A stretch of 64,000 bases of DNA from Ricordea florida (lineage: Eukaryota > Cnidaria > Anthozoa > Corallimorpharia > Ricordeidae). Positions 1 to 64,000 of the stretch are shown here, one piece after another. The position numbers and the translations under genes are program-made. Every line of letters begins with the position of its first letter. Position 1 is the first letter of the stretch. The notes below the pieces were generated by a model, which worked only from the letters and a program-made list of their open reading frames with translations, did no database searches and was not told where the DNA came from. Where the stretch lies: the NCBI GenBank assembly GCA_949710005.1, contig OX453272.1, positions 21,668,891-21,732,890 of the forward strand, given 5' to 3'.

Positions 1-60
1 ATTCCAGAGATATGATGGAAGGGAGGGGCTGGAAAGTTAAAGTTTGTCTCAGCGCTGAAC

Positions 61-900
61 TTGCTTACTGAGCACATTAGGGAGTGGAATTTGCAGCCCT
101 CCTGTTGTGGATCGGTAGGCAAAAATCACAGCGAAGGCATTGGCAAATTCGATATAGGAGTTCATTGTGTTCATTGTTCGGCTAAAAGGTTAGCTCTGCA
201 TTTAGCTGAATTTTCGCCGTCGATAGCTGAACGGTCTTTAGAATTTGTGGCAGTGAAAAAACTGATCTGGCAAATAACTTGGAAATGACGACCACCACAA
301 CAAGTGGACCGCGCGGTGAATTTAATTTCTTTCATTCGGCGAAATCATAACGAAGGTATTTACTCGATCCGTTCGAGTTAAATACGTCGTATGTTCGCCT
401 ACAAAGGTAGTTTTGATTTTGATTGAATTTCTCTCATCGAAAGTTTGACGGTCATTCCATTCTCTTGCGGCGAAAACATTTTACGAATAACTTGACATCA
501 ACAACATCTGCGCGCTGAATATTATAGCTTGATTTAGCTTAAGCTTTTGAAGCTTATATTTTTCGATCGGCAAAATCACAGAGTTTGATACGTCCAGTGT
601 TTGGCCAAGAGACGAACTGAATTTGATAGAGTTCATCCAATCGAAAGTTGGTCATTCGATCCTCTTGCAGTGAAATATTCTATGAAGAACTTGACAACAA
701 CGACATCGGCCGCGCGTTTGCAAAATCCAACGGCTTTCGTTTCAAAGCTCCCTAGCAGTAAGTCCAATTTTCGGTCGAGAGACTAGCTTCTCATTAAATT
801 GAATGCAACCCATCGAAAATTTGTCGACGGTTATTAATTCTAGTTCTGTGATGAAAATAATCCGAAGCAGGCTGTTGACGGTTAATTTAAAAAGTAGTGA
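61..900. repeat. Degenerate ~200-220 bp tandem repeats
   Basis: Four loose copies of one unit can be aligned by eye. A 'cgaaa..tgacggtcatt'-like block recurs near 220, 437, 640 and 815, and a 'gcgaaatcac..cgaaggtatt'-like block near 118, 335 and 564, giving a period of about 180-230 bases. There is no convincing reading frame; the short open frames here look random. It may be an old satellite or internal repeat of an unidentified element. Confidence 0.5.
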
Positions 901-1129
901 AAAATAAGCAAACGTTCCTCTCAATCAACATCTCATACTTATAGCAGTTCAGATAGAAACGAAGCACCGGTAAGGCAGGATCTCTGACAAATAACTTGCT
1001 TAATTTTAAAAATAACGTCTGTAAGGCAGCGCAACTTTCACCTCCAAGAACAGTGTTGACAAAATTAAGTTGAGGACCCACCCTCTGTGCGGCTTTGGTT
1101 GGAATGCATAGACACGTGACCAGCCGCAA

Positions 1130-1165
1130 CCAGGGTACTTTCTCGAAGTAGAGAGAGGACCCTGG
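1130..1165. repeat. Imperfect foldback, probable transposon-end fragment
   Basis: Fifteen-base arms (1130-1144 and 1151-1165) pair with two mismatches around a 6-base loop and lie directly before the truncated 5' LTR. It looks like a leftover of a small foldback or MITE-type element. The family is not identified. Confidence 0.45.
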
Positions 1166-1176
1166 GAACGAGGTTG

Positions 1177-1309
1177 CGTGCAGATAGGAATGTTAGGAAC
1201 CAGAGAGAGAGAGGAGCGTGAAAAAAAAGAAGAATACATTGAGTTCATATACAATAAAGGAAAAAATTCAAAAGTGAGTCTATCTGTACGGTACAAATCC
1301 GTAAAGAAG
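1177..1309 (+). repeat. 5' LTR of BEL/Pao element, 5'-truncated
   Basis: These 133 bases match 6750-6882 almost base for base (one indel in the A run, a few substitutions). The downstream copy is preceded by a polypurine tract and reaches about 199 bases, so the left copy lacks its first ~66 bases. The LTR end is set by the primer-binding-site-like sequence that follows at 1310. Confidence 0.8.
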
Positions 1310-1327
1310 TGGTGCCGAGACCAGGAT
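1310..1327 (+). other. Primer binding site of BEL/Pao element
   Basis: The sequence TGGTGCCGAGACCAGGAT directly follows the LTR match. It starts with TGG, as expected for pairing with a tRNA 3' CCA end that primes minus-strand synthesis. The tRNA species was not determined. Confidence 0.6.
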
Positions 1328-1443
1328 ACAACCAGAGAGAATTTAACAAAGGAAATTCCACCGACGAGAGAAGATTTGGGAATTTCATTGAATCTACATT
1401 ACACAAGACCACGAAGTGACAACAACAATTTATCTGATTCATC

Positions 1444-2400
1444 ATGGGCGATAAATCAAAGATTCCAGAGAATGAGAAAGTTTTGGAGGACGACATTCGG
1501 AAGGAAATCGATAAACTTGGATTTTACTTGAAGGAAATCGATGAGCTGATCGAAGCCAAGGACTACGAAGAGATGAAAGTCGTCGAGTGACGAGTGTCAA
1601 AGATCACCGAAAAGCTGTCTGATCTGATAGCCCAAGTACAAGAATTTAAAATAGATCGAGGAGTATCGTCGAAATTAGTCCGACAATGGAATAAAGATTC
1701 CAAATCCAAATATACCGAGTGGTTAAAAGAGAAAGAGCGACTAGCAGAAATACTCAAGATCCATCAAAGGGAAACAGACGACGAAATTCAACGTGAGAGA
1801 GAAGAGCGCCTACAACATGAAAAAATCCAGCGAGAAAGACAGTTGTGGCAAGAAAAAATGGAAGCTGAATTAAAAATGACAGAAGAGAAGCTGAAGATGC
1901 AAAAGATGGTAGAATCAACGCAAGCCAAACTACCGAAGCTAACCATCACTGCTTTCAAAGGGACCGCCGCTGATTGGGTAAGGTTTGAGAATATGTTTAC
2001 GACTCAAGTCGACAGTAAGCCAATTTCTGACGAAGAAAAGTTCGGATATTTTCTAGAAATGCTGGCCCCCAAGGTAAGAAGTAAGATTTCTAATCTTAAG
2101 CCAAGTTCAGCTGGATATAAGACCGCGTGGGAGCGCTTGAAAAGGGAATACGGTCAGACACAACTAGTCATAAATGCGCACATGGATGAGATCATAACAT
2201 TGCCAGTAATTAAGGGAACAAACTATGATAAGATTCAAGAATTCTATGAAAAGATAAGCAAAAATTACGATGCCTTGCAGACCCTAGGGGAAGGTGACAT
2301 GTTAAAGGGACTTGTGATGACCACCCTGAACAAATTACCTAATGTGAAGCCTGACCTTGTGAGGACAGATGAGAGCTGGGAGAAATGGGACAACTCATAG
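1444..2400 (+). pseudogene. gag: BEL/Pao gag (DUF1759-type), broken
   Basis: The frame opens at ATG 1444, meets a TGA at 1588-1590, then stays open to TAG 2398-2400. A charged coiled-coil N-terminal half (Lys/Glu/Arg-rich, about 1730-1920) precedes a DUF1759-like domain beginning around 'LPKLTITAFKG' near 1930. This domain is typical of BEL/Pao Gag, which assembles the retroelement particle. The early nonsense codon and the frame change before the zinc-knuckle region show that the copy is dead. Family assignment is firm. Confidence 0.85.
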
Positions 2401-2431
2401 ACAACTTACAGAAATCGTTGAGGAGGAATAA

Positions 2432-3430
2432 GTGAGTGATGGGAAGGGACAAGGGGAACCCCAGAAAAGGGAGAGACATTGGTTTACCCAAAAGCACAAT
2501 GAGAGTAGTCGAGCCCCTAAAGAGAAACCAAGTCCTGCATGCATTTTCTGTAAGAACCAACACTGGAGCGACGCATGTGATACATATAGCACCCAAGAAA
2601 AGGGGAAGAGGTTCTTTGTGGAGAACAAGCTTTGCTTTAACTGTGGCAGACCAGGGCACAGTGCAAATAAGTGTCGGAGCAGGGGGTGTTACAACTGTAA
2701 AACAAAGCATCATACAAGCTGGTGTAATAACTCAGCATCTAAGGTCAATGATCAAGCAGAGCTGAATGGATACACCCCAGCGGCTTCCGAAGAAAGGTCA
2801 CTTCCTGCCATAATCCCTGTTACGGTTAAAGGGATAACACTCTGGGCATATTTAGACACGGGATCAGGAAGAAACTTCATATCCAATGAAGCGGTCAAAA
2901 GGTTAAAGTTGATGCCTTTGCGCTATGAAACTCGACAAGTAGTCACAGTGAACGGGACAAAGGAACAGTCAATGCCAATCTTTAACTTGAATCTAGATTC
3001 AGTAGATGGGAAAACTAGAGAGAATATTGAAGTTGCAGGCACAAGAATGTCAAGCTTCACTACAGTGACCAGACCAAATATGAATTTCTTGAAGTCTAAA
3101 TACGAACACACAAAAGACGAACAGTTTTACACGAAGGTCAACGAGAAATACCCCATCCACATGATCCTAGGTGACCACACCTACTGCAAAATCAGAACCG
3201 AGGAAGTGTACAAAGGTAAATCTGACGAGCCAATAGTGGAAGGAACCACGTTTGGCTGGGTGATCCACTGAGGGGAGTATGTGAACAATGAAGCCATGTA
3301 CGTAAAGGAAGTGAACGATTATGAAAGACTGTATAGTCTGGACGTACTTGGAGTAGAGGACAGAAGGGAAGACGACCAACAAGTTGTTTACTCTGAATTC
3401 AAGGAAAACTTGACAAGAAAACAAGATGGA
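2432..3430 (+). pseudogene. BEL/Pao nucleocapsid zinc knuckles and aspartic protease
   Basis: This frame is shifted relative to gag. Cys/His clusters between 2540 and 2730 include a canonical knuckle (CFNCGRPGHSANKC). A retropepsin-like active site 'DTGSGRNFIS' lies near 2855. The region would bind RNA and process the polyprotein. A TGA at 3269-3271 interrupts the frame, which then continues without ATG to about 3448, so the polyprotein is not translatable as one piece. Confidence 0.85.
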
Positions 3431-3444
3431 CCGGACGGTACAGA

Positions 3445-4449
3445 GTGAACATTCCATGGATACCAGGTGCTGAGATAACAGAAACAAATGAAGGGTCATG
3501 CAGGAAGCGACTGCTGAATGTCGAGAGAAAGTTGAGACAAAGCGAACAGCTACAGACAAGTTACAAAGAGATAGTTGAGGAACAACTTGAACAAGGTATC
3601 TTAGAGAAAGTCCCAGATCAACCAACAGGTGAGAAGATCTTCTACTTGCCTCACAAACCAGTTGTCAGACAAGATGCCTCTACCACAAAGGTGAGGATGG
3701 TTTTCTATGCTAGTGCTAAGCCACATCCACTGGCCAACAGTATCAATGAATGCATGTACACGGGACCGTCATTACAACCATTGTTGTGGGACATAATGAT
3801 ACGAGCTAGAATGTCGCCCAACTTGCTGCTAGCAGACCTTCAGAAAGCATTTCTTCAGATCGAAATCAAGGAAGAGGACAGAGATGCCTTTCGGTTACTT
3901 TTCAACATCAACAACAAAGAAGAGCACTTAAGGTTAACAAGAGTGCCCTTTGGTGCAGAACCGAGCCCATTCATTCTGGGTGCTACACTCAACCATCTTT
4001 ATGATAAGCAACCACCAGAACTCAGTGAGACAGTAAAGGCTTTGAGAGACAATACTTACGTAGACAATTTGATGAAGACGGGATTCGACGTTAGCGAGTT
4101 ACAAACCTTCAAGACGGAGGCAACCGAGATCATGGAAAGCGCGAAGTTTCCAGTACACAAATGGGAGTCAAACATCAGAGAACTTGAGAGTGAAAACATG
4201 CAAAACCCAAGCAAGATACTAGGACTGAGATGGGACAAGAAAGAAGATACCATAGAAATACAATTTCCTACTTTCCAAGAAGACAAGAAAGTCACAAAGA
4301 AATCTATTTTGAGTCATCTCGGGAGTATCTATGATCCCATAGGAATAACTTCACCTACGCTAGCTGAAGGGAAACGAATCTACAGAGAGGTTTGTGACGA
4401 GAAAAGGCAATGGGAGGCAGAGGTTTCCACCTCCCTCGAGAGACAGTGA
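3445..4449 (+). pseudogene. pol: BEL/Pao reverse transcriptase fragment
   Basis: RT palm motifs are in order: 'RMVFYASAK' (about 3696), 'LLADLQKAFLQI' with the first catalytic Asp (about 3830), 'RVPFGAEPSPF' (about 3940), and 'TYVDNLM' (about 4057), the YVDD/YVDN-type catalytic box common in BEL/Pao. It would copy element RNA into DNA. The frame ends at a stop at 4447-4449, before the RNase H part, and is shifted relative to the protease frame. Confidence 0.9.
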
Positions 4450-4499
4450 AGAATGTGGATAAAACAGTTAGTGAACGTTTAGGTCCCCAGAAGTATTAT

Positions 4500-5388
4500 T
4501 CAAAGCGGTGCTGAGCTGCGAGCCATTCATATTCATCAGTTTGCAGACGCAAGTAAGCTAGCCTGTTCTACGGTGACAATAGTCGTGGCGGAACAGGACA
4601 ATGAAACTGTTAGAGGGCTTCTAACTTCAAAGTCTAGAATTTCCAAACGGAACACTACGATTGCAAGACTAGAGCTGATAGCAGCACACATGGCAGCCAA
4701 CATGGTAAGGAACGTATGTCGAGCATTAAGGGGATGGCCGATTGCATCCGTACCAATATGGATGGATAGTATGGTAGCGTTATATTGGATAACAAAACCT
4801 GAAAAACCCTGGAAGGTGTTCGTTGCAAACAGAGTAAGGAGGATTGCAGAGGTCACAGAGGAAACCGGAGCACTTTGGAAATACTGTCCAACACGGGAAA
4901 ATGTTGCTGATCTTGGAAGCAGAGGAGCTTCGCTGGAAAAGATGAAAAAGGGCAGCTGGTTCACAGGACCTGAATGGCTGCTGAATGAAAGGGAGTGGCT
5001 AGAACAACCCAAGTTGAAATCAACACCAGAGATCTCCGAGGAGCAAAAGCCGACAGTAGAAGTCAGTTCGTTCACAAATGAGAAAGTACTAGATGAGTGG
5101 TACGAGTTGCTGAAGCGCAAGCCTTACTGGAACACGCTCAGAATAACAGCATGGACACTAAGGTTTATCCATAACAGCCTGTCCAAGTCCCGCAAGCTGA
5201 AGCGAAGATCAGGCCCGTTGTCTACAGACGAAATTCAGCAAGCAAAGGAATACTGGGTGAGGAGAGTGCAAAGGGACACCAGAAGATGTAGAGAAACCAG
5301 GTTTCCGGCTTGTCAAGGACAAACAGACAAACATATTGAAGAGCGAAGGAAGAATGCCAAAGTACACACCAACTTATCTCGAAGATAG
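4500..5388 (+). pseudogene. pol: BEL/Pao RNase H-like region
   Basis: Open from about 4573 after several stops. The block '[19 protein letters not shown]' and the following '[12 protein letters not shown]' (D-S-x-V-A-L-x-W-I) are the RNase H-like signature of BEL/Pao and related Pol proteins. The region ends in a frame change near 5330 before the integrase zinc finger. Confidence 0.8.
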
Positions 5389-6619
5389 TCTTTTAGTCCA
5401 AAAGCTGATCCAACACGCACATGAGAGAGTGAATCACATGGGAGTAGCCAGCACAATGGCTGCCATAAGGACGAACTGGTGGATACCACGACTGAGATCA
5501 CTAGTGAAGAAACAGATACGAGAATGTAACGTATGCAAGGTATTCGCCACAAGCTCGTACGGAGTCACAGCAACCACTCCGCTGCCGGAATTCCGTACAG
5601 AAGCAAGTCGACCCTTTTAACATACTGGAGTAGACTTTGCTGGACCATTGAGGTACAAGATAAACAAGAAAGAAGAAGTAAAAGCCTACGTGTTACTGTT
5701 CACGTGTGCTACATCGAGAGCTGTGCACTTGGAGGTAACAAGGTCACAGACAGCTGAAGAATTCCAAAGGAAGCTTAACGTCTTCATCACAAGGAGAACC
5801 AGACCGGAACGGATTGTATCAGACAATGCTGCAACGTTCAGAGCAACCGCTGACTGGATCAAGAAAATAAGGAGAAGTGAACGCCTCCAAGACTTTCTTG
5901 CAGATCAAGAAATAACATGGCAGTTGAACCTTTCTAAGTCACCGTGGTGGGGCGGAATGTATGAAAGGATCATAAGAGAGATCAAGAAGACCCTGTACAA
6001 AACGCTGGGAAAAACACCGTTCACGCTGGAGCAGTTGGAGGACTTGATCATGGACATAGAGAAACATTTGAACAACAGACCATTGACCTACGTCGAGAGT
6101 GATTTTGGCGAAGAAGTTCTCACACCAAATTTCATTATGTTTGGTCAAAATGCACACCAAATCGAGAACATTGAAGTCGAAGATGATGAATTGACCAAAA
6201 TGTTCAAAAGACAACAGGAGGCAAAACAACATGCTTGGCAGCGCTGGAAGAGAGAATATCTACATAGTCTGATGGAGAGTCATCGAATCAACAGAAAAGT
6301 CGCACCTTACCCAGAGATCGGGGAGATTGTGCTAGTTTTTGGAGAAGAAAAGAATCGAGAGGAGTGGGAGAAAGGCAAAGTCGTGCAGCACATTCACGGG
6401 AGAGACGGAGTCATAAGAGGTGTGAAGTTACTACACAACAAGCGCCTAATTGAAAGACCACTCAACCTAGTGTGTCCCTTGGAGATCAAGAGCCACACAG
6501 AAGTGACAACCCCGTGTCAGTCATCTGCAAGACCAGCACCAGAGGCAAGAAACAGAAGGGAAGTAGCAGAGGATGCCAGAGCAAAGATTACAGCGATACT
6601 CGAAGAAGAGGAAGATTGA
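5336..6619 (+). pseudogene. pol: BEL/Pao integrase with C-terminal DUF5641-like part
   Basis: An HHCC-like zinc region ([10 protein letters not shown] ... CNVCK, about 5416-5545) precedes the DDE core. The first Asp is in 'GVDFAGP' (about 5628), the second in 'IVSDNAATF' (about 5815) and the Glu in '[14 protein letters not shown]' (about 5945). A basic C-terminal stretch with 'IGEIVLVF' matches the DUF5641 end usual in BEL/Pao. A stop near 5618 separates the zinc finger from the core, which otherwise stays open to 6619. Confidence 0.88.
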
Positions 6620-6670
6620 ACATTAGAGACATTACCGTTGTTGTTAAAGCAGTAAAAATTATGGAATAAT

Positions 6671-6683
6671 TTTGAGGGGAGAG
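6671..6683 (+). other. Polypurine tract of BEL/Pao element
   Basis: The tract tttgaggggagag directly precedes a TG that fits the first base pair of the 3' LTR. It would prime plus-strand synthesis. The exact LTR start is uncertain because the left LTR lacks this part. Confidence 0.6.
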
Positions 6684-6882
6684 TGAGCGAGAGGGACCCA
6701 CCCCTCCCTAGATAATCGTTTTGTAAAGTGTGACGTCATCAAAAGTCGCACGTGCAGATAGGAATGTTAGGAACCAGAGAGAGAGAGGAGCGTGAAAAAA
6801 AGAAGAATACATTGAGTTCATATACAATAAAGGAAAAAATTCAAAAGTGAGTCTATCTGTACGGTATAAATCCGTAAAAAAG
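6684..6882 (+). repeat. 3' LTR of BEL/Pao element
   Basis: About 199 bases from a TG after the polypurine tract to the point where identity with the 5' LTR stops (6882, aligned to 1309). The 78 bases that follow (6883-6960) belong neither to the LTR nor to the Polinton. Confidence 0.75.
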
Positions 6883-6960
6883 GACAGCACTTCATGTAAT
6901 AACGAGAACCACTACGTGGAACTTACCGGGGCCCAGTGGGACACGGGATTACATAGATAT

Positions 6961-7093
6961 AGTAGTGAATCGCATTTTTTGAAAAAGTGGAATCGGCCCC
7001 GCGCTGCCACTGAAACGCCTTAAAGCCGTGGGTAGTATTCACAAGGGAGGATCATGGACAATTTGCCAGTGAAAGAGCTGAGGGCAATCGCTA
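6961..7093 (+). repeat. Left TIR of element B
   Basis: About 133 bases match the inverse of 38213-38341. The match runs through the PolB start codon (7054) into about codon 13, so the TIR encodes the first residues MDNLPVKELRA. Only a few substitutions separate the two copies. Confidence 0.85.
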
Positions 7094-8240
7094 AAAACGC
7101 TGGAGTGCAGAGATACACTAGATTCAGAAAGGACGAACTCCTCGAAATATTAGCTGATGTTCAGCCAGAAAATTTACCGGTGAGGGTACTAAGAATCATC
7201 TCCAAAAAACTTGGTACCCGAGGTTATGCTAAGATGCGTAAAACAGAACTTATTAATGCTGTGAGATCGACGTCAGGCTCTAGAAATACTGACTCATCAG
7301 CATCTGAGGTTAATATACAAATTTTCAAACCTCCAAAACCCACAACAAAGTCTGTTCGCACCTCACTCAGGAAAGCCGTCGATTCGGCAAAGAAAGAAAT
7401 TAAGAAGTTTACGGATTGGATTTTATCTTACATCCCAGACTCAACCAAGAGGACTGTGAGTAAGAGACTCAAAAAACTCCAGAAAAAGGTAAGTAGCATT
7501 TTTAAGCCAGCCGACCATTTCATTCCCAAAGAACACGAAACAGCTCTCAAGGGCTTTTTGAAGACATTTATCATAAAGGGGAAGAAGGGTTATGACCCCA
7601 CATCATTCCTGAAAAAGGTGAGGCAAGAATTCTATACACTCATCCGCAAACAGAGGAAACCACTCAAGGTAAAGTGCATCTTCTCATGTCGTTTCATAAG
7701 GAGGAATAAAAAGACCAATCGTATTGACGAGGAGAGCGACGGACACTTTCATTCACTGGTGGAGACAATAACAGCCTCAACAAACACCTTTCATATATTC
7801 GATAAGATCGCAGCTCGCCTAATTGAAATGGTTCATAAATATGAGAACGAGCGCTCTGAATGGGTATTTGACCATGTGATAGACTTTCGTATTCACATAA
7901 ATCCTTTTCGACCGTTTTCTGGAACTTCATATATTCCACTACCACCGAAATTGGCTGCCAAGAAGGCAATCATAAATGTTAAGAATGAGGAAGACCAGGA
8001 GTGCTTCAAATGGGCAGTAACGTCTGCTGTGTTTTCCAAGGGAAAGGACGCTGGAAGACTAAATAAGGAAATGAGAGAGAACTCTGAGAAATTCGATTGG
8101 TCAGGAATAGAGTTTCCAGTGGCATCACTTGGTACAAACCAGATTGATAAGTTCGAAAGGCAGAACCCCTATGGGATCAATGTACTTGGTTATGAGAATA
8201 ACGAGCCAACCCTAATCAGGCGTAGTAATAAATTGAATGT
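7054..8240 (+). pseudogene. polB: Element B PolB, N-terminal part (disrupted by element A)
   Basis: Starts at ATG 7054 just after an 'aaggGAGGATC' leader. Two SAP/Rho-N-like helical repeats (residues ~1-35 and ~45-72) are followed by a basic linker and a ~250-residue region ending 'FERQNPYGINVLGYENNEPT'. The frame then reaches codon 396 at AATGT (8236-8240), where element A begins. The gene resumes at 25150 in register once one AATGT copy is discounted. The SAP-like part may bind DNA, probably near the termini (inference). Confidence 0.9.
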
Positions 8241-8509
8241 AGTAGTAGGAAAGTGACAGTTCTGGCGCAACACTTTAAGACGATAGACACAAAAATCCTG
8301 CACGCGTGCAGGATCCAAAATCGACCATATCAGCTTAAAGAAATGTTACTATACATCTAAACAATCATCATGCCAAATCAACATCAAACTGTCAAAGAGC
8401 TCCGCGCCATTGCCAAGGAACGCAAGATAGCCAAATATTATAAGATGCGCCGGGACGAGTTACTAGAGGCGCTGGGGATGCATGAAGAGGTACCAAGTGG
8501 TAGTGGGGG
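8241..8509 (+). repeat. Left TIR of element A (269 bp)
   Basis: Matches the inverse of 24876-25144. It contains a 20-base perfect palindrome (8295-8314), probable promoter motifs (cactttaagacg, gcttaaagaaatg) and the first ~46 codons of PolB from ATG 8370. The only difference I found is a Lys/Arg codon at residue 16. Confidence 0.95.
8295..8314. repeat. 20-bp perfect palindrome inside left TIR of A
   Basis: ATCCTGCACGCGTGCAGGAT reads the same on both strands. The same palindrome occurs in the right TIR at 25071-25090. It lies 55 bases from the element tip and 55 bases before the PolB start codon. It could be a protein-binding site or a replication or transcription signal; this is inference. 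Confidence 0.85.
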
Positions 8510-11500
8510 TAGTGGGGGAACAACGCATATTCTCGATGAGCCTGTCCCGGAAATAAGTGTCCCGATTCTTGAGCCTACCAAATACGTACCTCCAAGTGGC
8601 CCTAGTCGTCGGCATAGAACACTTGTTTCGGAATATAACAAAAGAGTACAGAAGAAAATAAACAAGTTTGCGAATTGGATTTTGAATTATGTCCCAAAGA
8701 GAATCAAAAAGCCCGCTAACGAAAGAATCAGGAAGTTGAAGGAGGAAGTAAGAAGCATCTGGGCTGTACTGGAGCCGTTCAGTGTAAAAGAAAAGGAAAG
8801 GGCATTGAAAGGGTTCTTCAAAACATATCGGATCGATGGTAAAAAGGGGTACGGTCCTCAAGAGTTCATCAAGAAGATAAAACCAAAGGTTTTGGAGTTA
8901 CTTTATACTAGAAGTAAACCCATCAAGGTGAAGTTTGTATTCACTTGCACATTCATAAAAGAGAATCTTGCTACGGGTAAGATTGAGGAGACTGAGGGTT
9001 ACTTTCATACTGAACTTGAAATAGTAACGGATTCAACTGATCTATCTAAGTTATTCGATGCAATGACGGAATTACAACTTGAAAAGGTTGCGAAATTTGA
9101 AGGTGAACAATCTGGATGGCAATTTGATCGAGTTGAGTACTTTGATATACACATTAATCCATTTGATCCTATCTCTGGGACTTCTTACATACCTCTACCA
9201 AAGGTTCTGGCTGATAAGTAGGCTATAATCAATGTCAAGAATGAGAATGACGATGAGTGTTTCAAGTGGGCGGTGACATCTGCTGTATTTCCCAAAGAGA
9301 AAGATGGTCAAAGATTGAATGCTGAGATGAGAGAGAACTCTGAGAAGTTTGACTGGACGGGAATGGAGTTCCCTGTTACACTAAGGGACATTGCCAAGTT
9401 TGAGAAGCAAAATCCTTACGCCATTAACGTATATGGATACGAGTCTGGGGTGAACGTTTTGAGAATCAGTAAGCGGCGAGAGGAGACAGTGATAAACTTA
9501 CTTTTGTTACACAAAGATGAAACGAATCACTACTGTTGGATTAAGAACTTGAGTAGGCTTTTGTCATCACAAGTCGATAAACACGATGGTAGAAAATACT
9601 TTTGCCATAGATGTCTTAATTCATTCAATACACAATCCTCCCTGGACAAGCATCTAGAGTTTTGCAGCAATCATCAAGCAGTCAAGATGACAGTCCCTAT
9701 GAACGAAGATGGAAGCCCGCAGTTCTTCGGTTTCAAAAATCGCAACAGGAAGATGGAGGTCACACAGATTTTGAGTGCTACACTGAAAAGATGTATACTT
9801 GTTACCAAGATGAGGGTAGGAGCTTTACCAATAGATATCAAAAGCATAAACCATCAGGTTTCTGTTACCTGATCAAGTGCTTTGATAACGCTATATTCGA
9901 ACCCAAACTTGTAAGGCACACAGCTGAATCACCATACGAAGATGTACCCAAGATGTTTATGGAGAGCTTGGAGTCGGATATCAAACGAGTCTATGATAGG
10001 TTCAAGCTACCCAAAAATCCTCATGTTAGCGAGGATGAGAAAATAGCCTATGTAAATGCCACACACTGTCACATCTGCGGATCGATGCTTGGCCATGACA
10101 AGGTATTGGACCATTGTCATCTTACTGGAAAGGATAGAGGCGCCGCGCACGAAGAGTGCAACTTGAATTACAAGGTGCCCAAATTTGTACCAGTTATATT
10201 CCATAACCTATCCGGATATGATGGTCATTTATTTGTGAGGAACATAGGGGAATCGAAAGGTAAGCTGGATTGCATACCAATCAACGATGAAAAGTACATT
10301 TCGTTCACGAAGGAGATTGTTGTCGAATCTTACAAGAACAAGAAAGGGAAAATGGTTGACATTAAACGGGGAATTAGGTTCATTGATAGCTTTCGGTTTA
10401 TGGCAGCGGGCCTCAGAAGGTTGGTTGACAACCTACCACAATCTTCTCTGGTGAATGTAAAGAGTTGGTTTGAAAGGGTGATGGAAGATGGCACAGACCT
10501 GCAGTTACTCACTAGGAAGGGGGTATTTCCTTACGATTGGTTTGATGGTTTTGATAAGCTCAGTGAAACTCATCTCCCACCAAAGGATGAGTTCTACTCG
10601 AAGCTCTACGATGCTGAAATATCGGATGAGGATTACCAGCATGCTCAGAACGTGTGGAAAGTCTTTGGAATTGATAGCTTCAGGGAATATCACGACCTTT
10701 ACCTTGAGCTGGATGTCTTGTTGTTGGCTGATGTCTTCGGGAACTTCAGAGAAGTTTGTAGGAAGAACTACGACTTGGATCCAGCTTGGTACTACACTGC
10801 ACCTGGATTGGCTTGGGACGCGGCCCTGAAAATGACCAATGTGAGATTGGAACTTTTGAATGACCCTGACATGCTTCTCATGGTTGAGGAGGGCATTCGA
10901 GGGGGTATCTCCATGATCTCAACTAGATATGGTAAAGCCAACAATCCATACATGAAAGATTATGACCCATCATTACCAACAAAGTACATCACATACATGG
11001 ATGCAAACGGTTTGTACGGATGTGCAATGAGTAAACCTTTACCAACACATGACTTTCGATGGTTGACTGAAGAAGAGCTTGTATCGAAGTGGAAAGATCT
11101 ACCATGTATACTAGAGGTTAATCTAATGTACCCAAAGCACCTTCACAAACAGCATAATGACTATCCATTAGCACCAGAGAGAGTTACTGTAAATGGTGTG
11201 GATAAACTAATTCCAAACCTAAAGCACAAACAAAAATACATTATTCACCACGAGACGCTGAAACAGTATTTGAGTCTCGGGTTGAAAGTCTACAAGATAC
11301 ACAGGGGCATCACATTCAAAGAGTCCGCGTGGCTGAAGCCCGATATCGACCTGAATACTGAACTAAGGACTAAAGCAACAAACGACTTCGAGAAGGACTT
11401 CTTCAAGTTGATGAACAACTCAGTCTTTGGGAAAACTATGGAGAACGTAAGGAACAGAGTGGACGTTCGTTTGGTCACTGATGAGTCAAAAGCCAAGAAG

Positions 11501-12187
11501 TTGGTATCGAAGCCGAATTACCACCACAGCACGATCTTTTGCGAGAATCTGGTTGCAGTACAAATGAAAAAGACAAAGTTGGTGTTGGACAAACCCATTT
11601 ACCTAGGCTTTTCAGTCCTGGAACTAAGCAAGACGATAATGTACGACTTCCACTACAACTACATTAAGCCTAAGTATGGTAGCAAGGCCAAGTTGTTATT
11701 TACAGACACTGATTCACTGGCATACGAGGTGGAGACGGATGACTTCTACAGGGACATTAGCCTAGATGTGAGAGACCGGTTCGACACTAGCAACTACCCT
11801 GAAGATCATCCATCTGGCATTGAGGTGGGTGTGAACAAGAAAGTCGGGGGCATGTTCAAGGATGAAGCGGGTGGCCAACAGATCATAGAATTCGTAGGTC
11901 TCAGGGCCAAACTATATTCATATATGATGGATGAGGGAAAGGAGGAAAAGAAGTGTAAGGGTGTGAAGAAGGCTGTAGTGAAAAAGAGCATAAGCTTCAA
12001 AGACTACAAGGATTTCCTCTTCAATCAAAAATCACAGAGGAGGACGATGAATATCATCAGGAGTCACCTGCACGACGTGTACTCAGAGACTGTGAACAAG
12101 GTGGCACTATCATGCGAAGACGACAAGAGGGTGGTAAGGGAGGATGGGATACACACATATGCATATGGTCACTTTAGGACTCTCTAA
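8370..12187 (+). pseudogene. polB: Element A protein-primed family B DNA polymerase, broken
   Basis: One SAP-like helix pair (residues ~8-35), a Gly/Ser linker, then the same region as B ending 'FEKQNPYAINVYGYE'. Next are a C2H2-like finger (FCHRCLNSF..HLEFC), exonuclease DFE (about 9766), an endonuclease VII-like zinc module (CHICG ... DHCHLTG ... AAHEECN, about 10070-10165), 'NLSGYDGHL', 'YHDLYLELDVLLLADVF', Pol A 'DANGLYG', Pol B 'KLMNNSVFGKTMENV' and Pol C 'FTDTDSLAYE' (about 11700). Breaks: TAG at 9219-9221 where the other copies have Lys, and a ~13-base deletion near 9755 that shifts frame. It would replicate the element from protein-primed ends. Confidence 0.93.
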
Positions 12188-12243
12188 TTTCGGTAAAAAC
12201 TTAAGGATTTATTTATACATATATCCAACTAGACAAAGTCGGT

Positions 12244-13074
12244 ATGGATTACGATTCAGAGGAAACTTATCAGAGCCTTGTCGATCATTTTCAGTCTATG
12301 TTCAAGAAAGCTGATGAAGAGGACGAACAGGTTTGTAAGCATGAAAGTGTGTATAGGGATCACGCAGGGATTGTTATTTGTAGCCTATGTAAGACTGAAC
12401 TAGAATCGATGGACTACTCTAAACGAGAATGGATGTACGACTTTTCAGCTAGTAGGTGTGATCTTCGCAGATCAAAACTAAAGGGAGTTCGTAATGTATT
12501 CGAGAGACATGACTTGAATGTGTCTTCTATGATGATCGATATCGTAGAAGCCAAGTATCAAGAGATTCTAAAGTTTAAGTGTAAAAATCGCGGTCAGATT
12601 CGTACGTCTTTGGTGGCTTCATGCTTGTTTTATACATACCAAGAATTTGGTGAATATCGTACGTTAGATTACATTAGAAATTTGTTTGGACTCAAGAAAA
12701 GAGCCATGACATGTGGTTTACAAATGTACTTGGAAACATTCCCAGAGGTGAGAACCAACCATATTACACCAGAGAAACTTATTCCCTGGATAATGAGAGT
12801 TACTGGTGTTGATGAATCTCATCACAGACGTATTTTGTCCATTGTCAAGTACTTCGAAGCAAAATCACAGATTCTTGAACGCAGTACCAGCAGCATAATT
12901 GCAGCTGGTATTGTCTTCTTTTACTTATGTATGAACCAGGAGTATAAAAATCAAATAGGTATGACGAAGAAGATCTTTGCCAGCAAAGTTAAAATTTCGT
13001 ACATTTCATTGATCAAGACAGTTCGCGAGATGGCTGACCTCTCAATGTCACGTGAGTACTCTAGCAGGTGGTAA
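12244..13074 (+). CDS. TFIIB-like transcription factor
   Basis: 276 aa. An N-terminal zinc ribbon (Cys31, His33, Cys46, Cys49; 'GIVICSLCKTEL') is followed by two cyclin-fold-like repeats. Repeat one covers about residues 110-170 ('IRTSLVASCLFYTYQEFG' and a helix-turn-helix-like segment); repeat two about 185-270 ('STSSIIAAGIVFFYL' and 'FASKVKISYISLIKTVREM'). This order is that of TFIIB, which recruits RNA polymerase II to promoters; large DNA viruses carry similar genes. It lies between PolB and the convergent integrase, whose 3' end overlaps it by 27 bases. Elements B and C have no copy here. The function is inferred from domain order and motifs. Confidence 0.78.
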   Translation: MDYDSEETYQSLVDHFQSMFKKADEEDEQVCKHESVYRDHAGIVICSLCKTELESMDYSKREWMYDFSASRCDLRRSKLKGVRNVFERHDLNVSSMMIDIVEAKYQEILKFKCKNRGQIRTSLVASCLFYTYQEFGEYRTLDYIRNLFGLKKRAMTCGLQMYLETFPEVRTNHITPEKLIPWIMRVTGVDESHHRRILSIVKYFEAKSQILERSTSSIIAAGIVFFYLCMNQEYKNQIGMTKKIFASKVKISYISLIKTVREMADLSMSREYSSRW

Positions 13075-14037
13075 TTCAGTATCATCTGGAACAACTTGAA
13101 GTTCCTCGCGCACAAATCCTCGCTTTGATACTCCATCCAAATAATACACCACTGGCTGATCTGGTGAAATTACAGTTCTCGCTATATCATAAACCTCAAG
13201 GCTCCATACAGGATCAGTGGCTCTTCGTTTGTCACCACCTTCATCTTCACCGGGCGAATACAAATACCTAACTTCGACTCCTGGGGGCAACCTCTTTTCA
13301 TTCAAGCCCACAGCTCTCTTGTATTCCATAGGCTTAACATCAATCTCTTCCAATTCCAACGCTTCATCAGGCTCTTTACCTGTGATACGTGTGGGTTGAG
13401 AATTCAAAGTCTTCATAATGGCGGGCAGCCTTTTCACCCAAACCCTAGACCTAACATCACTCACCATCTCTTGTGCATATTGATGACTAAATAATTTCTC
13501 ACCAATCGTTCTATTAGCCCTCTCTACAAAAGCCTGCGCTCGATGATTACCAGCTTTACTTCGCTGTACGTCTACTTGATGCTTATTCATCAAGTGAGTG
13601 ACATTACTCATGAATTCTCTACCAGGATCCACCATTAATCTCTTTGGCCACTTTAGCTTCCGAGCATAAATCCTCTCAAACGCTCTGGCCACTTCACCAC
13701 TATCTTTCGAGGTCAGTGCCTCAGCATCTTTGTACCTAGAAGCGATATCAATCACAACCAGCGCATAGCGGTATGTTTTTCTTCTCACTGTATCGTGAGG
13801 AAGAAACAGCAAGTCCGCCTGATGAATTTGATTTGGTTTGCCAACGACCCAATGTGGTCTGGGTATATACCTTGGTGGAGGAACATATATCTGCCACAAT
13901 GCTTGTTTCTCCAACCAATCTCTAGCAACACTTTCAGTTACTTTGGCCGCACTCGACAACTTTGGTATGGCCGAGTATCCTTTCCAGTATCCATCTGTAG
14001 AGTAGTATAATCGACTTAAAATATCGTCACTAGACAT
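13048..14037 (-). CDS. int: Retroviral-type (RVE) DDE integrase, intact
   Basis: 329 aa, the only unbroken integrase in the window. A helical N-terminal region precedes 'HQADLLFLP' (Asp75), 'LMVDPGREF' (Asp137) and 'AFVERANRTIGEKL' (Glu172); the second and third acidic residues are 35 apart, as in D,D35E integrases. The C-terminal part (about 250-320) resembles a chromodomain/SH3-like tail. It inserts element ends into host DNA. It is convergent with the TFIIB-like gene and divergent from MCP, with only 25 bases between the two start codons. Confidence 0.95.
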   Translation of the reverse strand: MSSDDILSRLYYSTDGYWKGYSAIPKLSSAAKVTESVARDWLEKQALWQIYVPPPRYIPRPHWVVGKPNQIHQADLLFLPHDTVRRKTYRYALVVIDIASRYKDAEALTSKDSGEVARAFERIYARKLKWPKRLMVDPGREFMSNVTHLMNKHQVDVQRSKAGNHRAQAFVERANRTIGEKLFSHQYAQEMVSDVRSRVWVKRLPAIMKTLNSQPTRITGKEPDEALELEEIDVKPMEYKRAVGLNEKRLPPGVEVRYLYSPGEDEGGDKRRATDPVWSLEVYDIARTVISPDQPVVYYLDGVSKRGFVREELQVVPDDTELPPARVLT

Positions 14038-14062
14038 TTACAACAAGATTCAGTGCATTTAA
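14038..14062. promoter_or_regulatory. Compact divergent integrase/MCP promoter (element A)
   Basis: Only 25 bases separate the two start codons. 'atttaaATG' precedes MCP; B (28841-28867) and C (48223-48249) keep 'atttaaaATG' in the same place. The TTTAAA/TTAAAG theme recurs before most capsid-side genes, suggesting a shared late-type promoter element. This is inference from recurrence. Confidence 0.5.
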
Positions 14063-15298
14063 ATGGCTGGAATATCAGACATGCTTGATACTGATCGTGT
14101 TCCCAGGATGCGTAAAGGTTTGAGGGCCGAGGCCTCATTAAATCGTATCACGCTAAATCCCTCATCAGCCAATCCTGGTGAGACATTATACATTGAAATA
14201 CCAAAACTGACCGACAACCTGGTGATTGTGCCTGGCAGCGTGTACATCACTTTCGATATGAGTGTAACAGGTCACAAGAACAACACACTTGTCAACAACT
14301 TGGGAAGGAACCTCGTTTCACGATACAGGGTTCTATTCGGGGGTGAAATCATAGAGGACTTTGATAGGTTTGATTTATTCAAGACTTATCACGATTTGTT
14401 TTTGCCAGAGACCGATCGCAATAACAGATTGAGACAGGGCATATCATCCGAGAATGTGAGGAAAATTAGAACCAATGCCGGTGACAAAGTTACCTCAAAT
14501 GCGGTAGAAAATACTCTAGGTGCAGTTCATAACACCAGGTACGAAATACCATTGGACCACACGATACTGAAAGATCATGGAGTCTTCTATCCAAAAGCCT
14601 TACCACATCCACTCAAATTCGAAATAACTCTAGCTCCAGTATCTGATGTCGTCGTTTACTCAAACTCTGAAACACCACCTGATTACAAACTAACAAATAT
14701 GGAGCTGGAGTATCAATGCATATCAAGTGGAGATTTAGCCAGTCAAGCCATTGCCTCGTACCGGAGTGGAAAGGTTTTCTTGTATGAGAAGATACTTCTT
14801 CACAAAACGTTCCCAATCTCTGAGAATACTGATGGTGTGATCAATGAGCATATTAACGTGCCTAGGAAGTCCATGACTGGCATACTATGTATTTTCACAG
14901 CCCCATATGCAGCAGGTGCTAGGGACTCTGAGAGTTTTGCAAACCCAAAGATCACATCGATCAAGATTGACAAAGATGGAGTACCAAACAAACTTTATTC
15001 GAAAGGCATGATACCAACTGATTTATGGCAGGCTATAATTAAACGAGTTGGTATCGATGATTCCATCAAGGAGTCTGATTTCTATACGGACAAGTTTGCT
15101 CTGTGGATCGATCTGAGGAGTTACCCCGACAATGGTGTTCATGGAAACGGTTTGAAGCTAACTAGTACTCGGGATGGCATAAGACTCGAGATTAACAGGG
15201 AGAAGAGAGGAAGCAGGGTCCTTACCTGTTACATGTTCGTGGTTGCTGACGCTGCCATGTCAATTATGAATTCAAATCTAAAAGAAATAAGCTACTAG
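14063..15298 (+). CDS. mcp: Major capsid protein, double jelly-roll type
   Basis: 411 aa. Beta-rich from about residue 25 ('LNPSSANPGETLYIEIPKL', 'IVPGSVYITFDM'), with 'KDHGVFYPKAL' near 175 and 'ADFYTDKFALWIDLR'-like motifs near 345. This fits my recollection of cnidarian Polinton/adintovirus MCPs, which form the hexagonal shell. It has no signal peptide or membrane segment. It is divergent from integrase and followed 13 bases later by the packaging ATPase, the usual morphogenesis pair. It is open throughout and close to the element C copy. No structure search was possible. Confidence 0.82.
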   Translation: MAGISDMLDTDRVPRMRKGLRAEASLNRITLNPSSANPGETLYIEIPKLTDNLVIVPGSVYITFDMSVTGHKNNTLVNNLGRNLVSRYRVLFGGEIIEDFDRFDLFKTYHDLFLPETDRNNRLRQGISSENVRKIRTNAGDKVTSNAVENTLGAVHNTRYEIPLDHTILKDHGVFYPKALPHPLKFEITLAPVSDVVVYSNSETPPDYKLTNMELEYQCISSGDLASQAIASYRSGKVFLYEKILLHKTFPISENTDGVINEHINVPRKSMTGILCIFTAPYAAGARDSESFANPKITSIKIDKDGVPNKLYSKGMIPTDLWQAIIKRVGIDDSIKESDFYTDKFALWIDLRSYPDNGVHGNGLKLTSTRDGIRLEINREKRGSRVLTCYMFVVADAAMSIMNSNLKEISY

Positions 15299-15311
15299 AT
15301 ATAATCAAACT

Positions 15312-15950
15312 ATGAATGAGTTAGTGGACAAAATCCCATTCAACTGTATCATTACTGGACCTACGAATTGTGGAAAGACTCAATACATAGTGGACCAGCT
15401 TCGAGGACACTTTAGGGGCGTGTTCGACTATATTGTCTTGATTTGCCCCACTTATATCCATAACAAGACTTACAGAGGCTTTGCAAAAGGGGACAAGAGA
15501 TTTTGGGTACTCTCACCAGACTCTAGTAATGAGGACGAGATTGACTATTTGCTAACGCTTTGCTCAACGTTATTCTCGGGTGAGAACACACTCATAATAC
15601 TCGACGATTGCGCTGTTTCGAAAGATTTGAAGAACCGGACAAACAAATTCATCAATCTGGCCTTTTCCGGGAGGCACATTGGTATATCCGTGTGGGTTCT
15701 CACCCAACAGCTAACATCGATCTCGAAACCATTCCGAGAGAATGTCGCATGCGTGGTATCGTTTTACAACCCGTCTGAAACCGCGATGAAAATGTTATTT
15801 GAAGAATATGGTGGTGCTTTGGATGTCAATAAACGCAAGAGGTACAAGAAGCTACTTGAGAGTGAAAAATACGCCAGACTTTGCTTTTCACTGCGCCACC
15901 CGTTTGAAAAATACTTAGAGATACCCGCATCTGGGGCAAAACATGGCTAA
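15312..15950 (+). CDS. FtsK/HerA-type genome packaging ATPase
   Basis: 212 aa. Walker A is GPTNCGKT at residues 16-23 and Walker B is 'LIILDD' at about 94-99; 'VWVLTQQLTS' near 133-142 fits the sensor region. Short length and motifs match the A32-like packaging ATPases of Polintons and large DNA viruses, which pump DNA into the capsid. Its 3' end overlaps the next start codon by 8 bases. Confidence 0.93.
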   Translation: MNELVDKIPFNCIITGPTNCGKTQYIVDQLRGHFRGVFDYIVLICPTYIHNKTYRGFAKGDKRFWVLSPDSSNEDEIDYLLTLCSTLFSGENTLIILDDCAVSKDLKNRTNKFINLAFSGRHIGISVWVLTQQLTSISKPFRENVACVVSFYNPSETAMKMLFEEYGGALDVNKRKRYKKLLESEKYARLCFSLRHPFEKYLEIPASGAKHG

Positions 15951-16530
15951 CCCTGAAGAGATATTGAACGGTGAAGCATCAGTTGGTACAACACCATCAC
16001 CAATCAATGATTTGGAGTCAAAGAGGGAATCTCTTTCAATCTTGGCTTGCTTGGGTTCAACAAAAGAATACACGGGTGTGGTTATGGACCTCTCTGACGT
16101 AACCAAACTATCGGATAAGGATGTGGAGAAGTATTAAAAAAGGTACCAAGTCGTGTCGGGCAAGAAGATTGCCGATGGCTTGGCGGACTCTTCTTTTCAA
16201 TTGATGGCTAAGGCTGTGGATCATGGTTTGAGAAATTATGGGAATATAGATGATAAAGACGCTCTTGTGAGAGATTGTAAGAACGATGAATTGATAATGA
16301 AGGAGATCTCAAATATATCCGGGTCAGTTGTAATCAAAGGTGGAAGACTCACGGCATTACTTTCGGCATTTATTAAATTTGCAAATCACTTCAAGTTAAG
16401 AGAGCAGGACCTAAGCACCACTCCAACACAACTTGAGCAGGACTTAAGCACCACTCCAACAGAACTTGAGCAGGACCCAACAGAACCTGAGCAAGACTTA
16501 AGCACCACTCCAACACAACTTGAGGACTAA
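15943..16530 (+). pseudogene. F1 alpha-helical protein, nonsense-broken (element A)
   Basis: Starts at ATG 15943, overlapping the ATPase end. The conserved block 'KRESLSILACLGSTKEYTG' is followed by 'KLSDKDVEKY', where TAA (16135-16137) replaces a Tyr codon found in B and C. The frame then continues in register to 16530. The C-terminus holds near-identical repeats of 'EQDLSTTPT' not seen in the other copies. Function unknown; its fixed place after the ATPase suggests a role in virion assembly. Confidence 0.75.
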
Positions 16531-16593
16531 AGTGGATTCTTGTAAAAGTGTCTTCAAGACTGGTTGTACCATGGGCAAAAGCACAACAACAAG

Positions 16594-17237
16594 ATGCAAC
16601 AAAACGAATTTGGGTTTTATGTATTTACCTTATATGGTAAGAACGACTCTGACCTTGATAAGCTCTTCGAGAGAGTAAGGCCAGAGATTGTTAATGCCTT
16701 CGAGTTAGTCAACCCTACTTTCACAAGAATTGAAGTTAATTTCAATAGAGACCTGGATGAAGAACAATGTCAATACATAGTTGACCATTATGATGATGAC
16801 ACTGACTCTGCAGATACGCTGATCGCGCGTACTGTGAGAGTTTTGAGATCGAGATTGACATACAATTTCAGGGATGCACTTCAACCACGTTTTCATTATA
16901 GGTACAAGGACATCTACGATATAGACGCTTTAATAAATCTATTGACCCCGAGAGGATGTACAGAGCAGAGTACAATGGGGATTGGGATGGGAAAGAGGGT
17001 TTGGAAAATACTGGTCTGTATGGCCCTTTGGTCGAGATTTTCGTAGAAGACACAGAGTCTGAAGTTTCACACATCACAATCAAAATGTTGAATGCATACA
17101 AGCACTACCATGAATCGAACTTCTACAGACGTCTGCGGGATGAACTAATGGCTATAGCGTGGCACCCCGATCGCTTTTTGGACTGGTGTGTTGACCACGA
17201 GGAAAGGGAAGAGATGAAAGAGCGATGGGGCATGTAA
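16594..17237 (+). pseudogene. F2 protein with C-terminal IAWxPxRxLDWC motif, frameshifted
   Basis: ATG 16594 is chosen because the upstream part has no ATG in frame. Frame one gives about 120 residues, then the homologous sequence continues in another frame from about 16945 to 17237, ending 'LMAIAWHPDRFLDWCVD'. The element C homologue at 42712-43293 is a single open frame ending 'LMPIAWDPTRVLDWCID'. I recall similar C-terminal motifs in large DNA virus proteins of unknown role; that is not verified. Confidence 0.7.
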
Positions 17238-17257
17238 GAACCACTTGAAACTATTGT

Positions 17258-17290
17258 AAGCCTCTTAGTAGAAGACCTACTAAGAGGCTT
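17258..17290. promoter_or_regulatory. 13-bp perfect stem-loop before F3 (element A)
   Basis: Arms 17258-17270 and 17278-17290 pair perfectly around a 7-base loop, and the right arm runs straight into TTAAAG. The same arrangement, hairpin plus TTAAAG or TTTAAAG, recurs before other genes with different arm sequences. It could end the upstream transcript and start the next. Confidence 0.75.
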
Positions 17291-17337
17291 AAAGATAGGT
17301 ATGTACTATGTCATAACCGAAAGGTAAAGTGTTGAAC

Positions 17338-18288
17338 ATGACTGAACCAATCTTCATTTCACTTGACTCTGATTTTGACTGGAACACCATTGTTGTTTCT
17401 GAACCCAAGAGGAACTCTTTCACCAAAGGCAGAAGTAAAGTACAAAACCAATGGGTTAGTTCAGATGTTTATGTACAAGGTCCAAACGGTGTGAAGCGAC
17501 CGATCTTCATTGAATTATCCAAGCAATTCTTTTCGGGTATATCAGGGGGGTGGCCATTTGGAACCGACAAAAACAGTCGCAGACTTGATACTTTGGAGGG
17601 GTTCCAAATTTCATACCCAATGACATCGATTGATACCATGGATTGTCCAACAACCGAAGAGATCAGGACTCGAGAAGCACTTGATAATGTAATGAAGATC
17701 ACATTGAACTCACTTAAAAAGTTTTGTAATAAACCAAAATCAGAGAGGTCAGTACCACCCGCAACCTTCAGTGCATACACGACTTCCAAGAGTGAAAATG
17801 ATTGGTCTTTTGCTGTGAAGCCGATATATGATTACATAAACATCATAGACCAACAAACGGGTGAGAATACAAAGGGCAAAAACAGTCCACAACGTGCCTA
17901 TTTCAAGTTCGTGACCTGGGGTAAGGGTGATAAAATCCAATCCAGAACTTGTGTATACGGTCCAGATGATGAAATCGTTAACCCACTTGAATACATGTGG
18001 CAACCCGACAAGTATGTAAGCGGTTTTGGTCATCCTGTTATCCATTGGGATGGTATGTTCTGGGGATCCCACGGGCAGACCGGTTACGGTGCCTCAGCCC
18101 GTCTTGGTGTTTCTGAGATGAATTTCACTCCAAGTGATTACAACAGCATGACTTGTTTTCGCATGTTACCCTCCAATAATACTACAACACAAGAACCACA
18201 ATCTAGCATGTTACCATCCAATAATGCTACGACACAAGAACCAGGATCAGGATCAGAATCAGAAGATGAGATTGTGCTAGAACACTGA
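17338..18288 (+). CDS. F3 protein, ~316 aa, function unknown
   Basis: ATG 17338 is the first in-frame ATG. A mostly beta-looking core runs from about 'DFDWNTIVV' (residue ~12) to 'GYGASARLGVSEM' (~262). The tail contains a short duplicated 'MLPSNN.TTQEP' and an acidic Ser/Glu run. B has a homologue (31370-32287) sharing 'DFDWSSIVV', 'INYPVTS.RTMDNPT' and 'GYDASARF'. There is a weak resemblance to OB-fold single-stranded DNA-binding proteins of large DNA viruses; I do not rely on it. Confidence 0.6.
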   Translation: MTEPIFISLDSDFDWNTIVVSEPKRNSFTKGRSKVQNQWVSSDVYVQGPNGVKRPIFIELSKQFFSGISGGWPFGTDKNSRRLDTLEGFQISYPMTSIDTMDCPTTEEIRTREALDNVMKITLNSLKKFCNKPKSERSVPPATFSAYTTSKSENDWSFAVKPIYDYINIIDQQTGENTKGKNSPQRAYFKFVTWGKGDKIQSRTCVYGPDDEIVNPLEYMWQPDKYVSGFGHPVIHWDGMFWGSHGQTGYGASARLGVSEMNFTPSDYNSMTCFRMLPSNNTTTQEPQSSMLPSNNATTQEPGSGSESEDEIVLEH

Positions 18289-18305
18289 ATAATTAAGACT
18301 TACTT

Positions 18306-18330
18306 CTCCTAATAGACACCCTATTAGGAG
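18306..18330. promoter_or_regulatory. Stem-loop CTCCTAATAG/CTATTAGGAG before 74-aa gene (A)
   Basis: Perfect 10-base arms (18306-18315 and 18321-18330) with a 5-base loop, followed by agTTAAAG and a 20-base leader to the ATG at 18363. A near-copy with leader recurs at 18606, and the same arms occur in B at 31262-31286. Confidence 0.75.
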
Positions 18331-18362
18331 AGTTAAAGATAAGTGATAATAGGGATACAAAC

Positions 18363-18587
18363 ATGGCCAACACAGGAGTTATTGATAGAGAGACTGTGAA
18401 TAAATATTGTGAAGAATACTGTAGAGAAAATATAAATAGACTGTGTATGGGAGTAATACTAGAAACTGAATATAAGGAAAGAAAAGAGTTTGAGGAGGTC
18501 GTTCATAAAGCATCTTCATATTTGAAAGGTGCGATGGTCGGAATTGGATTATGTTGGTTGTATAACAAACGTCGTTGGTTTTGGTAG
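18363..18587 (+). CDS. Small hypothetical protein, 74 aa (element A only)
   Basis: A polar, Glu/Cys/Lys-rich first 50 residues precede a short hydrophobic stretch 'GAMVGIGLCWLY' and a basic, Trp-ending tail, suggesting a membrane-associated C-terminus. It has its own stem-loop/TTAAAG leader. No homologue is seen in B or C. Not recognised. Confidence 0.55.
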   Translation: MANTGVIDRETVNKYCEEYCRENINRLCMGVILETEYKERKEFEEVVHKASSYLKGAMVGIGLCWLYNKRRWFW

Positions 18588-18605
18588 ATGTTGTTTCAAA
18601 AAAAT

Positions 18606-18630
18606 CCCCTAATAGGCACCCTATTAGGAG
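18606..18630. promoter_or_regulatory. Second CCTAATAG/CTATTAGG stem-loop (element A)
   Basis: Near-identical to 18306-18330 with one arm mismatch. The downstream leader ('aagtgataatagggatacaa' before the ATG) is also repeated, so the whole control block has been duplicated between adjacent genes. Confidence 0.7.
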
Positions 18631-18662
18631 AGTTAAAGCTAAGTGATAATAGGGATACAAAC

Positions 18663-19295
18663 ATGACTGAGCAAACTGTTGAGCAAACTGTTGAGCAAAT
18701 CACAAGTGAACCCGCTGTCAAGGATCCCGAGAAGGTGGAGGCTAAGGAGGCATTGAAGGAAAAAGAGCAACGGGATGCATTGATAGATAATCAGAAAGAA
18801 AAGGAGCAGCAGCAAGATGCAATGGTGGAAGAGGATGACGAGTTAAAGCTAAGTGATAATAGGGATACTAACATGACTGAGCAAATCACAAGTGAACCCG
18901 CTGTCAAGGATAGAGTAAAGGATCCCAAGAAGGTGGAGGCCGGGAAGAAACTGGCCGAGTACCACAAGAAGGCTAAGGAGGCATTGAAGGAAAAAGAGCA
19001 ACGGGATGCATTTATAGATAATCAGAAAGAAAAGGAGCAGCAGCAGCAGCAACAAGATGCATTGGTGAAAGAGGATGATGATGATGCCTGGATACCCAGT
19101 CTATCCTTCGGGAATGTGTTAATAATCGGGTCCATAATAGGGATAACTGCTTATTCATTATACACGGGATACAAAGACAAAATAGCCGACTTACGCGTAC
19201 CTTCTGTAACCTTCGGACCACCTCCTGTCAGGGACATGAATGAGGTCAGAAGCCCCTCAAACAGAGAAAACAGCTTAGATGACGAGTTGACGTAA
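18663..19295 (+). CDS. F4 Lys/Glu-rich membrane protein with internal duplication
   Basis: 210 aa from ATG 18663. A charged, coiled-coil-like N-terminal region (Lys/Glu/Gln-rich, poly-Gln near 125) is followed by 'AWIPSLSFGNVLIIGSIIGITAYSLY', one membrane segment (~145-165), and a short tail. Residues ~62-110 repeat the N-terminus and also read through a copied piece of the leader (18842-18872 matches 18632-18662), so the promoter copy is now coding. B and C homologues lack the duplication. Probably a virion membrane or scaffold protein (inference). Confidence 0.7.
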   Translation: MTEQTVEQTVEQITSEPAVKDPEKVEAKEALKEKEQRDALIDNQKEKEQQQDAMVEEDDELKLSDNRDTNMTEQITSEPAVKDRVKDPKKVEAGKKLAEYHKKAKEALKEKEQRDAFIDNQKEKEQQQQQQDALVKEDDDDAWIPSLSFGNVLIIGSIIGITAYSLYTGYKDKIADLRVPSVTFGPPPVRDMNEVRSPSNRENSLDDELT

Positions 19296-19305
19296 TACAC
19301 ACAAA

Positions 19306-19530
19306 ATGTCAGAAAACAAGCTTGTAAAGACTGTTACGGATTCTACAGTTCTCATAGGACTCGCTGCTGCTGTGAGCTATGTGGGTAGAAAGGCCTTGAA
19401 AGAATCGTTAATTGACGATCCATCGTCCAATATCATGAATTTTGTCAAATTGGTCGGTGTTTTGTCCGCGAGTATGTACCTCAAAACTTATTTAGAGGAT
19501 AAAAAGATCTTACCAAAGAGCTTTGAGTAA
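19306..19530 (+). CDS. F5 small membrane protein, 74 aa
   Basis: Strongly conserved in all three elements: starts '(S/A)(E/D)NKLVKTVTDS', with hydrophobic 'VLIGLAAAVSYVG' and a second apolar helix 'KLVGVLSASMYLKTYLED', so one or two membrane helices. The stop overlaps the next start (TAATG). Function unknown; it always follows F4. Confidence 0.75.
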   Translation: MSENKLVKTVTDSTVLIGLAAAVSYVGRKALKESLIDDPSSNIMNFVKLVGVLSASMYLKTYLEDKKILPKSFE

Positions 19531-19754
19531 TGGCTATAGTGACACTTGATCCTAAAAGATTCAAACTTGCGTTGTGTGAATATATGAAAGACGAACCCAT
19601 TTTGAGGGACTTCATAACCAAAGATGGCAATGGGTCCGTAATATCCTTTGACGAGAAAGGATTCGTTATGGCTGTACTCGATCATTTGAAGAACACTCCC
19701 ACGTTGGAGCACTTCTTCAACATTGAATTAAGAAATCCCACAATAGACTCATAA
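19530..19754 (+). CDS. Small hypothetical protein, 74 aa (element A only)
   Basis: A predicted soluble helical protein, starting at the ATG overlapping the F5 stop and ending one base before the F6 start. C has an unrelated 118-aa gene in the same slot, and B has nothing. Not recognised. Confidence 0.55.
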   Translation: MAIVTLDPKRFKLALCEYMKDEPILRDFITKDGNGSVISFDEKGFVMAVLDHLKNTPTLEHFFNIELRNPTIDS

Positions 19755-20159
19755 ATGGCGACCATAGCGATCGTTCTTGGAGATGCATTAGCCAATGGAT
19801 TTGTCATCGGTCTTAGTTCTTATGTAACACATGTCCTCACTGGATCATCACCCGAAGAACTCGAAAAGGAAAGGAAAAGGCATGACAAAGCAATGGAGAA
19901 GTACCAAAAAGATTACGCTGCGCGTGAAAAGAGGCGATTGGCATATATTGACTTTATGAATAAGAGGAAGAGTGATGCTGACCAGGCATATGAGAACATA
20001 TCGGAGACGGATGAAGCGATGAGATTGTACAATCAAATAGGCAGTCCTCCTAAATTCTCTGACTATTACCGACCTAATGAAGACCAAAGAATGGCTCAGA
20101 TGGTCTATGTCGTAGTTGTGATGCTAATCCTGGTATATATAATTAGCAAGTGGGTGTGA
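19755..20159 (+). CDS. F6 membrane/coiled-coil protein, 134 aa
   Basis: An N-terminal apolar helix, a strongly charged coiled coil (residues ~35-95, 'KYQKDYAAREKRRLAYIDFM'), 'PPKFSDYYRPN', then a C-terminal membrane helix (~112-132). Conserved in B and C. The layout resembles small virion membrane proteins. Function unknown. Confidence 0.75.
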   Translation: MATIAIVLGDALANGFVIGLSSYVTHVLTGSSPEELEKERKRHDKAMEKYQKDYAAREKRRLAYIDFMNKRKSDADQAYENISETDEAMRLYNQIGSPPKFSDYYRPNEDQRMAQMVYVVVVMLILVYIISKWV

Positions 20160-20178
20160 TAAACCAACTTAGAAGTTC

Positions 20179-20200
20179 CCATATTCGACATCAAATATGG
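20179..20200. promoter_or_regulatory. Stem-loop enclosing the F7 start codon (element A)
   Basis: CCATATT (20179-20185) pairs with AATATGG (20194-20200), and the ATG lies inside the right arm. B has an 11-base perfect version (33658-33687) and C a 6-base version (61159-61178). Conservation of pairing across the start codon suggests control of translation or transcription start. Confidence 0.65.
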
Positions 20201-21174
20201 AAACTGCTTATGATCCCGATTTAGATCCGACTACACTAAATGAGCCAGGTGATGATGATTATGGAGGTAATGATGATGGGGATGATACACTTTATTTGAG
20301 CCCAATCACAAAGACATCAACCACTCGTACAATTGACCATGATGAAGAGGAGGAGGAAACTTCATTTGGTGCTGTTGATGAAAGTAGGCGGCCATTGTTT
20401 GGAAAGGAAAAGGTGGAAGAGATGGAAAGTGACCAAGATAAAGCTTGGACTAGAATCATATCAAAATTCCCCAAAGTTGATACTTCCAAGTTCAGAGCTA
20501 GAATTAACGAGGGGGGTCATGTAATTGTGGAACTGTTTAGAAAAAATTCCAGGCCTTATACTTTATTAGCTAAAGATAATGAAATTATTGATGATCCTGA
20601 TCTCCCCAAGACTATAAGGGACAGTTTAGGGCCAACCTCAATCGAAGTTGTAGAAGCTAATGATGGTGAGATATCAAAGAGAAAAGGACTACTCACCAAA
20701 ATGAAGGACGAGCTAAAATTCCATAGGGACAAGCCGCTGAAGACCCCAGAAGAAAGTAGCCAAATAGAGACTCTGGAGAGGGAAATTGGTGAGCAGGAAC
20801 AAGAGATAGCTAACCTGGAGGGTGAGAATGAAGAAATCCAGGAACGAATGTCATTACGGGATCGTGTGAAGGCCATCTTCAAGAAATATGGATTCACAGT
20901 CTTTACTGTCATGAGTGCCGTTGGAGTGGTCATTGGTGTTATAGTCTCCAACCTCTCCAAAGGCCTCTCGAAATTGGGCAAAGGTGTGGGGGACGGGCTG
21001 AAGACCATCGGTAAGAAACTTGGTGAATTATTGCCCGGTATGGTGGGGGCGATCGTGAGTTTCCTGTTCAAGACCGCTGGGGAGGTCATTTCATTCCTGG
21101 GTAAGAACGCTTGGCTATTGATCCTCGCTGTTGTAGTGTACTTTGTAGACGAATTAAAAAAGAGGCGTCGCTAA
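20197..21174 (+). CDS. F7 acidic coiled-coil protein with hydrophobic amphipathic tail
   Basis: 325 aa. Acidic N-terminus (Asp/Glu-rich, ~1-60), a folded-looking middle ending 'LRDSLGP', a coiled coil (~185-225), a hydrophobic helix (~232-250), a Gly/Lys/Leu amphipathic stretch 'LSKLGKGVGDGLKTIGKKL' and a C-terminal membrane helix 'AWLLILAVVVYFV'. Such a tail could disrupt or span membranes during entry or assembly; this is inference. It lies five bases before the penton-like gene. Intact only in A. Confidence 0.7.
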   Translation: METAYDPDLDPTTLNEPGDDDYGGNDDGDDTLYLSPITKTSTTRTIDHDEEEEETSFGAVDESRRPLFGKEKVEEMESDQDKAWTRIISKFPKVDTSKFRARINEGGHVIVELFRKNSRPYTLLAKDNEIIDDPDLPKTIRDSLGPTSIEVVEANDGEISKRKGLLTKMKDELKFHRDKPLKTPEESSQIETLEREIGEQEQEIANLEGENEEIQERMSLRDRVKAIFKKYGFTVFTVMSAVGVVIGVIVSNLSKGLSKLGKGVGDGLKTIGKKLGELLPGMVGAIVSFLFKTAGEVISFLGKNAWLLILAVVVYFVDELKKRRR

Positions 21175-21179
21175 TATAA

Positions 21180-21812
21180 ATGTTGAGCATAACAATGTAC
21201 GAATCTGAAACCAGGGTGTACTTGGAACCTCCCCTGGACAAGGTTCGGGAGATACAACTCCTGGGTTGTAATATACCCAAACGATTGGTGAATTTCAAGG
21301 ATCGACAGGGCATACTCAATGAGGAAAATCGACCCCTCATAATAATCCAACCGGGCACATACTCTCTGCGTGGTATACACGCGATATTTCTCAATGATAC
21401 GGATAAGGCTAAGCTATCGATCATTGAGACTGATACTGTTGATTATCTATACTCCAACAAGAACTCCAACATCAAACTTACGAGAGGACTGCAATTTGCT
21501 CTAGGTTTACCTGAAGTCATAACTCCTGGTAAGTTATACCCTATAAATCTCCAAATCAAGGAGCCCCTGAGACTTATGTGCAGTCTAGTGAATAACCAGT
21601 CATCCTATATGAACAATGCTCGATTTACAGGACCCGTGAAGATGTCACCCTCACAACTCCTTGCCAACATACCATCACAGGATTATCCAGTCATTCCCGT
21701 TCATAAATCTAAAACCCCCATAAATCACTTCGATCTGAGCATCCTCGACATTGAATGGAACAAATTAAATCTGAATGGGTCTCCAATCACCTTCAGTTTG
21801 AGATTCAAATAA
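21180..21812 (+). CDS. Penton-like minor capsid protein
   Basis: 210 aa, beta-rich, no membrane segment. The pattern 'REIQLLGCNIPKR' then 'IIIQPGTYSLRGI' then C-terminal 'INHFDLSILD..W..LNLNGSPITFSL' matches what I know of single jelly-roll penton proteins of Polintons and virophages, which form the capsid vertices. Equal length (210 aa) and open in all three elements. Confidence 0.68.
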   Translation: MLSITMYESETRVYLEPPLDKVREIQLLGCNIPKRLVNFKDRQGILNEENRPLIIIQPGTYSLRGIHAIFLNDTDKAKLSIIETDTVDYLYSNKNSNIKLTRGLQFALGLPEVITPGKLYPINLQIKEPLRLMCSLVNNQSSYMNNARFTGPVKMSPSQLLANIPSQDYPVIPVHKSKTPINHFDLSILDIEWNKLNLNGSPITFSLRFK

Positions 21813-21844
21813 CATTTAAAAGTACGTGAGAACTGTAACTAAAC

Positions 21845-22459
21845 ATGAGTGAGTACAAAGGAATATATCCCAACTTGGAGGCTACTGCACCTCCTCCAAC
21901 CCCCACTAGTACTGATGGACCATCATTCAGGCTTCAACAATGTTGTGATGCTTTGAACAAGCTAAAGTCTGAATTAAGCCACTATGAGACAGTACTCAAA
22001 AAATACAACCGATCCAAGGGTGTATTAATGAATGCAAGCTCGACCTGTGGTATATTGTCTTGCGTTTTGGCAGCTGGTGGATTGGGCACATCTCTTAGTG
22101 GAGTCGGAATCATCGCATCTGTGCCATTGGGTGTAGTTAGTGGTGTATTTGTGTGCGCATCCATAGCATGTCAACAAATATCCAAGAATCTGTCCAAGAA
22201 AGCTGTGAAGCATCAAAACACCATTACACTGGCCAAATCCAAGATAAACACCATTGAAGACCTGGTTTCCAAAGCCCTTCGTGACAATAAGATCTCTGAT
22301 GAGCAGTTCTCGTTGATCATAGAAGAACTCAAGAAGTTCGAAAAGCTCAAGGCTGAAATAAGGGCTAAAGCTCAAAAAAATATGAGTGGAGAGGACCCAG
22401 TGGTATTGAGGCAGAGAGTACGCAAAGAAATCCTCAAAGAACTAAAAGGAGGACCATAA
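21845..22459 (+). CDS. F9 membrane protein with glycine-rich hydrophobic core
   Basis: 204 aa. A Pro-rich N-terminus is followed by a helical segment, then a long apolar Gly-rich block (~66-110, 'LAAGGLGTSLSGVGIIA'), likely a membrane hairpin. A charged helical C-terminal half includes 'TLAKSKINTIEDLVSKAL' and 'KISDEQFSLIIEEL'. I recall relatives among uncharacterised cnidarian proteins. TTTAAAAG lies upstream at 21814. The element C copy is very close; B's is frameshifted. Confidence 0.7.
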   Translation: MSEYKGIYPNLEATAPPPTPTSTDGPSFRLQQCCDALNKLKSELSHYETVLKKYNRSKGVLMNASSTCGILSCVLAAGGLGTSLSGVGIIASVPLGVVSGVFVCASIACQQISKNLSKKAVKHQNTITLAKSKINTIEDLVSKALRDNKISDEQFSLIIEELKKFEKLKAEIRAKAQKNMSGEDPVVLRQRVRKEILKELKGGP

Positions 22460-22528
22460 CTATAATTTATGAGCAAAACAAATACTAGTTCAAATAGACT
22501 TAAAAGTTGATGATACTAAGGATATATC

Positions 22529-22948
22529 ATGGCTAACAAACAAGTTAATGTACCTCTAAAATATCTAACTGCAGAGCAATGTGACTATTTATTACGTTAT
22601 TGGATAGATAAAAAGGGTCTAACAAATATAACTCAAGAACAATATAATGAACTAGCACGTTTTTTCGATGTCAAAGAAATGACCTTCATTCTAAAATATA
22701 TAACTATGGAGCAATTAGAATCTTTCTTTTGTGCTTTATTTGATGATAAACAAGCCAGTGAAGCTTTTGAACGTATAGCTGTAGATCAAGTTAGATATTT
22801 AGAACTTCATGAACATGCAACTGCAGAGCAAATTAAATCTTTAAAAAATGCTGCCATGTGTGATAAACAAGCTAATGAGGCTTTAGATCGTATACTTGAA
22901 GAGCAACTTGGACACTTAAAAAATATTGCCCTGAATGATACCGTTTAA
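22529..22948 (+). CDS. Hypothetical helical repeat protein, 139 aa (element A only)
   Basis: Preceded by 'gacTTAAAAGttgatg'. Loose repeats of 'T.EQ...L' and 'DKQA.EA..RI...Q' suggest a small helical-repeat fold. C has an unrelated 88-aa gene at the same place and B has none. Not recognised. Confidence 0.6.
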   Translation: MANKQVNVPLKYLTAEQCDYLLRYWIDKKGLTNITQEQYNELARFFDVKEMTFILKYITMEQLESFFCALFDDKQASEAFERIAVDQVRYLELHEHATAEQIKSLKNAAMCDKQANEALDRILEEQLGHLKNIALNDTV

Positions 22949-22971
22949 CTAATGGCTTAAAAGTTTGAACT

Positions 22972-22996
22972 CTTCTACCCAAATTCTGGATAGAAG
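22972..22996. promoter_or_regulatory. Stem-loop abutting the F10 start codon (element A)
   Basis: Nine-base arms (22972-22980 and 22988-22996, one mismatch) around loop AAATTCT end exactly at the ATG. TTAAAAG lies upstream. The same loop and arms occur in B and C. Confidence 0.8.
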
Positions 22997-24538
22997 ATGG
23001 GCTTACTCAATGACTTCAGAAATAGGTATCCAAAGGCTGATCGTGACCAATTCGTATTTGTGACCGATCAATATGGGGGTTACATCAGATGGAAAGTTAA
23101 TGGGACAACAATCATGTCTTATGATGACCCCACTGGCAAAACATGGACTGATGACCTATCACCACGTTTCAAAAGACTACTGTGGACAGATTTAGGATTG
23201 AATGATGATGCATCTTCATTCCCAAAGAGTTTGACCATGACCGATCGCTCTTACCCAATACCAGCCATTGACTTTGATGACTTCACAAGTGATACAACAA
23301 ACATGCTAACATCATTGGATATATACGTGTCCAATACGAAAAAGTTCACCGCTAAGATGCGAAACGTGTTCACATCACAAGTTGTCACGTCCAAGTCTGG
23401 AAAGCAAGGCCGAAAGTGGTTGAACGCGCCCGACATGAATTATTGGCCTCAACAGCTTAACTTTGCAGTGTGGTGTGCAACCTCTGGATATGGTGTCAGC
23501 CCCTTTGAAAGTTTGAACTACCCCAAAGTGGTGGCTGGCTTTGTAAAGTTTCACGTGTATTTCACCATAAGGCGAATACTGTACGAATTGAATGTGCCAC
23601 TTCCAGATGAACAACCATTTGCCATAGCTAACAACCCCTACAGTAAGGTTGCTTACCAAAGATTATGCGCTGAATTCGGGATCGGTAATGGTTCTGATTT
23701 CAGATGGAAAGGCGGGCGAAACCATGGTCTTGGTGATATATTCCTTGACTATGGTGCTGGTTACCATGGAAGAGGTGGGGGATTTCAAAATGTTCATTTG
23801 ATTCGAAACTATGATGAAGATGCAAACCAATGGCCTGGTGATGGTGGTAAATTCTCAGATGATGGTGGTAAGAAGGAAAAAGGTAACCTCATCCCATTCA
23901 TTCGCAATGATGACTTTGCTGGGTACAAGTATGCTTGGTTCATCCCAACGAGTGGTTATGGACTCACCAAGGCTGGGCTGGGTAGACTGAATCGATCTGC
24001 CGAGGCCTTCGTTTACTGTGTGCTGGGATCGCAAGTCAATACACGAAACTCGATTGTGGGCACGGGTGGTGGGGCAACTGAGACCCAGCAAGAGTTCTTG
24101 GCTCTATTTGAAAGTAGTGTGATTGAGAACGACATATCAAGTTCAGTACAAAGGTACCAACTAGCAACTCAGGAAGCAAAGTTAAGATTGGATCTGGCAA
24201 TTGCACCTGGAGTTTGGCTAATGCCCAGTAATATAATCATAAACACGGAGAGTGTGGTTGGTTACAACAACAACCTAATGAAGGCCACGGGTGACATGAA
24301 GTTTGGAGTTAACTCAAATGTAAACCTAGAGACCAAGACTGTAGGAATAAGCCATAACTTGGGCTCTTCGAAAGTTAAGTTACCACATGCAGCTACCAGA
24401 ACTAAAACTGTACAGGTGAAAACACCAATGAGGGATGTTAAACCTGAAATCAAAGAGCCTGAAACCACGCAACATGAAAATAACATCATTGCATTGATAA
24501 TCGTAGTTGGTAGATTGGCTTGGGCTTTGTTCCGTTGA
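22997..24538 (+). CDS. F10 large conserved Polinton protein, 513 aa
   Basis: Not assigned a function. Conserved blocks are 'DMNYWPQQLNFAVWCAT', 'YSKVAYQRLCAEFGI', 'GLTKAGLGRLNRSAEAFVYC' and 'APGVWLMPSNIIINTESVVG', followed by a low-complexity linker and a C-terminal membrane helix (~495-511). I recall similar uncharacterised proteins in cnidarian genomes. Size, last position in the capsid-side run and membrane anchor suggest a structural virion protein (inference). B's copy lacks about 65 N-terminal residues; C's copy starts at 63941. Confidence 0.7.
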   Translation: MGLLNDFRNRYPKADRDQFVFVTDQYGGYIRWKVNGTTIMSYDDPTGKTWTDDLSPRFKRLLWTDLGLNDDASSFPKSLTMTDRSYPIPAIDFDDFTSDTTNMLTSLDIYVSNTKKFTAKMRNVFTSQVVTSKSGKQGRKWLNAPDMNYWPQQLNFAVWCATSGYGVSPFESLNYPKVVAGFVKFHVYFTIRRILYELNVPLPDEQPFAIANNPYSKVAYQRLCAEFGIGNGSDFRWKGGRNHGLGDIFLDYGAGYHGRGGGFQNVHLIRNYDEDANQWPGDGGKFSDDGGKKEKGNLIPFIRNDDFAGYKYAWFIPTSGYGLTKAGLGRLNRSAEAFVYCVLGSQVNTRNSIVGTGGGATETQQEFLALFESSVIENDISSSVQRYQLATQEAKLRLDLAIAPGVWLMPSNIIINTESVVGYNNNLMKATGDMKFGVNSNVNLETKTVGISHNLGSSKVKLPHAATRTKTVQVKTPMRDVKPEIKEPETTQHENNIIALIIVVGRLAWALFR

Positions 24539-24552
24539 TGGACTCGATATGA

Positions 24553-24581
24553 TTTTTGTAACGTGGTTCGCGTTACAAAAA
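24553..24581. terminator. Stem-loop TTTTTGTAACG/CGTTACAAAAA between convergent genes (A)
   Basis: Perfect 11-base arms around TGGTTCG, between the F10 stop and the stop of the - strand Cys-repeat gene. The same core occurs at the same place in B (37532-37556) and after F2 in C (43308-43335). A bidirectional transcript end or processing signal is the simplest reading. Confidence 0.7.
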
Positions 24582-24592
24582 TGCACACTATA

Positions 24593-25015
24593 TTACTGTG
24601 ACTTCATAAGATCGCGGCAATCTTTACAACGATCTTTACGTTTGTAATGAACGCATATGCCCTTTCCCCCACACTCTTTACATCTGTACCTAGTTCTACC
24701 ATGAGGACATATTTGAGAACCCCCACAATCTTTGCAATAGTGCTTTACTTTACCATGGGTACATATATTCTTGCCACCACACTCTTTGCAAAATCCGATC
24801 TGTCTTTGATGAGGGCATATTTGTGATCCCATACAATCCTTACACTGATACTTACGCTTACCATGGTCACATGTTCCCCCACTACCACTTGGTACCTCTT
24901 CATGCATCCCCAGCGCCTCTAGTAACTCGTCCCGACGCATCTTATAATATTTGGCTATCTTGCGTTCCCTGGCAATGGCGCGGAGCTCTTTGACAGTTTG
25001 ATGTTGATTTGGCAT
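24593..25015 (-). CDS. SAP-like plus Cys/His-repeat protein (element A)
   Basis: 140 aa. The first ~46 residues are encoded by the right TIR and equal the PolB N-terminus apart from one Lys/Arg change. Then come five zinc-ligand repeats of form CxxC-x5-CxH ('CKDCGGSQICPHG'). The SAP-like part suggests DNA binding; the repeats probably bind zinc. It is transcribed from the right TIR inward. Function unknown. Confidence 0.75.
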   Translation of the reverse strand: MPNQHQTVKELRAIARERKIAKYYKMRRDELLEALGMHEEVPSGSGGTCDHGKRKYQCKDCMGSQICPHQRQIGFCKECGGKNICTHGKVKHYCKDCGGSQICPHGRTRYRCKECGGKGICVHYKRKDRCKDCRDLMKSQ

Positions 25016-25144
25016 GATGATTGTTTAGATGTATAGTAACATTTCTTTAAGCTGATATGGTCGATTTTGGATCCTGCACGCGTGCAGGATTTTTGTGTCT
25101 ATCGTCTTAAAGTGTTGCGCCAGAACTGTCACTTTCCTACTACT
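24876..25144 (-). repeat. Right TIR of element A (269 bp)
   Basis: Inverse of 8241-8509. It carries the start of the Cys-repeat gene and a palindrome at 25071-25090. It ends CCTACTACT, followed by the target duplication AATGT. Confidence 0.95.
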
Positions 25145-25149
25145 AATGT

Positions 25150-27918
25150 ACCAAAGATAAACTTACTTCTAATATCAAACGACGAGACAAATCACTACTG
25201 CTGGATTAAGAACATGTCAAGACTGATTAGGTATAATAAGCACAAGGAGACTCGTTTTTATTGTGACAATTGCCTCAACTCATTGTATTCAGGTAAATCA
25301 TCACAAACACACATGGAATACTGCCTAAGCAACGAAGCAGTGAAGGTGGAAATGCCCATGAACGAGGACGGGAGCCCAAAGTACATCACTTTCCAAAATC
25401 GCAACAGAAAGATGCAAGTCCCCTTCGTGGTCTACGCGGACTTTGAATGCTTCACGGAGAAGATAGACACTTGTTCACCGGACGAGAGGGAGAGCTTTAC
25501 GAATCAGTATCAGAAGCACAAGCCATCAGGGTTCTGTTATCTTATTAAATGTTTTGACGATGAGGCATTTGAACCCAAACTCGTGGTGTGTACAGCGAAC
25601 TCATCGGAGGAAGATATCCCCAAGATGTTCCAGGAAAGCTTAGAGACGGACATTAAGGAGATTTATGAGCAATTCAAGTCCAAAAAGAGTCTTATAATGA
25701 GGCTGAGTGATCATAGAAAATATAAGAATGCGACTCATTGCCACATTTGCGAGGGTGAATTAGGGGAGGACAAGGTGATCGACCACTGTCATCTTACGGG
25801 CAGGTACAGAGGAGCGGCTCATAAGAAATGCAATCTAGAATTACAGATCCCCAAGTTTTTCCCAGTTATATTTCACAACTTATCTGGGTACGATAGCCAC
25901 TTATTTATAAAGAAGCTTGGGTCATCGGAGGGTAAGATAGATTGTATACGCCTTAATGACGAGAAGTATATCTCATTCACAAAGGGGATTGTAGTCGATA
26001 CCTTTAAGAACAAGGAGGGGAAGACGATTGAGATTAAACGCTACATTAGATTCATAGACAGCTTTAGATTCATGTCAAGTGGTCTCGCCAGTTTGGTGGA
26101 TAATCTACCACGAGCGTCCCTGGAAAATCTGGAGAGGTTATACGAAGGGAAAAGCTCGACTTATTGGCTAGAAAGGGGGTGTTCCCATACGATTGGTTCG
26201 ACGGTTTTGATAAGCTACAAGTGGCTCATCTCCCGTCCAAGGAGGAATTCTACTCGAGGCTTTATGACGTTGATATATCGGAAGAGGATTATCAACATGC
26301 TGAAGCCGTGTGGGAAGCCTTTGGGATGAAGAGCTTTAGGGATTATCACGACCTATACCTTGAGACGGACGCAATCCTACTAGCTGATGTATTCGAGAAT
26401 TTTAGGGGCGTCTGTATGAAGAATTATGGGCTGGACCCCGCATGGTACTATACAGCGCCAGGATTAGCATGGGATGCCACATTGAAAATAACCAAGGTGG
26501 GATTAGAGCTATTGAGAGACCCAGATATGCTGATTATGATTGAAAAGGGTATCCGAGGCGGGATCTCAATGATTTCTACCAGGCACGGGGAAGCCAGCAA
26601 TCCGTACATAAAGGAGTACGATCCAGCCTTGCCTACAAAATACATCACATATTTGGATGCAAACGGGCTGTATGGCCATGCAATGACCAAAGCCTTACCA
26701 ACTCACGGTTTTGAACGGATGGATGACCAAGACTTATTAAACTGGAGGGACCATCCATGCATATTGGAAGTGGACTTGGAATATCCCCACCAATTGCACG
26801 ACTTGCACAATGATTATCCCTTAGCCCCAGAGAGACTTGACGCAAACGGAGTCGATAAATTAATCCCGAACCTCAGAGACAAAACAAAGTACATACTTCA
26901 CCACGAAGTACTAAAACAATATCTTTCTCTCGGATTAAACCTAACCAAAGTACACAGAGGGATCACATTCGAAGAGTCAGCGTGGTTGAAGCCTTACATC
27001 GACTTGAACACCATTCTTAGAGCCAAAGCGGAGAACGACTTTGAGAAGGATTTCTTCAAACTCATGAACAACTGCGTATTCGGGAAGACCATGGAGAACA
27101 TCAGAAAGAGAGTGGACATTCAATTGGTCATGAATGAGCTACAGGCACGCAAATTAATCGTGAAGCCGAACTTCCACCACAGGAACATCTTTTGCGAGAA
27201 CCTGACCGCGTTTGTTGAATCTGTTTGATTCAACATGTTGAATTCGAACAGATTCTTCGCTTCAGATTCAAACGAAACTTGTCTTTGATAAACCCATTTA
27301 CTTGGGCTTATCCGTTCTGGATCTGAGCAAGACGACAATGTACGATTTTTACTACAACTACATAAAGCCCAAGTATGGAGAGAAAGCCAAGTTGTTGTTC
27401 ACAGATACGGACTCTCTTGCATATGAGATACAAACCGAGGACTTTTACAAGGACATTAGCCCAGTTGTGAAAGAGAAGTTCGATACTAGCAATTATCGCA
27501 AGGTACATCCATCCGGCATTGAAACTGGAGCGAACAAGAAAATTGGGGGTATGTTCAAGGATGAAGCGGGTGGTGAACAAATCACGGAATTTGTTGGTCT
27601 ACGAGCCAAACTCTATGCCTTCAAAACGGATAATCAAAGTGAAGTGAAGAAGTGCAAGGGTGTGAATAAGGCAGTTGTGAGTAATAGTATAGGTTTTGAG
27701 GATTACAAGACTTGCCTTTTCAATGGACAACCACAGAGAAGGAAGATGAATACCATCAGAAGCCATAAGCACGATATGTACACGGAAACCATTAATAAAA
27801 TTGCATTATCACGCGAGGACGATAAACGGGTGATAATGGAGGATGGGGTACACACATGTGCACATGGTCACTTCAGAACGCTGTCGGGCGGCAATTCAGT
27901 ATCCTCAGGCACAAATTG
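25150..27918 (+). pseudogene. polB: Element B PolB, C-terminal part, broken
   Basis: Resumes after the AATGT duplication. It contains 'YADFECF' (exonuclease, about 25432), an endonuclease VII-like 'CHICEGELG..DHCHLTG', 'NLSGYDSHL', 'YHDLYLETDAILLADVF', 'DANGLYGHAM', 'KLMNNCVFGKTMENI' and 'FTDTDSLAYE' (about 27400). Further breaks are a one-base deletion near 26150 and a ~57-base foldback insertion at 27214-27270 that introduces a stop. So the gene is dead independently of element A. Confidence 0.93.
27213..27270 (+). repeat. Small foldback insertion in B PolB
   Basis: Replaces about ten bases of coding sequence found in C. TGTTGAATC (27213-27221) pairs perfectly with GATTCAACA (27227-27235), and related TTGAATTC/GATTC motifs follow. 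It may be a miniature transposon or repair filler. Confidence 0.65.
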
Positions 27919-28840
27919 AAGTTCCTCGCGAACGAATCCTCGTCTTGGCCCTCCATCCAAATAGTACAAAACTGGTTGACCTGGAGAAATCACAGTTCTG
28001 GATATATCATAAACTTCAAAGCTCCATATAGGATCCGTAGCCCTTCGTTTATCTCCACCTTCATCCTCACCGGGAGCATACAAATACCTGACTTCAACGT
28101 CTGGAGGCAACCTTTTCTCGTCTAATCCCACAGGCCGCTTATACTCTGGAGGCTTAATATCAATCCTCTCCATTTTCAAAGCTTCCTCAGGCTCTTTACC
28201 AGTGATACGGGTCGGCTCGCTATTCAGAGTCTTCATGATAGCGGGCAATCTTTTCACCCAAACTCTGGATCGGCCACCACTAACCATTTCCTGAGCGTAT
28301 TGATGGCTGAATAATTTCTCACCAATAGTCCGATTGGCTCTCTCTACAAAAGCCTGAGCTCGATGGTTCCCAGCTTCACTCCGCTGGATAGTTACCTCAT
28401 GCTTATTCATCAAACTTGTCACATCACCCTTGAATTCTGTACCCGGATCTACCATTAGTGTCCGAGGCCATTTCAATTTGCGGGCATAAATCCTCTCGAA
28501 GGCACTGGCGACTTCCCCACTGTCCTTCGAAGTCAATGCTTCAGCATCCTTGTACCTGGAAGCAATATCAATCACGACTAGCGCATAGCACTGTATCGTG
28601 AGGAAGAAACATCAAGTCCGCCTAATGAATTTGATTGGGCTTATCCACAACCCAATGTGGTCTGGGTATATACTTAGGGGCTGGGAGATATATTTGCCAC
28701 AAGGCTTGCTTCTCCAACCACTCTTTGGCGACATTTTCACTGACTTTGGCTGCGCTGGCCAATTTGGGTATGGCTGAGTACCCTTTCCAATATCCACTGG
28801 TCGAGTAGTACAACTGACTTAAAATCTTATAATCGCTCAT
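27868..28840 (-). pseudogene. int: Element B integrase, broken
   Basis: Starts 'MSDYKILSQLYYST' at 28840. A TAG replaces a Gln codon at about 28624-28626, next to the first catalytic region, and a ~17-base deletion near 28588 shifts frame. The rest keeps 'LMVDPGTEF' and 'AFVERANRTIGEKL'. Its 3' end overlaps the PolB 3' end by about 50 bases. Confidence 0.9.
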
Positions 28841-28867
28841 TTATAAACGAGATTGTGAGTATTTAAA

Positions 28868-30103
28868 ATGACTGCTATACCAGAAACGCTAAACCCTGAA
28901 CGTATTCCTCGAGAATCGAAGGGTTTGAAAGAGCATGCAATATTCAATCGGATCTCATTGACTCCAGCTTCCGCGAATCCAGGTCAGATCCTGTACGTTG
29001 ATATCCCCAAACTGGCGGATAATGATGTGATAGTGCCCGGCAGCGTTTACCTCATATTTGATCTGAACGTTTCGGGACATAAGGACAATACCTTGGTCAA
29101 TAATGTGGGTAGGAACCTCGTTTCAAGGCTCAGAGTTGTCTTTGGCGGGGAGACTATTCAGGATACTCAGAGACTCGACCTGTTCCAGACTTACCATGAT
29201 TTGTACTTGCCAAAGGAGGAACGCGCGGATAGGATGATAGAGGGCATCTCTTCCGATAACATGCGAAAACTCAGAACGAATGCTGGGGATAAGGACACTT
29301 CAGATGCAAAGGCTGTCAGGATGGCGGCGATTCATAATACTCAATATGCGATCCCCCTTGACCATCCAATCCTCCGAGATCATGGAGTCTTCTACCCAAG
29401 AGCGCTGAAAAATACACTAAGATTTGAAATCACGCTTGCCCCTGTTTCTGATGTTGTAGTGTACTCAAACGCTGAAGACCCCCCAAATTATACCCTTACC
29501 AACATTCATATGGAGTATTCATCCATCATGAGTGATTATTTGGCGAATAGGGCATTAGCCTCATACAGGATTGGTAAAGGGTTCATGTATGAGAACATAA
29601 TCCTGGAAAAGACCTTCACAGTCTCCAGGCCCAATCATGGAGTCATTAACGAGAATATAAATGTATCCAGGAGATCCATGACGGGGATATTATGCCTCTT
29701 CATAGACGATTATGCACCAGGGACAAGGGATTCAGAGATGTTCGTGAACCCAGACATTACTTCAATCAGAGTAAACATCGATGGAAAGCCAAATTGTCTC
29801 TATTCCAACGGGATGATCCCCAGAGACTTTTGGAAATCCATAATCAAGCGTTCTGGGGTGAACGATTCCATTGAAGAGGCGGATTTCTATACAGACAAAT
29901 TCGCGTTGTGGATTGATTTGAGGACCCATCCCGACAATCACATCCATGGCAGTGGATTGGCCCTGAATGAAACTCGTGATGGGGTTAAACTTCAAATCAG
30001 GCGCCGAACGTCTGGAAGTGGCACACTAAGCTGTTACATGTTCGTGGTCGTGGATGCAGTGATGGGGATTATGAATGCTGATCTAAAAGAAATAGTGTAT
30101 TGA
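28868..30103 (+). CDS. mcp: Major capsid protein, double jelly-roll type (element B)
   Basis: 411 aa, open throughout. It has the landmarks of the A copy ('PASANPGQILYVDIPKL', 'LRDHGVFYPRAL', 'DFYTDKFALWIDLR') but is clearly more distant from A and C than those are from each other. The start follows 'tatttaaaATG'. The packaging ATPase starts six bases after the stop. Confidence 0.82.
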   Translation: MTAIPETLNPERIPRESKGLKEHAIFNRISLTPASANPGQILYVDIPKLADNDVIVPGSVYLIFDLNVSGHKDNTLVNNVGRNLVSRLRVVFGGETIQDTQRLDLFQTYHDLYLPKEERADRMIEGISSDNMRKLRTNAGDKDTSDAKAVRMAAIHNTQYAIPLDHPILRDHGVFYPRALKNTLRFEITLAPVSDVVVYSNAEDPPNYTLTNIHMEYSSIMSDYLANRALASYRIGKGFMYENIILEKTFTVSRPNHGVINENINVSRRSMTGILCLFIDDYAPGTRDSEMFVNPDITSIRVNIDGKPNCLYSNGMIPRDFWKSIIKRSGVNDSIEEADFYTDKFALWIDLRTHPDNHIHGSGLALNETRDGVKLQIRRRTSGSGTLSCYMFVVVDAVMGIMNADLKEIVY

Positions 30104-30109
30104 GTAAGG

Positions 30110-30739
30110 ATGAATGAATTAAGAGACAAGATCCTGTTCAATTGTATCATTACTGGGCCCACAAATTGTGGAAAGACCCAATACCTGGTAGACCAGCTTC
30201 GAGGTGCTTTTAGGGGCGCATTCGAGTATATTGTCTTGATCTGCCCGACTTATGCCCATAACAAGACTTACAGAGACTTTGCAAAGGGGGACAAGAGATT
30301 CAAAGTACTCTCACCAGACGCGAGCGATCAGGACGAAATTAACGATTTGTTAACGCTTTGCTCATCCTTCTTCTCGGGTGAGAATACACTTATAATCTTG
30401 GACGATTGTGCTGTGTCCAAAGACTTGAAGAAACGGTCAAACAAATTCATCGATCTGGCATTTTCTGGGAGGCATAACGGGATATCCGTGTGGGTTCTCA
30501 CCCAGCAGCTCACGTCGATCGCGAAACCGTTCCGAGAGAACGTTGCTTGTGTGGTATCGTTCTATAACCCATCCCAAATTGCGATGAAAATGTTATTTGA
30601 GGACTATGGTGGGACTTTGGAGGCCGACGCGCGAAAACGGCTTAAAAAGGCACTCAAAAAAGAAAAGTATGCCAGACTGTGCTTTTGCCTGCGACACCCG
30701 TTCCAAAGTTATTTAGAGATACCAGCGATTGGGGTATAA
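30110..30739 (+). CDS. FtsK/HerA-type packaging ATPase (element B)
   Basis: 209 aa; GPTNCGKT near residues 16-23 and 'LIILDDCA' near 94-101. Open and very close in sequence to the C copy. It starts six bases after the MCP stop. Confidence 0.93.
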   Translation: MNELRDKILFNCIITGPTNCGKTQYLVDQLRGAFRGAFEYIVLICPTYAHNKTYRDFAKGDKRFKVLSPDASDQDEINDLLTLCSSFFSGENTLIILDDCAVSKDLKKRSNKFIDLAFSGRHNGISVWVLTQQLTSIAKPFRENVACVVSFYNPSQIAMKMLFEDYGGTLEADARKRLKKALKKEKYARLCFCLRHPFQSYLEIPAIGV

Positions 30740-30741
30740 TC

Positions 30742-31236
30742 ATGTCAACTCCTGAAGATATATTGAATGCTGAAGCATCAGTGGATACTCACACACCAAA
30801 CACTGAAGTGGAGTCAAAGAGGGAGTCACTTTCAATCTTAGCGTGCTTAGGGTCAACGAAAGAATACACTGGTATGGACATGGACTTCAAGGATACACTC
30901 AAACTATCTGAGAAGGATGTGGAGAAGTACTACAAGAGGTACCAAGTCGTGTCTGGCAAAAAGATCGCTGATGGGTTAGTGGACTCATCCTTTCAGTTGA
31001 TAGCCCAGATTGTGAGCAAGTTCGTACAAATAGATGACCAGGAGGCTCTTGTAAGTGACTGGAAGAATGATCAGTTGATACTAAAGGAGATCTCAGAGCT
31101 ATCTGGGTTGCTTGTATTAAGGGGTGGAAGACTCACAGCACTACTCTCAGCACTCATTCACGTTGCAAAACACTTCAAATTAAGTGAGTCTAGTGAACCC
31201 GTCCAGATAGTCAATAGTCCTCCAACACAGCCCTAG
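30742..31236 (+). CDS. F1 alpha-helical protein, intact (element B)
   Basis: 164 aa from ATG 30742, two bases after the ATPase stop; the upstream in-frame ATG at 30679 lies inside the ATPase gene and is rejected. It contains 'KRESLSILACLGSTKEYTG', 'KDVEKYYKRYQVVSGKKIADGL' and a C-terminal hydrophobic helix near 'LTALLSALIHVAKHF'. This is the only unbroken copy of F1 in the window. Function unknown. Confidence 0.75.
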   Translation: MSTPEDILNAEASVDTHTPNTEVESKRESLSILACLGSTKEYTGMDMDFKDTLKLSEKDVEKYYKRYQVVSGKKIADGLVDSSFQLIAQIVSKFVQIDDQEALVSDWKNDQLILKEISELSGLLVLRGGRLTALLSALIHVAKHFKLSESSEPVQIVNSPPTQP

Positions 31237-31261
31237 CAGTAGAAAATAAGACTACTTGAAA

Positions 31262-31286
31262 CTCCTAATAGAACACCTATTAGGAG
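31262..31286. promoter_or_regulatory. Stem-loop CTCCTAATAG/CTATTAGGAG before F3 (element B)
   Basis: Perfect 10-base arms with loop AACAC; the same arms as 18306-18330 in A, although there they precede a different gene. A cTTAAAGg motif follows at about 31315, and the F3 ATG is at 31370. Confidence 0.7.
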
Positions 31287-31369
31287 ACGAAAATTTGGGC
31301 CATGAAAAAAGTGACTTAAAGGTGCGCCTAACTTTATATACAAGCATACCAAAGCAAAGCGAGAAAAAC

Positions 31370-32287
31370 ATGGCAAACTCATCGAGAACATTTCTTTTAC
31401 CCATTGATGAAATCGATTTTGACTGGAGCTCTATAGTCGTTGGGAACCCAGTGAAGAATAAGAAATATGGTTATTCTTTTTCAAGAGTCTCTGTGGAGAA
31501 CGAAGGTTGTCTAAAGCCAATGTGTTTTGAACTTGAAAAGCAGGACATATGGGGCGTAACTCCTACTTACCCCTTCCACATAAAAAACAATAAGAATAAG
31601 AGCGCTGAAGACATTGATGGGCTCCAGATAAATTATCCAGTGACATCATTCCGAACTATGGACAACCCCACTTTGGGAGAACAAGAAACCATAGACAGGT
31701 TCGACATCATCCACAAAATTATGGCTGATAGTCTTAAGAAATTTCATGACGACGAGGACACTCGTGGCAAACTACCTAATTACAGTAAACAAACCATAAA
31801 ATCACTCAATGGAAATCCAGATTTGATTAAACTAATATATTGCCACACCGATGGCTCAAAACCAATGCATGCTTACTTAAAATTTAATATTCAAGGTACT
31901 GGTTCCCAACTTAAGTGTCACACTTATTTTGTGGGTCGTGCCAAAGGAAAAGGCCCAAGAGACTACTTTTGGAAAGAAGGTAGCAAAAAAGTATGTGCCC
32001 GAGTTGTAGTACGATGGGAAGGCATATACTTTGGTACAAATCTAGGGCATGGATATGATGCCTCTGCGCGCTTTATTGTCCAAGATATTCGCCTTAGTAA
32101 AGCTATTACACCTATGCTAGCCAAAGAGCCTCCACAAGCCGAAGTGCCTCTACTTGGCCCCGATGAGTACGATGAATCTGATGATGATGAGGAAGAATCT
32201 GGATTCAACAATGAATCCGTTTATCAAATGTTAGAAGAAGCACCATTGAAAAAACCAATACCGGCTCCTCGTAAGAAAAATACATAG
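31370..32287 (+). CDS. F3 protein, 305 aa, function unknown (element B)
   Basis: ATG 31370 is the first that gives an N-terminus matching A's. It shares the 'DFDWSSIVV', 'QINYPVTSFRTMDNPT' and 'GHGYDASARFIV' blocks with the A copy, then an acidic tail and a Pro/Lys end. Element C lacks this gene. A DNA-binding role is possible but not shown. Confidence 0.62.
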   Translation: MANSSRTFLLPIDEIDFDWSSIVVGNPVKNKKYGYSFSRVSVENEGCLKPMCFELEKQDIWGVTPTYPFHIKNNKNKSAEDIDGLQINYPVTSFRTMDNPTLGEQETIDRFDIIHKIMADSLKKFHDDEDTRGKLPNYSKQTIKSLNGNPDLIKLIYCHTDGSKPMHAYLKFNIQGTGSQLKCHTYFVGRAKGKGPRDYFWKEGSKKVCARVVVRWEGIYFGTNLGHGYDASARFIVQDIRLSKAITPMLAKEPPQAEVPLLGPDEYDESDDDEEESGFNNESVYQMLEEAPLKKPIPAPRKKNT

Positions 32288-32311
32288 AGTATTTAGTTAA
32301 GTTTATCCATT

Positions 32312-32334
32312 TCCTAGTATACCACTTACTCGGA
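32312..32334. promoter_or_regulatory. Stem-loop before F4 (element B)
   Basis: TCCTAGTA and TACTCGGA arms (one mismatch) with a 7-base loop, then atTTAAAGatta and the F4 ATG at 32367. C has TCCTAGTA/TACTAGGA in the same place, so pairing is kept although bases differ. Confidence 0.65.
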
Positions 32335-32366
32335 GATTTAAAGATTAGATCTAGGTTATCTATAAC

Positions 32367-32780
32367 ATGTCTGAGGAAAACACTGAGCAAATCACAAAGG
32401 AGCCCGTTAACAAAGTCAAAATTAAGAACCCTAATAGAGTGAAAGCTGGAAAGAAGTTATCAGCTGACAATAAGAAGGCTAGGGAAGCTTTGAAGCGAGA
32501 GGAGGAGAGAGAGGCTAAGGCCCGCCAAGAGGAGAAGGAGAAGGATGAGGGCGCTTCCATGGATGTTAATGCCTGGATCCCTAGTTTATCCTTCCAGAAT
32601 GTGTTAACACTCGGGTCCATTGGATTCGCCGCCTATGCCTTATTCACGAGCTATAAGAGTAAGATAGCTGACTTGCGTGTACCGGCTCCCAACTTCAATC
32701 CACTGACCCCCGTCAAAAACATTGATGAGAGCATGAGAGCGGCTGACCAAGAAATTAATTTAAAAGATGGGTGGATGTAG
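32367..32780 (+). CDS. F4 Lys/Glu-rich membrane protein (element B)
   Basis: 137 aa. Starts 'MSEENTEQITKEP'; a charged region (~20-65) precedes 'AWIPSLSFQNVLTLGSIGFAAYALF' (membrane helix ~70-95) and an Asn/Pro-rich tail. It lacks the internal duplication of the A copy and probably shows the ancestral form. Confidence 0.72.
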   Translation: MSEENTEQITKEPVNKVKIKNPNRVKAGKKLSADNKKAREALKREEEREAKARQEEKEKDEGASMDVNAWIPSLSFQNVLTLGSIGFAAYALFTSYKSKIADLRVPAPNFNPLTPVKNIDESMRAADQEINLKDGWM

Positions 32781-32787
32781 TCCATAA

Positions 32788-33006
32788 ATGGCTGAGAACA
32801 AGCTCGTAAAGACTGTCACCGATTCTGCAGTACTCGTGGGGCTCGCCGCCGCTGTGGGTTATGTGGGCAAAAAGGCTCTGAGAGAATCGTTCATTGGTGA
32901 TCCATCGTCCAGTATCATGCATTATGGAAAATGGGTCGCTGTTTTGGCGGCAAGCATGTATCTCAAAACTTACTTAGAGGACCAGAAGATACTACCCAGT
33001 AACTAA
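32788..33006 (+). CDS. F5 small membrane protein (element B)
   Basis: 72 aa, nearly identical in pattern to the A and C copies. The stop and the next start overlap (TAATG). One or two apolar helices. Confidence 0.75.
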   Translation: MAENKLVKTVTDSAVLVGLAAAVGYVGKKALRESFIGDPSSSIMHYGKWVAVLAASMYLKTYLEDQKILPSN

Positions 33007-33407
33007 TGGCGAGTATAGCGATCATGCTTGGTGGGACATTACTCAATGCAACGGCCTTCATTGGTGGGAATTATATAGCAAAGGCCCTCAGTGGGTCATC
33101 ATCCGCTGATCTCCAACTCGAAAGGGAGAGGCATGACAAAGCAATGGAGAAATACCAGAAAGATTATGCTGAGTACCAGGAAAAGAGGCTGGCTTATATT
33201 GACTTTATGAATAAAAGGAAGGGTGATGCGAACCAGGCCTCTGAGAACATATCAAAGACGGATGAAGCTCTGAAATTGTACAGTCAAGCCAATCCTCCCA
33301 AGTTCTCTGACTATTACCGACCGAATGGAGACCAAAGAATGGGTGAGATGGCCTATGTCTCCGGTGGGATGTTAGCCTTGGGATATATCACGAGCAAGTG
33401 GTTGTGA
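33006..33407 (+). CDS. F6 membrane/coiled-coil protein (element B)
   Basis: 133 aa: N-terminal apolar helix, charged coiled coil ('DKAMEKYQKDYAEYQEKR'), 'PPKFSDYYRPN', and C-terminal hydrophobic 'YVSGGMLALGYITSKWL'. Intact. Confidence 0.75.
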   Translation: MASIAIMLGGTLLNATAFIGGNYIAKALSGSSSADLQLERERHDKAMEKYQKDYAEYQEKRLAYIDFMNKRKGDANQASENISKTDEALKLYSQANPPKFSDYYRPNGDQRMGEMAYVSGGMLALGYITSKWL

Positions 33408-33645
33408 TCAAAACTTACTTAGAGGATCAGAAGATACTACCAAATAACTGATGGAAAGTTTAGCAATCATTCTCGGAAGTATAGTCCTCAAAACAACGGC
33501 CTTAATTGGTGAGATTTATATAATAAAGACCCTCATTGAGTCTTCATCCGATCCCCAACTGGATGATTACAAAATAATGAGGAAGATAATCTATTTATAC
33601 GGGGGGATATTAGCCCTTGATATGATGAGAAGCCGGCTGTGGTAA
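33408..33645 (+). pseudogene. Duplicated, internally deleted copy of F5 end and F6 (element B)
   Basis: Bases 33411-33450 repeat the 3' end of F5 ('aaaacttacttagaggatca'). The 64-aa frame at 33451 then keeps only the N-terminal helix and C-terminal helix of F6, with the coiled coil lost. It is a remnant of a tandem duplication of the F5/F6 junction and could still make a two-helix membrane peptide. Confidence 0.7.
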
Positions 33646-33657
33646 AATAACTTAGAA

Positions 33658-33687
33658 ACTTCCATATTGGACTTCAAATATGGAAGT
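33658..33687. promoter_or_regulatory. Stem-loop enclosing the F7 start codon (element B)
   Basis: ACTTCCATATT (33658-33668) pairs perfectly with AATATGGAAGT (33677-33687); the ATG at 33680 lies in the right arm. This is the strongest of the three homologous hairpins. Confidence 0.7.
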
Positions 33688-34619
33688 TGATCCTGAGCTC
33701 GATCCAACTAAATTAAATGAACCAGGGGCCACTGGTGGTGATGATGGTGATAAAACGTTATATATGACTCCAATAACCACAGAAACGTCCACTACTCGTT
33801 TTGACCCTGATATACAAGAAACATCATTCACGGGAGATAATTTCGGTGAAACAGTCCCATTGATAGAAGAAATGGAAGTCGACCGAGATGAAGCTTGGAC
33901 TAAGATCAGAGCAAGATTCCCCAAAGTTGATACTTCCAAGTTTACAGCTGGTCTGAATCAATTCAAGCAAGTAGTTGTGAAATTTATTAGAAAAGGCTCT
34001 GTACCTTATGAGTTCTTCAAAGGCGATGAAGTAAATGATAGATTGCCAGATACAATAAAGAATAGTCTCGGGCCCAGCGCAGACGAAATTGTGGAAGTCA
34101 ACGATGGTCAGATAGTGGAGAAAAAGGGGGCCCTCACCAAACTTAAGGAGAGGCTAAGATTCCATCGAGACAAGCCACTGAAAACCCCAGAGGAAGAAAG
34201 GCAAATAGAGACTCTCGAAAGACAAATTGATGAACAGGAGCGAGAGATAGGTAGCCTGGAGGAGGAGAATGAGTAAATTCAGGAACGAATGTCATTGGGA
34301 GTACGGGTAAAAGCCATCTTCAAGAAATATGGATTCACAGCATTTGCCGTTGTGAGTGCCGTTCAGTAGTGTGGTCATTAGCCTTATCGTGTCTAATTTT
34401 TCCAAAGGGCTCTCCAAATTGGGGAAAGGTGTTGGGGACGGGCTGAAAACCATTGGTAAGAAGCTTGGTGAGATATTGCCTGGAATGGTGGGAGCGATCG
34501 TGAGCTTTCTGTTCAAGACTGCCGGAGAGGTCGTTTCATTCCTGGGGAAGAACGCTTGGTTATTGATAGTCGCGGTTGTAGTGTACTTCGTAGAGCAGTT
34601 ACAGAAGAGGCATCGTTGA
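33680..34619 (+). pseudogene. F7 coiled-coil/amphipathic protein, broken (element B)
   Basis: Open to residue ~198, where TAA (34274-34276) replaces a Glu codon. About 90 bases on, a 4-base insertion near 34365 shifts frame. The hydrophobic Gly/Lys tail is intact in the last frame (34380-34619, 'LSKLGKGVGDGLKTIGKKL'). Confidence 0.85.
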
Positions 34620-34625
34620 ATGTAA

Positions 34626-34805
34626 ATGTGGAGCTATTGCGTCAAAGAGAGAAAGGAGACTGAATGCGTGCCTGGTAGTGAAACATACACCAAAACCTGT
34701 AAGGGCGCGTATATGATGAAGTGCAAATGTGCCAGCTGTGGGATAACCAAGGCTCGATTCCTCTCAGAGGCTGAGTATAAAAATTTAAAGAAATCCAAGG
34801 GATAA
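34626..34805 (+). CDS. F8 small zinc protein, 59 aa, DUF5679-like (element B)
   Basis: A short frame, starting 'MWSYCVKERKETECV' and with 'KCKCASCGITKARFL' near the C-terminus, giving Cys-rich zinc-binding potential. Order and spacing recall DUF5679 ('YCVKC.......CxxCG..K.R'), although the second Cys of the first pair is Glu here. It starts six bases after F7 and ends seven before the penton-like gene. C has a homologue; A lacks it. Confidence 0.65.
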   Translation: MWSYCVKERKETECVPGSETYTKTCKGAYMMKCKCASCGITKARFLSEAEYKNLKKSKG

Positions 34806-34812
34806 TCCAAAA

Positions 34813-35445
34813 ATGTTGAGCGTTACAATGTACGAGTCTGAAACGAGGGTGTATTTGGATCCTCCCCTGGATAAGGTTCGTGAGATACAACTCCTGGATT
34901 GCAGGATACCCAAACGATTGGTGAATTTCAAAGACCGCCAGGGTTTACTCAAGAATGATAATCGACCATTCATAATAATCGAGCCCGGTACATATTCATT
35001 GCGCAGTATCCATGAGATCTTTCTCAATGATACGGAGAATGCCAAGCTCTCAATCATTGAGACTGATACTGCTGATTATCTGTATTCCAATAAGAATTAT
35101 AAGATTAAGCTTTCCAGAGGACTTCAACTTGGGCTCGGGGTGCCTGAAATCATAAAATCTGGTAAATTATACCCCATAAATGTCCAGATCAAAGAGCCCC
35201 TGACACTTACGTGCAGTCTAGTGGATAACCGGTCATCCTTTATGAATAATGCTCGATTTGTAGGCCCCGTGAAGATCTCCCCCTCATACCTCCTTGCCAA
35301 CATACCCTCACAGAATTATACGGTCATCCCGGCTCAGAAATTGAAAACTCCCATAAATCACTTCGATCTAAGCATTCTGGACAGTGAATGGAAAAAATTG
35401 GATCTGAAAGGGTCTCCCATCACCGTCAGTTTAAGATTCAGATAA
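34813..35445 (+). CDS. Penton-like minor capsid protein (element B)
   Basis: 210 aa, open, with 'REIQLLDCRIPKR', 'IIIEPGTYSLRSI' and C-terminal 'LDLKGSPITVSLRF'. Single jelly-roll penton by pattern and context, as in A. Confidence 0.68.
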   Translation: MLSVTMYESETRVYLDPPLDKVREIQLLDCRIPKRLVNFKDRQGLLKNDNRPFIIIEPGTYSLRSIHEIFLNDTENAKLSIIETDTADYLYSNKNYKIKLSRGLQLGLGVPEIIKSGKLYPINVQIKEPLTLTCSLVDNRSSFMNNARFVGPVKISPSYLLANIPSQNYTVIPAQKLKTPINHFDLSILDSEWKKLDLKGSPITVSLRFR

Positions 35446-35478
35446 CATTTTAAAAGGACATTAAAATCGTAACTAAAC

Positions 35479-36064
35479 ATGGATGAGTATAACAGAATCT
35501 ATCCCAACTTGCCTCCAACGGCGCCTCCTACTGATGGTGCCACTTTCAGACTACAGCAATGTTGTGAAAACCGAATTGAAGCATTATGAGATGGTCCTGA
35601 AAAAGTACAATCGGTCAAAAGGCACGCTCATAAACGTAAGCTCGACCTGTGGTATTCTATCTTGTATTCTGGCGGCTGGAGGTTTGGGAAGCTCGCTGAG
35701 TGGAGTTGGAATCATAGCGGCCATACCCTTAGGAGTGGCAAGTGGAATACTTGTCTTCACGTCCATAGCGTGTGAACAAGTCTCCAAAAGTCTGTCCAAG
35801 AAAGCGGTCAAGCACCAAAGTACCGTTACCCTGGCCAAAACCAAAATAAACACGATTGAGGATCTCATATCGAAGGCGTTTCGTAATAATAAGATCTCTG
35901 ACGAGGAGTTCTCATTGATAATCGAAGAGCTCAAGAAGTTTGAAAAGCTCAAGGCTGAGATCCGACTCGAGGCTCAAAAAAGTCCAATGAAGGGGGACGA
36001 TCCTATGGTTGTGAAACAGAAGGTCCGAGAAGAGATTCTCAAAGAACTAAAAGGAGGGTCATAA
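35479..36064 (+). pseudogene. F9 membrane protein, frameshifted (element B)
   Basis: ATG 35479 gives 'MDEYNRIYPNLPPTAP', matching A and C, but a 17-base deletion after the 'CC' pair (about 35568) shifts frame. The rest, including the Gly-rich hydrophobic block and helical tail, is open in the other frame to 36064. A frame opening at 35483 reads through but with an unrelated N-terminus. Confidence 0.8.
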
Positions 36065-36109
36065 CCATAACGTACGATAAGGTCTCTTATTGAGTTAAAC
36101 CAAACAATC

Positions 36110-36134
36110 CTTCTATCCAAATTCTGGATAGAAG
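36110..36134. promoter_or_regulatory. Perfect stem-loop abutting the F10 start codon (element B)
   Basis: CTTCTATCC and GGATAGAAG pair perfectly around AAATTCT, and the ATG follows immediately at 36135. Confidence 0.8.
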
Positions 36135-37514
36135 ATGAAACTGTGGGGTGCTATAGATTTGAGTGGTAAGACTGTAAGCTCATTCCCAAAGAGCCTAACT
36201 CTGACCGATCGTTTGTATCCAATACCAGCCATTGATTTTGACAATTCCACCACTGATAACAAAACGATGCTAACCTCACTGGATATATACGTGTCCAATA
36301 CCAAGAAGTTCACCGCTAAGATGCGGAACGTGTTCACATCCCAAGTTGTCACGTTCCAGTCTGGCAAACAGAGTCGAAAGTGGCTGAACGCGCCCGATAT
36401 GAATTATTGGCCGCAACAACTGAACTTTGCAGTGTGGTGCGCAACCTCTGGGTGTGGAATCAGTCCCTTCGAGAGTCTGAACTATCCCAAAGTCGTGAAC
36501 AGCTTCGTTAAGTTTCACGTTTACTTCACCATAAGGAGGATATTGTACGAATTGAGTGTGCCGCTGCCTGATGAACAACCATTTGCCATAGCGAACAATC
36601 CGTATAGTAAGGTTGCTTACCAAAGATTATGCGCTGAATTTGGGATCGCGAATGATTCTGATTTCAGATGGAAAGGCGGGCGAAACGGTGGTCTGGGTGA
36701 TATCTTCCTGGATTATGGAGCTGGATATCATGGACGTGGTGGAGGATTCCAAAATGTTCATGTGATACGGAATTACGATGAAGAGGCAAACCAGTGGCCG
36801 GGAGCGGGTGGTAAATTCTCGGATGGAGGTAAGAAGGATAAGGGAGATCTCATCTCGTTCATTCGGAATGATGATTTCGCTGGGTACAAGTATGCTTGGT
36901 TCATACCCACGAGTGGTCATGGATTAACCAAGGCTGGACTGGGTAGACTGAATCGATCTGCTGAGGCTTTCGTTTACTGTGTGTTGGGGTCCCAAGTTAA
37001 TACTCGAAACTCGATTGTGGGCACTGGCGGCGGGGCGATTGAGACACAACAAGAGTTCTTATCTTTGTTTGAGAGTAGTGTGATCGAGAATGACATATCA
37101 AGCTCGGTTCAAAGGTACCAGCTCGCGACTCAGGAAGCTAAGTTAAGATTGGATCTGGCGATTGCGCCTGGAGTTTGGCTGATGCCTAGTAATATGATTA
37201 TAAATACGGAGAGTGTGGTTGGGTACAATAATAACCTGATGAAGGCTACGGGTGACATGAAGTTTGGGGTTAATACTGATGTGAACCTGGAGACTAAGCC
37301 TGTGGGGATAAGCCACAATTTGGGTTCTTCAAAAGTTAAGTTACCACAGGCGGCTGTGAAAGCTAAAGCTGTACAAGTGCAGCCGCCAAAGATAGATGCT
37401 GAACCTGTGATCAGAGAGTCTCCCCAGGTTAATACTAGTACCCAGCATGAAAATACTCTGATCGCATTGACCATTGCGGCTGCTGGGGTAGGCTGGGCTC
37501 TGTTTCGGATCTAA
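36135..37514 (+). CDS. F10 large conserved Polinton protein, N-terminally shortened (element B)
   Basis: 459 aa. Nearly identical blocks to A from 'SSFPKSLTLTDR' onward, but the first ~70 residues of A are replaced by about 15 ('MKLWGAIDLSG'). The start-codon hairpin is kept, so a deletion apparently removed N-terminal codons in frame. C-terminal membrane helix present. Function unknown. Confidence 0.7.
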   Translation: MKLWGAIDLSGKTVSSFPKSLTLTDRLYPIPAIDFDNSTTDNKTMLTSLDIYVSNTKKFTAKMRNVFTSQVVTFQSGKQSRKWLNAPDMNYWPQQLNFAVWCATSGCGISPFESLNYPKVVNSFVKFHVYFTIRRILYELSVPLPDEQPFAIANNPYSKVAYQRLCAEFGIANDSDFRWKGGRNGGLGDIFLDYGAGYHGRGGGFQNVHVIRNYDEEANQWPGAGGKFSDGGKKDKGDLISFIRNDDFAGYKYAWFIPTSGHGLTKAGLGRLNRSAEAFVYCVLGSQVNTRNSIVGTGGGAIETQQEFLSLFESSVIENDISSSVQRYQLATQEAKLRLDLAIAPGVWLMPSNMIINTESVVGYNNNLMKATGDMKFGVNTDVNLETKPVGISHNLGSSKVKLPQAAVKAKAVQVQPPKIDAEPVIRESPQVNTSTQHENTLIALTIAAAGVGWALFRI

Positions 37515-37531
37515 ATAACGCTATATGGTTT

Positions 37532-37556
37532 TTTGTAACGTGGTTCGCGTTACAAA
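37532..37556. terminator. Stem-loop TTTGTAACG/CGTTACAAA between convergent genes (B)
   Basis: Nine-base perfect arms around TGGTTCG, between the F10 stop and the stop of the - strand Cys-repeat gene, as in A. Confidence 0.7.
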
Positions 37557-37569
37557 GACATTAATATTC

Positions 37570-38253
37570 TCATTCCTTAGGTTTACGGCATTCTTTACAA
37601 GATCTTTTATCCTTATTGTGATAGCATATTTGAGAACCTCCACAGTCCTTACAAAATGATTTCTGTTTACCGTGAGGACATATTTGTGAGCCTCCACAGC
37701 CCCTACAAAATGATTTCCGTTTACCGTGAGGACATATTTGTGAGCCCCCACAGTCCCTACAAAATGGTTTATGTTTACCGTGAGGACATATTTGTGAGCC
37801 CCCACAATCTCTACAATAAATTTTACACTTACCATGAACACATATGGCATTACCCCCACACTCTCTACAATAACGCTTTTGCCTACCATGAACACATATG
37901 GCATTACCCCCACACTCCTTACAATAACGTTTATGTTTACCATGAACACATATACCCTTACCCCCACACTCTATACAATATGATTTAAACTTGTCATGTG
38001 GACATATTTGCGAACCTCCACACTCCTTACAAAATTGTTTCTGCTTACCATGGGGACATATTTGTGAGCCTCCACAATCCCTACATTGATTTCTCCTTCT
38101 CTTACCGTGTGGACATTTGATTAAATTTTTAACAAGACGTTCAATCTTAACGCAAACTTCATCCAAACTATCCTGGGGGATGTTGAACAGTGTTTTAATA
38201 ATTTCCTTATTTCTGGCAACAGCTCTCAGCTCTTTCACTGGCAAATTCTCCAT
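37570..38253 (-). CDS. SAP-like start plus ten Cys/His repeats (element B)
   Basis: 227 aa. The first residues (MENLPVKELRA) are TIR-encoded and shared with B PolB. A ~35-residue divergent stretch is followed by about ten 18-residue repeats with CxxC-x5-CxH spacing ('CRDCGGSQICPHGKQKQF' type), about twice as many as in A. Each repeat is 54 bp at DNA level, which invites expansion and contraction. Probably zinc binding, with a role in nucleic acid or protein contact; function unknown. Confidence 0.75.
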   Translation of the reverse strand: MENLPVKELRAVARNKEIIKTLFNIPQDSLDEVCVKIERLVKNLIKCPHGKRRRNQCRDCGGSQICPHGKQKQFCKECGGSQICPHDKFKSYCIECGGKGICVHGKHKRYCKECGGNAICVHGRQKRYCRECGGNAICVHGKCKIYCRDCGGSQICPHGKHKPFCRDCGGSQICPHGKRKSFCRGCGGSQICPHGKQKSFCKDCGGSQICYHNKDKRSCKECRKPKE

Positions 38254-38341
38254 GATCCTCGCTTGTGAATATTACCCACGTCTTTAAGACGTTTCAGTGG
38301 CAGCGCGGGGCCGATTCCACTTTTTCAAAAAATGCGATTCA
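38213..38341 (-). repeat. Right TIR of element B
   Basis: Inverse of 6961-7093 with scattered changes. It lacks the last five bases of the left tip (AGTAG), so the outer end is truncated or mutated. Confidence 0.8.
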
Positions 38342-38518
38342 GAAAAAGTGAAATTCTTTAAAGTGAAAATTAGAATTTAGGGAGGTGAAATGAGGGCACA
38401 TTAAAGTAGAATATTTGGGACTTTAAATGTGAGAAATGACTTTTTTGATTTTGCGCCAGAATCCCCATTTACAACTACTTAGCTAGAGTACCGTAAAACT
38501 CTCTCTGACTATATTTTG

Positions 38519-38662
38519 AAGCGATCTGACTATATCGTGGGACGATCTGACTATGTCGTGGAACGATCTGACTTTTCGTGGAACGATCTGACTTTTATTT
38601 TGGAACGATCTTACCACACTGTGGAACGATCTGACTTGGAACGATCTGACCATGGAACGAAG
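38519..38662. repeat. Minisatellite, ~20-22 bp unit (GGAACGATCTGACT-like)
   Basis: About seven copies of a unit around 'gtggaacgatctgactat', with spacing varying from 15 to 25 bases. No coding potential. Confidence 0.75.
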
Positions 38663-39895
38663 TGACCGAATACCCGTTTCACGATGTAAGGTTCACTCTT
38701 AAGTGATCGCTCGTAAATTTGTCTCTCCAAATATTCACTCTTAAATTTTCGCTCATAAACTAGTGCATCGTAAAGGATGGGGAACAAAAAGCTATAATCT
38801 TTCTCTTGATTGTCCTCCATCCCTCGTGCTTTTCAAAATGGCGGATAAGATTTCAATGAGCCAGCGAGCAAAAGTAACGAGCCAGCGATATATCTCAGTC
38901 AGCGATATATCCCTAACAATGTAACGTTGAAAAAACGACAGAAACCGTATGCATTCTATAACCGGTGCCAGCCTTCGGCTGGGCCCCGGTAATTACCACA
39001 TACCATGAGGTAGCTCGAAGGAGCCTTTGAATTGGTATGTTATATTTTTTTCCCGGTGGTTATGCTCCCTTGCACATATCTTATTTTTATCTCATTTTAG
39101 TCATTCCCTTCCCGTCCTCTATGCATGCTATAACGGCCGTATGTCAATCGTGTCAAGCCGAGATGTTACCTTTTTGTGCTACTTATCGATAAGATTATAA
39201 CGATGATAAGTTATGTGAGTAATTTGGTGTATCATGGGTCTGCCGAGTACCCAAAACCCCTACCCTCCGGCTAAGGCACGGGGAATGTTAAAAATAGCCT
39301 CAGTGTGCATTTATCCTTCGGATTATTGGGCGAGAAGAAAATAACGCATTGGTAATTTTTTTTAGCCTGCGAGCATCCTATTTCTTCGACTCCTTATATC
39401 TCGTCTACTCAAGGCAGACCTAACTGAGTATGAGAGTTTAATCATTCATAAGTGTCGTAGAATATTGCTTACATCTCAAACTATGGCCGCGAAAATCATC
39501 TTTTTTCAAAAAATGAAAAAATAAGAAAATATACTGGTACGCAATTTACGCTAATTTACTTGGTGTCTTCTTGCTCTCTATAATGGTTAATACGTAATTA
39601 ATTTCCCGTCCTATTACGATTCAAGCTGTTTCCTTTATTCCAAGTTTCCACCAATAACTGATCCAATCCATAATGATCGAGATCGAGAGACAATGGGCAA
39701 TTGATCATGGCCACGAAACGTACTTTGGCTGCCTGTGGTCTACTCAAAACAATTTCTAAGTAGCAGAGCTAAACAACTATAATGTCAAATAGCCCCGCCC
39801 CCTAAGTACAAAGTCACAGAGATGGCTGAACCTGAACCTTAAGTCATGCTATTTTGGGATAAAAAGTTTCTTTTGATTGATTCTGTTGCTGATTC
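38663..39895. other. Unassigned host DNA with small hairpins
   Basis: No gene is supported. Two small hairpins are visible (GCCAGCC/GGCTGGG near 38967 and CATACCA/TGGTATG between about 38999 and 39041). Composition is AT-rich with several short low-complexity runs. Confidence 0.5.
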
Positions 39896-40362
39896 CTTAT
39901 GGATCAGTTTCATAGAGGACGCCGCCCTAGGAGAGAAAGATGGGTGTTAGGATTGTTCGACACGCAATACACACCAGCTAGACCGTATTTACAACTCGTC
40001 AGGCGATGTAATGCTGCAACTCTTTTACCTATAATCCAACGCAGTGTTCGGGTTGGTTCAATAGTACACAGCGACGGGTGGGAAGCATACCGACGGTTAC
40101 AGAGAGACTGGGTTTGCACCACAGAACCGTCAACCATTCTCTCCACTTTGTCGATCCAGCCCCGGGCGTCCACACACAACATGCCGAAAGTAACTGGATC
40201 TCAGCGAAAAACAAATTCAATGTTATGAAGGGTAATAGCAACCCTAACTTTTTGTTGGAGTACCTGCAAGAATTAATGTGGAGAAGATGGTATGGTGATA
40301 CTCACCCAAACGGATGCTTTAAACGACTTCTACAAGACATTGCTGAACAATATCCTCTTTAA
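39896..40362 (+). pseudogene. Merlin / IS1016 (ISXO2-like) transposase fragment
   Basis: Two frames together give an ISXO2-like DDE domain. The first holds 'HRGRRPRRERWVLG', 'AATLLPIIQRSV', 'IVHSDGWEAYRRL' (catalytic Asp); the second, after a frameshift near 40100, holds 'TVNHSLHFVDPAPGVHTQ', 'ESNW' and 'LLEYLQELMWRRWY'. This is the C-terminal two-thirds of a Merlin-type transposase; the N-terminal part is not seen. It is a dead fossil. Confidence 0.78.
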
Positions 40363-40415
40363 AAAAGAATTCCAAAGGCTGAATCATTTTCAAGGTACGC
40401 GTTTAGCTGTCGCAG

Positions 40416-40485
40416 TTGTCTGTTGGAATTTTTCATTGTTTTTAAGCGTAAAAACAACAAAAAAATCCAACAGGCAAATGCTACA
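40416..40485. repeat. Inverted repeat, possible Merlin-associated MITE
   Basis: 'gtctgttggaattttt' and 'aaaaaatccaacaggc' form arms around an AT-rich loop, just downstream of the Merlin fossil. It may be a nested miniature element. Confidence 0.55.
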
Positions 40486-40770
40486 GGTAAACCCGTATTT
40501 CGCAAATGAATACACCCTTTCTGTAAGGCAGTGCGAGCCATTATACACCTAATTGCAATAACGTTGTCTTAGAAAAATAAAAAAAAAGGAAAAAGCCAAC
40601 TGAATAGGGATTAATTACGCTAAATTATTTAGGAATAAATTAGGGCGGAAAACGTGAACAATTCTGGAAACGATAGTTAAAGGCTACCACTAGTGCCCGC
40701 CTTAGCCGTCAGTGTCGGTGAAAAGTTTATTATTAAAAGGGGAGATCCAGCTCTGGAGGTAACAGACTAT

Positions 40771-41397
40771 ATAGTAAAAGGTTTGAACCCAGGAGTATCA
40801 GTAGTTCGTCTAGTTTGATCGTCCGGGTGAGGGTAGTTCTGAAAAGAACTGTTGTTGGTGACTGACGTTTCGACAACCTGAGCGGAAGTCATCTTCAGAG
40901 TCAAGTGAATAATGTTTGTCAGACGGTGATGTTATAAGTCTTGTCTGTTAAACGTGATTGGTCAGTTTAGCCATGATGGTATTGGCTGAAAGACTCGTGT
41001 AAAGTTTGTTACCAGTCATTGGTCGGTTTCGATCCGTCTATTGTTTGTCAAATAGGTCGGTGTTTGGTCCGTCTATAGTTAGTCAAATTATGTCGGTTTG
41101 TTAGAAGTCCGTTTGTCGGTTTTGTTTTCGTCATGGATAAGTCGTTTGTAAGGCGCCGGTAGTTGTTGACATCTGTTAAGAGGTGTTCGTTCCATGGCTA
41201 AACTGACCAATCACGTTTAACAGACCAGACTTATAACATCATCGTCTGACAAACATTATTCTCTTGACTCTGAAAATGGCTTCCGCTCAGGTTGTCGAAA
41301 CGTCAGTCACCAACAACAGTTCTTTTCAGAACTACCCTCACCCGGACGATCAAACTAGACGAACTACTGATACTCCTGGGTTCAAACCTTTTACTAT
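40771..41397. repeat. Inverted 205-bp repeats of the Penelope element (pLTR-type)
   Basis: 40771-40975 is the inverse of 41193-41397 with few differences. Penelope-like elements often carry such pseudo-LTRs in inverted arrangement. The 217-bp spacer contains short 'gtcggttt'/'gtccgtct' direct repeats. Confidence 0.8.
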
Positions 41398-42484
41398 GTT
41401 ACGTTCACTTGGACGACACAGCGAACGACTTGCGAACATCTACATCAGTTCGGTAAGTACTATCAGACGAATACGCCAACAACTCTGGTTCGACCACCGC
41501 TGCAAAGACCACGGTCTCGTTCCGGCCGGACTTAAACTTAAGTCTCCGTTGAACACACAAGAGGCCATCCAGATCGTCAAATCCACCTGCAGACGACTGG
41601 TCAAAGCGCGGATAAACGACTGTCATAGAAGACTCAACTCCTACAACAATAAACTACAACAACAACTTGACAAACTTAAACAACTGTTACCGACTAACTT
41701 ACTTGACACTGTTACGACAATCGCCGACAGGCGAGCCGACAAAACTACAGACCGTGTTCGTACTGAACATGAACGAAAACTGACAAGACTTTAACGCAAT
41801 AAAGACAAAAAGCGATCGAAAACTGACGATAACTGGGTCAGGAATATTTCTTCCCGTCCCTTAGACAAAACCGAGACTCACGTACTGTCTTACGGACTAA
41901 AACACTCAGTGACGCCTAAACGGATACCTACCGAGTCTATTGTATCGAGTGTTGAGGCAGTTCTGTCTAGTCAGCGAGACTTACCAGAATCTGCCAAGGA
42001 TAACATCAGAAGTAGAATTGCTTCTACGCTACAATCAGCCTCTATACCTGTCAATAACTTGACAAAAGACGAACAACAGGCACTGAAACGACTGAGAAAC
42101 GACGACAACATTGTTATACTACCAGCCGACAAAGGACGTGTCACTGTTGTTATGGACAAGACTGACTACTTCGACAAAATGGACGCACTTGTTTACGACA
42201 AACTTACGAAGAGCTTAAACGCGACCCGACGCCAGCACTTCAACGTAAACTTAACAGCAAAATACTTACGCTTAAAAAGACTGACGCTATTGATACTCAA
42301 TGCTACTACCGACTGTGCTACTACCACAAGCACCGAGCCTTTACGGACTACCTAAACTGCACAAACCTGGTATACCGACAGAAGACATCATGGACTTACT
42401 GAACCTTTGCCTTACGTCGACGTACTTTCAGTACAACGGTAAACACTACAAACAGTTGCATGGAACAGCCATGGGGTCGCCTGT
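41264..42484 (+). pseudogene. Penelope-like reverse transcriptase, broken and internally deleted
   Basis: Frames at 41264-41794, 41909-42355 and 42300-42484 give the N-terminal region, then 'NIVILPADKGRVTVVMDKTDY' (about 42107), 'SLYGLPKLHKPGIP' (about 42328) and then, after a deletion, 'YNGKHYKQLHGTAMGSPVV' (about 42430). These are Penelope RT landmarks. The catalytic palm centre and the GIY-YIG endonuclease are missing. Confidence 0.85.
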
Positions 42485-42529
42485 AGTAGTAGGAAAGTGA
42501 GAGTTCTGGGCCAAAGGGCGTGGTCATTA

Positions 42530-42620
42530 ATTTTTTGCCTCAAAATGGTTTTATGAATATTTAATTAGAGCGTTGTCAAAATGGTTTTATGAATATTTAA
42601 TTAGGGCGTGGTCAAAATGG
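42530..42620. repeat. 36-bp direct repeats near the left tip of C
   Basis: 'aaaatggttttatgaatatt' followed by 'taattagRgcgKKgtc' occurs twice in tandem, with a third partial copy, 45-135 bases inside the element terminus. Subterminal repeats could bind an element protein. Confidence 0.75.
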
Positions 42621-42711
42621 TATCTTTGTGGGGGGTGGGGTGAGTAATGTTTAAAAATTGAAAAATTATTTTAGGTGGGTATCGGTTGGAATATTTTTGG
42701 AGAAGTGAGAG

Positions 42712-43293
42712 ATGTTTTATAAGGAAAAGGTTTTTTATGGATTTGACCCTATGGCGGAAATTTATGAGAACAGAAAGATTGAGTTGGAATATATTAATGA
42801 AAAAAGACTGGGCGTTCATGATTTTATAGAGTCAATCAAGAAAGATCTGTTATACAATATCTCAAAGAATCGTGGTTTTATTAAAGAAAAGTATTTTGGA
42901 ATTGATTTTGAAATTAGATTTTCTGATAAGCATGATAGGTACTATTTTAGTTTTCACCCTGAAATAGATTTTGGTGTAGATGGCATATCAACTGATGAGT
43001 TTGCTAAAGATTTGTTAAATCGTGCTAATGATGAGCATAATTCATGGTTAGAAGTATATTTTGATTATGATGGTCCTTATGTGTTGGAATATAATACTAA
43101 TAATTTTAATATTGATTCATTTGATGTCACCATATACACAGATGCTTATAAGATATTACATAAGCGTGATTTCTACAAAGACTTGTATGATGACCTAATG
43201 CCTATAGCATGGGATCCAACTAGGGTTCTGGATTGGTGTATTGATGTAGAAGAGTTGAAGGAGTTGAAAGAGCGTTGGGGTATTGATTGGTAG
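42712..43293 (+). CDS. F2 protein with C-terminal IAWxPxRxLDWC motif, intact (element C)
   Basis: 193 aa, Asp/Tyr-rich, ending 'LMPIAWDPTRVLDWCID..ELKELKERWG', matching the broken A gene. Here it lies outside the capsid run, before PolB and next to the left terminus, whereas in A it follows F1. No membrane segment. Function unknown; only intact copy. Confidence 0.72.
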   Translation: MFYKEKVFYGFDPMAEIYENRKIELEYINEKRLGVHDFIESIKKDLLYNISKNRGFIKEKYFGIDFEIRFSDKHDRYYFSFHPEIDFGVDGISTDEFAKDLLNRANDEHNSWLEVYFDYDGPYVLEYNTNNFNIDSFDVTIYTDAYKILHKRDFYKDLYDDLMPIAWDPTRVLDWCIDVEELKELKERWGIDW

Positions 43294-43307
43294 TCATAGA
43301 GAATACT

Positions 43308-43335
43308 TTTTGTAACGCGCTTCACGTTACAAAAG
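43308..43335. terminator. Stem-loop TTTTGTAACG/CGTTACAAAA after F2 (element C)
   Basis: Ten-base perfect arms with an 8-base spacing, 15 bases after the F2 stop. Same core as the terminator-like hairpins of A and B, here between two same-strand genes. Confidence 0.7.
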
Positions 43336-43410
43336 TTAAAAAATTAAATAAGGTGTTAAATAGCATACTGAACTATTTAAGGTTTACCCCACATTAAGCT
43401 AATTCTGTTT

Positions 43411-46400
43411 ATGGAGAACTTACCAGTGAAAGAGTTGAGGGCAATTGCCAAAAAAGCTGGAGTAAAGGCTAGTAAATTCAGAAAGGCTGAATTACTCGAG
43501 GTGTTAGCAGATGTTCAACCCGAGAATTTAACAGTGAGGGCATTGAGAATCATAGCCAAGAAGATTGGCACACAAGGCTATGCCAAGATGCGTAAAACAG
43601 AACTCATCAATGTTGTTGGATTCACACAAGCATCTGAAGCTAATATTCCAATTTCTGGTCCAATTAAACCTACAAAAACAAAGCCATCTCGTGCCTCAAA
43701 CAGGAAAGCTATTGATTTGGCTAAGAATGAAATTAAGAAGACTATAGATTGGATAGGATCTAACGTTAGAGACCCAATTAAGAGGGCTGTGACTAAGAGA
43801 TTAAGAGACCTTAATAAGAAGCTAACTAGTATAGCTGAAGAGCCAGTTGATTACTTTATCCCTACAAGACATGAAACGGCCCTGAAAGGGTTTCTGAAGA
43901 CCTATATAGTAAAGGGTAGAAAGGGATATGACCCAGCTTCATTTCTTAAGAAGGATAGAATGCAGTTTTATGCTTTTATGCGTAAACGTAAGAAACCTAT
44001 AAAGTTGAAGTGTATCTTATCATGTCGATTTGTAAGGAGAAACGCAAATACTACCAAGGTTACTGAGGAGAGTGATGGTCACTTTCATTCGTTGGTTGAG
44101 ACAGTTACAGAGGGAACAAATACTCTTAAATTATTCGATGATATATCAGCACGTATGATTAGTTTGGTTGATAAATATGAGAATGAGAGATCTGGATGGA
44201 TTTTTGACCATGTAATCGATTTTCGTATTCATATAAACCCTTTTCAACCATTATCTGGAAGTTCATATATTCCACTACCACCTAAATTGGCTGCCAAGAA
44301 GGCAATAATAAATGTTAAGAATGAGAAAGATCAAGAGTGCTTCAAATGGGCAATAACATCTGCTGTGTTCCCAAGGGAGGGTCATCCTGAAAGACTGACT
44401 AAGGAGATGAGGGAGAACTCTGAGAAGCTAGATTGGTCAGGAATAGAGTTCCCAGTCTCAGCGCTTGGTGCAACTCAGATAGATAAATTCGAAAGGCAGA
44501 ACCCATATGGGATTAATATACTTGGATATAGAATGGCGAGCCAACATTAATAAGGCGTAGTAGTAAATCGGGGGTACCAAAGATAAACCTGCTATTCATA
44601 TCAAACGATGAGACAAATCATGTCAAAGATTGATTGATTATAATAATCGTAATGGTGTTCGTTTTCATTGTGACAATTGCCTAAATTCATTCTGGTCAGA
44701 GAAATCATTAGGAGTGCATATGGAGTATTGTTTGAACAACGAAGCAGTGAAAGTACAGATGCCTATTAACGAGGATGGGAGCCCAAGGTACATTACTTTT
44801 AAGAACCACAGCAGAAAGATGCAAGTACCATTCGTGGCATACGCGGACTTTGAGTGTTTTACGGAGAAGATGGATACTTGTTCACAGGATGATAGGGAGA
44901 GCTTTAGCAATCAATATCAGAAACATAAGCCATCAGGGTTCTGCTATCTTATTAAATGTTTTGATGATCAGGCATTTGAACCCAAGCTAGTGATGCATGC
45001 GGCAAGATCATCAGAGGAAGATATACTCAAGATGTTCCAGGAAAGTCTAGAGGAGGATATTAAGGAGATTTATGAACAATTCAAGTCTGGAAAGAGTCTT
45101 ATTATGAGGATTGGTGATCAAGAGAAACATAATGATGCGACTCATTGCCATATTTGTGAGGGTGAATTGAGGGGTGACAAGGTGATTGACCACTGTCATA
45201 TTACAGGTAGGTACAGAGGGGCAGCACATACCAAATGTAATCTGGAATTCAAGGCACCAAAGTTCTTCCCAGTAATATTTCACAATTTGTCTGGATATGA
45301 CAGCCACTTATTCATCAAGAAGCTTGGGGTATCAGAGGGCAAGATAAACTGCATCCCCCTCAACGATGAGAAGTACACTTCATTCACAAAGGAGATTGTG
45401 GTGGACACTTTCAAGAACAGATGTGGGAAAGAGGTTCAAATTAAACGCCAAATTAGATTCATAGACAGCTTCAGGTTCATGGCAAGTGGTTTAGCCAGTT
45501 TGGTGGATAACCTACCAAGAGAGTCTCTGGAAAATCTTGAGAGTTACTATGAAGGAGAAAATCTTGACTTATTAGCTAGAAAGGGAGTATTCCCATACGA
45601 TTGGTTTGATGGCTTTGATAATTAGCTACAAGTGACTAGTCTACCACCCAAGGAGGAATTCTACTCCAAGCTTTATGATGTTGATATAACTGAAGAGGAC
45701 TATCAACATGCTGAAAACGTGTGGGAAACCTTTGGAATGGAAACCTTTAGGGATTATCATGACCTTTACCTTAAAACGGATGTACTACTATTATCTGATG
45801 TATTTGAGAATTTCAGAGGAGTATGTATGAGAAATTATGGACTAGATCCTGCATGGTACTATACTGCACCTGGGTTGGCATGGGATGCTACATTGAAGAA
45901 AACCAAGGTGAAGTTGGAGCTTTTGAGGGATCCAGATATGCTGCTTATGATTGAGAATGGTATCAGAGGGGGGATTTCAATGATTTCAACCAGGTATGCC
46001 AAGTCTAACAACCCATACATGAAGGATTATGATCCAGCCTTACCTACAAAGTATATCGCATACTTAGATGCAAACGGGCTGTATGGACATGCAATGACCA
46101 AACCCCTACCAACTCATGGTTTTGAGTGGATGGATGATCAGCAGTTGTTAAATTGGAGGGAGAATCCATGTATATTGGAGGTTGATTTGGAATATCCCCA
46201 ACAGTTACATGATTTACACAATGATTATCCCCTAGCTCCAGAAAGTATGGATGTGGATGGGGTAGAGAAGCTAATTCCAAATCTTAGAGACAAGACAAAG
46301 TATGTGGTCCATCACGAAGCACTAAAGCACTATTTATCTCTGGGATTGAAACTAGCCAAAGTTCACAGAGGCATAACATTCAAAGAGTCAGCGTGGCTAA

Positions 46401-47274
46401 TTAGACCTACATTGACCTGAACACCAGTCTGAGGGCTAAAGCGGGGAATGACTTTGAGAAGGATTTCTTCAAACTAATGAATAACTCTGTATTTGGAAAG
46501 ACTATGGAGAATCTCAGAAAGCGAGTTGACATTCAATTGGTCACTAATGAGAAGCAGGCGCGTAAATTGATTGTTAAGCCAAACTTCCAACACAGGAACA
46601 TCTTTTGCGAGAAGCTGGCTGCCTTCCACATGAAGAAAACTAAACTAGTATTTGATAAACCAATATATTTAGGGCTATCTGTGCTGGATATAAGTAAGAT
46701 TACTATGTATGATTTTCATTACAATTACATAAAGCCAAAGTATGGTGATAAAGTCAAGTTGCTGTTCACAGATACAGACTCTCTTACATATGAGATACAG
46801 ACTGAGGACTTTTACAAGGATATAAGCCCAGATGTGAGGGGCAAGTTCGATACCAGCAACTATCCCAAAGATCACCCATCTGGAATTGAAACGGGAGTGA
46901 ACAAGAAAGTTGGAGGCATGTTCAAGGATGAAGCTGGCGGTGAACAGATAACAGAATTTGTGGGTTTAAGAGCCAAACTATATGCTTTCAAAACAGATAA
47001 CCAGAGTGAAGTGAAGAAGTGTAAGGGTGTTAATAAGTCAGTGGTGAGTAAGAGTATAAGTTTTGAAGATTACAAGACTTGCCTTTTCAGTGGCCAATCT
47101 CAGAGAAGGAAGATGAATACCATAAGGAGTCACAAGCATGATATCTACACTGAAACAGTTAATAAGGTTGCATTATCACGCGAGGATGACAAACGTGTGA
47201 TAATGGAAGATGGGGTAAATACCTATGCACATGGTCACTTCAGAACGCTAGCAGGTGGTAATTCAGTGTCTTGA
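43411..47274 (+). pseudogene. polB: Element C protein-primed family B DNA polymerase, broken
   Basis: Starts 'MENLPVKELRAIAKKAG' with two SAP-like repeats, as in B. Landmarks: 'YADFECF' (about 44838), 'CHICEGELRG..DHCHITG', 'NLSGYDSHL', 'DANGLYGHAM', 'KLMNNSVFGKTMENL', 'FTDTDSLTYE' (about 46760). Breaks: one-base loss near 44530, a 20-base deletion near 44618, an in-frame TAG at 45623-45625 created by three extra bases, and a one-base gain near 46400. Closer to B than to A throughout. Confidence 0.93.
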
Positions 47275-48222
47275 GGTACAAACTGAAGTTCCTCACGAAC
47301 GAATCCTCGTTTTGGGCCTCCATCTAAATAGTACAAGACTGGTTGCCCCGGTTCAACTATAGTTCTGGCTAAATCATAGACCTCAATACTCCATATAGGG
47401 TCAGTAGCTCTTCGTCTGTCTCCACCTTAATCTTCACCAGGGGCATATAAATACCTGACTTCAACATCTGGAGGTAATCTCTTCTCATCCAATCCCACAG
47501 GTCTCTTATACTCTGGAGTTTTAATATCAATTGACTCCATTTTCAAAGCTTCTTCAGGCTCTTTACCAGTAATACGGGTTGGTTCACTATTCAGAGTCTT
47601 CATGATGGCGGGTAATCTTTTCACCCAAACTGTGGATCTGTTTCCACTAACCATCTCTTGAGCGTATTGATGGCTGAATAATTTCTCACCAAGAGTCCTA
47701 TTGGCTCTCTCAACAAAAGCTTGAGCTCGATGATTACCAGCTTCACTCCGCTGAATTGTAACCTGATGCTTATTCATCAGATTTGTCACATCACCCTTGA
47801 ATTCCGTGCCCGGATCCACCATTAATGTCTGTGGCCATTTCAATTTACGGGAATAAATCCTCTCAAAGGCATTAGCAACTTCACCACTGTCCTTTGAAGT
47901 CAATGCCTCAGCATCCTTATACCTTGAAGCAATATCAATCACGACTAGCGCATATCTGTATGTTTTTCTTCTCACTGTATCATGAGGAAGAAACAACAAG
48001 TCTGCCTGATGAATCTGATTGGGCTCATTCACACTCCAATGCGGCCTTGGTATATACTTGGGAGCTGGGAGGTATATTTGCCACAAGGCCTGTTTCTCCA
48101 ACCACTCTTTAGCAATCTTTTCACTAACTTTGGCTGCCTTGGGTAATTTGCTTATGGCTGAGTATCCTTTCCAATCCATCAGTGGAGTAATATAATCGAC
48201 TTAAAACTTCAGAATCGCTCAT
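47235..48222 (-). pseudogene. int: Element C integrase, broken
   Basis: Starts 'MSDSEVLSRLYYSTDG' at 48222. A two-base deletion near 48178 shifts frame, and TAA replaces a Glu codon at 47427-47429. The DDE core with 'LMVDPGTEF' and 'AFVERANRTLGEKL' is intact between. It is convergent with PolB and overlaps its end by about 40 bases. Confidence 0.9.
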
Positions 48223-48249
48223 TTATAAACAAGAATATAAGCATTTAAA

Positions 48250-49491
48250 ATGACTGCTATACCAAACATTCTTGATCCTAATCGTGTTCCAAGGACGCGT
48301 GAAGGTTTGAAGGCGGGGGCGTCATTAAATCGGATCACGTTAAATCCCTCATCAGCCGAACCTGGTGAGACATTATACATTGAAATACCCAAGTTGGCTG
48401 AAAACTTAGTGATTGTGCCTGGTAGCGTGTACATAACTTTTGATATGGTTGTAACCGGGCACAAGGACAACACTCTTGTTAATAATTTGGGAAGGAACCT
48501 AGTTTCACAATATAGAGTTTTATTCGGGGGTGAAATCCTAGCGGATCTTAATAGATTTGATTTATTCAAAACTTATCATGATTTGTTTTTGTCAGAAGCA
48601 GATCGTAAGAACAGATTGAGACAGGGTATATCAGATGAGAATGTGAGGAGAATTAGAACCAATGCAAGTAACAAAGATACCTCAAAAGTAAATCATCATA
48701 CTATAGCTTTGATTCATAACACCAGATACGCGATTCCATTGGATCATTCAATCCTCAAAGATCATGGAGTATTTTACCCAAACGTATTACCACATCAACT
48801 TACATTTGAATTAACTTTAGCTAAAGTTTCTGATGTTGTAGTTTACTCAAACAGTGAAACACCACCTGATTATAAATTAATAAACATGGAAATGGAGTAT
48901 CAGTGCATATCAAGTAATCAATTGGCCAATCAAGCTATTGCATCATATCAATCTGGAAGGGGGTTCACGTATGAGAAAATACTTCTTCACAAAACGTTTA
49001 CAATCTCTGAGGCTAATGATGGTGTGATTAATCAGCATATTAACGTTCCAAGGAGATCCATGACTGGCATACTATGTATTTTCACTGCTCCTTATGCGGC
49101 AGGTGCTAGGGATTCTGAGAATTTTGCAAACCCAAAGATCACATCGGTTAAGATTGATATAGATGGAGTGCCCAATCAAGTTTATTTGAAAGGTATGATT
49201 GCTAGTGATTTATGGCAATCCATAATTAAGCGAGTTGGTGTCAGTGATTCAATCAAAGAGGCTAATTTCTATACAGATAAGTTTGCTTTGTGGATTGATA
49301 TGAGGACTTATCCAGATAATAATATTCATGGAAATGGTTTGTATATTGCTGCCACTCGTGATGGTGTTAGTTTGGAAATTAAAAGAGAGAAGGTGAAGAG
49401 TGGGGGTAGAGTTCTTACATGCTACATGTTCGTTGTTGCTGATGCTGTCATGATCATTAATAAAGGTAGTCTAAAGGAGATTAAATATTAG
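48250..49491 (+). CDS. mcp: Major capsid protein, double jelly-roll type (element C)
   Basis: 413 aa, open. Very close to the A copy ('LNPSSAEPGETLYIEIPKL', 'TLVNNLGRNLVSQYRVLFGG') although the flanking integrase and ATPase resemble B. Start after 'catttaaaATG'. Confidence 0.82.
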   Translation: MTAIPNILDPNRVPRTREGLKAGASLNRITLNPSSAEPGETLYIEIPKLAENLVIVPGSVYITFDMVVTGHKDNTLVNNLGRNLVSQYRVLFGGEILADLNRFDLFKTYHDLFLSEADRKNRLRQGISDENVRRIRTNASNKDTSKVNHHTIALIHNTRYAIPLDHSILKDHGVFYPNVLPHQLTFELTLAKVSDVVVYSNSETPPDYKLINMEMEYQCISSNQLANQAIASYQSGRGFTYEKILLHKTFTISEANDGVINQHINVPRRSMTGILCIFTAPYAAGARDSENFANPKITSVKIDIDGVPNQVYLKGMIASDLWQSIIKRVGVSDSIKEANFYTDKFALWIDMRTYPDNNIHGNGLYIAATRDGVSLEIKREKVKSGGRVLTCYMFVVADAVMIINKGSLKEIKY

Positions 49492-49504
49492 GCCGCTATA
49501 TGTT

Positions 49505-49532
49505 TTTCTTCTCACATTGTCATGAGAAGAAA
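49505..49532. promoter_or_regulatory. Stem-loop between MCP and ATPase (element C only)
   Basis: TTTCTTCTCA pairs perfectly with TGAGAAGAAA. The same sequence theme occurs inside the integrase gene (about 47958-47995), so this may be a copied fragment. A and B have no such spacer. Confidence 0.6.
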
Positions 49533-49566
49533 CATTAATCTAAAGGAGTTAATGTATTGAGTAATG

Positions 49567-50196
49567 ATGAATGAACTCAGAGATAAGGTGCCATTCAATT
49601 GCATCATAACTGGACCTACTAATTGTGGAAAGACCCAGTACCTGGTGGAACAGCTTCGAGGGCATTATAGGCAAGTATTTGATTATATTGTGTTGATTTG
49701 CCCAACATATGCCCATAACAAGACTTATAGAGACTTTGCAAAGGGGGATAAACGATTCTTTGTACTGTCGCCAGACTCGAGTGATCAGGATGAAATCAAC
49801 AACTTGTTAATGCATTGCTCCTCATTCTTCTCAGATGGGAATGCGCTCATAATATTGGATGATTGTGCAGTTTCCAAAGACTTGAAGAAGAGATCCAACA
49901 AATTCATTGATTTAGCTTTCTCTGGAAGGCATATAGGGATATCAGTGTGGGTTCTCACTCAGCAGCTCACATCCATAGCCAAACCATTCCGGGAGAATGT
50001 GGCTTGTGTGGTTTCATTCCATAATCCATCACAAACGGCAATGAAGATGCTTTTCGAGGAATATGGCGGGGACCTGGATGCTGAAACTTGTAAAAAATAT
50101 AAGAAGCATCTTAAGAATGAAAAGTATGCCAGACTCTGCTTCTCCCATAGGCATCCATTCAAAAACTATTTAGAAATACCAGCGCTTACAGCATAA
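49567..50196 (+). CDS. FtsK/HerA-type packaging ATPase (element C)
   Basis: 209 aa from the ATG at 49567 that matches the MNEL start of A and B; an ATG directly before it could add one Met. Walker A GPTNCGKT and 'LIILDDCA' present. Open, and close to the B copy. Confidence 0.93.
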   Translation: MNELRDKVPFNCIITGPTNCGKTQYLVEQLRGHYRQVFDYIVLICPTYAHNKTYRDFAKGDKRFFVLSPDSSDQDEINNLLMHCSSFFSDGNALIILDDCAVSKDLKKRSNKFIDLAFSGRHIGISVWVLTQQLTSIAKPFRENVACVVSFHNPSQTAMKMLFEEYGGDLDAETCKKYKKHLKNEKYARLCFSHRHPFKNYLEIPALTA

Positions 50197-50532
50197 CTAT
50201 GGCAACTCCTGAAGATATCATGAACGATCAAATCGCGGTGGGAGGAAATGAGGAATCAAGACACGTTCTAAAACCATTTGGGATATTCTAAAACTATGAT
50301 TTTTTGGCAATATTGAGCTTTTTTATAATTACCTTACCAATTTCCCTAAAAAACTATACAAATTCAACTAAGAAATCCACTGGTTTGCCATGATTTTACT
50401 TCAGCTGGTAAATTAGAGCCAATTTTGTGTAAGGTGCTCCAATGCATGGAAGGAAATGTCAAACAATTTCAAAATTAGGGAAGGTAGTAAACGTAGTGAG
50501 AAATGAAAGTAAAGGACCTTAATATTTCCATG

Positions 50533-50820
50533 TTCCATCCAGCCAAGGTATGCAAGGGAACATGGAAATTTCCATATTCCTTTCACAGACACAACGTAAA
50601 GGGGTTTGGAAATTTCCATGTCCCTTTCACAGACACAACGTAAAGAGGTTTGGAAATTTCCATGTCCCTTTCACAGACACAACGTAAAGGGGTTTGGAAA
50701 TTTCCATGCCCCTTTCACAGACACAACTTAAAGGGGTTTAGAAATTTCCATGTCCCTTTCACAGACACAACGTAAAGGGGTTTGGAACTTTCCATGTCCC
50801 TTTCACAGACACAACGTAAA
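50533..50820. repeat. 44-bp minisatellite, left array (~6 copies)
   Basis: Unit 'tttggaaatttccatgtccc' plus 'tttcacagacacaacgtaaa' plus 'gggg'. Each unit carries the palindrome GGAAATTTCC. Same unit and orientation as 57490-57862. Confidence 0.9.
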
Positions 50821-51696
50821 TAAAAGCGAAGATAACAAAAGCGTCATATATCTTGCCTTTCAAATAACCTTTTACTGTTACATATTAATGCATTGATGCA
50901 ATTATATTGCTTTGAGCCTTACAAGTAATCTAATAATTTTCACATCTCGAAAACACTGTTGTGAGATTTTCCTAAATTTTAAGATCATTCTTAAACCCTT
51001 CTAAGGCTGAGATTGACCTACACAATAACAATGCAATAATACAATGCAATAACTGAAATGTTCTTTTTCTGTAAGAAAAACCTAAGAGCACCTCCAGTAA
51101 CCAGCTTGGTAGGAAAGACATGGATAGAACCGTAAGAATGACAATTCACGTTTGTGTACTCATGTTCTCCACAAACTTTTAATCAGGTGCTCATTTCGAG
51201 AGAGAACGGCAACAGACTGTGTACCAAAACGCAAATCAGACGCCCCAGGTTCGCAGGGCGCCTTATTTTGCTCATTAAACCTATTGTTCCCTTTTTTCGC
51301 GATCTCGCTACCTTAACCATTGTCATTTCTTAAACTCCCATTGTCAAAGGAAACTGCAAAAACGCGATGGAATTTTTTTCCCTATAAATCAATCAAATTG
51401 GTAAATTTCACTATTTTTCCTGTATTTCAACAACTTTCCGCCTAATTGGTTTAAGGTTCGTCTCATCGGTTTCGGCTACGATGCGATTGAATTCTCCAAT
51501 TTACGCACAGGCAAACAGTAGCAGAACCTGGAAAGAAGAGCAAAATCCAAAATGTTAGCATTGTTTGCGAGTATTAGGCACAATTTTTGGGCCTCAACTA
51601 CAAACCGTTAAGGAGAAGAAGCGACATTTTCATTTTTGCTAGCAATTACAAACACATAAAATTTGTCAATTTCAGTATTTAACGCAACTTCCATTC

Positions 51697-52467
51697 TTAA
51701 GGGGGCCGTCTAGTCAGATTTTTTGTTAATTTTCGGTCATCCAACCATTTTTTATATTTTTACTTAAAACTATATTTTAACCCATCTACTTTAAGTTTTC
51801 GAAGTCTTTTTCACATAAATTGACCTGTCAAAGCTGATAAAAGCGATTTTCGTGATGTAATGTGCCAATGGCGATCGGTTGCCATGGAAACGGTTAAGGA
51901 AAAGTTTCAATTTGTGCCAACTTTAAGAGCATTTTTCTCAAATTTGCCTTTTTCCGGAAGTAGGCATCTCCCCCTAACTATTTTTTGCTTAAGTATATGA
52001 CCAATTGCTGTGAAAGTTGGCACAGACGGCCTTTAGGATGTAAACTATGATCCTATGGAGCGAAATTGGATTAAGTTAAATACTTGAGGAGATATCTGTT
52101 CTACACCCATATTTGGAAGGATTTGGTTGCCATGGGAACACTTATGACCTTACCCCGAAACCGCTCCATAGGATCATAGTTCAATCCATGTTAGTTATGG
52201 ATAGAAAGTGGAATTCATTTTCAATGAATTCTGCACATAACAAGTATGTGGGGCAGACGGCAACCCTCAGCTGATAAGGTCAAATTCAGGAGTTAATCAT
52301 TAACTATCTTTTAACTACTTCATCTCAAGTTACACCTTCCTGTGTAGGTCATCCTGAAGGGATGTTCTGGTGAAAATTCATTGTTTTCTATAAAATCGTT
52401 GCAGAGCTCTGTTGTTTTAAAGATGCTTAGAACATTTCTCTGAAATTTGACTAGACTGCCCCCTTAA
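51697..52467. mobile_element. ~763-bp MITE with TTAA target duplication
   Basis: TTAA flanks both ends; arms GGGGGCcGTCTAGTCAgATTT and its inverse pair with a few mismatches. TTAA duplication fits piggyBac- or Kolobok-type non-autonomous elements. No coding capacity. An inner inverted match ('ccataggatcatagt' type) near 52030 and 52165 adds further foldback. Confidence 0.75.
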
Positions 52468-52499
52468 CAGCCGGTCTAACGTGATCAGGAGTGTATCTA

Positions 52500-53165
52500 A
52501 TTGTGGAGAGTCAAGAGTAAAATGTCAAGAGTCGAGGGTAACATGTCGAGTGTCGAGGGTAACTTAAAAATTATATTAAAGTAATGTGACCAAAAATAAA
52601 AATCAAGACAGAATTTTCTGTCGCCAACTCTTCTTTTTTTGGATTAACGCGTTGTTTTTTAGGACTGTAGAACATTATTATAAACCAGTAACTAACTTTG
52701 TTTTCATTATTTTCATGCCATACTCTCCAAGTAAATAAAATTAACGCAAACACAGTGGATTGAAATAGGGTTACGTGAAGTACTAAAGAATAGGGAATGG
52801 CATGTCTGTTATCTTATCTTAGCCTTCAATGCCTGCCTGTTTGTTCATTGACTGCCCGATATATAAACATACTTTCAAACAGTTCTCTCTAGTTTATTTG
52901 GTTTTTGTTGGAAACTGTGCAATACTAAACCACCAGTTCTAAAGCAGGATGTAACCGTAGTCTTTTGAGCGTACGAGTGTACTATATGCAGTTACTACAC
53001 TCAAGACTATAAGGAGGGAGAAGTCATTTGGCCGTGTCACGCAACGCTTTACTCAAAAAAAAGAAAGAAAAGCTGGCGAACGAAAATTCTGTTTTGATTT
53101 CTATCTCTTATTTTTCACTTTATTTTAATATATTTTTTTAAGTTACCCTCGACCCTGGACATGTT
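52500..53165. repeat. Long-inverted-repeat element (~120-bp arms)
   Basis: 52530-52645 and 53035-53160 are inverse copies with about 80 percent identity by eye, sharing 'gtcgagggtaacttaaaaa' and 'acagaattttc'. Probable old MITE. Confidence 0.65.
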
Positions 53166-53360
53166 ACTTCGGTTTAAAATACAAGCTTAACTTTAGCACG
53201 ATGCTTGGTTACTTCGTTCCTTTTCAGTTAAAGCTCTTGTTTATGACACAGTGAACTTTTGCCAATCAGTGCTATTCCATTCATAATTTGATTTTATTTA
53301 GCAATAGGTAATGCGATGTATTTACGTAAACGTCTCAATGAAATGGTGTTATTTGCTGCT

Positions 53361-53675
53361 TACGTCGGCATCAGTGGTGCGGCATGAATTCTCTCTAATC
53401 TTAAATTTAGTCCTTGAAATGCAGTTGATAACAACAGACTCAGTCGTCAGCGTGTGGTCTCTTCCGCAACGTGAGGAGCAAGGTCACGATATTTCTTGAA
53501 GATCCTGTTTATATGATCATAGAATTTTTATAATCTTGATTTGAAGCTAGAATAATTGAAATAACGTCGGCTTCAGTGGTGCGGCATGAATTTTCTCTAA
53601 TCTTATATTTTTTCGTTGAAATGCAGTTGATAACAACGGACTTCAGTCGTCAGCCTGTGGTCCCTTTCAGCATAT
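53361..53675. repeat. Direct repeat of ~107 bp (two copies)
   Basis: 53363-53465 and 53566-53668 share 'cagtggtgcggcatgaattyt', 'gaaatgcagttgataacaac' and 'cagtcgtcagc'. The copies start about 203 bases apart. Function unknown. Confidence 0.75.
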
Positions 53676-55116
53676 ATTTGTCATTGGCACAAGATCCAGT
53701 CAACTAACGTCTTCCAGTTGAATAACATTTACTCGAACGATAGCGGACATGTGTACTTCACCAAGCTTTAAACTTAGCTAAACGAGAGGCTTTTCTATAT
53801 GAAAAATGAATTATTTTGAAACTGAAACCTAAAATATATCTTTGAAGCATTTTAGACCCTATTGACGGCGTCACCCTTTAGTTTTCAGACGCACCTATTC
53901 GGCCAAGAATGGAAAGCATTGGAAAAGTTCTGACGTATATAGTTGACTTTCTTAGTTGAAATCACCCCGAAAGACTCTTCAGATCATATTTTTCAGAACG
54001 GTTGAATTTCTGTCACATAACTTGACATGCATGGATAAAAATGTTCGATTACGGGTCACAAGTGAAACTCAAATTAATTTAACCTTGTTAGTGCTCTGAG
54101 GAAAACTAAAAGTGGATAAGCTCTGTACCTAAAATACATTGAGCCTCCGCATCTGCATGCATGCACATCAAATGAATATGGACACCTTGACGTTCGGGTT
54201 ACTTTTTGTCGACCGTTAACAAATTTTCGCGTATCTTTCGCGCCTAACCTTAATCAGCAACATAACTTAATATATCATGCAGAATCCGGCATATGGAATA
54301 ACAGATTATCAATACTTTCACACATTTACACTACGAACATAATTTGAAACTAACAATACCTTCAAATTGTCCTTCTCCGCATTTGACTTAAAGACTCCTA
54401 TTTTCACCACTCCTCCATATTCTTCACCGCCAGATTTTTTCAACGGACTTTTCCTCTAAATATTCGAACCTTGACTCCCTCCTTCACAGAGTACCACTTA
54501 GTATCGGAACCCGTCTTCCTACGCATGATTTTTCAACGTTGTGCTATCGTTTTCTCTTCAAATGTGAAGTAAGCACGTCTTTATCGCCTCTGTGAATGCA
54601 CCATTCTGAACAAAGGCCGAAGCTGATTGACGTACGTCTCCTGTGGCGGTTAGCCTTTTTACCGCTAACATCTGAACCACGCTATGTTTCTTAAATTTTG
54701 TATCTGTCTGTTATTATTTTTGATAACGATCTTGAGCAACATTTTGAGTGTACTTGTTTATGCTTTTAGCGGTTAAAAGAAATATACATTTCTGGTTTGA
54801 AACTAAATTTACTGTGTGTTTTCGTATTTCCACAACCGTAAGTAACATCGGCTGGGCGTTTCCTTACGAATTGCTCACATACCGATTTTAACACTCTGGC
54901 ACGCAATCCTAAGAAGAGCGACATCACGCATATTATTGATATCCGTTACAAGTTCGGATTTATACCTTTTTGAGCCTCTCCTGGTCTCTATGGCGGCAAA
55001 GAGGGTTGCCAGTTGTTCAGATTACTCGGAAATCGAAAACAGATTTTTAATGGCTCGGGTGTACTTCATAGCCCTACCACTAGCCAAAAAAATATAGTGA
55101 CCTCTTCGAATCAGAT

Positions 55117-55443
55117 GTGGCAGAAGAAACAGTTGAAATACGAAATCACCTAAGGGTAGGAATAGCCTCCAGCAACCTATTTGAACTAATTGGTGAGACT
55201 GGAAGTCCTACTGAAACCTTTGCCCTAAGTGCGATATCTAGCGAACTTTACGAGCCTCTGGATTCGAGTGGAGCTGCATTAACTCCAGTTTTCTCAGATG
55301 AAAATGCAACCAGAGCCAATTTGTCATCTAGCAGCTCGTGTTCCAACAACAGACATCGATATATTAGAGAGGATGAAGACTTGGGATGCTTTCCACTGCC
55401 AGAAGCTGACGAGGAGTTAGCCCAGGGCCCTCTGATGGTAAGT
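55117..55443 (+). other. Possible captured host exon
   Basis: An open frame of ~109 codons with balanced, Ser/Glu-rich composition ends at 'ATG|gtaagt' (about 55440), a good splice-donor match. No ATG-started gene or homology is recognised. It might be an exon carried in or overrun by the 8.1-kb insertion, or chance. Confidence 0.3.
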
Positions 55444-55499
55444 CACCGAACTGATCAACACGTTGATTCTTCTAAAGACACTTCTCTCTCATAGAAAGA

Positions 55500-57480
55500 A
55501 AATCTTTCCTACACTATTGTATTAGCCGGGGCTTTTGAATTGCAATTGCTACTGGCTGCCGGGCCCTCATACCTAAAGTTCTTATAGGAAAACGGAGTCC
55601 AAAACTTTGGTATGCTGAGTTCATTCATTTATTGCAGATTCATCCATTCGCTTTCTAGAATTTACAGACTTGGATAAAGGTCTTTACAAAATGATCTAAA
55701 GGCCTCAAATTCAACCATGATGGCTAATGAGTAATTGTCGGTGAGATCGAATTGCCAGAAAGGTTAATTAGCCCAAGCTTCAACGAAATTGTCTTTTTTT
55801 TTTCTCGGTCTGATTCTCCAGTGTCAGCCTGGTTTGCAAGAATATATTAAGTAAAAAATTAATTACTAGTCGAGAGACTGAACACACATTCAATAACGCG
55901 TTACTGCCTATTATCTCTCGAAACATGCGCCGACGTTTAGTTTTTGAGGAAATGTGAATTTTTCAGTGCTGGATGCCAAGACAAGAGGGGGTGTCACGAA
56001 AAGCAGACAATCTACTGAGTCGACGGGTTACGTTTACGTATCTGACTTCGTTTCTTCGACCACCTGAGAACTCTCAGTGTTATGACACGTAAAAGTGGTA
56101 CGCTTCGCGTGTGCCATCAATTCTACGGAACTTTCAGAATCCTACAGGTTAACAACCAACATGAACATTTTTGTACTCGTTATTGAACCGGTGTGTTTTG
56201 GAGGGTTCGGGAGCGTTTGGGCAAAGGAACTGACTTTTCGTACCACTCAAGAAATTAAGGAATTGACTCTATATCTCCCTAAGTAAATGTGCTGAATGCT
56301 CGTGCAATAGAATTTAGAATTAGATTTCGCAATCTTCGCTGGTGAATCCATTCTCGTGAAACGGAAATTGTCAATCAATAATGGGATAATGATTTGCTCG
56401 ATACCAAAAAAAAAATCGTAGCGATGGCATAAAGTCACAAGAACAAATTTCACGCGACAATGGAAACGACAAGTGAAAGCCGTCGGAAACGAAAATATCG
56501 AGCTAGAGTATTTGAAAGGGACATAGGGGACTGAATGGAGAGCATGGAAGTTATCAAATGGCAACATTTTCCTTTAGTAGGTTTTAAATCAAATGACAAT
56601 AACAAGCTCAGCAATGAGACGTACAAATAGCAAAAGGAAACACAAAAAACTTCAAGAAAGTAATTAGCTCAACAAAATTTACTTCTGCAATTGAACTGTT
56701 TCTAAGGAAGCACTTGTCACGTTGACTTTCACTGTGACCTCAAGTTTAATTGAAAATTAACTATTTTTAAAAGAACGGATCTGTTGATTTTAACGACGCT
56801 GCGGCGGCGATATGGACGTATAAAACCAATCCTTCAGGAAGTCAACGCTATTCAATGCAAAAACGGTTCAGCTTTGTGACGTTCTGTAATTTTATGAGCG
56901 GGAACTTTCCCTACACCTACACAGCACAGTATAAAGGGACAAATTTAAGTGGGGCATTCCTTCCAGACAGCTTTATCATTAGTATGCTACCTTTACGTTT
57001 CGTTCTTTACAGAACGAAACGGTTTCCTATGTGTTTCATTCAGCCGATTATGAAATATACTCCGACAACCTGTGAGGATTGATGCCTCTGCTGTCACAGG
57101 TTTTCACATAAGAAAAGCAAAACCGAGAGCCAGACGATTTCTAGTAATACTTTTAAAGTTGTCACTACCAGATAATTGTAGACGTCTCCCGCTGGCTGGG
57201 GACAAAAGGTGTAGCTCAAACTTTTAAGTGCAGGTGTCGGTTTGTAATTAACAATAAAATTTCTGTTTAAAAATATTAAATTGTAATGTTACTTCAAGCC
57301 GCGCAATGCAAAGCAACGTCGAAGTTCCCATGCTCCTTTTATGCTGAACGATGCGAAAGAAAATACAAATTTCCAAGATGTCTTTAAATTATAGCTCAAG
57401 CGAAAGGCACGTGGAAATTTCTATGTTAGTTCATGAAGCTAAAATGAAAGTTCCATGTTCTTTTGTTTAGCTCAAATAAA
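55500..57480. other. Unassigned AT-rich DNA
   Basis: No frame above ~106 codons, and none with recognisable content. A C-rich stretch of 'aaatttccatg' related to the 44-bp unit begins near 57370. Nothing else supported. Confidence 0.5.
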
Positions 57481-57489
57481 AGGAAAATG

Positions 57490-57862
57490 CAAATTTCCAT
57501 GTTCCTTTCACAGACACAACGTAAAGGGGTTTGGAAATTTCCATGTCCCTTTCACAGACATAACGTAAAGGGGCTTCGAAATGTCCATGCTCCTTTCACA
57601 GACACAACGCAAAGGGGTTTGGAAATTTCCATGTCCCTTTCACAGACACAACGTAAAGGGGCTTGGAAATTTCCATGTCCCTTTCACAGACACAACGTAA
57701 AGGGGCTTGGAAATTTCCATGTCCCTTTCACAGACACAACGTAAAGGGGTTTGGAAATTTCCATGCTCCTTTCACAGACACGACGCAAAGGGGTTTGGAA
57801 ATTTCCATGTCCCTTTCACAGACACAACGTAAAGGGGTTTGGAAATTTCCATGTCCCTTTTA
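57490..57862. repeat. 44-bp minisatellite, right array (~8 copies)
   Basis: Same unit as the left array, in the same orientation, with 44-base steps (CACAG at 57509, 57553, 57597). Open frames through it are by-products of the period and carry no gene. Confidence 0.9.
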
Positions 57863-58899
57863 TTTAACTCAAATCAAAAATGCATGAAAATATTCTCCTT
57901 CCTTTTCCTTACTCCAGCTGATGGATAAAATAAAATTGTTGATCTTTTGTTCCCTTTTTTCCCTTATCATTGCAAGATTTATGTAAACTGTTAACATGTT
58001 CTAAAAACTGTGAATGATGATGTTTATTACCCCCCAAAAACCTCCATCTCTTTTTATTTGGACGAGAACGGGAAGTAGCTCGTGATATGCACCATGTTTT
58101 CTACACTTATGTCAACAGACCGCCATTTTCATTAACATTCGGTCAGTACAATAGTCGTCGAACGTACACAGTTGGTAAAAAGATTAAAAATTTAATTTTG
58201 GGTGGACATACTGTAATTATGTAAAAGTTGGCAATAAACTCACATAAAAAAGAAACTTCTACCATACATTACATCACTAAGGCAAAAAAATAACCAAGCA
58301 AAGTGTTTATTGCCATAAATGCGATTTTTTTCTGGCACAAATAGTGACGAATTATCTCACTTGTTCCAGAAAGTGGTTTTTAGAATATCCCAAATGGTTT
58401 TAGAACGCGTTTCAATAACCACTGATGATTTGCAAGCTAAAAGAGAATCACTTTCAATACTAGCATGTTTAGGCTCTACTAAGGAGTATACTGGCTTTCA
58501 AATGGATTTGAAAGATACACTTAAATTATCAGACAAAGATGTTGAAAAGTACTACAAAAGGTATCAGGTTGTGTCTGGGAAGAAGGTAGCTGATGGAATA
58601 ATAGATCCTTCTTTACAGCTAATAGCTCAATTAGTTGATAGGTTTGGTAGTAAGTTTGGTAGTATAGATTCTATAGAAGCCCTAGTAAGTGAATGGAAGA
58701 ATAACCAGTTGTTTATGCAAAAGATATCAGAAATATCTGGTTCAATGGTACTGAAGGGTGGTAGACTTACTGCATTAGTAATAGGATTGATTATTGCTCT
58801 TAAGCATTTCAAAATAAGGGAACCTACTACTGTTGATGAGCATGTTGGAGTTGATACTGTTCGTTAATAGAAAAAATTTGAGTAACATAAAAATTTAAA

Positions 58900-59384
58900 A
58901 TGAACAGGTCCGTCGATAGTGTAATCAATATATTCAATCAGAAAGAGACAATGTTGACCCCAGCTACTAACTATAACAATTTGGAATTAATGGACTGGGA
59001 TCAGCCATTTGATGATGAGCCAGAGCTAGATTTTGAGGATATTTATAATATTACTTTTATGATCAGCCGTTTGATGATGAGCCAGAGCCAGATTTTGAGG
59101 ATATTCATAATATTATTTATGATCAGCCAGATCCAAAGAATCCTTTAGATGATGATTATAAACTATATTTTGTTGGTGGTGAGCCATATGAGTCAGATGA
59201 GCCAGATAAGCGAGCATGTGATGATCCCCTTATAGACGGAATATTCCACGAGTTTTATATGCGTAATATTGTACATGAGGAGTTATTAAAAGTTGCTTTG
59301 GATGAGAATCGTTTGAATCGTTTGTGGAATTGGTGTGAGTACTATGATACAAGAGAGGCTAAATCGTTAGATGATGTTTATTAA
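58900..59384 (+). pseudogene. Asp/Glu-rich protein, distant F2 relative, broken (element C)
   Basis: Starts at ATG 58900 after 'aaatttaaaATG'. A 60-bp tandem repeat encodes 'DQPFDDEPELDFEDIYNI'-like units; the first unit has two extra bases, so the rest continues in another frame to TAA 59382-59384. The end 'EELLKVALDENRLNRLWNWC' loosely matches the F2 C-terminal motif, and the position (between F1 and F4) is where F2 lies in A. Confidence 0.6.
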
Positions 59385-59406
59385 TATAATTCACTACTTA
59401 TTAGTT

Positions 59407-59429
59407 TCCTAGTATGACTCTTACTAGGA
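59407..59429. promoter_or_regulatory. Stem-loop before F4 (element C)
   Basis: TCCTAGTA pairs perfectly with TACTAGGA, followed by agactTAAAG and the F4 ATG at 59462. Homologous to 32312-32334 in B. Confidence 0.7.
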
Positions 59430-59461
59430 GACTTAAAGGTTAGAATAGGTTAACTTACAAC

Positions 59462-59871
59462 ATGTCTGAAGAAACGCAACAAACTGAGCAGATCACTAAG
59501 GAACCTGATGTTAAAATAAAGGTCAAATACCCTAAGAGAGTAAAGGCCGGTAAAACACTATCAGAGAAAAATAAGAAGGCTAGAGAAGCTCTGAAACGTG
59601 ATTAGAGGAAAGAGATGCTTTGAAGCGTGAAAAGGGTCCTGATGATGAAACTGGAAAGGATTGGCTGCCAAATGTGTCATTCCAAAATGTTCTGACTATA
59701 GGCTCAATCGGGCTCGCCGCCTATGCCTTATTCATAAACTATAGGGATAGAATACCTGATTTACATGTACCACCAACTCGTAACTTCAATCCACCTCCAA
59801 TGAAAACAATAGATAATAGTGCAAGTCAGCAGCCCAAAGAAGAAAATAATTTAAAAGATGACTTAATGTAA
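59462..59871 (+). pseudogene. F4 Lys/Glu-rich membrane protein, broken (element C)
   Basis: Opens 'MSEETQQTEQITKEP' and reaches TAG at about 59603 in the charged region; the membrane segment and tail ('FQNVLTIGSIGLAAYALF') are open in another frame from about 59620. Close to the B copy. Confidence 0.8.
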
Positions 59872-59878
59872 TTCATAA

Positions 59879-60100
59879 ATGGCTGATAATAAGCTAGTAA
59901 AGACAGTTACTGACTCTGCAGTGTTGATTGGGCTGGCAGCAGCTGTTGGCTATGTTGGTAAAAAAGCTTTGAGAGAGACATTCATCAGTGATCCATCATC
60001 CAGTATTATGAATTATGGCAAATGGGTAGTTGTATTGAGTGCAAGCATGTATCTCAAAAACTATTTAGAGGATCAAAAGATACTTCCTACAAATGGCTAA
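59879..60100 (+). CDS. F5 small membrane protein (element C)
   Basis: 73 aa, starting 'MADNKLVKTVTDSAVLIGLA'; conserved in all three elements. Its end overlaps the next gene start by eight bases. Confidence 0.75.
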   Translation: MADNKLVKTVTDSAVLIGLAAAVGYVGKKALRETFISDPSSSIMNYGKWVVVLSASMYLKNYLEDQKILPTNG

Positions 60101-60449
60101 TCTGAATACTGCTGAAGAGAAATATAAGAGAGCTTTATTTGATTACATCAAAGGATGTTACATGCATTATAAATTTCACAATGAACCTCCTGATCAGTTG
60201 AAAAGTCTTATTAGCCCACGTGAAAGGGCTGAAATCATAAAATGGTATTATGATCAAGATCCAAAATTGTATACTCCCTATGAACCAAAACTAAGCTATT
60301 TTATATTGAAGGAAGAAGAAGAACAAAGAAAACGAAGAGCAGAGAGGGGGCATAAGGGTGAAATAAGCATACCCAGAGTCCTCATGACAGCCACTGTGAT
60401 AGTCACCATTTCATCAAACATAATGTCAAAATTGTTTAAGAGTAAATGA
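60093..60449 (+). CDS. Hypothetical protein, 118 aa (element C only)
   Basis: Charged helical protein with an Arg/Glu-rich segment (~75-90) and a C-terminal apolar helix 'VLMTATVIVTISSNIM'. It takes the slot held in A by an unrelated 74-aa gene. Not recognised; probably membrane-anchored. Confidence 0.6.
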   Translation: MANLNTAEEKYKRALFDYIKGCYMHYKFHNEPPDQLKSLISPRERAEIIKWYYDQDPKLYTPYEPKLSYFILKEEEEQRKRRAERGHKGEISIPRVLMTATVIVTISSNIMSKLFKSK

Positions 60450-60462
60450 TTAAACTATATAA

Positions 60463-60876
60463 ATGGCGAGTATAGCAATCATGCTTGGTGGTGCAGTCCT
60501 AAATAAAACAGCCTTCATTGGTGGAAATTATATAGCAAAGGCACTTAGTGGCTCATCCTCCACAGATCTCCAACTTGAAAGAGAGAGGCATGACAAGGCA
60601 ATGGAGAAATACCAGAAAGATTACACTGCTTACGAAGAGAAACGAATGGCCTATATTGACTTTATGAATAAAAGAAGAGGTGATGCCAACCAGGCCTCTG
60701 ATAACATATCAAAGACTGATGAAGCACTCAAATTATACAGCCAAATGGGCAATCCACCTAAATTCTCTGACTATTATAGACCCAATTCAGATCAAAAAAT
60801 GGGAGAAATGGCTTATGTTTCTGGTGGTATGCTAGCCCTTGGATATATTACGAGCAAGTGGCTACTATATATATGA
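60463..60876 (+). CDS. F6 membrane/coiled-coil protein (element C)
   Basis: 137 aa, same layout as in A and B, with a slightly extended end. The stop codon overlaps the next ATG (ATGA at 60873-60876). Confidence 0.75.
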   Translation: MASIAIMLGGAVLNKTAFIGGNYIAKALSGSSSTDLQLERERHDKAMEKYQKDYTAYEEKRMAYIDFMNKRRGDANQASDNISKTDEALKLYSQMGNPPKFSDYYRPNSDQKMGEMAYVSGGMLALGYITSKWLLYI

Positions 60877-61139
60877 CCAACAAAGTTTTAACAGACAATA
60901 CAATAACTCAAAATGAATATACTCGTATGGTAGGTTTAAGAGCTAAACAACTCAAACTTGGTAGTAAACCTGTTATAGAATGGATAGGAGCTTTTGATCC
61001 TATAGCCATTGCTAAGAGTGAAATCAAACAACGTGTTTTGCCAATGGCTATAGTGAGAAAAATCCCAGACTGCAATTCAAAGACTGGTTTCCGTAATGAA
61101 ATATGGAGTCTAAAAGATATGAATATACGAGACTTTTGA
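60873..61139 (+). CDS. RPB6 / omega-like RNA polymerase subunit
   Basis: 88 aa from ATG 60873, overlapping the F6 stop. 'ITQNEYTRMVGLRAKQLKLG' followed by 'DPIAIAKSEI', 'LPMAIVRKIPD' and 'NEIWSLKDM' follows the RPB6 pattern (YExxRxxGxRAxQL ... PxxIAxxEL ... IPxxIxRxxPD ... ExWxxxEL). RPB6 is the shared small subunit of eukaryotic RNA polymerases; large DNA viruses carry versions. It lies between F6 and F7, where A has nothing and B a duplication remnant. Whether it joins a host polymerase is unknown. No other polymerase subunit gene is in the window. Confidence 0.75.
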   Translation: MTNKVLTDNTITQNEYTRMVGLRAKQLKLGSKPVIEWIGAFDPIAIAKSEIKQRVLPMAIVRKIPDCNSKTGFRNEIWSLKDMNIRDF

Positions 61140-61158
61140 AATCAATTTAGAAAGTTAT

Positions 61159-61178
61159 CATATTCAACTTCAAATATG
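61159..61178. promoter_or_regulatory. Short stem-loop at the F7 start codon (element C)
   Basis: CATATT and AATATG pair around an 8-base loop, with the ATG inside the right arm; homologous to the A and B hairpins. Confidence 0.55.
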
Positions 61179-62112
61179 GCAACTGCTGATCCTGATTTAG
61201 ACCCAACTAAACTAAATGATCCAGGGGATGATGATGGAGATTATGATGATGGAGATAATACGATTTATATGAGCCCAGTGGTCGTAATGATCAACCACTT
61301 ATGAAGATCCTGATGATGAAGAAGAAACATCATTTGGTGGTGATGAAACCCGCCCCTTGATAGAAGAGATGGAAGTCGAACGAGATGAAGCTTGGGCTAA
61401 GATCAGAGCAAGATTCCCCAAAGTTGATACTTCCAAGTTTACAGCTGGGATGAATGAATTAAAGCAAGTAGTTGTGAAATTGCTTAGAATTAATTCAGTA
61501 CCTTATGTGTTATTCAAAGGTGATGAATTGAATGACAAATTGCCGGGTACCATAAAGAATAGTCTAGGCCCAAGAGCAGAAGATATTATTGAAGCTAATG
61601 ATGGTGAGATATCTAAGAAAAAGACCATGTTAACCAAACTGAAGGATAAACTAAAATTCCATAGAGACAAGCCACTAAAAACTCCAGAGGAAAGTAGCCA
61701 AATAGAAACTCTCGAGAGAGAAATTGGTGAGCAGGAACAGGAGATAGCTAACCTGGAGGGTGAGAATGAACAAATACAGGAACGAATGTCATTGCGAGAC
61801 CGGGTAAAGGCTATATTCAAGAAATATGGTTTCACAGTCTTTGCTGTTATGAGTGCAGTTGGAGTAGTCATTGGTGTTATAGTCTCCAATCTCTCCAAAG
61901 GCCTCTCAAGATTGGGTAAAGGCGTTGGTGATGGACTAAAGACAATTGGTAAGAAGCTGGGTGAATTACTGCCTGAAATGATTGGCGCGATTGTAAGCTT
62001 CCTATTCAAGACTGCTGGTGAGGTCATTTCATTCTTGGGCAAGAACGCTTGGCTGTTAATAGTGGCAGTTGTACTTTACTTTGTAGAGGAATTAAAGAAG
62101 AAACATAAGTGA
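61176..62112 (+). pseudogene. F7 coiled-coil/amphipathic protein, frameshifted (element C)
   Basis: The acidic N-terminus opens at ATG 61176, but a deletion near 61280-61300 shifts frame. From about 61306 the other frame is open to 62112. The middle resembles B ('IRARFPKVDTSKFTAG') whereas the coiled coil and tail resemble A ('EESSQIETLEREIGEQEQE'), pointing to a recombination point inside the gene near 61650. Confidence 0.8.
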
Positions 62113-62118
62113 ATATAA

Positions 62119-62298
62119 ATGAAGAGCTATTGCGTCAAAGAGAAAAAACAAACTGACTGTGTGCCTGGCAGTGAAACCTTCACCAAAACTTCCAAAGGGA
62201 GGCCCATGATGAAGTGTAAATGTTCCAGCTGTGGCATCATCAAAACTTGATTCCTCTCAGATGCTGATTATAGAAATTTAAAGGAGACTAAGGAGTAA
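62119..62298 (+). pseudogene. F8 small zinc protein, nonsense-broken (element C)
   Basis: Same 59-codon design as B's F8 ('MKSYCVKEKKQTDCV', 'KCKCSSCGI'), but TGA at 62248-62250 replaces an Arg codon after the last Cys pair. Confidence 0.7.
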
Positions 62299-62304
62299 TC
62301 CAAA

Positions 62305-62937
62305 ATGTTGAGTATTACCATGTATGAGTCTGAAACTAGGGTGTACTTGGATCCTCCCCTGGAAACAGTTCGGGAGATACAACTCCTTGACTGCAGTATC
62401 CCCAAACGATTAGTGAACTTCAAGAATCGCCAGATATTGCTCAATGAGGAGAATCAACCCCTCATAATAATCATGCCTGGCACATATTCACTGCATAATA
62501 TCCAAGCGATCTTTCTTAATGATACGGATAGGGCTAAGATCTCAATCATTGAGACTGATACTGTTGACTATCTCTATTCCAATAAGATCTTCAACATTAA
62601 ACTTACTAGAGGGCTACAAGTTGGTTTAGGGGTACCTGAAGTCATAAATCCTGGCAAATTATACCCCATAAATATACAGATTAAGGGGCCACTGAGACTT
62701 ACTTGCAGTATAGTGGACAACAAGTCATCATATGTGAATAATACTCAATCTACAGGACCTGTGAAAATCTCACCCTCATACCTACTTGCCAACATACCCT
62801 CACAGGATTACCCAACCATCCCAGCACAGAAATATAAGAGCCCCATAAATCACTTCGATTTAAGTATACTCGATAGTGAATGGAAAAAGCTTGATCTTAA
62901 GGGTTCACCAATCACAGTTAGTTTAAGTTTCAAATAA
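62305..62937 (+). CDS. Penton-like minor capsid protein (element C)
   Basis: 210 aa, open. 'REIQLLDCSIPKR', 'IIIMPGTYSLHNI' and 'LDLKGSPITVSLSF' as in A and B. Start six bases after F8. Confidence 0.68.
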   Translation: MLSITMYESETRVYLDPPLETVREIQLLDCSIPKRLVNFKNRQILLNEENQPLIIIMPGTYSLHNIQAIFLNDTDRAKISIIETDTVDYLYSNKIFNIKLTRGLQVGLGVPEVINPGKLYPINIQIKGPLRLTCSIVDNKSSYVNNTQSTGPVKISPSYLLANIPSQDYPTIPAQKYKSPINHFDLSILDSEWKKLDLKGSPITVSLSFK

Positions 62938-62969
62938 CATTTTAAAAGGAAGTGATTCTCATGTCAAAA

Positions 62970-63569
62970 ATGGTTGAATATAATGCAATCTATCCCAACT
63001 TAGAGGCAACTGCACCTCCAATCCCCACTGATGGGCCGTCATTCAGACTTCAAAAATGTTGTGATGCCTTGAATAAGCTAAAGTCTGAATTAAGCCGCTA
63101 TGAGACAGTGCTCAAAAAATATAACCGATCCAAGGGTGTACTAATGAATGCAAGCTCGACCTGTGGTATACTATCTTGCGTTTTAGCAGCTGGTGGATTG
63201 GGCACATTTCTTAGTGGAGTTGGAATCATAGCATCTGTACCCTTGGGTGTAATAAGTGGTGTATTTGTGTGCGCATCCATAGCATGTCAGCAAATATCCA
63301 AGAATCTATCCAAGAAGGCTGTAAAGCATCAAAACACCATTACACTGGCCAAATCAAAAATAAACACCATTGAAGACTTGGTTTCAAAAGCGCATCGTGA
63401 CAATAAGATCTCTGATGAACAATTCTCATTAATTATAGAAGAGCTTGATAAGTTTGACAAGCTCAAAGCTGAAATAAGGACTAAAGCTCAAAAAAATCTG
63501 AGTGGAGAAGACATTATGAAGTTGAGAAAGAAAATACGCGAAGTAATAGCCAAAGAACTAAAAGGATAA
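62970..63569 (+). CDS. F9 membrane protein (element C)
   Basis: 199 aa from ATG 62970, which gives the 'YNAIYPNLEATAPP' start of the family; an in-frame ATG at 62961 adds three residues. The Gly-rich apolar block and helical tail are nearly identical to A's. TTTAAAAG lies upstream at 62941. Confidence 0.72.
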   Translation: MVEYNAIYPNLEATAPPIPTDGPSFRLQKCCDALNKLKSELSRYETVLKKYNRSKGVLMNASSTCGILSCVLAAGGLGTFLSGVGIIASVPLGVISGVFVCASIACQQISKNLSKKAVKHQNTITLAKSKINTIEDLVSKAHRDNKISDEQFSLIIEELDKFDKLKAEIRTKAQKNLSGEDIMKLRKKIREVIAKELKG

Positions 63570-63629
63570 CCATAACTTACGAAAATTTTAAATACTAACT
63601 TAAAGCTGGAATAATCCATTAGTATAACA

Positions 63630-63896
63630 ATGAATTTGAGTCCAACCCAAGCTAAATTTATTAGAAGATATACAAGATGTAACCTTGAAAGATTCTATCT
63701 TACACAAAGATATAGCGATGATAAGCCACGTAGACTAATTGATGTTTTTGAGTGGAGAGATTGTAATGTTTCTCCTAGATTTATCTTTGAAACAAAACTT
63801 AAAATCCAAGATGATGGTAGCGTTTCACTTAATGAAATCCCAAAATATTTCAAAGATAAGATTCTTAAGGATCTTGGTATTGATACTACAAATTAA
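63630..63896 (+). CDS. Hypothetical protein, 88 aa (element C only)
   Basis: A basic N-terminal half (Arg/Lys/Tyr-rich) and an acidic C-terminal half, no membrane segment. It lies between F9 and F10, where A has an unrelated 139-aa gene. cTTAAAGctgg precedes it. Not recognised. Confidence 0.6.
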   Translation: MNLSPTQAKFIRRYTRCNLERFYLTQRYSDDKPRRLIDVFEWRDCNVSPRFIFETKLKIQDDGSVSLNEIPKYFKDKILKDLGIDTTN

Positions 63897-63915
63897 TGAC
63901 TTAAAAGTTTGAACC

Positions 63916-63940
63916 CTTCTACCCAAATTCTGGATAGAAG
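63916..63940. promoter_or_regulatory. Stem-loop abutting the F10 start codon (element C)
   Basis: CTTCTACCC / AAATTCT / GGATAGAAG, identical to A, with the ATG at 63941 directly after it and cTTAAAAG upstream at about 63899. Confidence 0.8.
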
Positions 63941-64000
63941 ATGGGCTTACTTGATGATTTTAGAAAAAGGCATCCAAAGGCTGACTTGAGCCAATTTAAA
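63941..64000 (+). CDS. F10 large conserved protein, first 20 codons only (element C)
   Basis: The start MGLLDDFRKRHPKADLSQFK matches the A form, not the shortened B form. The gene continues beyond the window. Confidence 0.75.
   Translation, partial: MGLLDDFRKRHPKADLSQFK

What the first reader, a model, noticed from the sequence alone, without database searches (positions are those of the whole stretch)
60873..61139. RPB6/omega-like RNA polymerase subunit in a second Polinton
The 88-aa gene follows the RPB6 motif order closely and is tightly packed (ATGA overlap) in the capsid-side run of C. With the TFIIB-like gene in A, two related elements carry different pieces of transcription machinery and no polymerase core, which suggests modification or recruitment of the host polymerase.
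Basis: partly seen in the sequence, partly recalled or inferred. Interest (0 to 1): 0.88.

Follow-up and report, generated by a model that had tools for sequence, protein, structure and literature searches.

The report
RPB6 polymerase subunit in Polintons
A large family of virus-like transposons in what is probably an animal genome carries its own version of a small RNA polymerase subunit, unlike the host's own copy, while sister elements carry a TFIIB-like factor instead, which suggests two alternative ways to commandeer a polymerase they do not appear to encode.

Summary
The ORF at 60873-61139 is a genuine RPB6-family gene by sequence (PDB E 7.8e-8; profile 2e-11). The Pfam score is below cut-off (20 of 26 bits) and the AF2 model is too poor to test the fold. 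It is no one-off: the host genome gave 374 candidates, 150 scored, 144 of 150 without a stop. All 48 copies read (chosen stop-free) share one slot, 45 of 48 with a TAATG stop-start overlap; median dN/dS 0.28. The host has a separate, human-like RPB6. A tree groups the Polinton gene with environmental RPB6s, some on 176-534 kb contigs (probably giant viruses, not named), and rejects a host-sister origin (p-AU 0.004). Element A's TFIIB-like gene is supported by fold; among the 150 and 140 best copies the two genes almost never share an element. Elements share a YTTARAR motif upstream of genes. Best reading: an exchangeable subunit placed into a borrowed polymerase. Whether that is host Pol II or a giant virus's enzyme is unresolved.

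The parts
60873..61139 (+). RPB6-family gene, 88 aa, without the long acidic N-terminal tail of human RPB6
60463..60876 (+). upstream partner gene (137 aa, unknown function); its stop overlaps the RPB6 start (ATGA here; TAATG in 45 of 48 copies)
61176..62112 (+). downstream gene (coiled coil / membrane type by eye), frame broken in C near 61.29 kb; first ATG at 61176
61146..61152 (+). promoter-like motif TTTAGAA, 30 bp upstream of the downstream gene's ATG
   Evidence: at -28 to -30 in 38 of 38 testable copies
43411..64000 (+). element C from its first gene on, a decayed Polinton cut by the window's right end
44612..47274 (+). PolB of C, broken into three frames
   Evidence: DNA_pol_B_2 36.9 bits, cut-off 25.8
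47427..48179 (-). rve integrase of C
   Evidence: 34.5 bits, cut-off 32.6
48250..49491 (+). major-capsid-like protein of C
   Evidence: Capsid_N 21.4 bits, cut-off 24; the A copy passes, (26.4)
49564..50196 (+). A32-like packaging ATPase of C
   Evidence: 47.2 bits, cut-off 22.8
50227..58318 (.). approximate insertion of about 8 kb that splits C
8240..25145 (+). element A, Polinton with 270 bp terminal inverted repeats 99.3% identical, nested in B
12244..13074 (+). TFIIB-like gene of A between PolB and integrase
20157..20196 (+). RPB6 slot of A: genes adjacent, no RPB6
6966..8239 (+). left piece of element B (interrupted by A)
25146..38341 (+). right piece of element B, carrying neither RPB6 nor the TFIIB-like gene
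33405..33655 (+). RPB6 slot of B: no RPB6, a partial copy of the upstream gene instead

Best explanation
This is a true RPB6-family gene that is a standard, selectively maintained gene of a large Polinton lineage in this genome, of probable giant-virus affinity rather than copied from the host. Shown: family membership by sequence, one fixed slot, many open copies, stop-start overlap with the upstream gene, a signal of purifying selection, exclusion from the host RPB6 clade, and near mutual exclusivity with a TFIIB-like gene among the copies tested. Inferred: the protein is made by coupled termination-reinitiation from the upstream gene's mRNA, is built into a multisubunit RNA polymerase that the element does not encode, in place of that enzyme's own RPB6, and tunes it towards the element's own YTTARAR promoters. 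Lacking the N-terminal tail through which human RPB6 contacts TFIIH, it would change factor contacts of the borrowed enzyme. Sister elements fill the same niche with a TFIIB-like factor. Most likely target: the host's nuclear Pol II.
For: Sequence. Slot: 48 of 48 loci read plus 5 of 5 further loci, L091-L095. Copies: 150 scored of 374 candidates, 144 of 150 without a stop. Selection: median NG86 dN/dS 0.28 over 1106 of 1128 pairs; pN/pS 0.37 over 24 disjoint pairs. Coupling: TAATG 45 of 48, ATGA 3 of 48; the promoter-like motif lies within 60 bp upstream of RPB6 in 0 of 48, of the next gene in 38 of 38 testable, of the gene before in 18 of 45. Origin: Polinton clade 100/99, joined to P0019-P0023 at 95/85; host-sister clade rejected, p-AU 0.0043. 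Host has its own RPB6 in two separate pieces, 96% and 81% identical to human. Exclusivity: 1 of 150 RPB6 copies within 12 kb of a scored TFIIB copy, on opposite strands; 3 within 20 kb against 1.5 expected by chance; 0 of 20 stretches upstream of RPB6 hold TFIIB, 15 of the 20 showing PolB and integrase; 10 stretches downstream of TFIIB, 6 show the slot, 0 of 6 with RPB6. The human RPB6 tail binds TFIIH p62, and its loss or mutation alters transcription (PMC8754651, passages).
Confidence: 0.5

Rival explanations
1. Virophage-like reading: the element's RPB6 (or TFIIB-like factor) enters the RNA polymerase of a co-infecting giant virus, so that the viral polymerase transcribes Polinton genes; the Polinton would be a parasite of a giant virus, as mavirus is of CroV.
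For: The RPB6 clade groups with environmental RPB6s, some on 176-534 kb contigs; ASFV C147L is the best solved match of the Polinton profile and aligns to near the C-terminal end; promoter-like motifs lie close to start codons, as in viruses with their own polymerase (recalled).
Against: No giant virus of this host was seen; environmental proteins carry no organism names; the search for polymerase core genes in the genome did not complete; the single-sequence search favours eukaryotic RPB6 over ASFV.
Confidence: 0.22
2. Decoy reading: the tail-less RPB6 replaces host RPB6 in nuclear polymerases to weaken host transcription or transcription-coupled repair, without directing the enzyme to the element.
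For: The 48 copies read are 84-89 aa and lack the tail; human cells with the tail removed or mutated have lower rRNA and lower expression of some genes, and tail mutants have defective transcription-coupled repair (PMC8754651, passages).
Against: Alternation with a TFIIB-like initiation factor points to initiation of the element's own genes; most environmental relatives keep a longer N-terminal part.
Confidence: 0.13
3. Structural or packaging reading: because it is coupled to a gene in the capsid-side run, RPB6 is a virion protein or assembly partner with no polymerase role.
For: Fixed slot in the capsid-side run and stop-start coupling.
Against: RPB6 core residues are kept across Polinton and environmental relatives.
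Confidence: 0.1
4. Neutral cargo: a captured gene without function.
For: A and B lack it, and C is decayed.
Against: 144 of 150 scored copies without a stop, dN/dS 0.28 in the 48 read, 48 of 48 in one slot.
Confidence: 0.03

Closest known systems
RPB6 / RPABC2 / archaeal Rpo6 / bacterial omega (PF01192)
   Same: Sequence match over the conserved core; 27 of 78 aligned positions identical to human RPB6
   Different: No long acidic N-terminal tail; an extended C-terminal end (GFRxEIW...RDF); carried by a mobile element with no polymerase core seen
Nucleocytoviricota RPB6 (e.g. ASFV C147L)
   Same: Best solved match of the Polinton profile, aligned to near the C-terminus (E 2e-11); the environmental relatives P0019-P0047 (P0031 left out) are 42-62% identical, their giant-virus nature being inferred
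   Different: ASFV RPB6 works in a full viral polymerase (solved structures); here the subunit is alone. The environmental profile itself matches eukaryotic RPB6 better than ASFV
Polintons / Mavericks / adintoviruses
   Same: PolB, rve integrase, A32-like ATPase, capsid protein; terminal inverted repeats in A and B
   Different: No RPB6 reported in the library searched: 'Polinton'+'Rpb6' gave 0 papers, 'RPB6'+'virophage' 0; the 8 papers with 'Polinton'+'TFIIB' were seen as a listing only
Virophages such as mavirus
   Same: Small dsDNA viruses that can integrate and that depend on a giant virus (abstract starts)
   Different: Virophages use the helper's promoters; donation of a polymerase subunit is not known to me (recalled)
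Viruses with transcription factors but no polymerase core (e.g. chloroviruses with a TFIIB-like gene; recalled)
   Same: A TFIIB-like factor without core enzyme
   Different: Here RPB6 and TFIIB-like genes alternate between sister elements

Membership tests
RPB6/omega (PF01192) | Profile or sequence match to RPB6 | tested here: met
   PDB phmmer 7.8e-8 and profile 2e-11; PF01192 E 6.9e-4 but below the curated cut-off
RPB6/omega (PF01192) | RPB6 fold | tested here: inconclusive
RPB6/omega (PF01192) | Assembles into a multisubunit RNA polymerase | not testable with these tools
   needs biochemistry
Nucleocytoviricota-type RPB6 | Groups with viral RPB6 in a tree, apart from host RPB6 | tested here: inconclusive
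Polinton | PolB, rve integrase, A32-like ATPase, capsid protein | tested here: met
   (C capsid just under cut-off, A above)
Polinton | Terminal inverted repeats | tested here: inconclusive
   A: 270 bp, 99.3%; B: 120 bp, 95%; C cannot be tested, its right end lies outside the window
Polinton | Adenain-type maturation protease | tested here: inconclusive
   No Pfam match among the ORFs scanned; not every ORF was scanned
TFIIB (gene of A) | Two cyclin-type folds | tested here: met
TFIIB (gene of A) | N-terminal zinc ribbon | tested here: inconclusive
   C31, H33, C46, C49 kept in 8 of 8 loci, but P0013 and P0015 lack this part; 1 of 10 relatives weakly matches Zn_Ribbon_TF
Virophage | Depends on a giant virus | not testable with these tools
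   no helper virus known here

The most novel reading that the evidence does not exclude
A Polinton family takes over an RNA polymerase through two interchangeable modules, either a giant-virus-derived, tail-less RPB6 subunit swapped into the enzyme or a TFIIB-like initiation factor, both acting on a shared YTTARAR promoter: a mobile element that customises a borrowed polymerase by donating one of its structural subunits.
Probability: 0.35. Interest if true: 0.93.

Novelty: new variant of a known kind. Interest (0 to 1): 0.8.

Why it matters
Polintons are thought to sit near the root of many eukaryotic dsDNA viruses (recalled), yet how they transcribe themselves is little known. A selectively kept RPB6, with no polymerase core seen, would be a mobile element that donates a structural subunit to someone else's polymerase, and its alternation with a TFIIB-like gene offers a natural experiment. 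Its link to probable giant-virus RPB6 would record gene exchange between Polintons and giant viruses, and makes the virophage question testable in this host.

Tried and rejected
Rejected: one-off or chance ORF. Rejected: a second RPB6 family (L094, L095), noted in entry 5 of the notebook; it is the same family with a six-residue deletion, as in P0004. Considered and not kept: a specific asfarvirus origin, because the environmental profile and the single window protein match eukaryotic RPB6 better than ASFV in PDB.

Led nowhere: viral-contig scans with RPB6, ATPase and capsid alignments (none confirmed); the PolB scan gave one distant contig, L003, among whose listed ORFs I saw no RPB6; genome contigs gave two archaeal loci, used as outgroup; phages none; the BFVD fold search of the poor model gave nothing meaningful. 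VIA-align of the RPB6 model listed no RPB6. TFIIB pN/pS over four pairs is 0.67, a weak signal.

Choices and dropped rows: the 48 RPB6 copies read (of 150 scored) are the window's copy, the 7 loci returned and 40 that I picked from its table, leaving out rows with a stop (6 of 150 have one). P0031, P0048, P0049 (short) were left out of the tree, where environmental rows were cut to their last 90-95 residues; 5 short rows (L010, L024, L032, L035, L086) were left out of the tree, whose bootstrap had not settled; 9 downstream and 2 upstream starts were not found, and 1 of each skipped; 22 of 1128 pairs lay outside dS 0.1-1.2. Gene starts for the motif test were chosen by me (13, 11 and 11 genes; doubtful starts left out), and the pattern was found before it was tested; homologous genes of A, B and C are not independent. 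In the narrower window -42 to -18, shuffles reached the observed count in 1, 0 and 10 of 1000. In one search, 5 of 20 stretches do not show both PolB and integrase, 4 of 10 stretches missed the slot. Chance expectation places copies at random on the 16 largest contigs.

Full report
Observation. The ORF at 60873-61139 (+) encodes 88 aa and its ATG overlaps the TGA of the ORF before it. It matches RPB6 chains in PDB: alone, the best is a eukaryotic RPABC2 (E 7.8e-8) and ASFV C147L follows at 2.2e-6; with a profile of it and five close relatives the best match is the ASFV subunit (E 2e-11), then eukaryotic RPABC2 (7e-10). PF01192 is the only Pfam family listed, at 20 bits, under the cut-off of 26; 6 of 6 aligned members match it, best E 5e-6. 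The AF2 model is poor (pLDDT 55.5). Foldseek still ranks RNA polymerase entries with RPB6-sized chains first (12 of the top 12, best E 2.4e-3, none at E <= 0.001, TM about 0.3; chain identity inferred from chain letters and length), but VIA-align lists none, so the fold remains untested.

Elements. An all-against-all comparison shows three related Polintons. DNA comparison shows that A (8240-25145, with 270 bp inverted repeats 99.3% identical) lies inside B (6966-8239 plus 25146-38341, with 120 bp repeats 95% identical), and that C starts near 43.4 kb, carries an insertion at about 50.2-58.3 kb and runs off the window. C has PolB (broken in three frames), rve integrase, A32-like ATPase and a capsid protein. 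In A the genes that flank RPB6 in C are adjacent; in B a partial copy of the upstream gene lies between them.

Genome-wide. The genome holding the window has 537.8 Mb in 48 contigs. RPB6 gave 374 candidates, of which 150 were scored; all 150 match at E <= 5e-35, 69-100% identical, 144 of 150 without a stop. I read 48 of these 150: the window's copy, 7 loci returned by the tool and 40 that I picked from its table, leaving out rows with a stop. All 48 lie between the same two genes and are open over 84-89 aa (openness is partly by my choice); five further loci, L091-L095, lie in the same slot. In 45 of 48 the stop of the upstream gene and the RPB6 start overlap as TAATG, in 3 as ATGA. Such overlaps are known from coupled termination-reinitiation (recalled). 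Median dN/dS is 0.28 (1106 of 1128 pairs), and pN/pS is 0.37 over 24 disjoint pairs. The host's own RPB6 is on C11, in two pieces about 2.6 kb apart, 96% (25 residues) and 81% (31 residues) identical to human; no Polinton gene matched in the 3.1 kb fetched around one piece. That the host is an animal is inferred from this gene and from BEL/Pao pieces in the window, which I recall as animal elements.

Origin. A wider search gave 47 proteins at E <= 1: short forms like the genome's copies, of which P0002 is identical to copy L031, and environmental proteins, 42-62% identical for P0019-P0047 (P0031 left out) and 38-46% for P0050-P0058; five lie on contigs of 54-534 kb, and most have a longer, often acidic N-terminal part. 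In a tree of 50 rows and 95 columns the eight Polinton rows form one clade (100/99) that joins P0019-P0023 (95/85), apart from eukaryotic and archaeal rows; holding Polinton and eukaryotic rows together is rejected (p-AU 0.0043). That these environmental proteins belong to giant viruses is inferred. Their own profile, without Polinton rows, matches eukaryotic RPB6 better than ASFV (2.8e-15 against 5.5e-12).

Alternation. Of 150 RPB6 and 140 TFIIB positions, one pair lies within 12 kb and three within 20 kb, against 1.5 within 20 kb expected by chance; two of the three are on opposite strands, and the third is 15.7 kb apart on one strand in the right order and could be one element with an insertion. 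Of 20 stretches upstream of RPB6, none holds TFIIB, and 15 show PolB and integrase. Of 10 stretches downstream of TFIIB, 6 show the slot and none of these has RPB6. In a tree of the upstream gene, five TFIIB rows form one clade (100/99), while one TFIIB row and B (neither gene) fall among RPB6 rows with modest support (88/76; bootstrap not settled), which hints at loss of RPB6 and replacement.

Promoter motif. [CT]TTA[AG]A[AG] occurs within 60 bp upstream of 7 of 13 (A), 9 of 11 (B) and 6 of 11 (C) chosen gene starts, against background rates of 0.036, 0.069 and 0.080, and on the opposite strand in 0, 1 and 2; dinucleotide shuffles reached these counts in 0 of 1000 for each element, and 60 bp further upstream the counts are 1, 0 and 0. 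The gene after RPB6 has it at -28 to -30 in 38 of 38 testable copies, the gene before in 18 of 45, RPB6 in 0 of 48, which fits expression of RPB6 from the upstream gene's message, though that gene shows the motif in fewer than half of its copies. The motif resembles a TATA box (recalled).

Mechanism. RPB6 is shared by Pol I, II and III, and its human N-terminal tail binds TFIIH p62; cells with the tail removed or mutated do not regain full growth, have modestly lower rRNA and much lower expression of some genes, and tail mutants have defective transcription-coupled repair (PMC8754651, passages). The Polinton protein consists of the core alone. The simplest reading is subunit exchange in a borrowed polymerase. 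Host Pol II is favoured because the element is integrated in the nuclear genome and no other enzyme is known there; a giant-virus polymerase is the main rival. Mriyaviruses, small relatives of giant viruses, lack polymerase subunits and are thought to use the nucleus (PMC11253617, passages), which makes a lone retained RPB6 more striking.

Literature. 'Polinton' with 'Rpb6': 0 papers; 'RPB6' with 'virophage': 0; 'adintovirus' with 'RNA polymerase subunit': one paper (PMC8363768), whose mention concerns a poxvirus (passages). Of the papers in the listings I saw titles and abstract starts only, except PMC11253617, PMC8754651 and PMC8363768 (passages). The library lacks most subscription journals and preprints, so novelty is provisional.

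Noticed in passing
window 6966-38341: Element A is inserted into element B; A's 270 bp inverted repeats are 99.3% identical, suggesting a recent insertion.
   Followed up: partly
window, upstream of genes in A, B and C: Shared promoter-like motif YTTARAR about 20-55 bp upstream of many start codons.
   Followed up: yes
window 12244-13074: TFIIB-like gene with 140 scored copies (290 candidates) in the genome, 133 of 140 without a stop.
   Followed up: yes
window 50506-50820 and 57479-57860: Similar tandem-repeat blocks (about 84-96% identical) near both ends of the insertion in C.
   Followed up: no
window 37570-38253 (-): ORF with many repeated Cys-His units at the right end of B; a relative at 24596-25024 (-) has a Rho_N start nearly identical to that of A's first gene, so element ends carry gene starts in their inverted repeats.
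   Followed up: no
window 7054-8256, 8370-9221, 43411-44550: First genes of B, A and C carry Rho_N-type domains.
   Followed up: no
window 1858-6616: BEL/Pao-type retrotransposon pieces (Peptidase_A17, DUF1759, DUF5641, Integrase_H2C2) left of the Polintons.
   Followed up: no
window 33448-33642: B carries a partial copy of the upstream gene in the place where other elements hold RPB6.
   Followed up: partly
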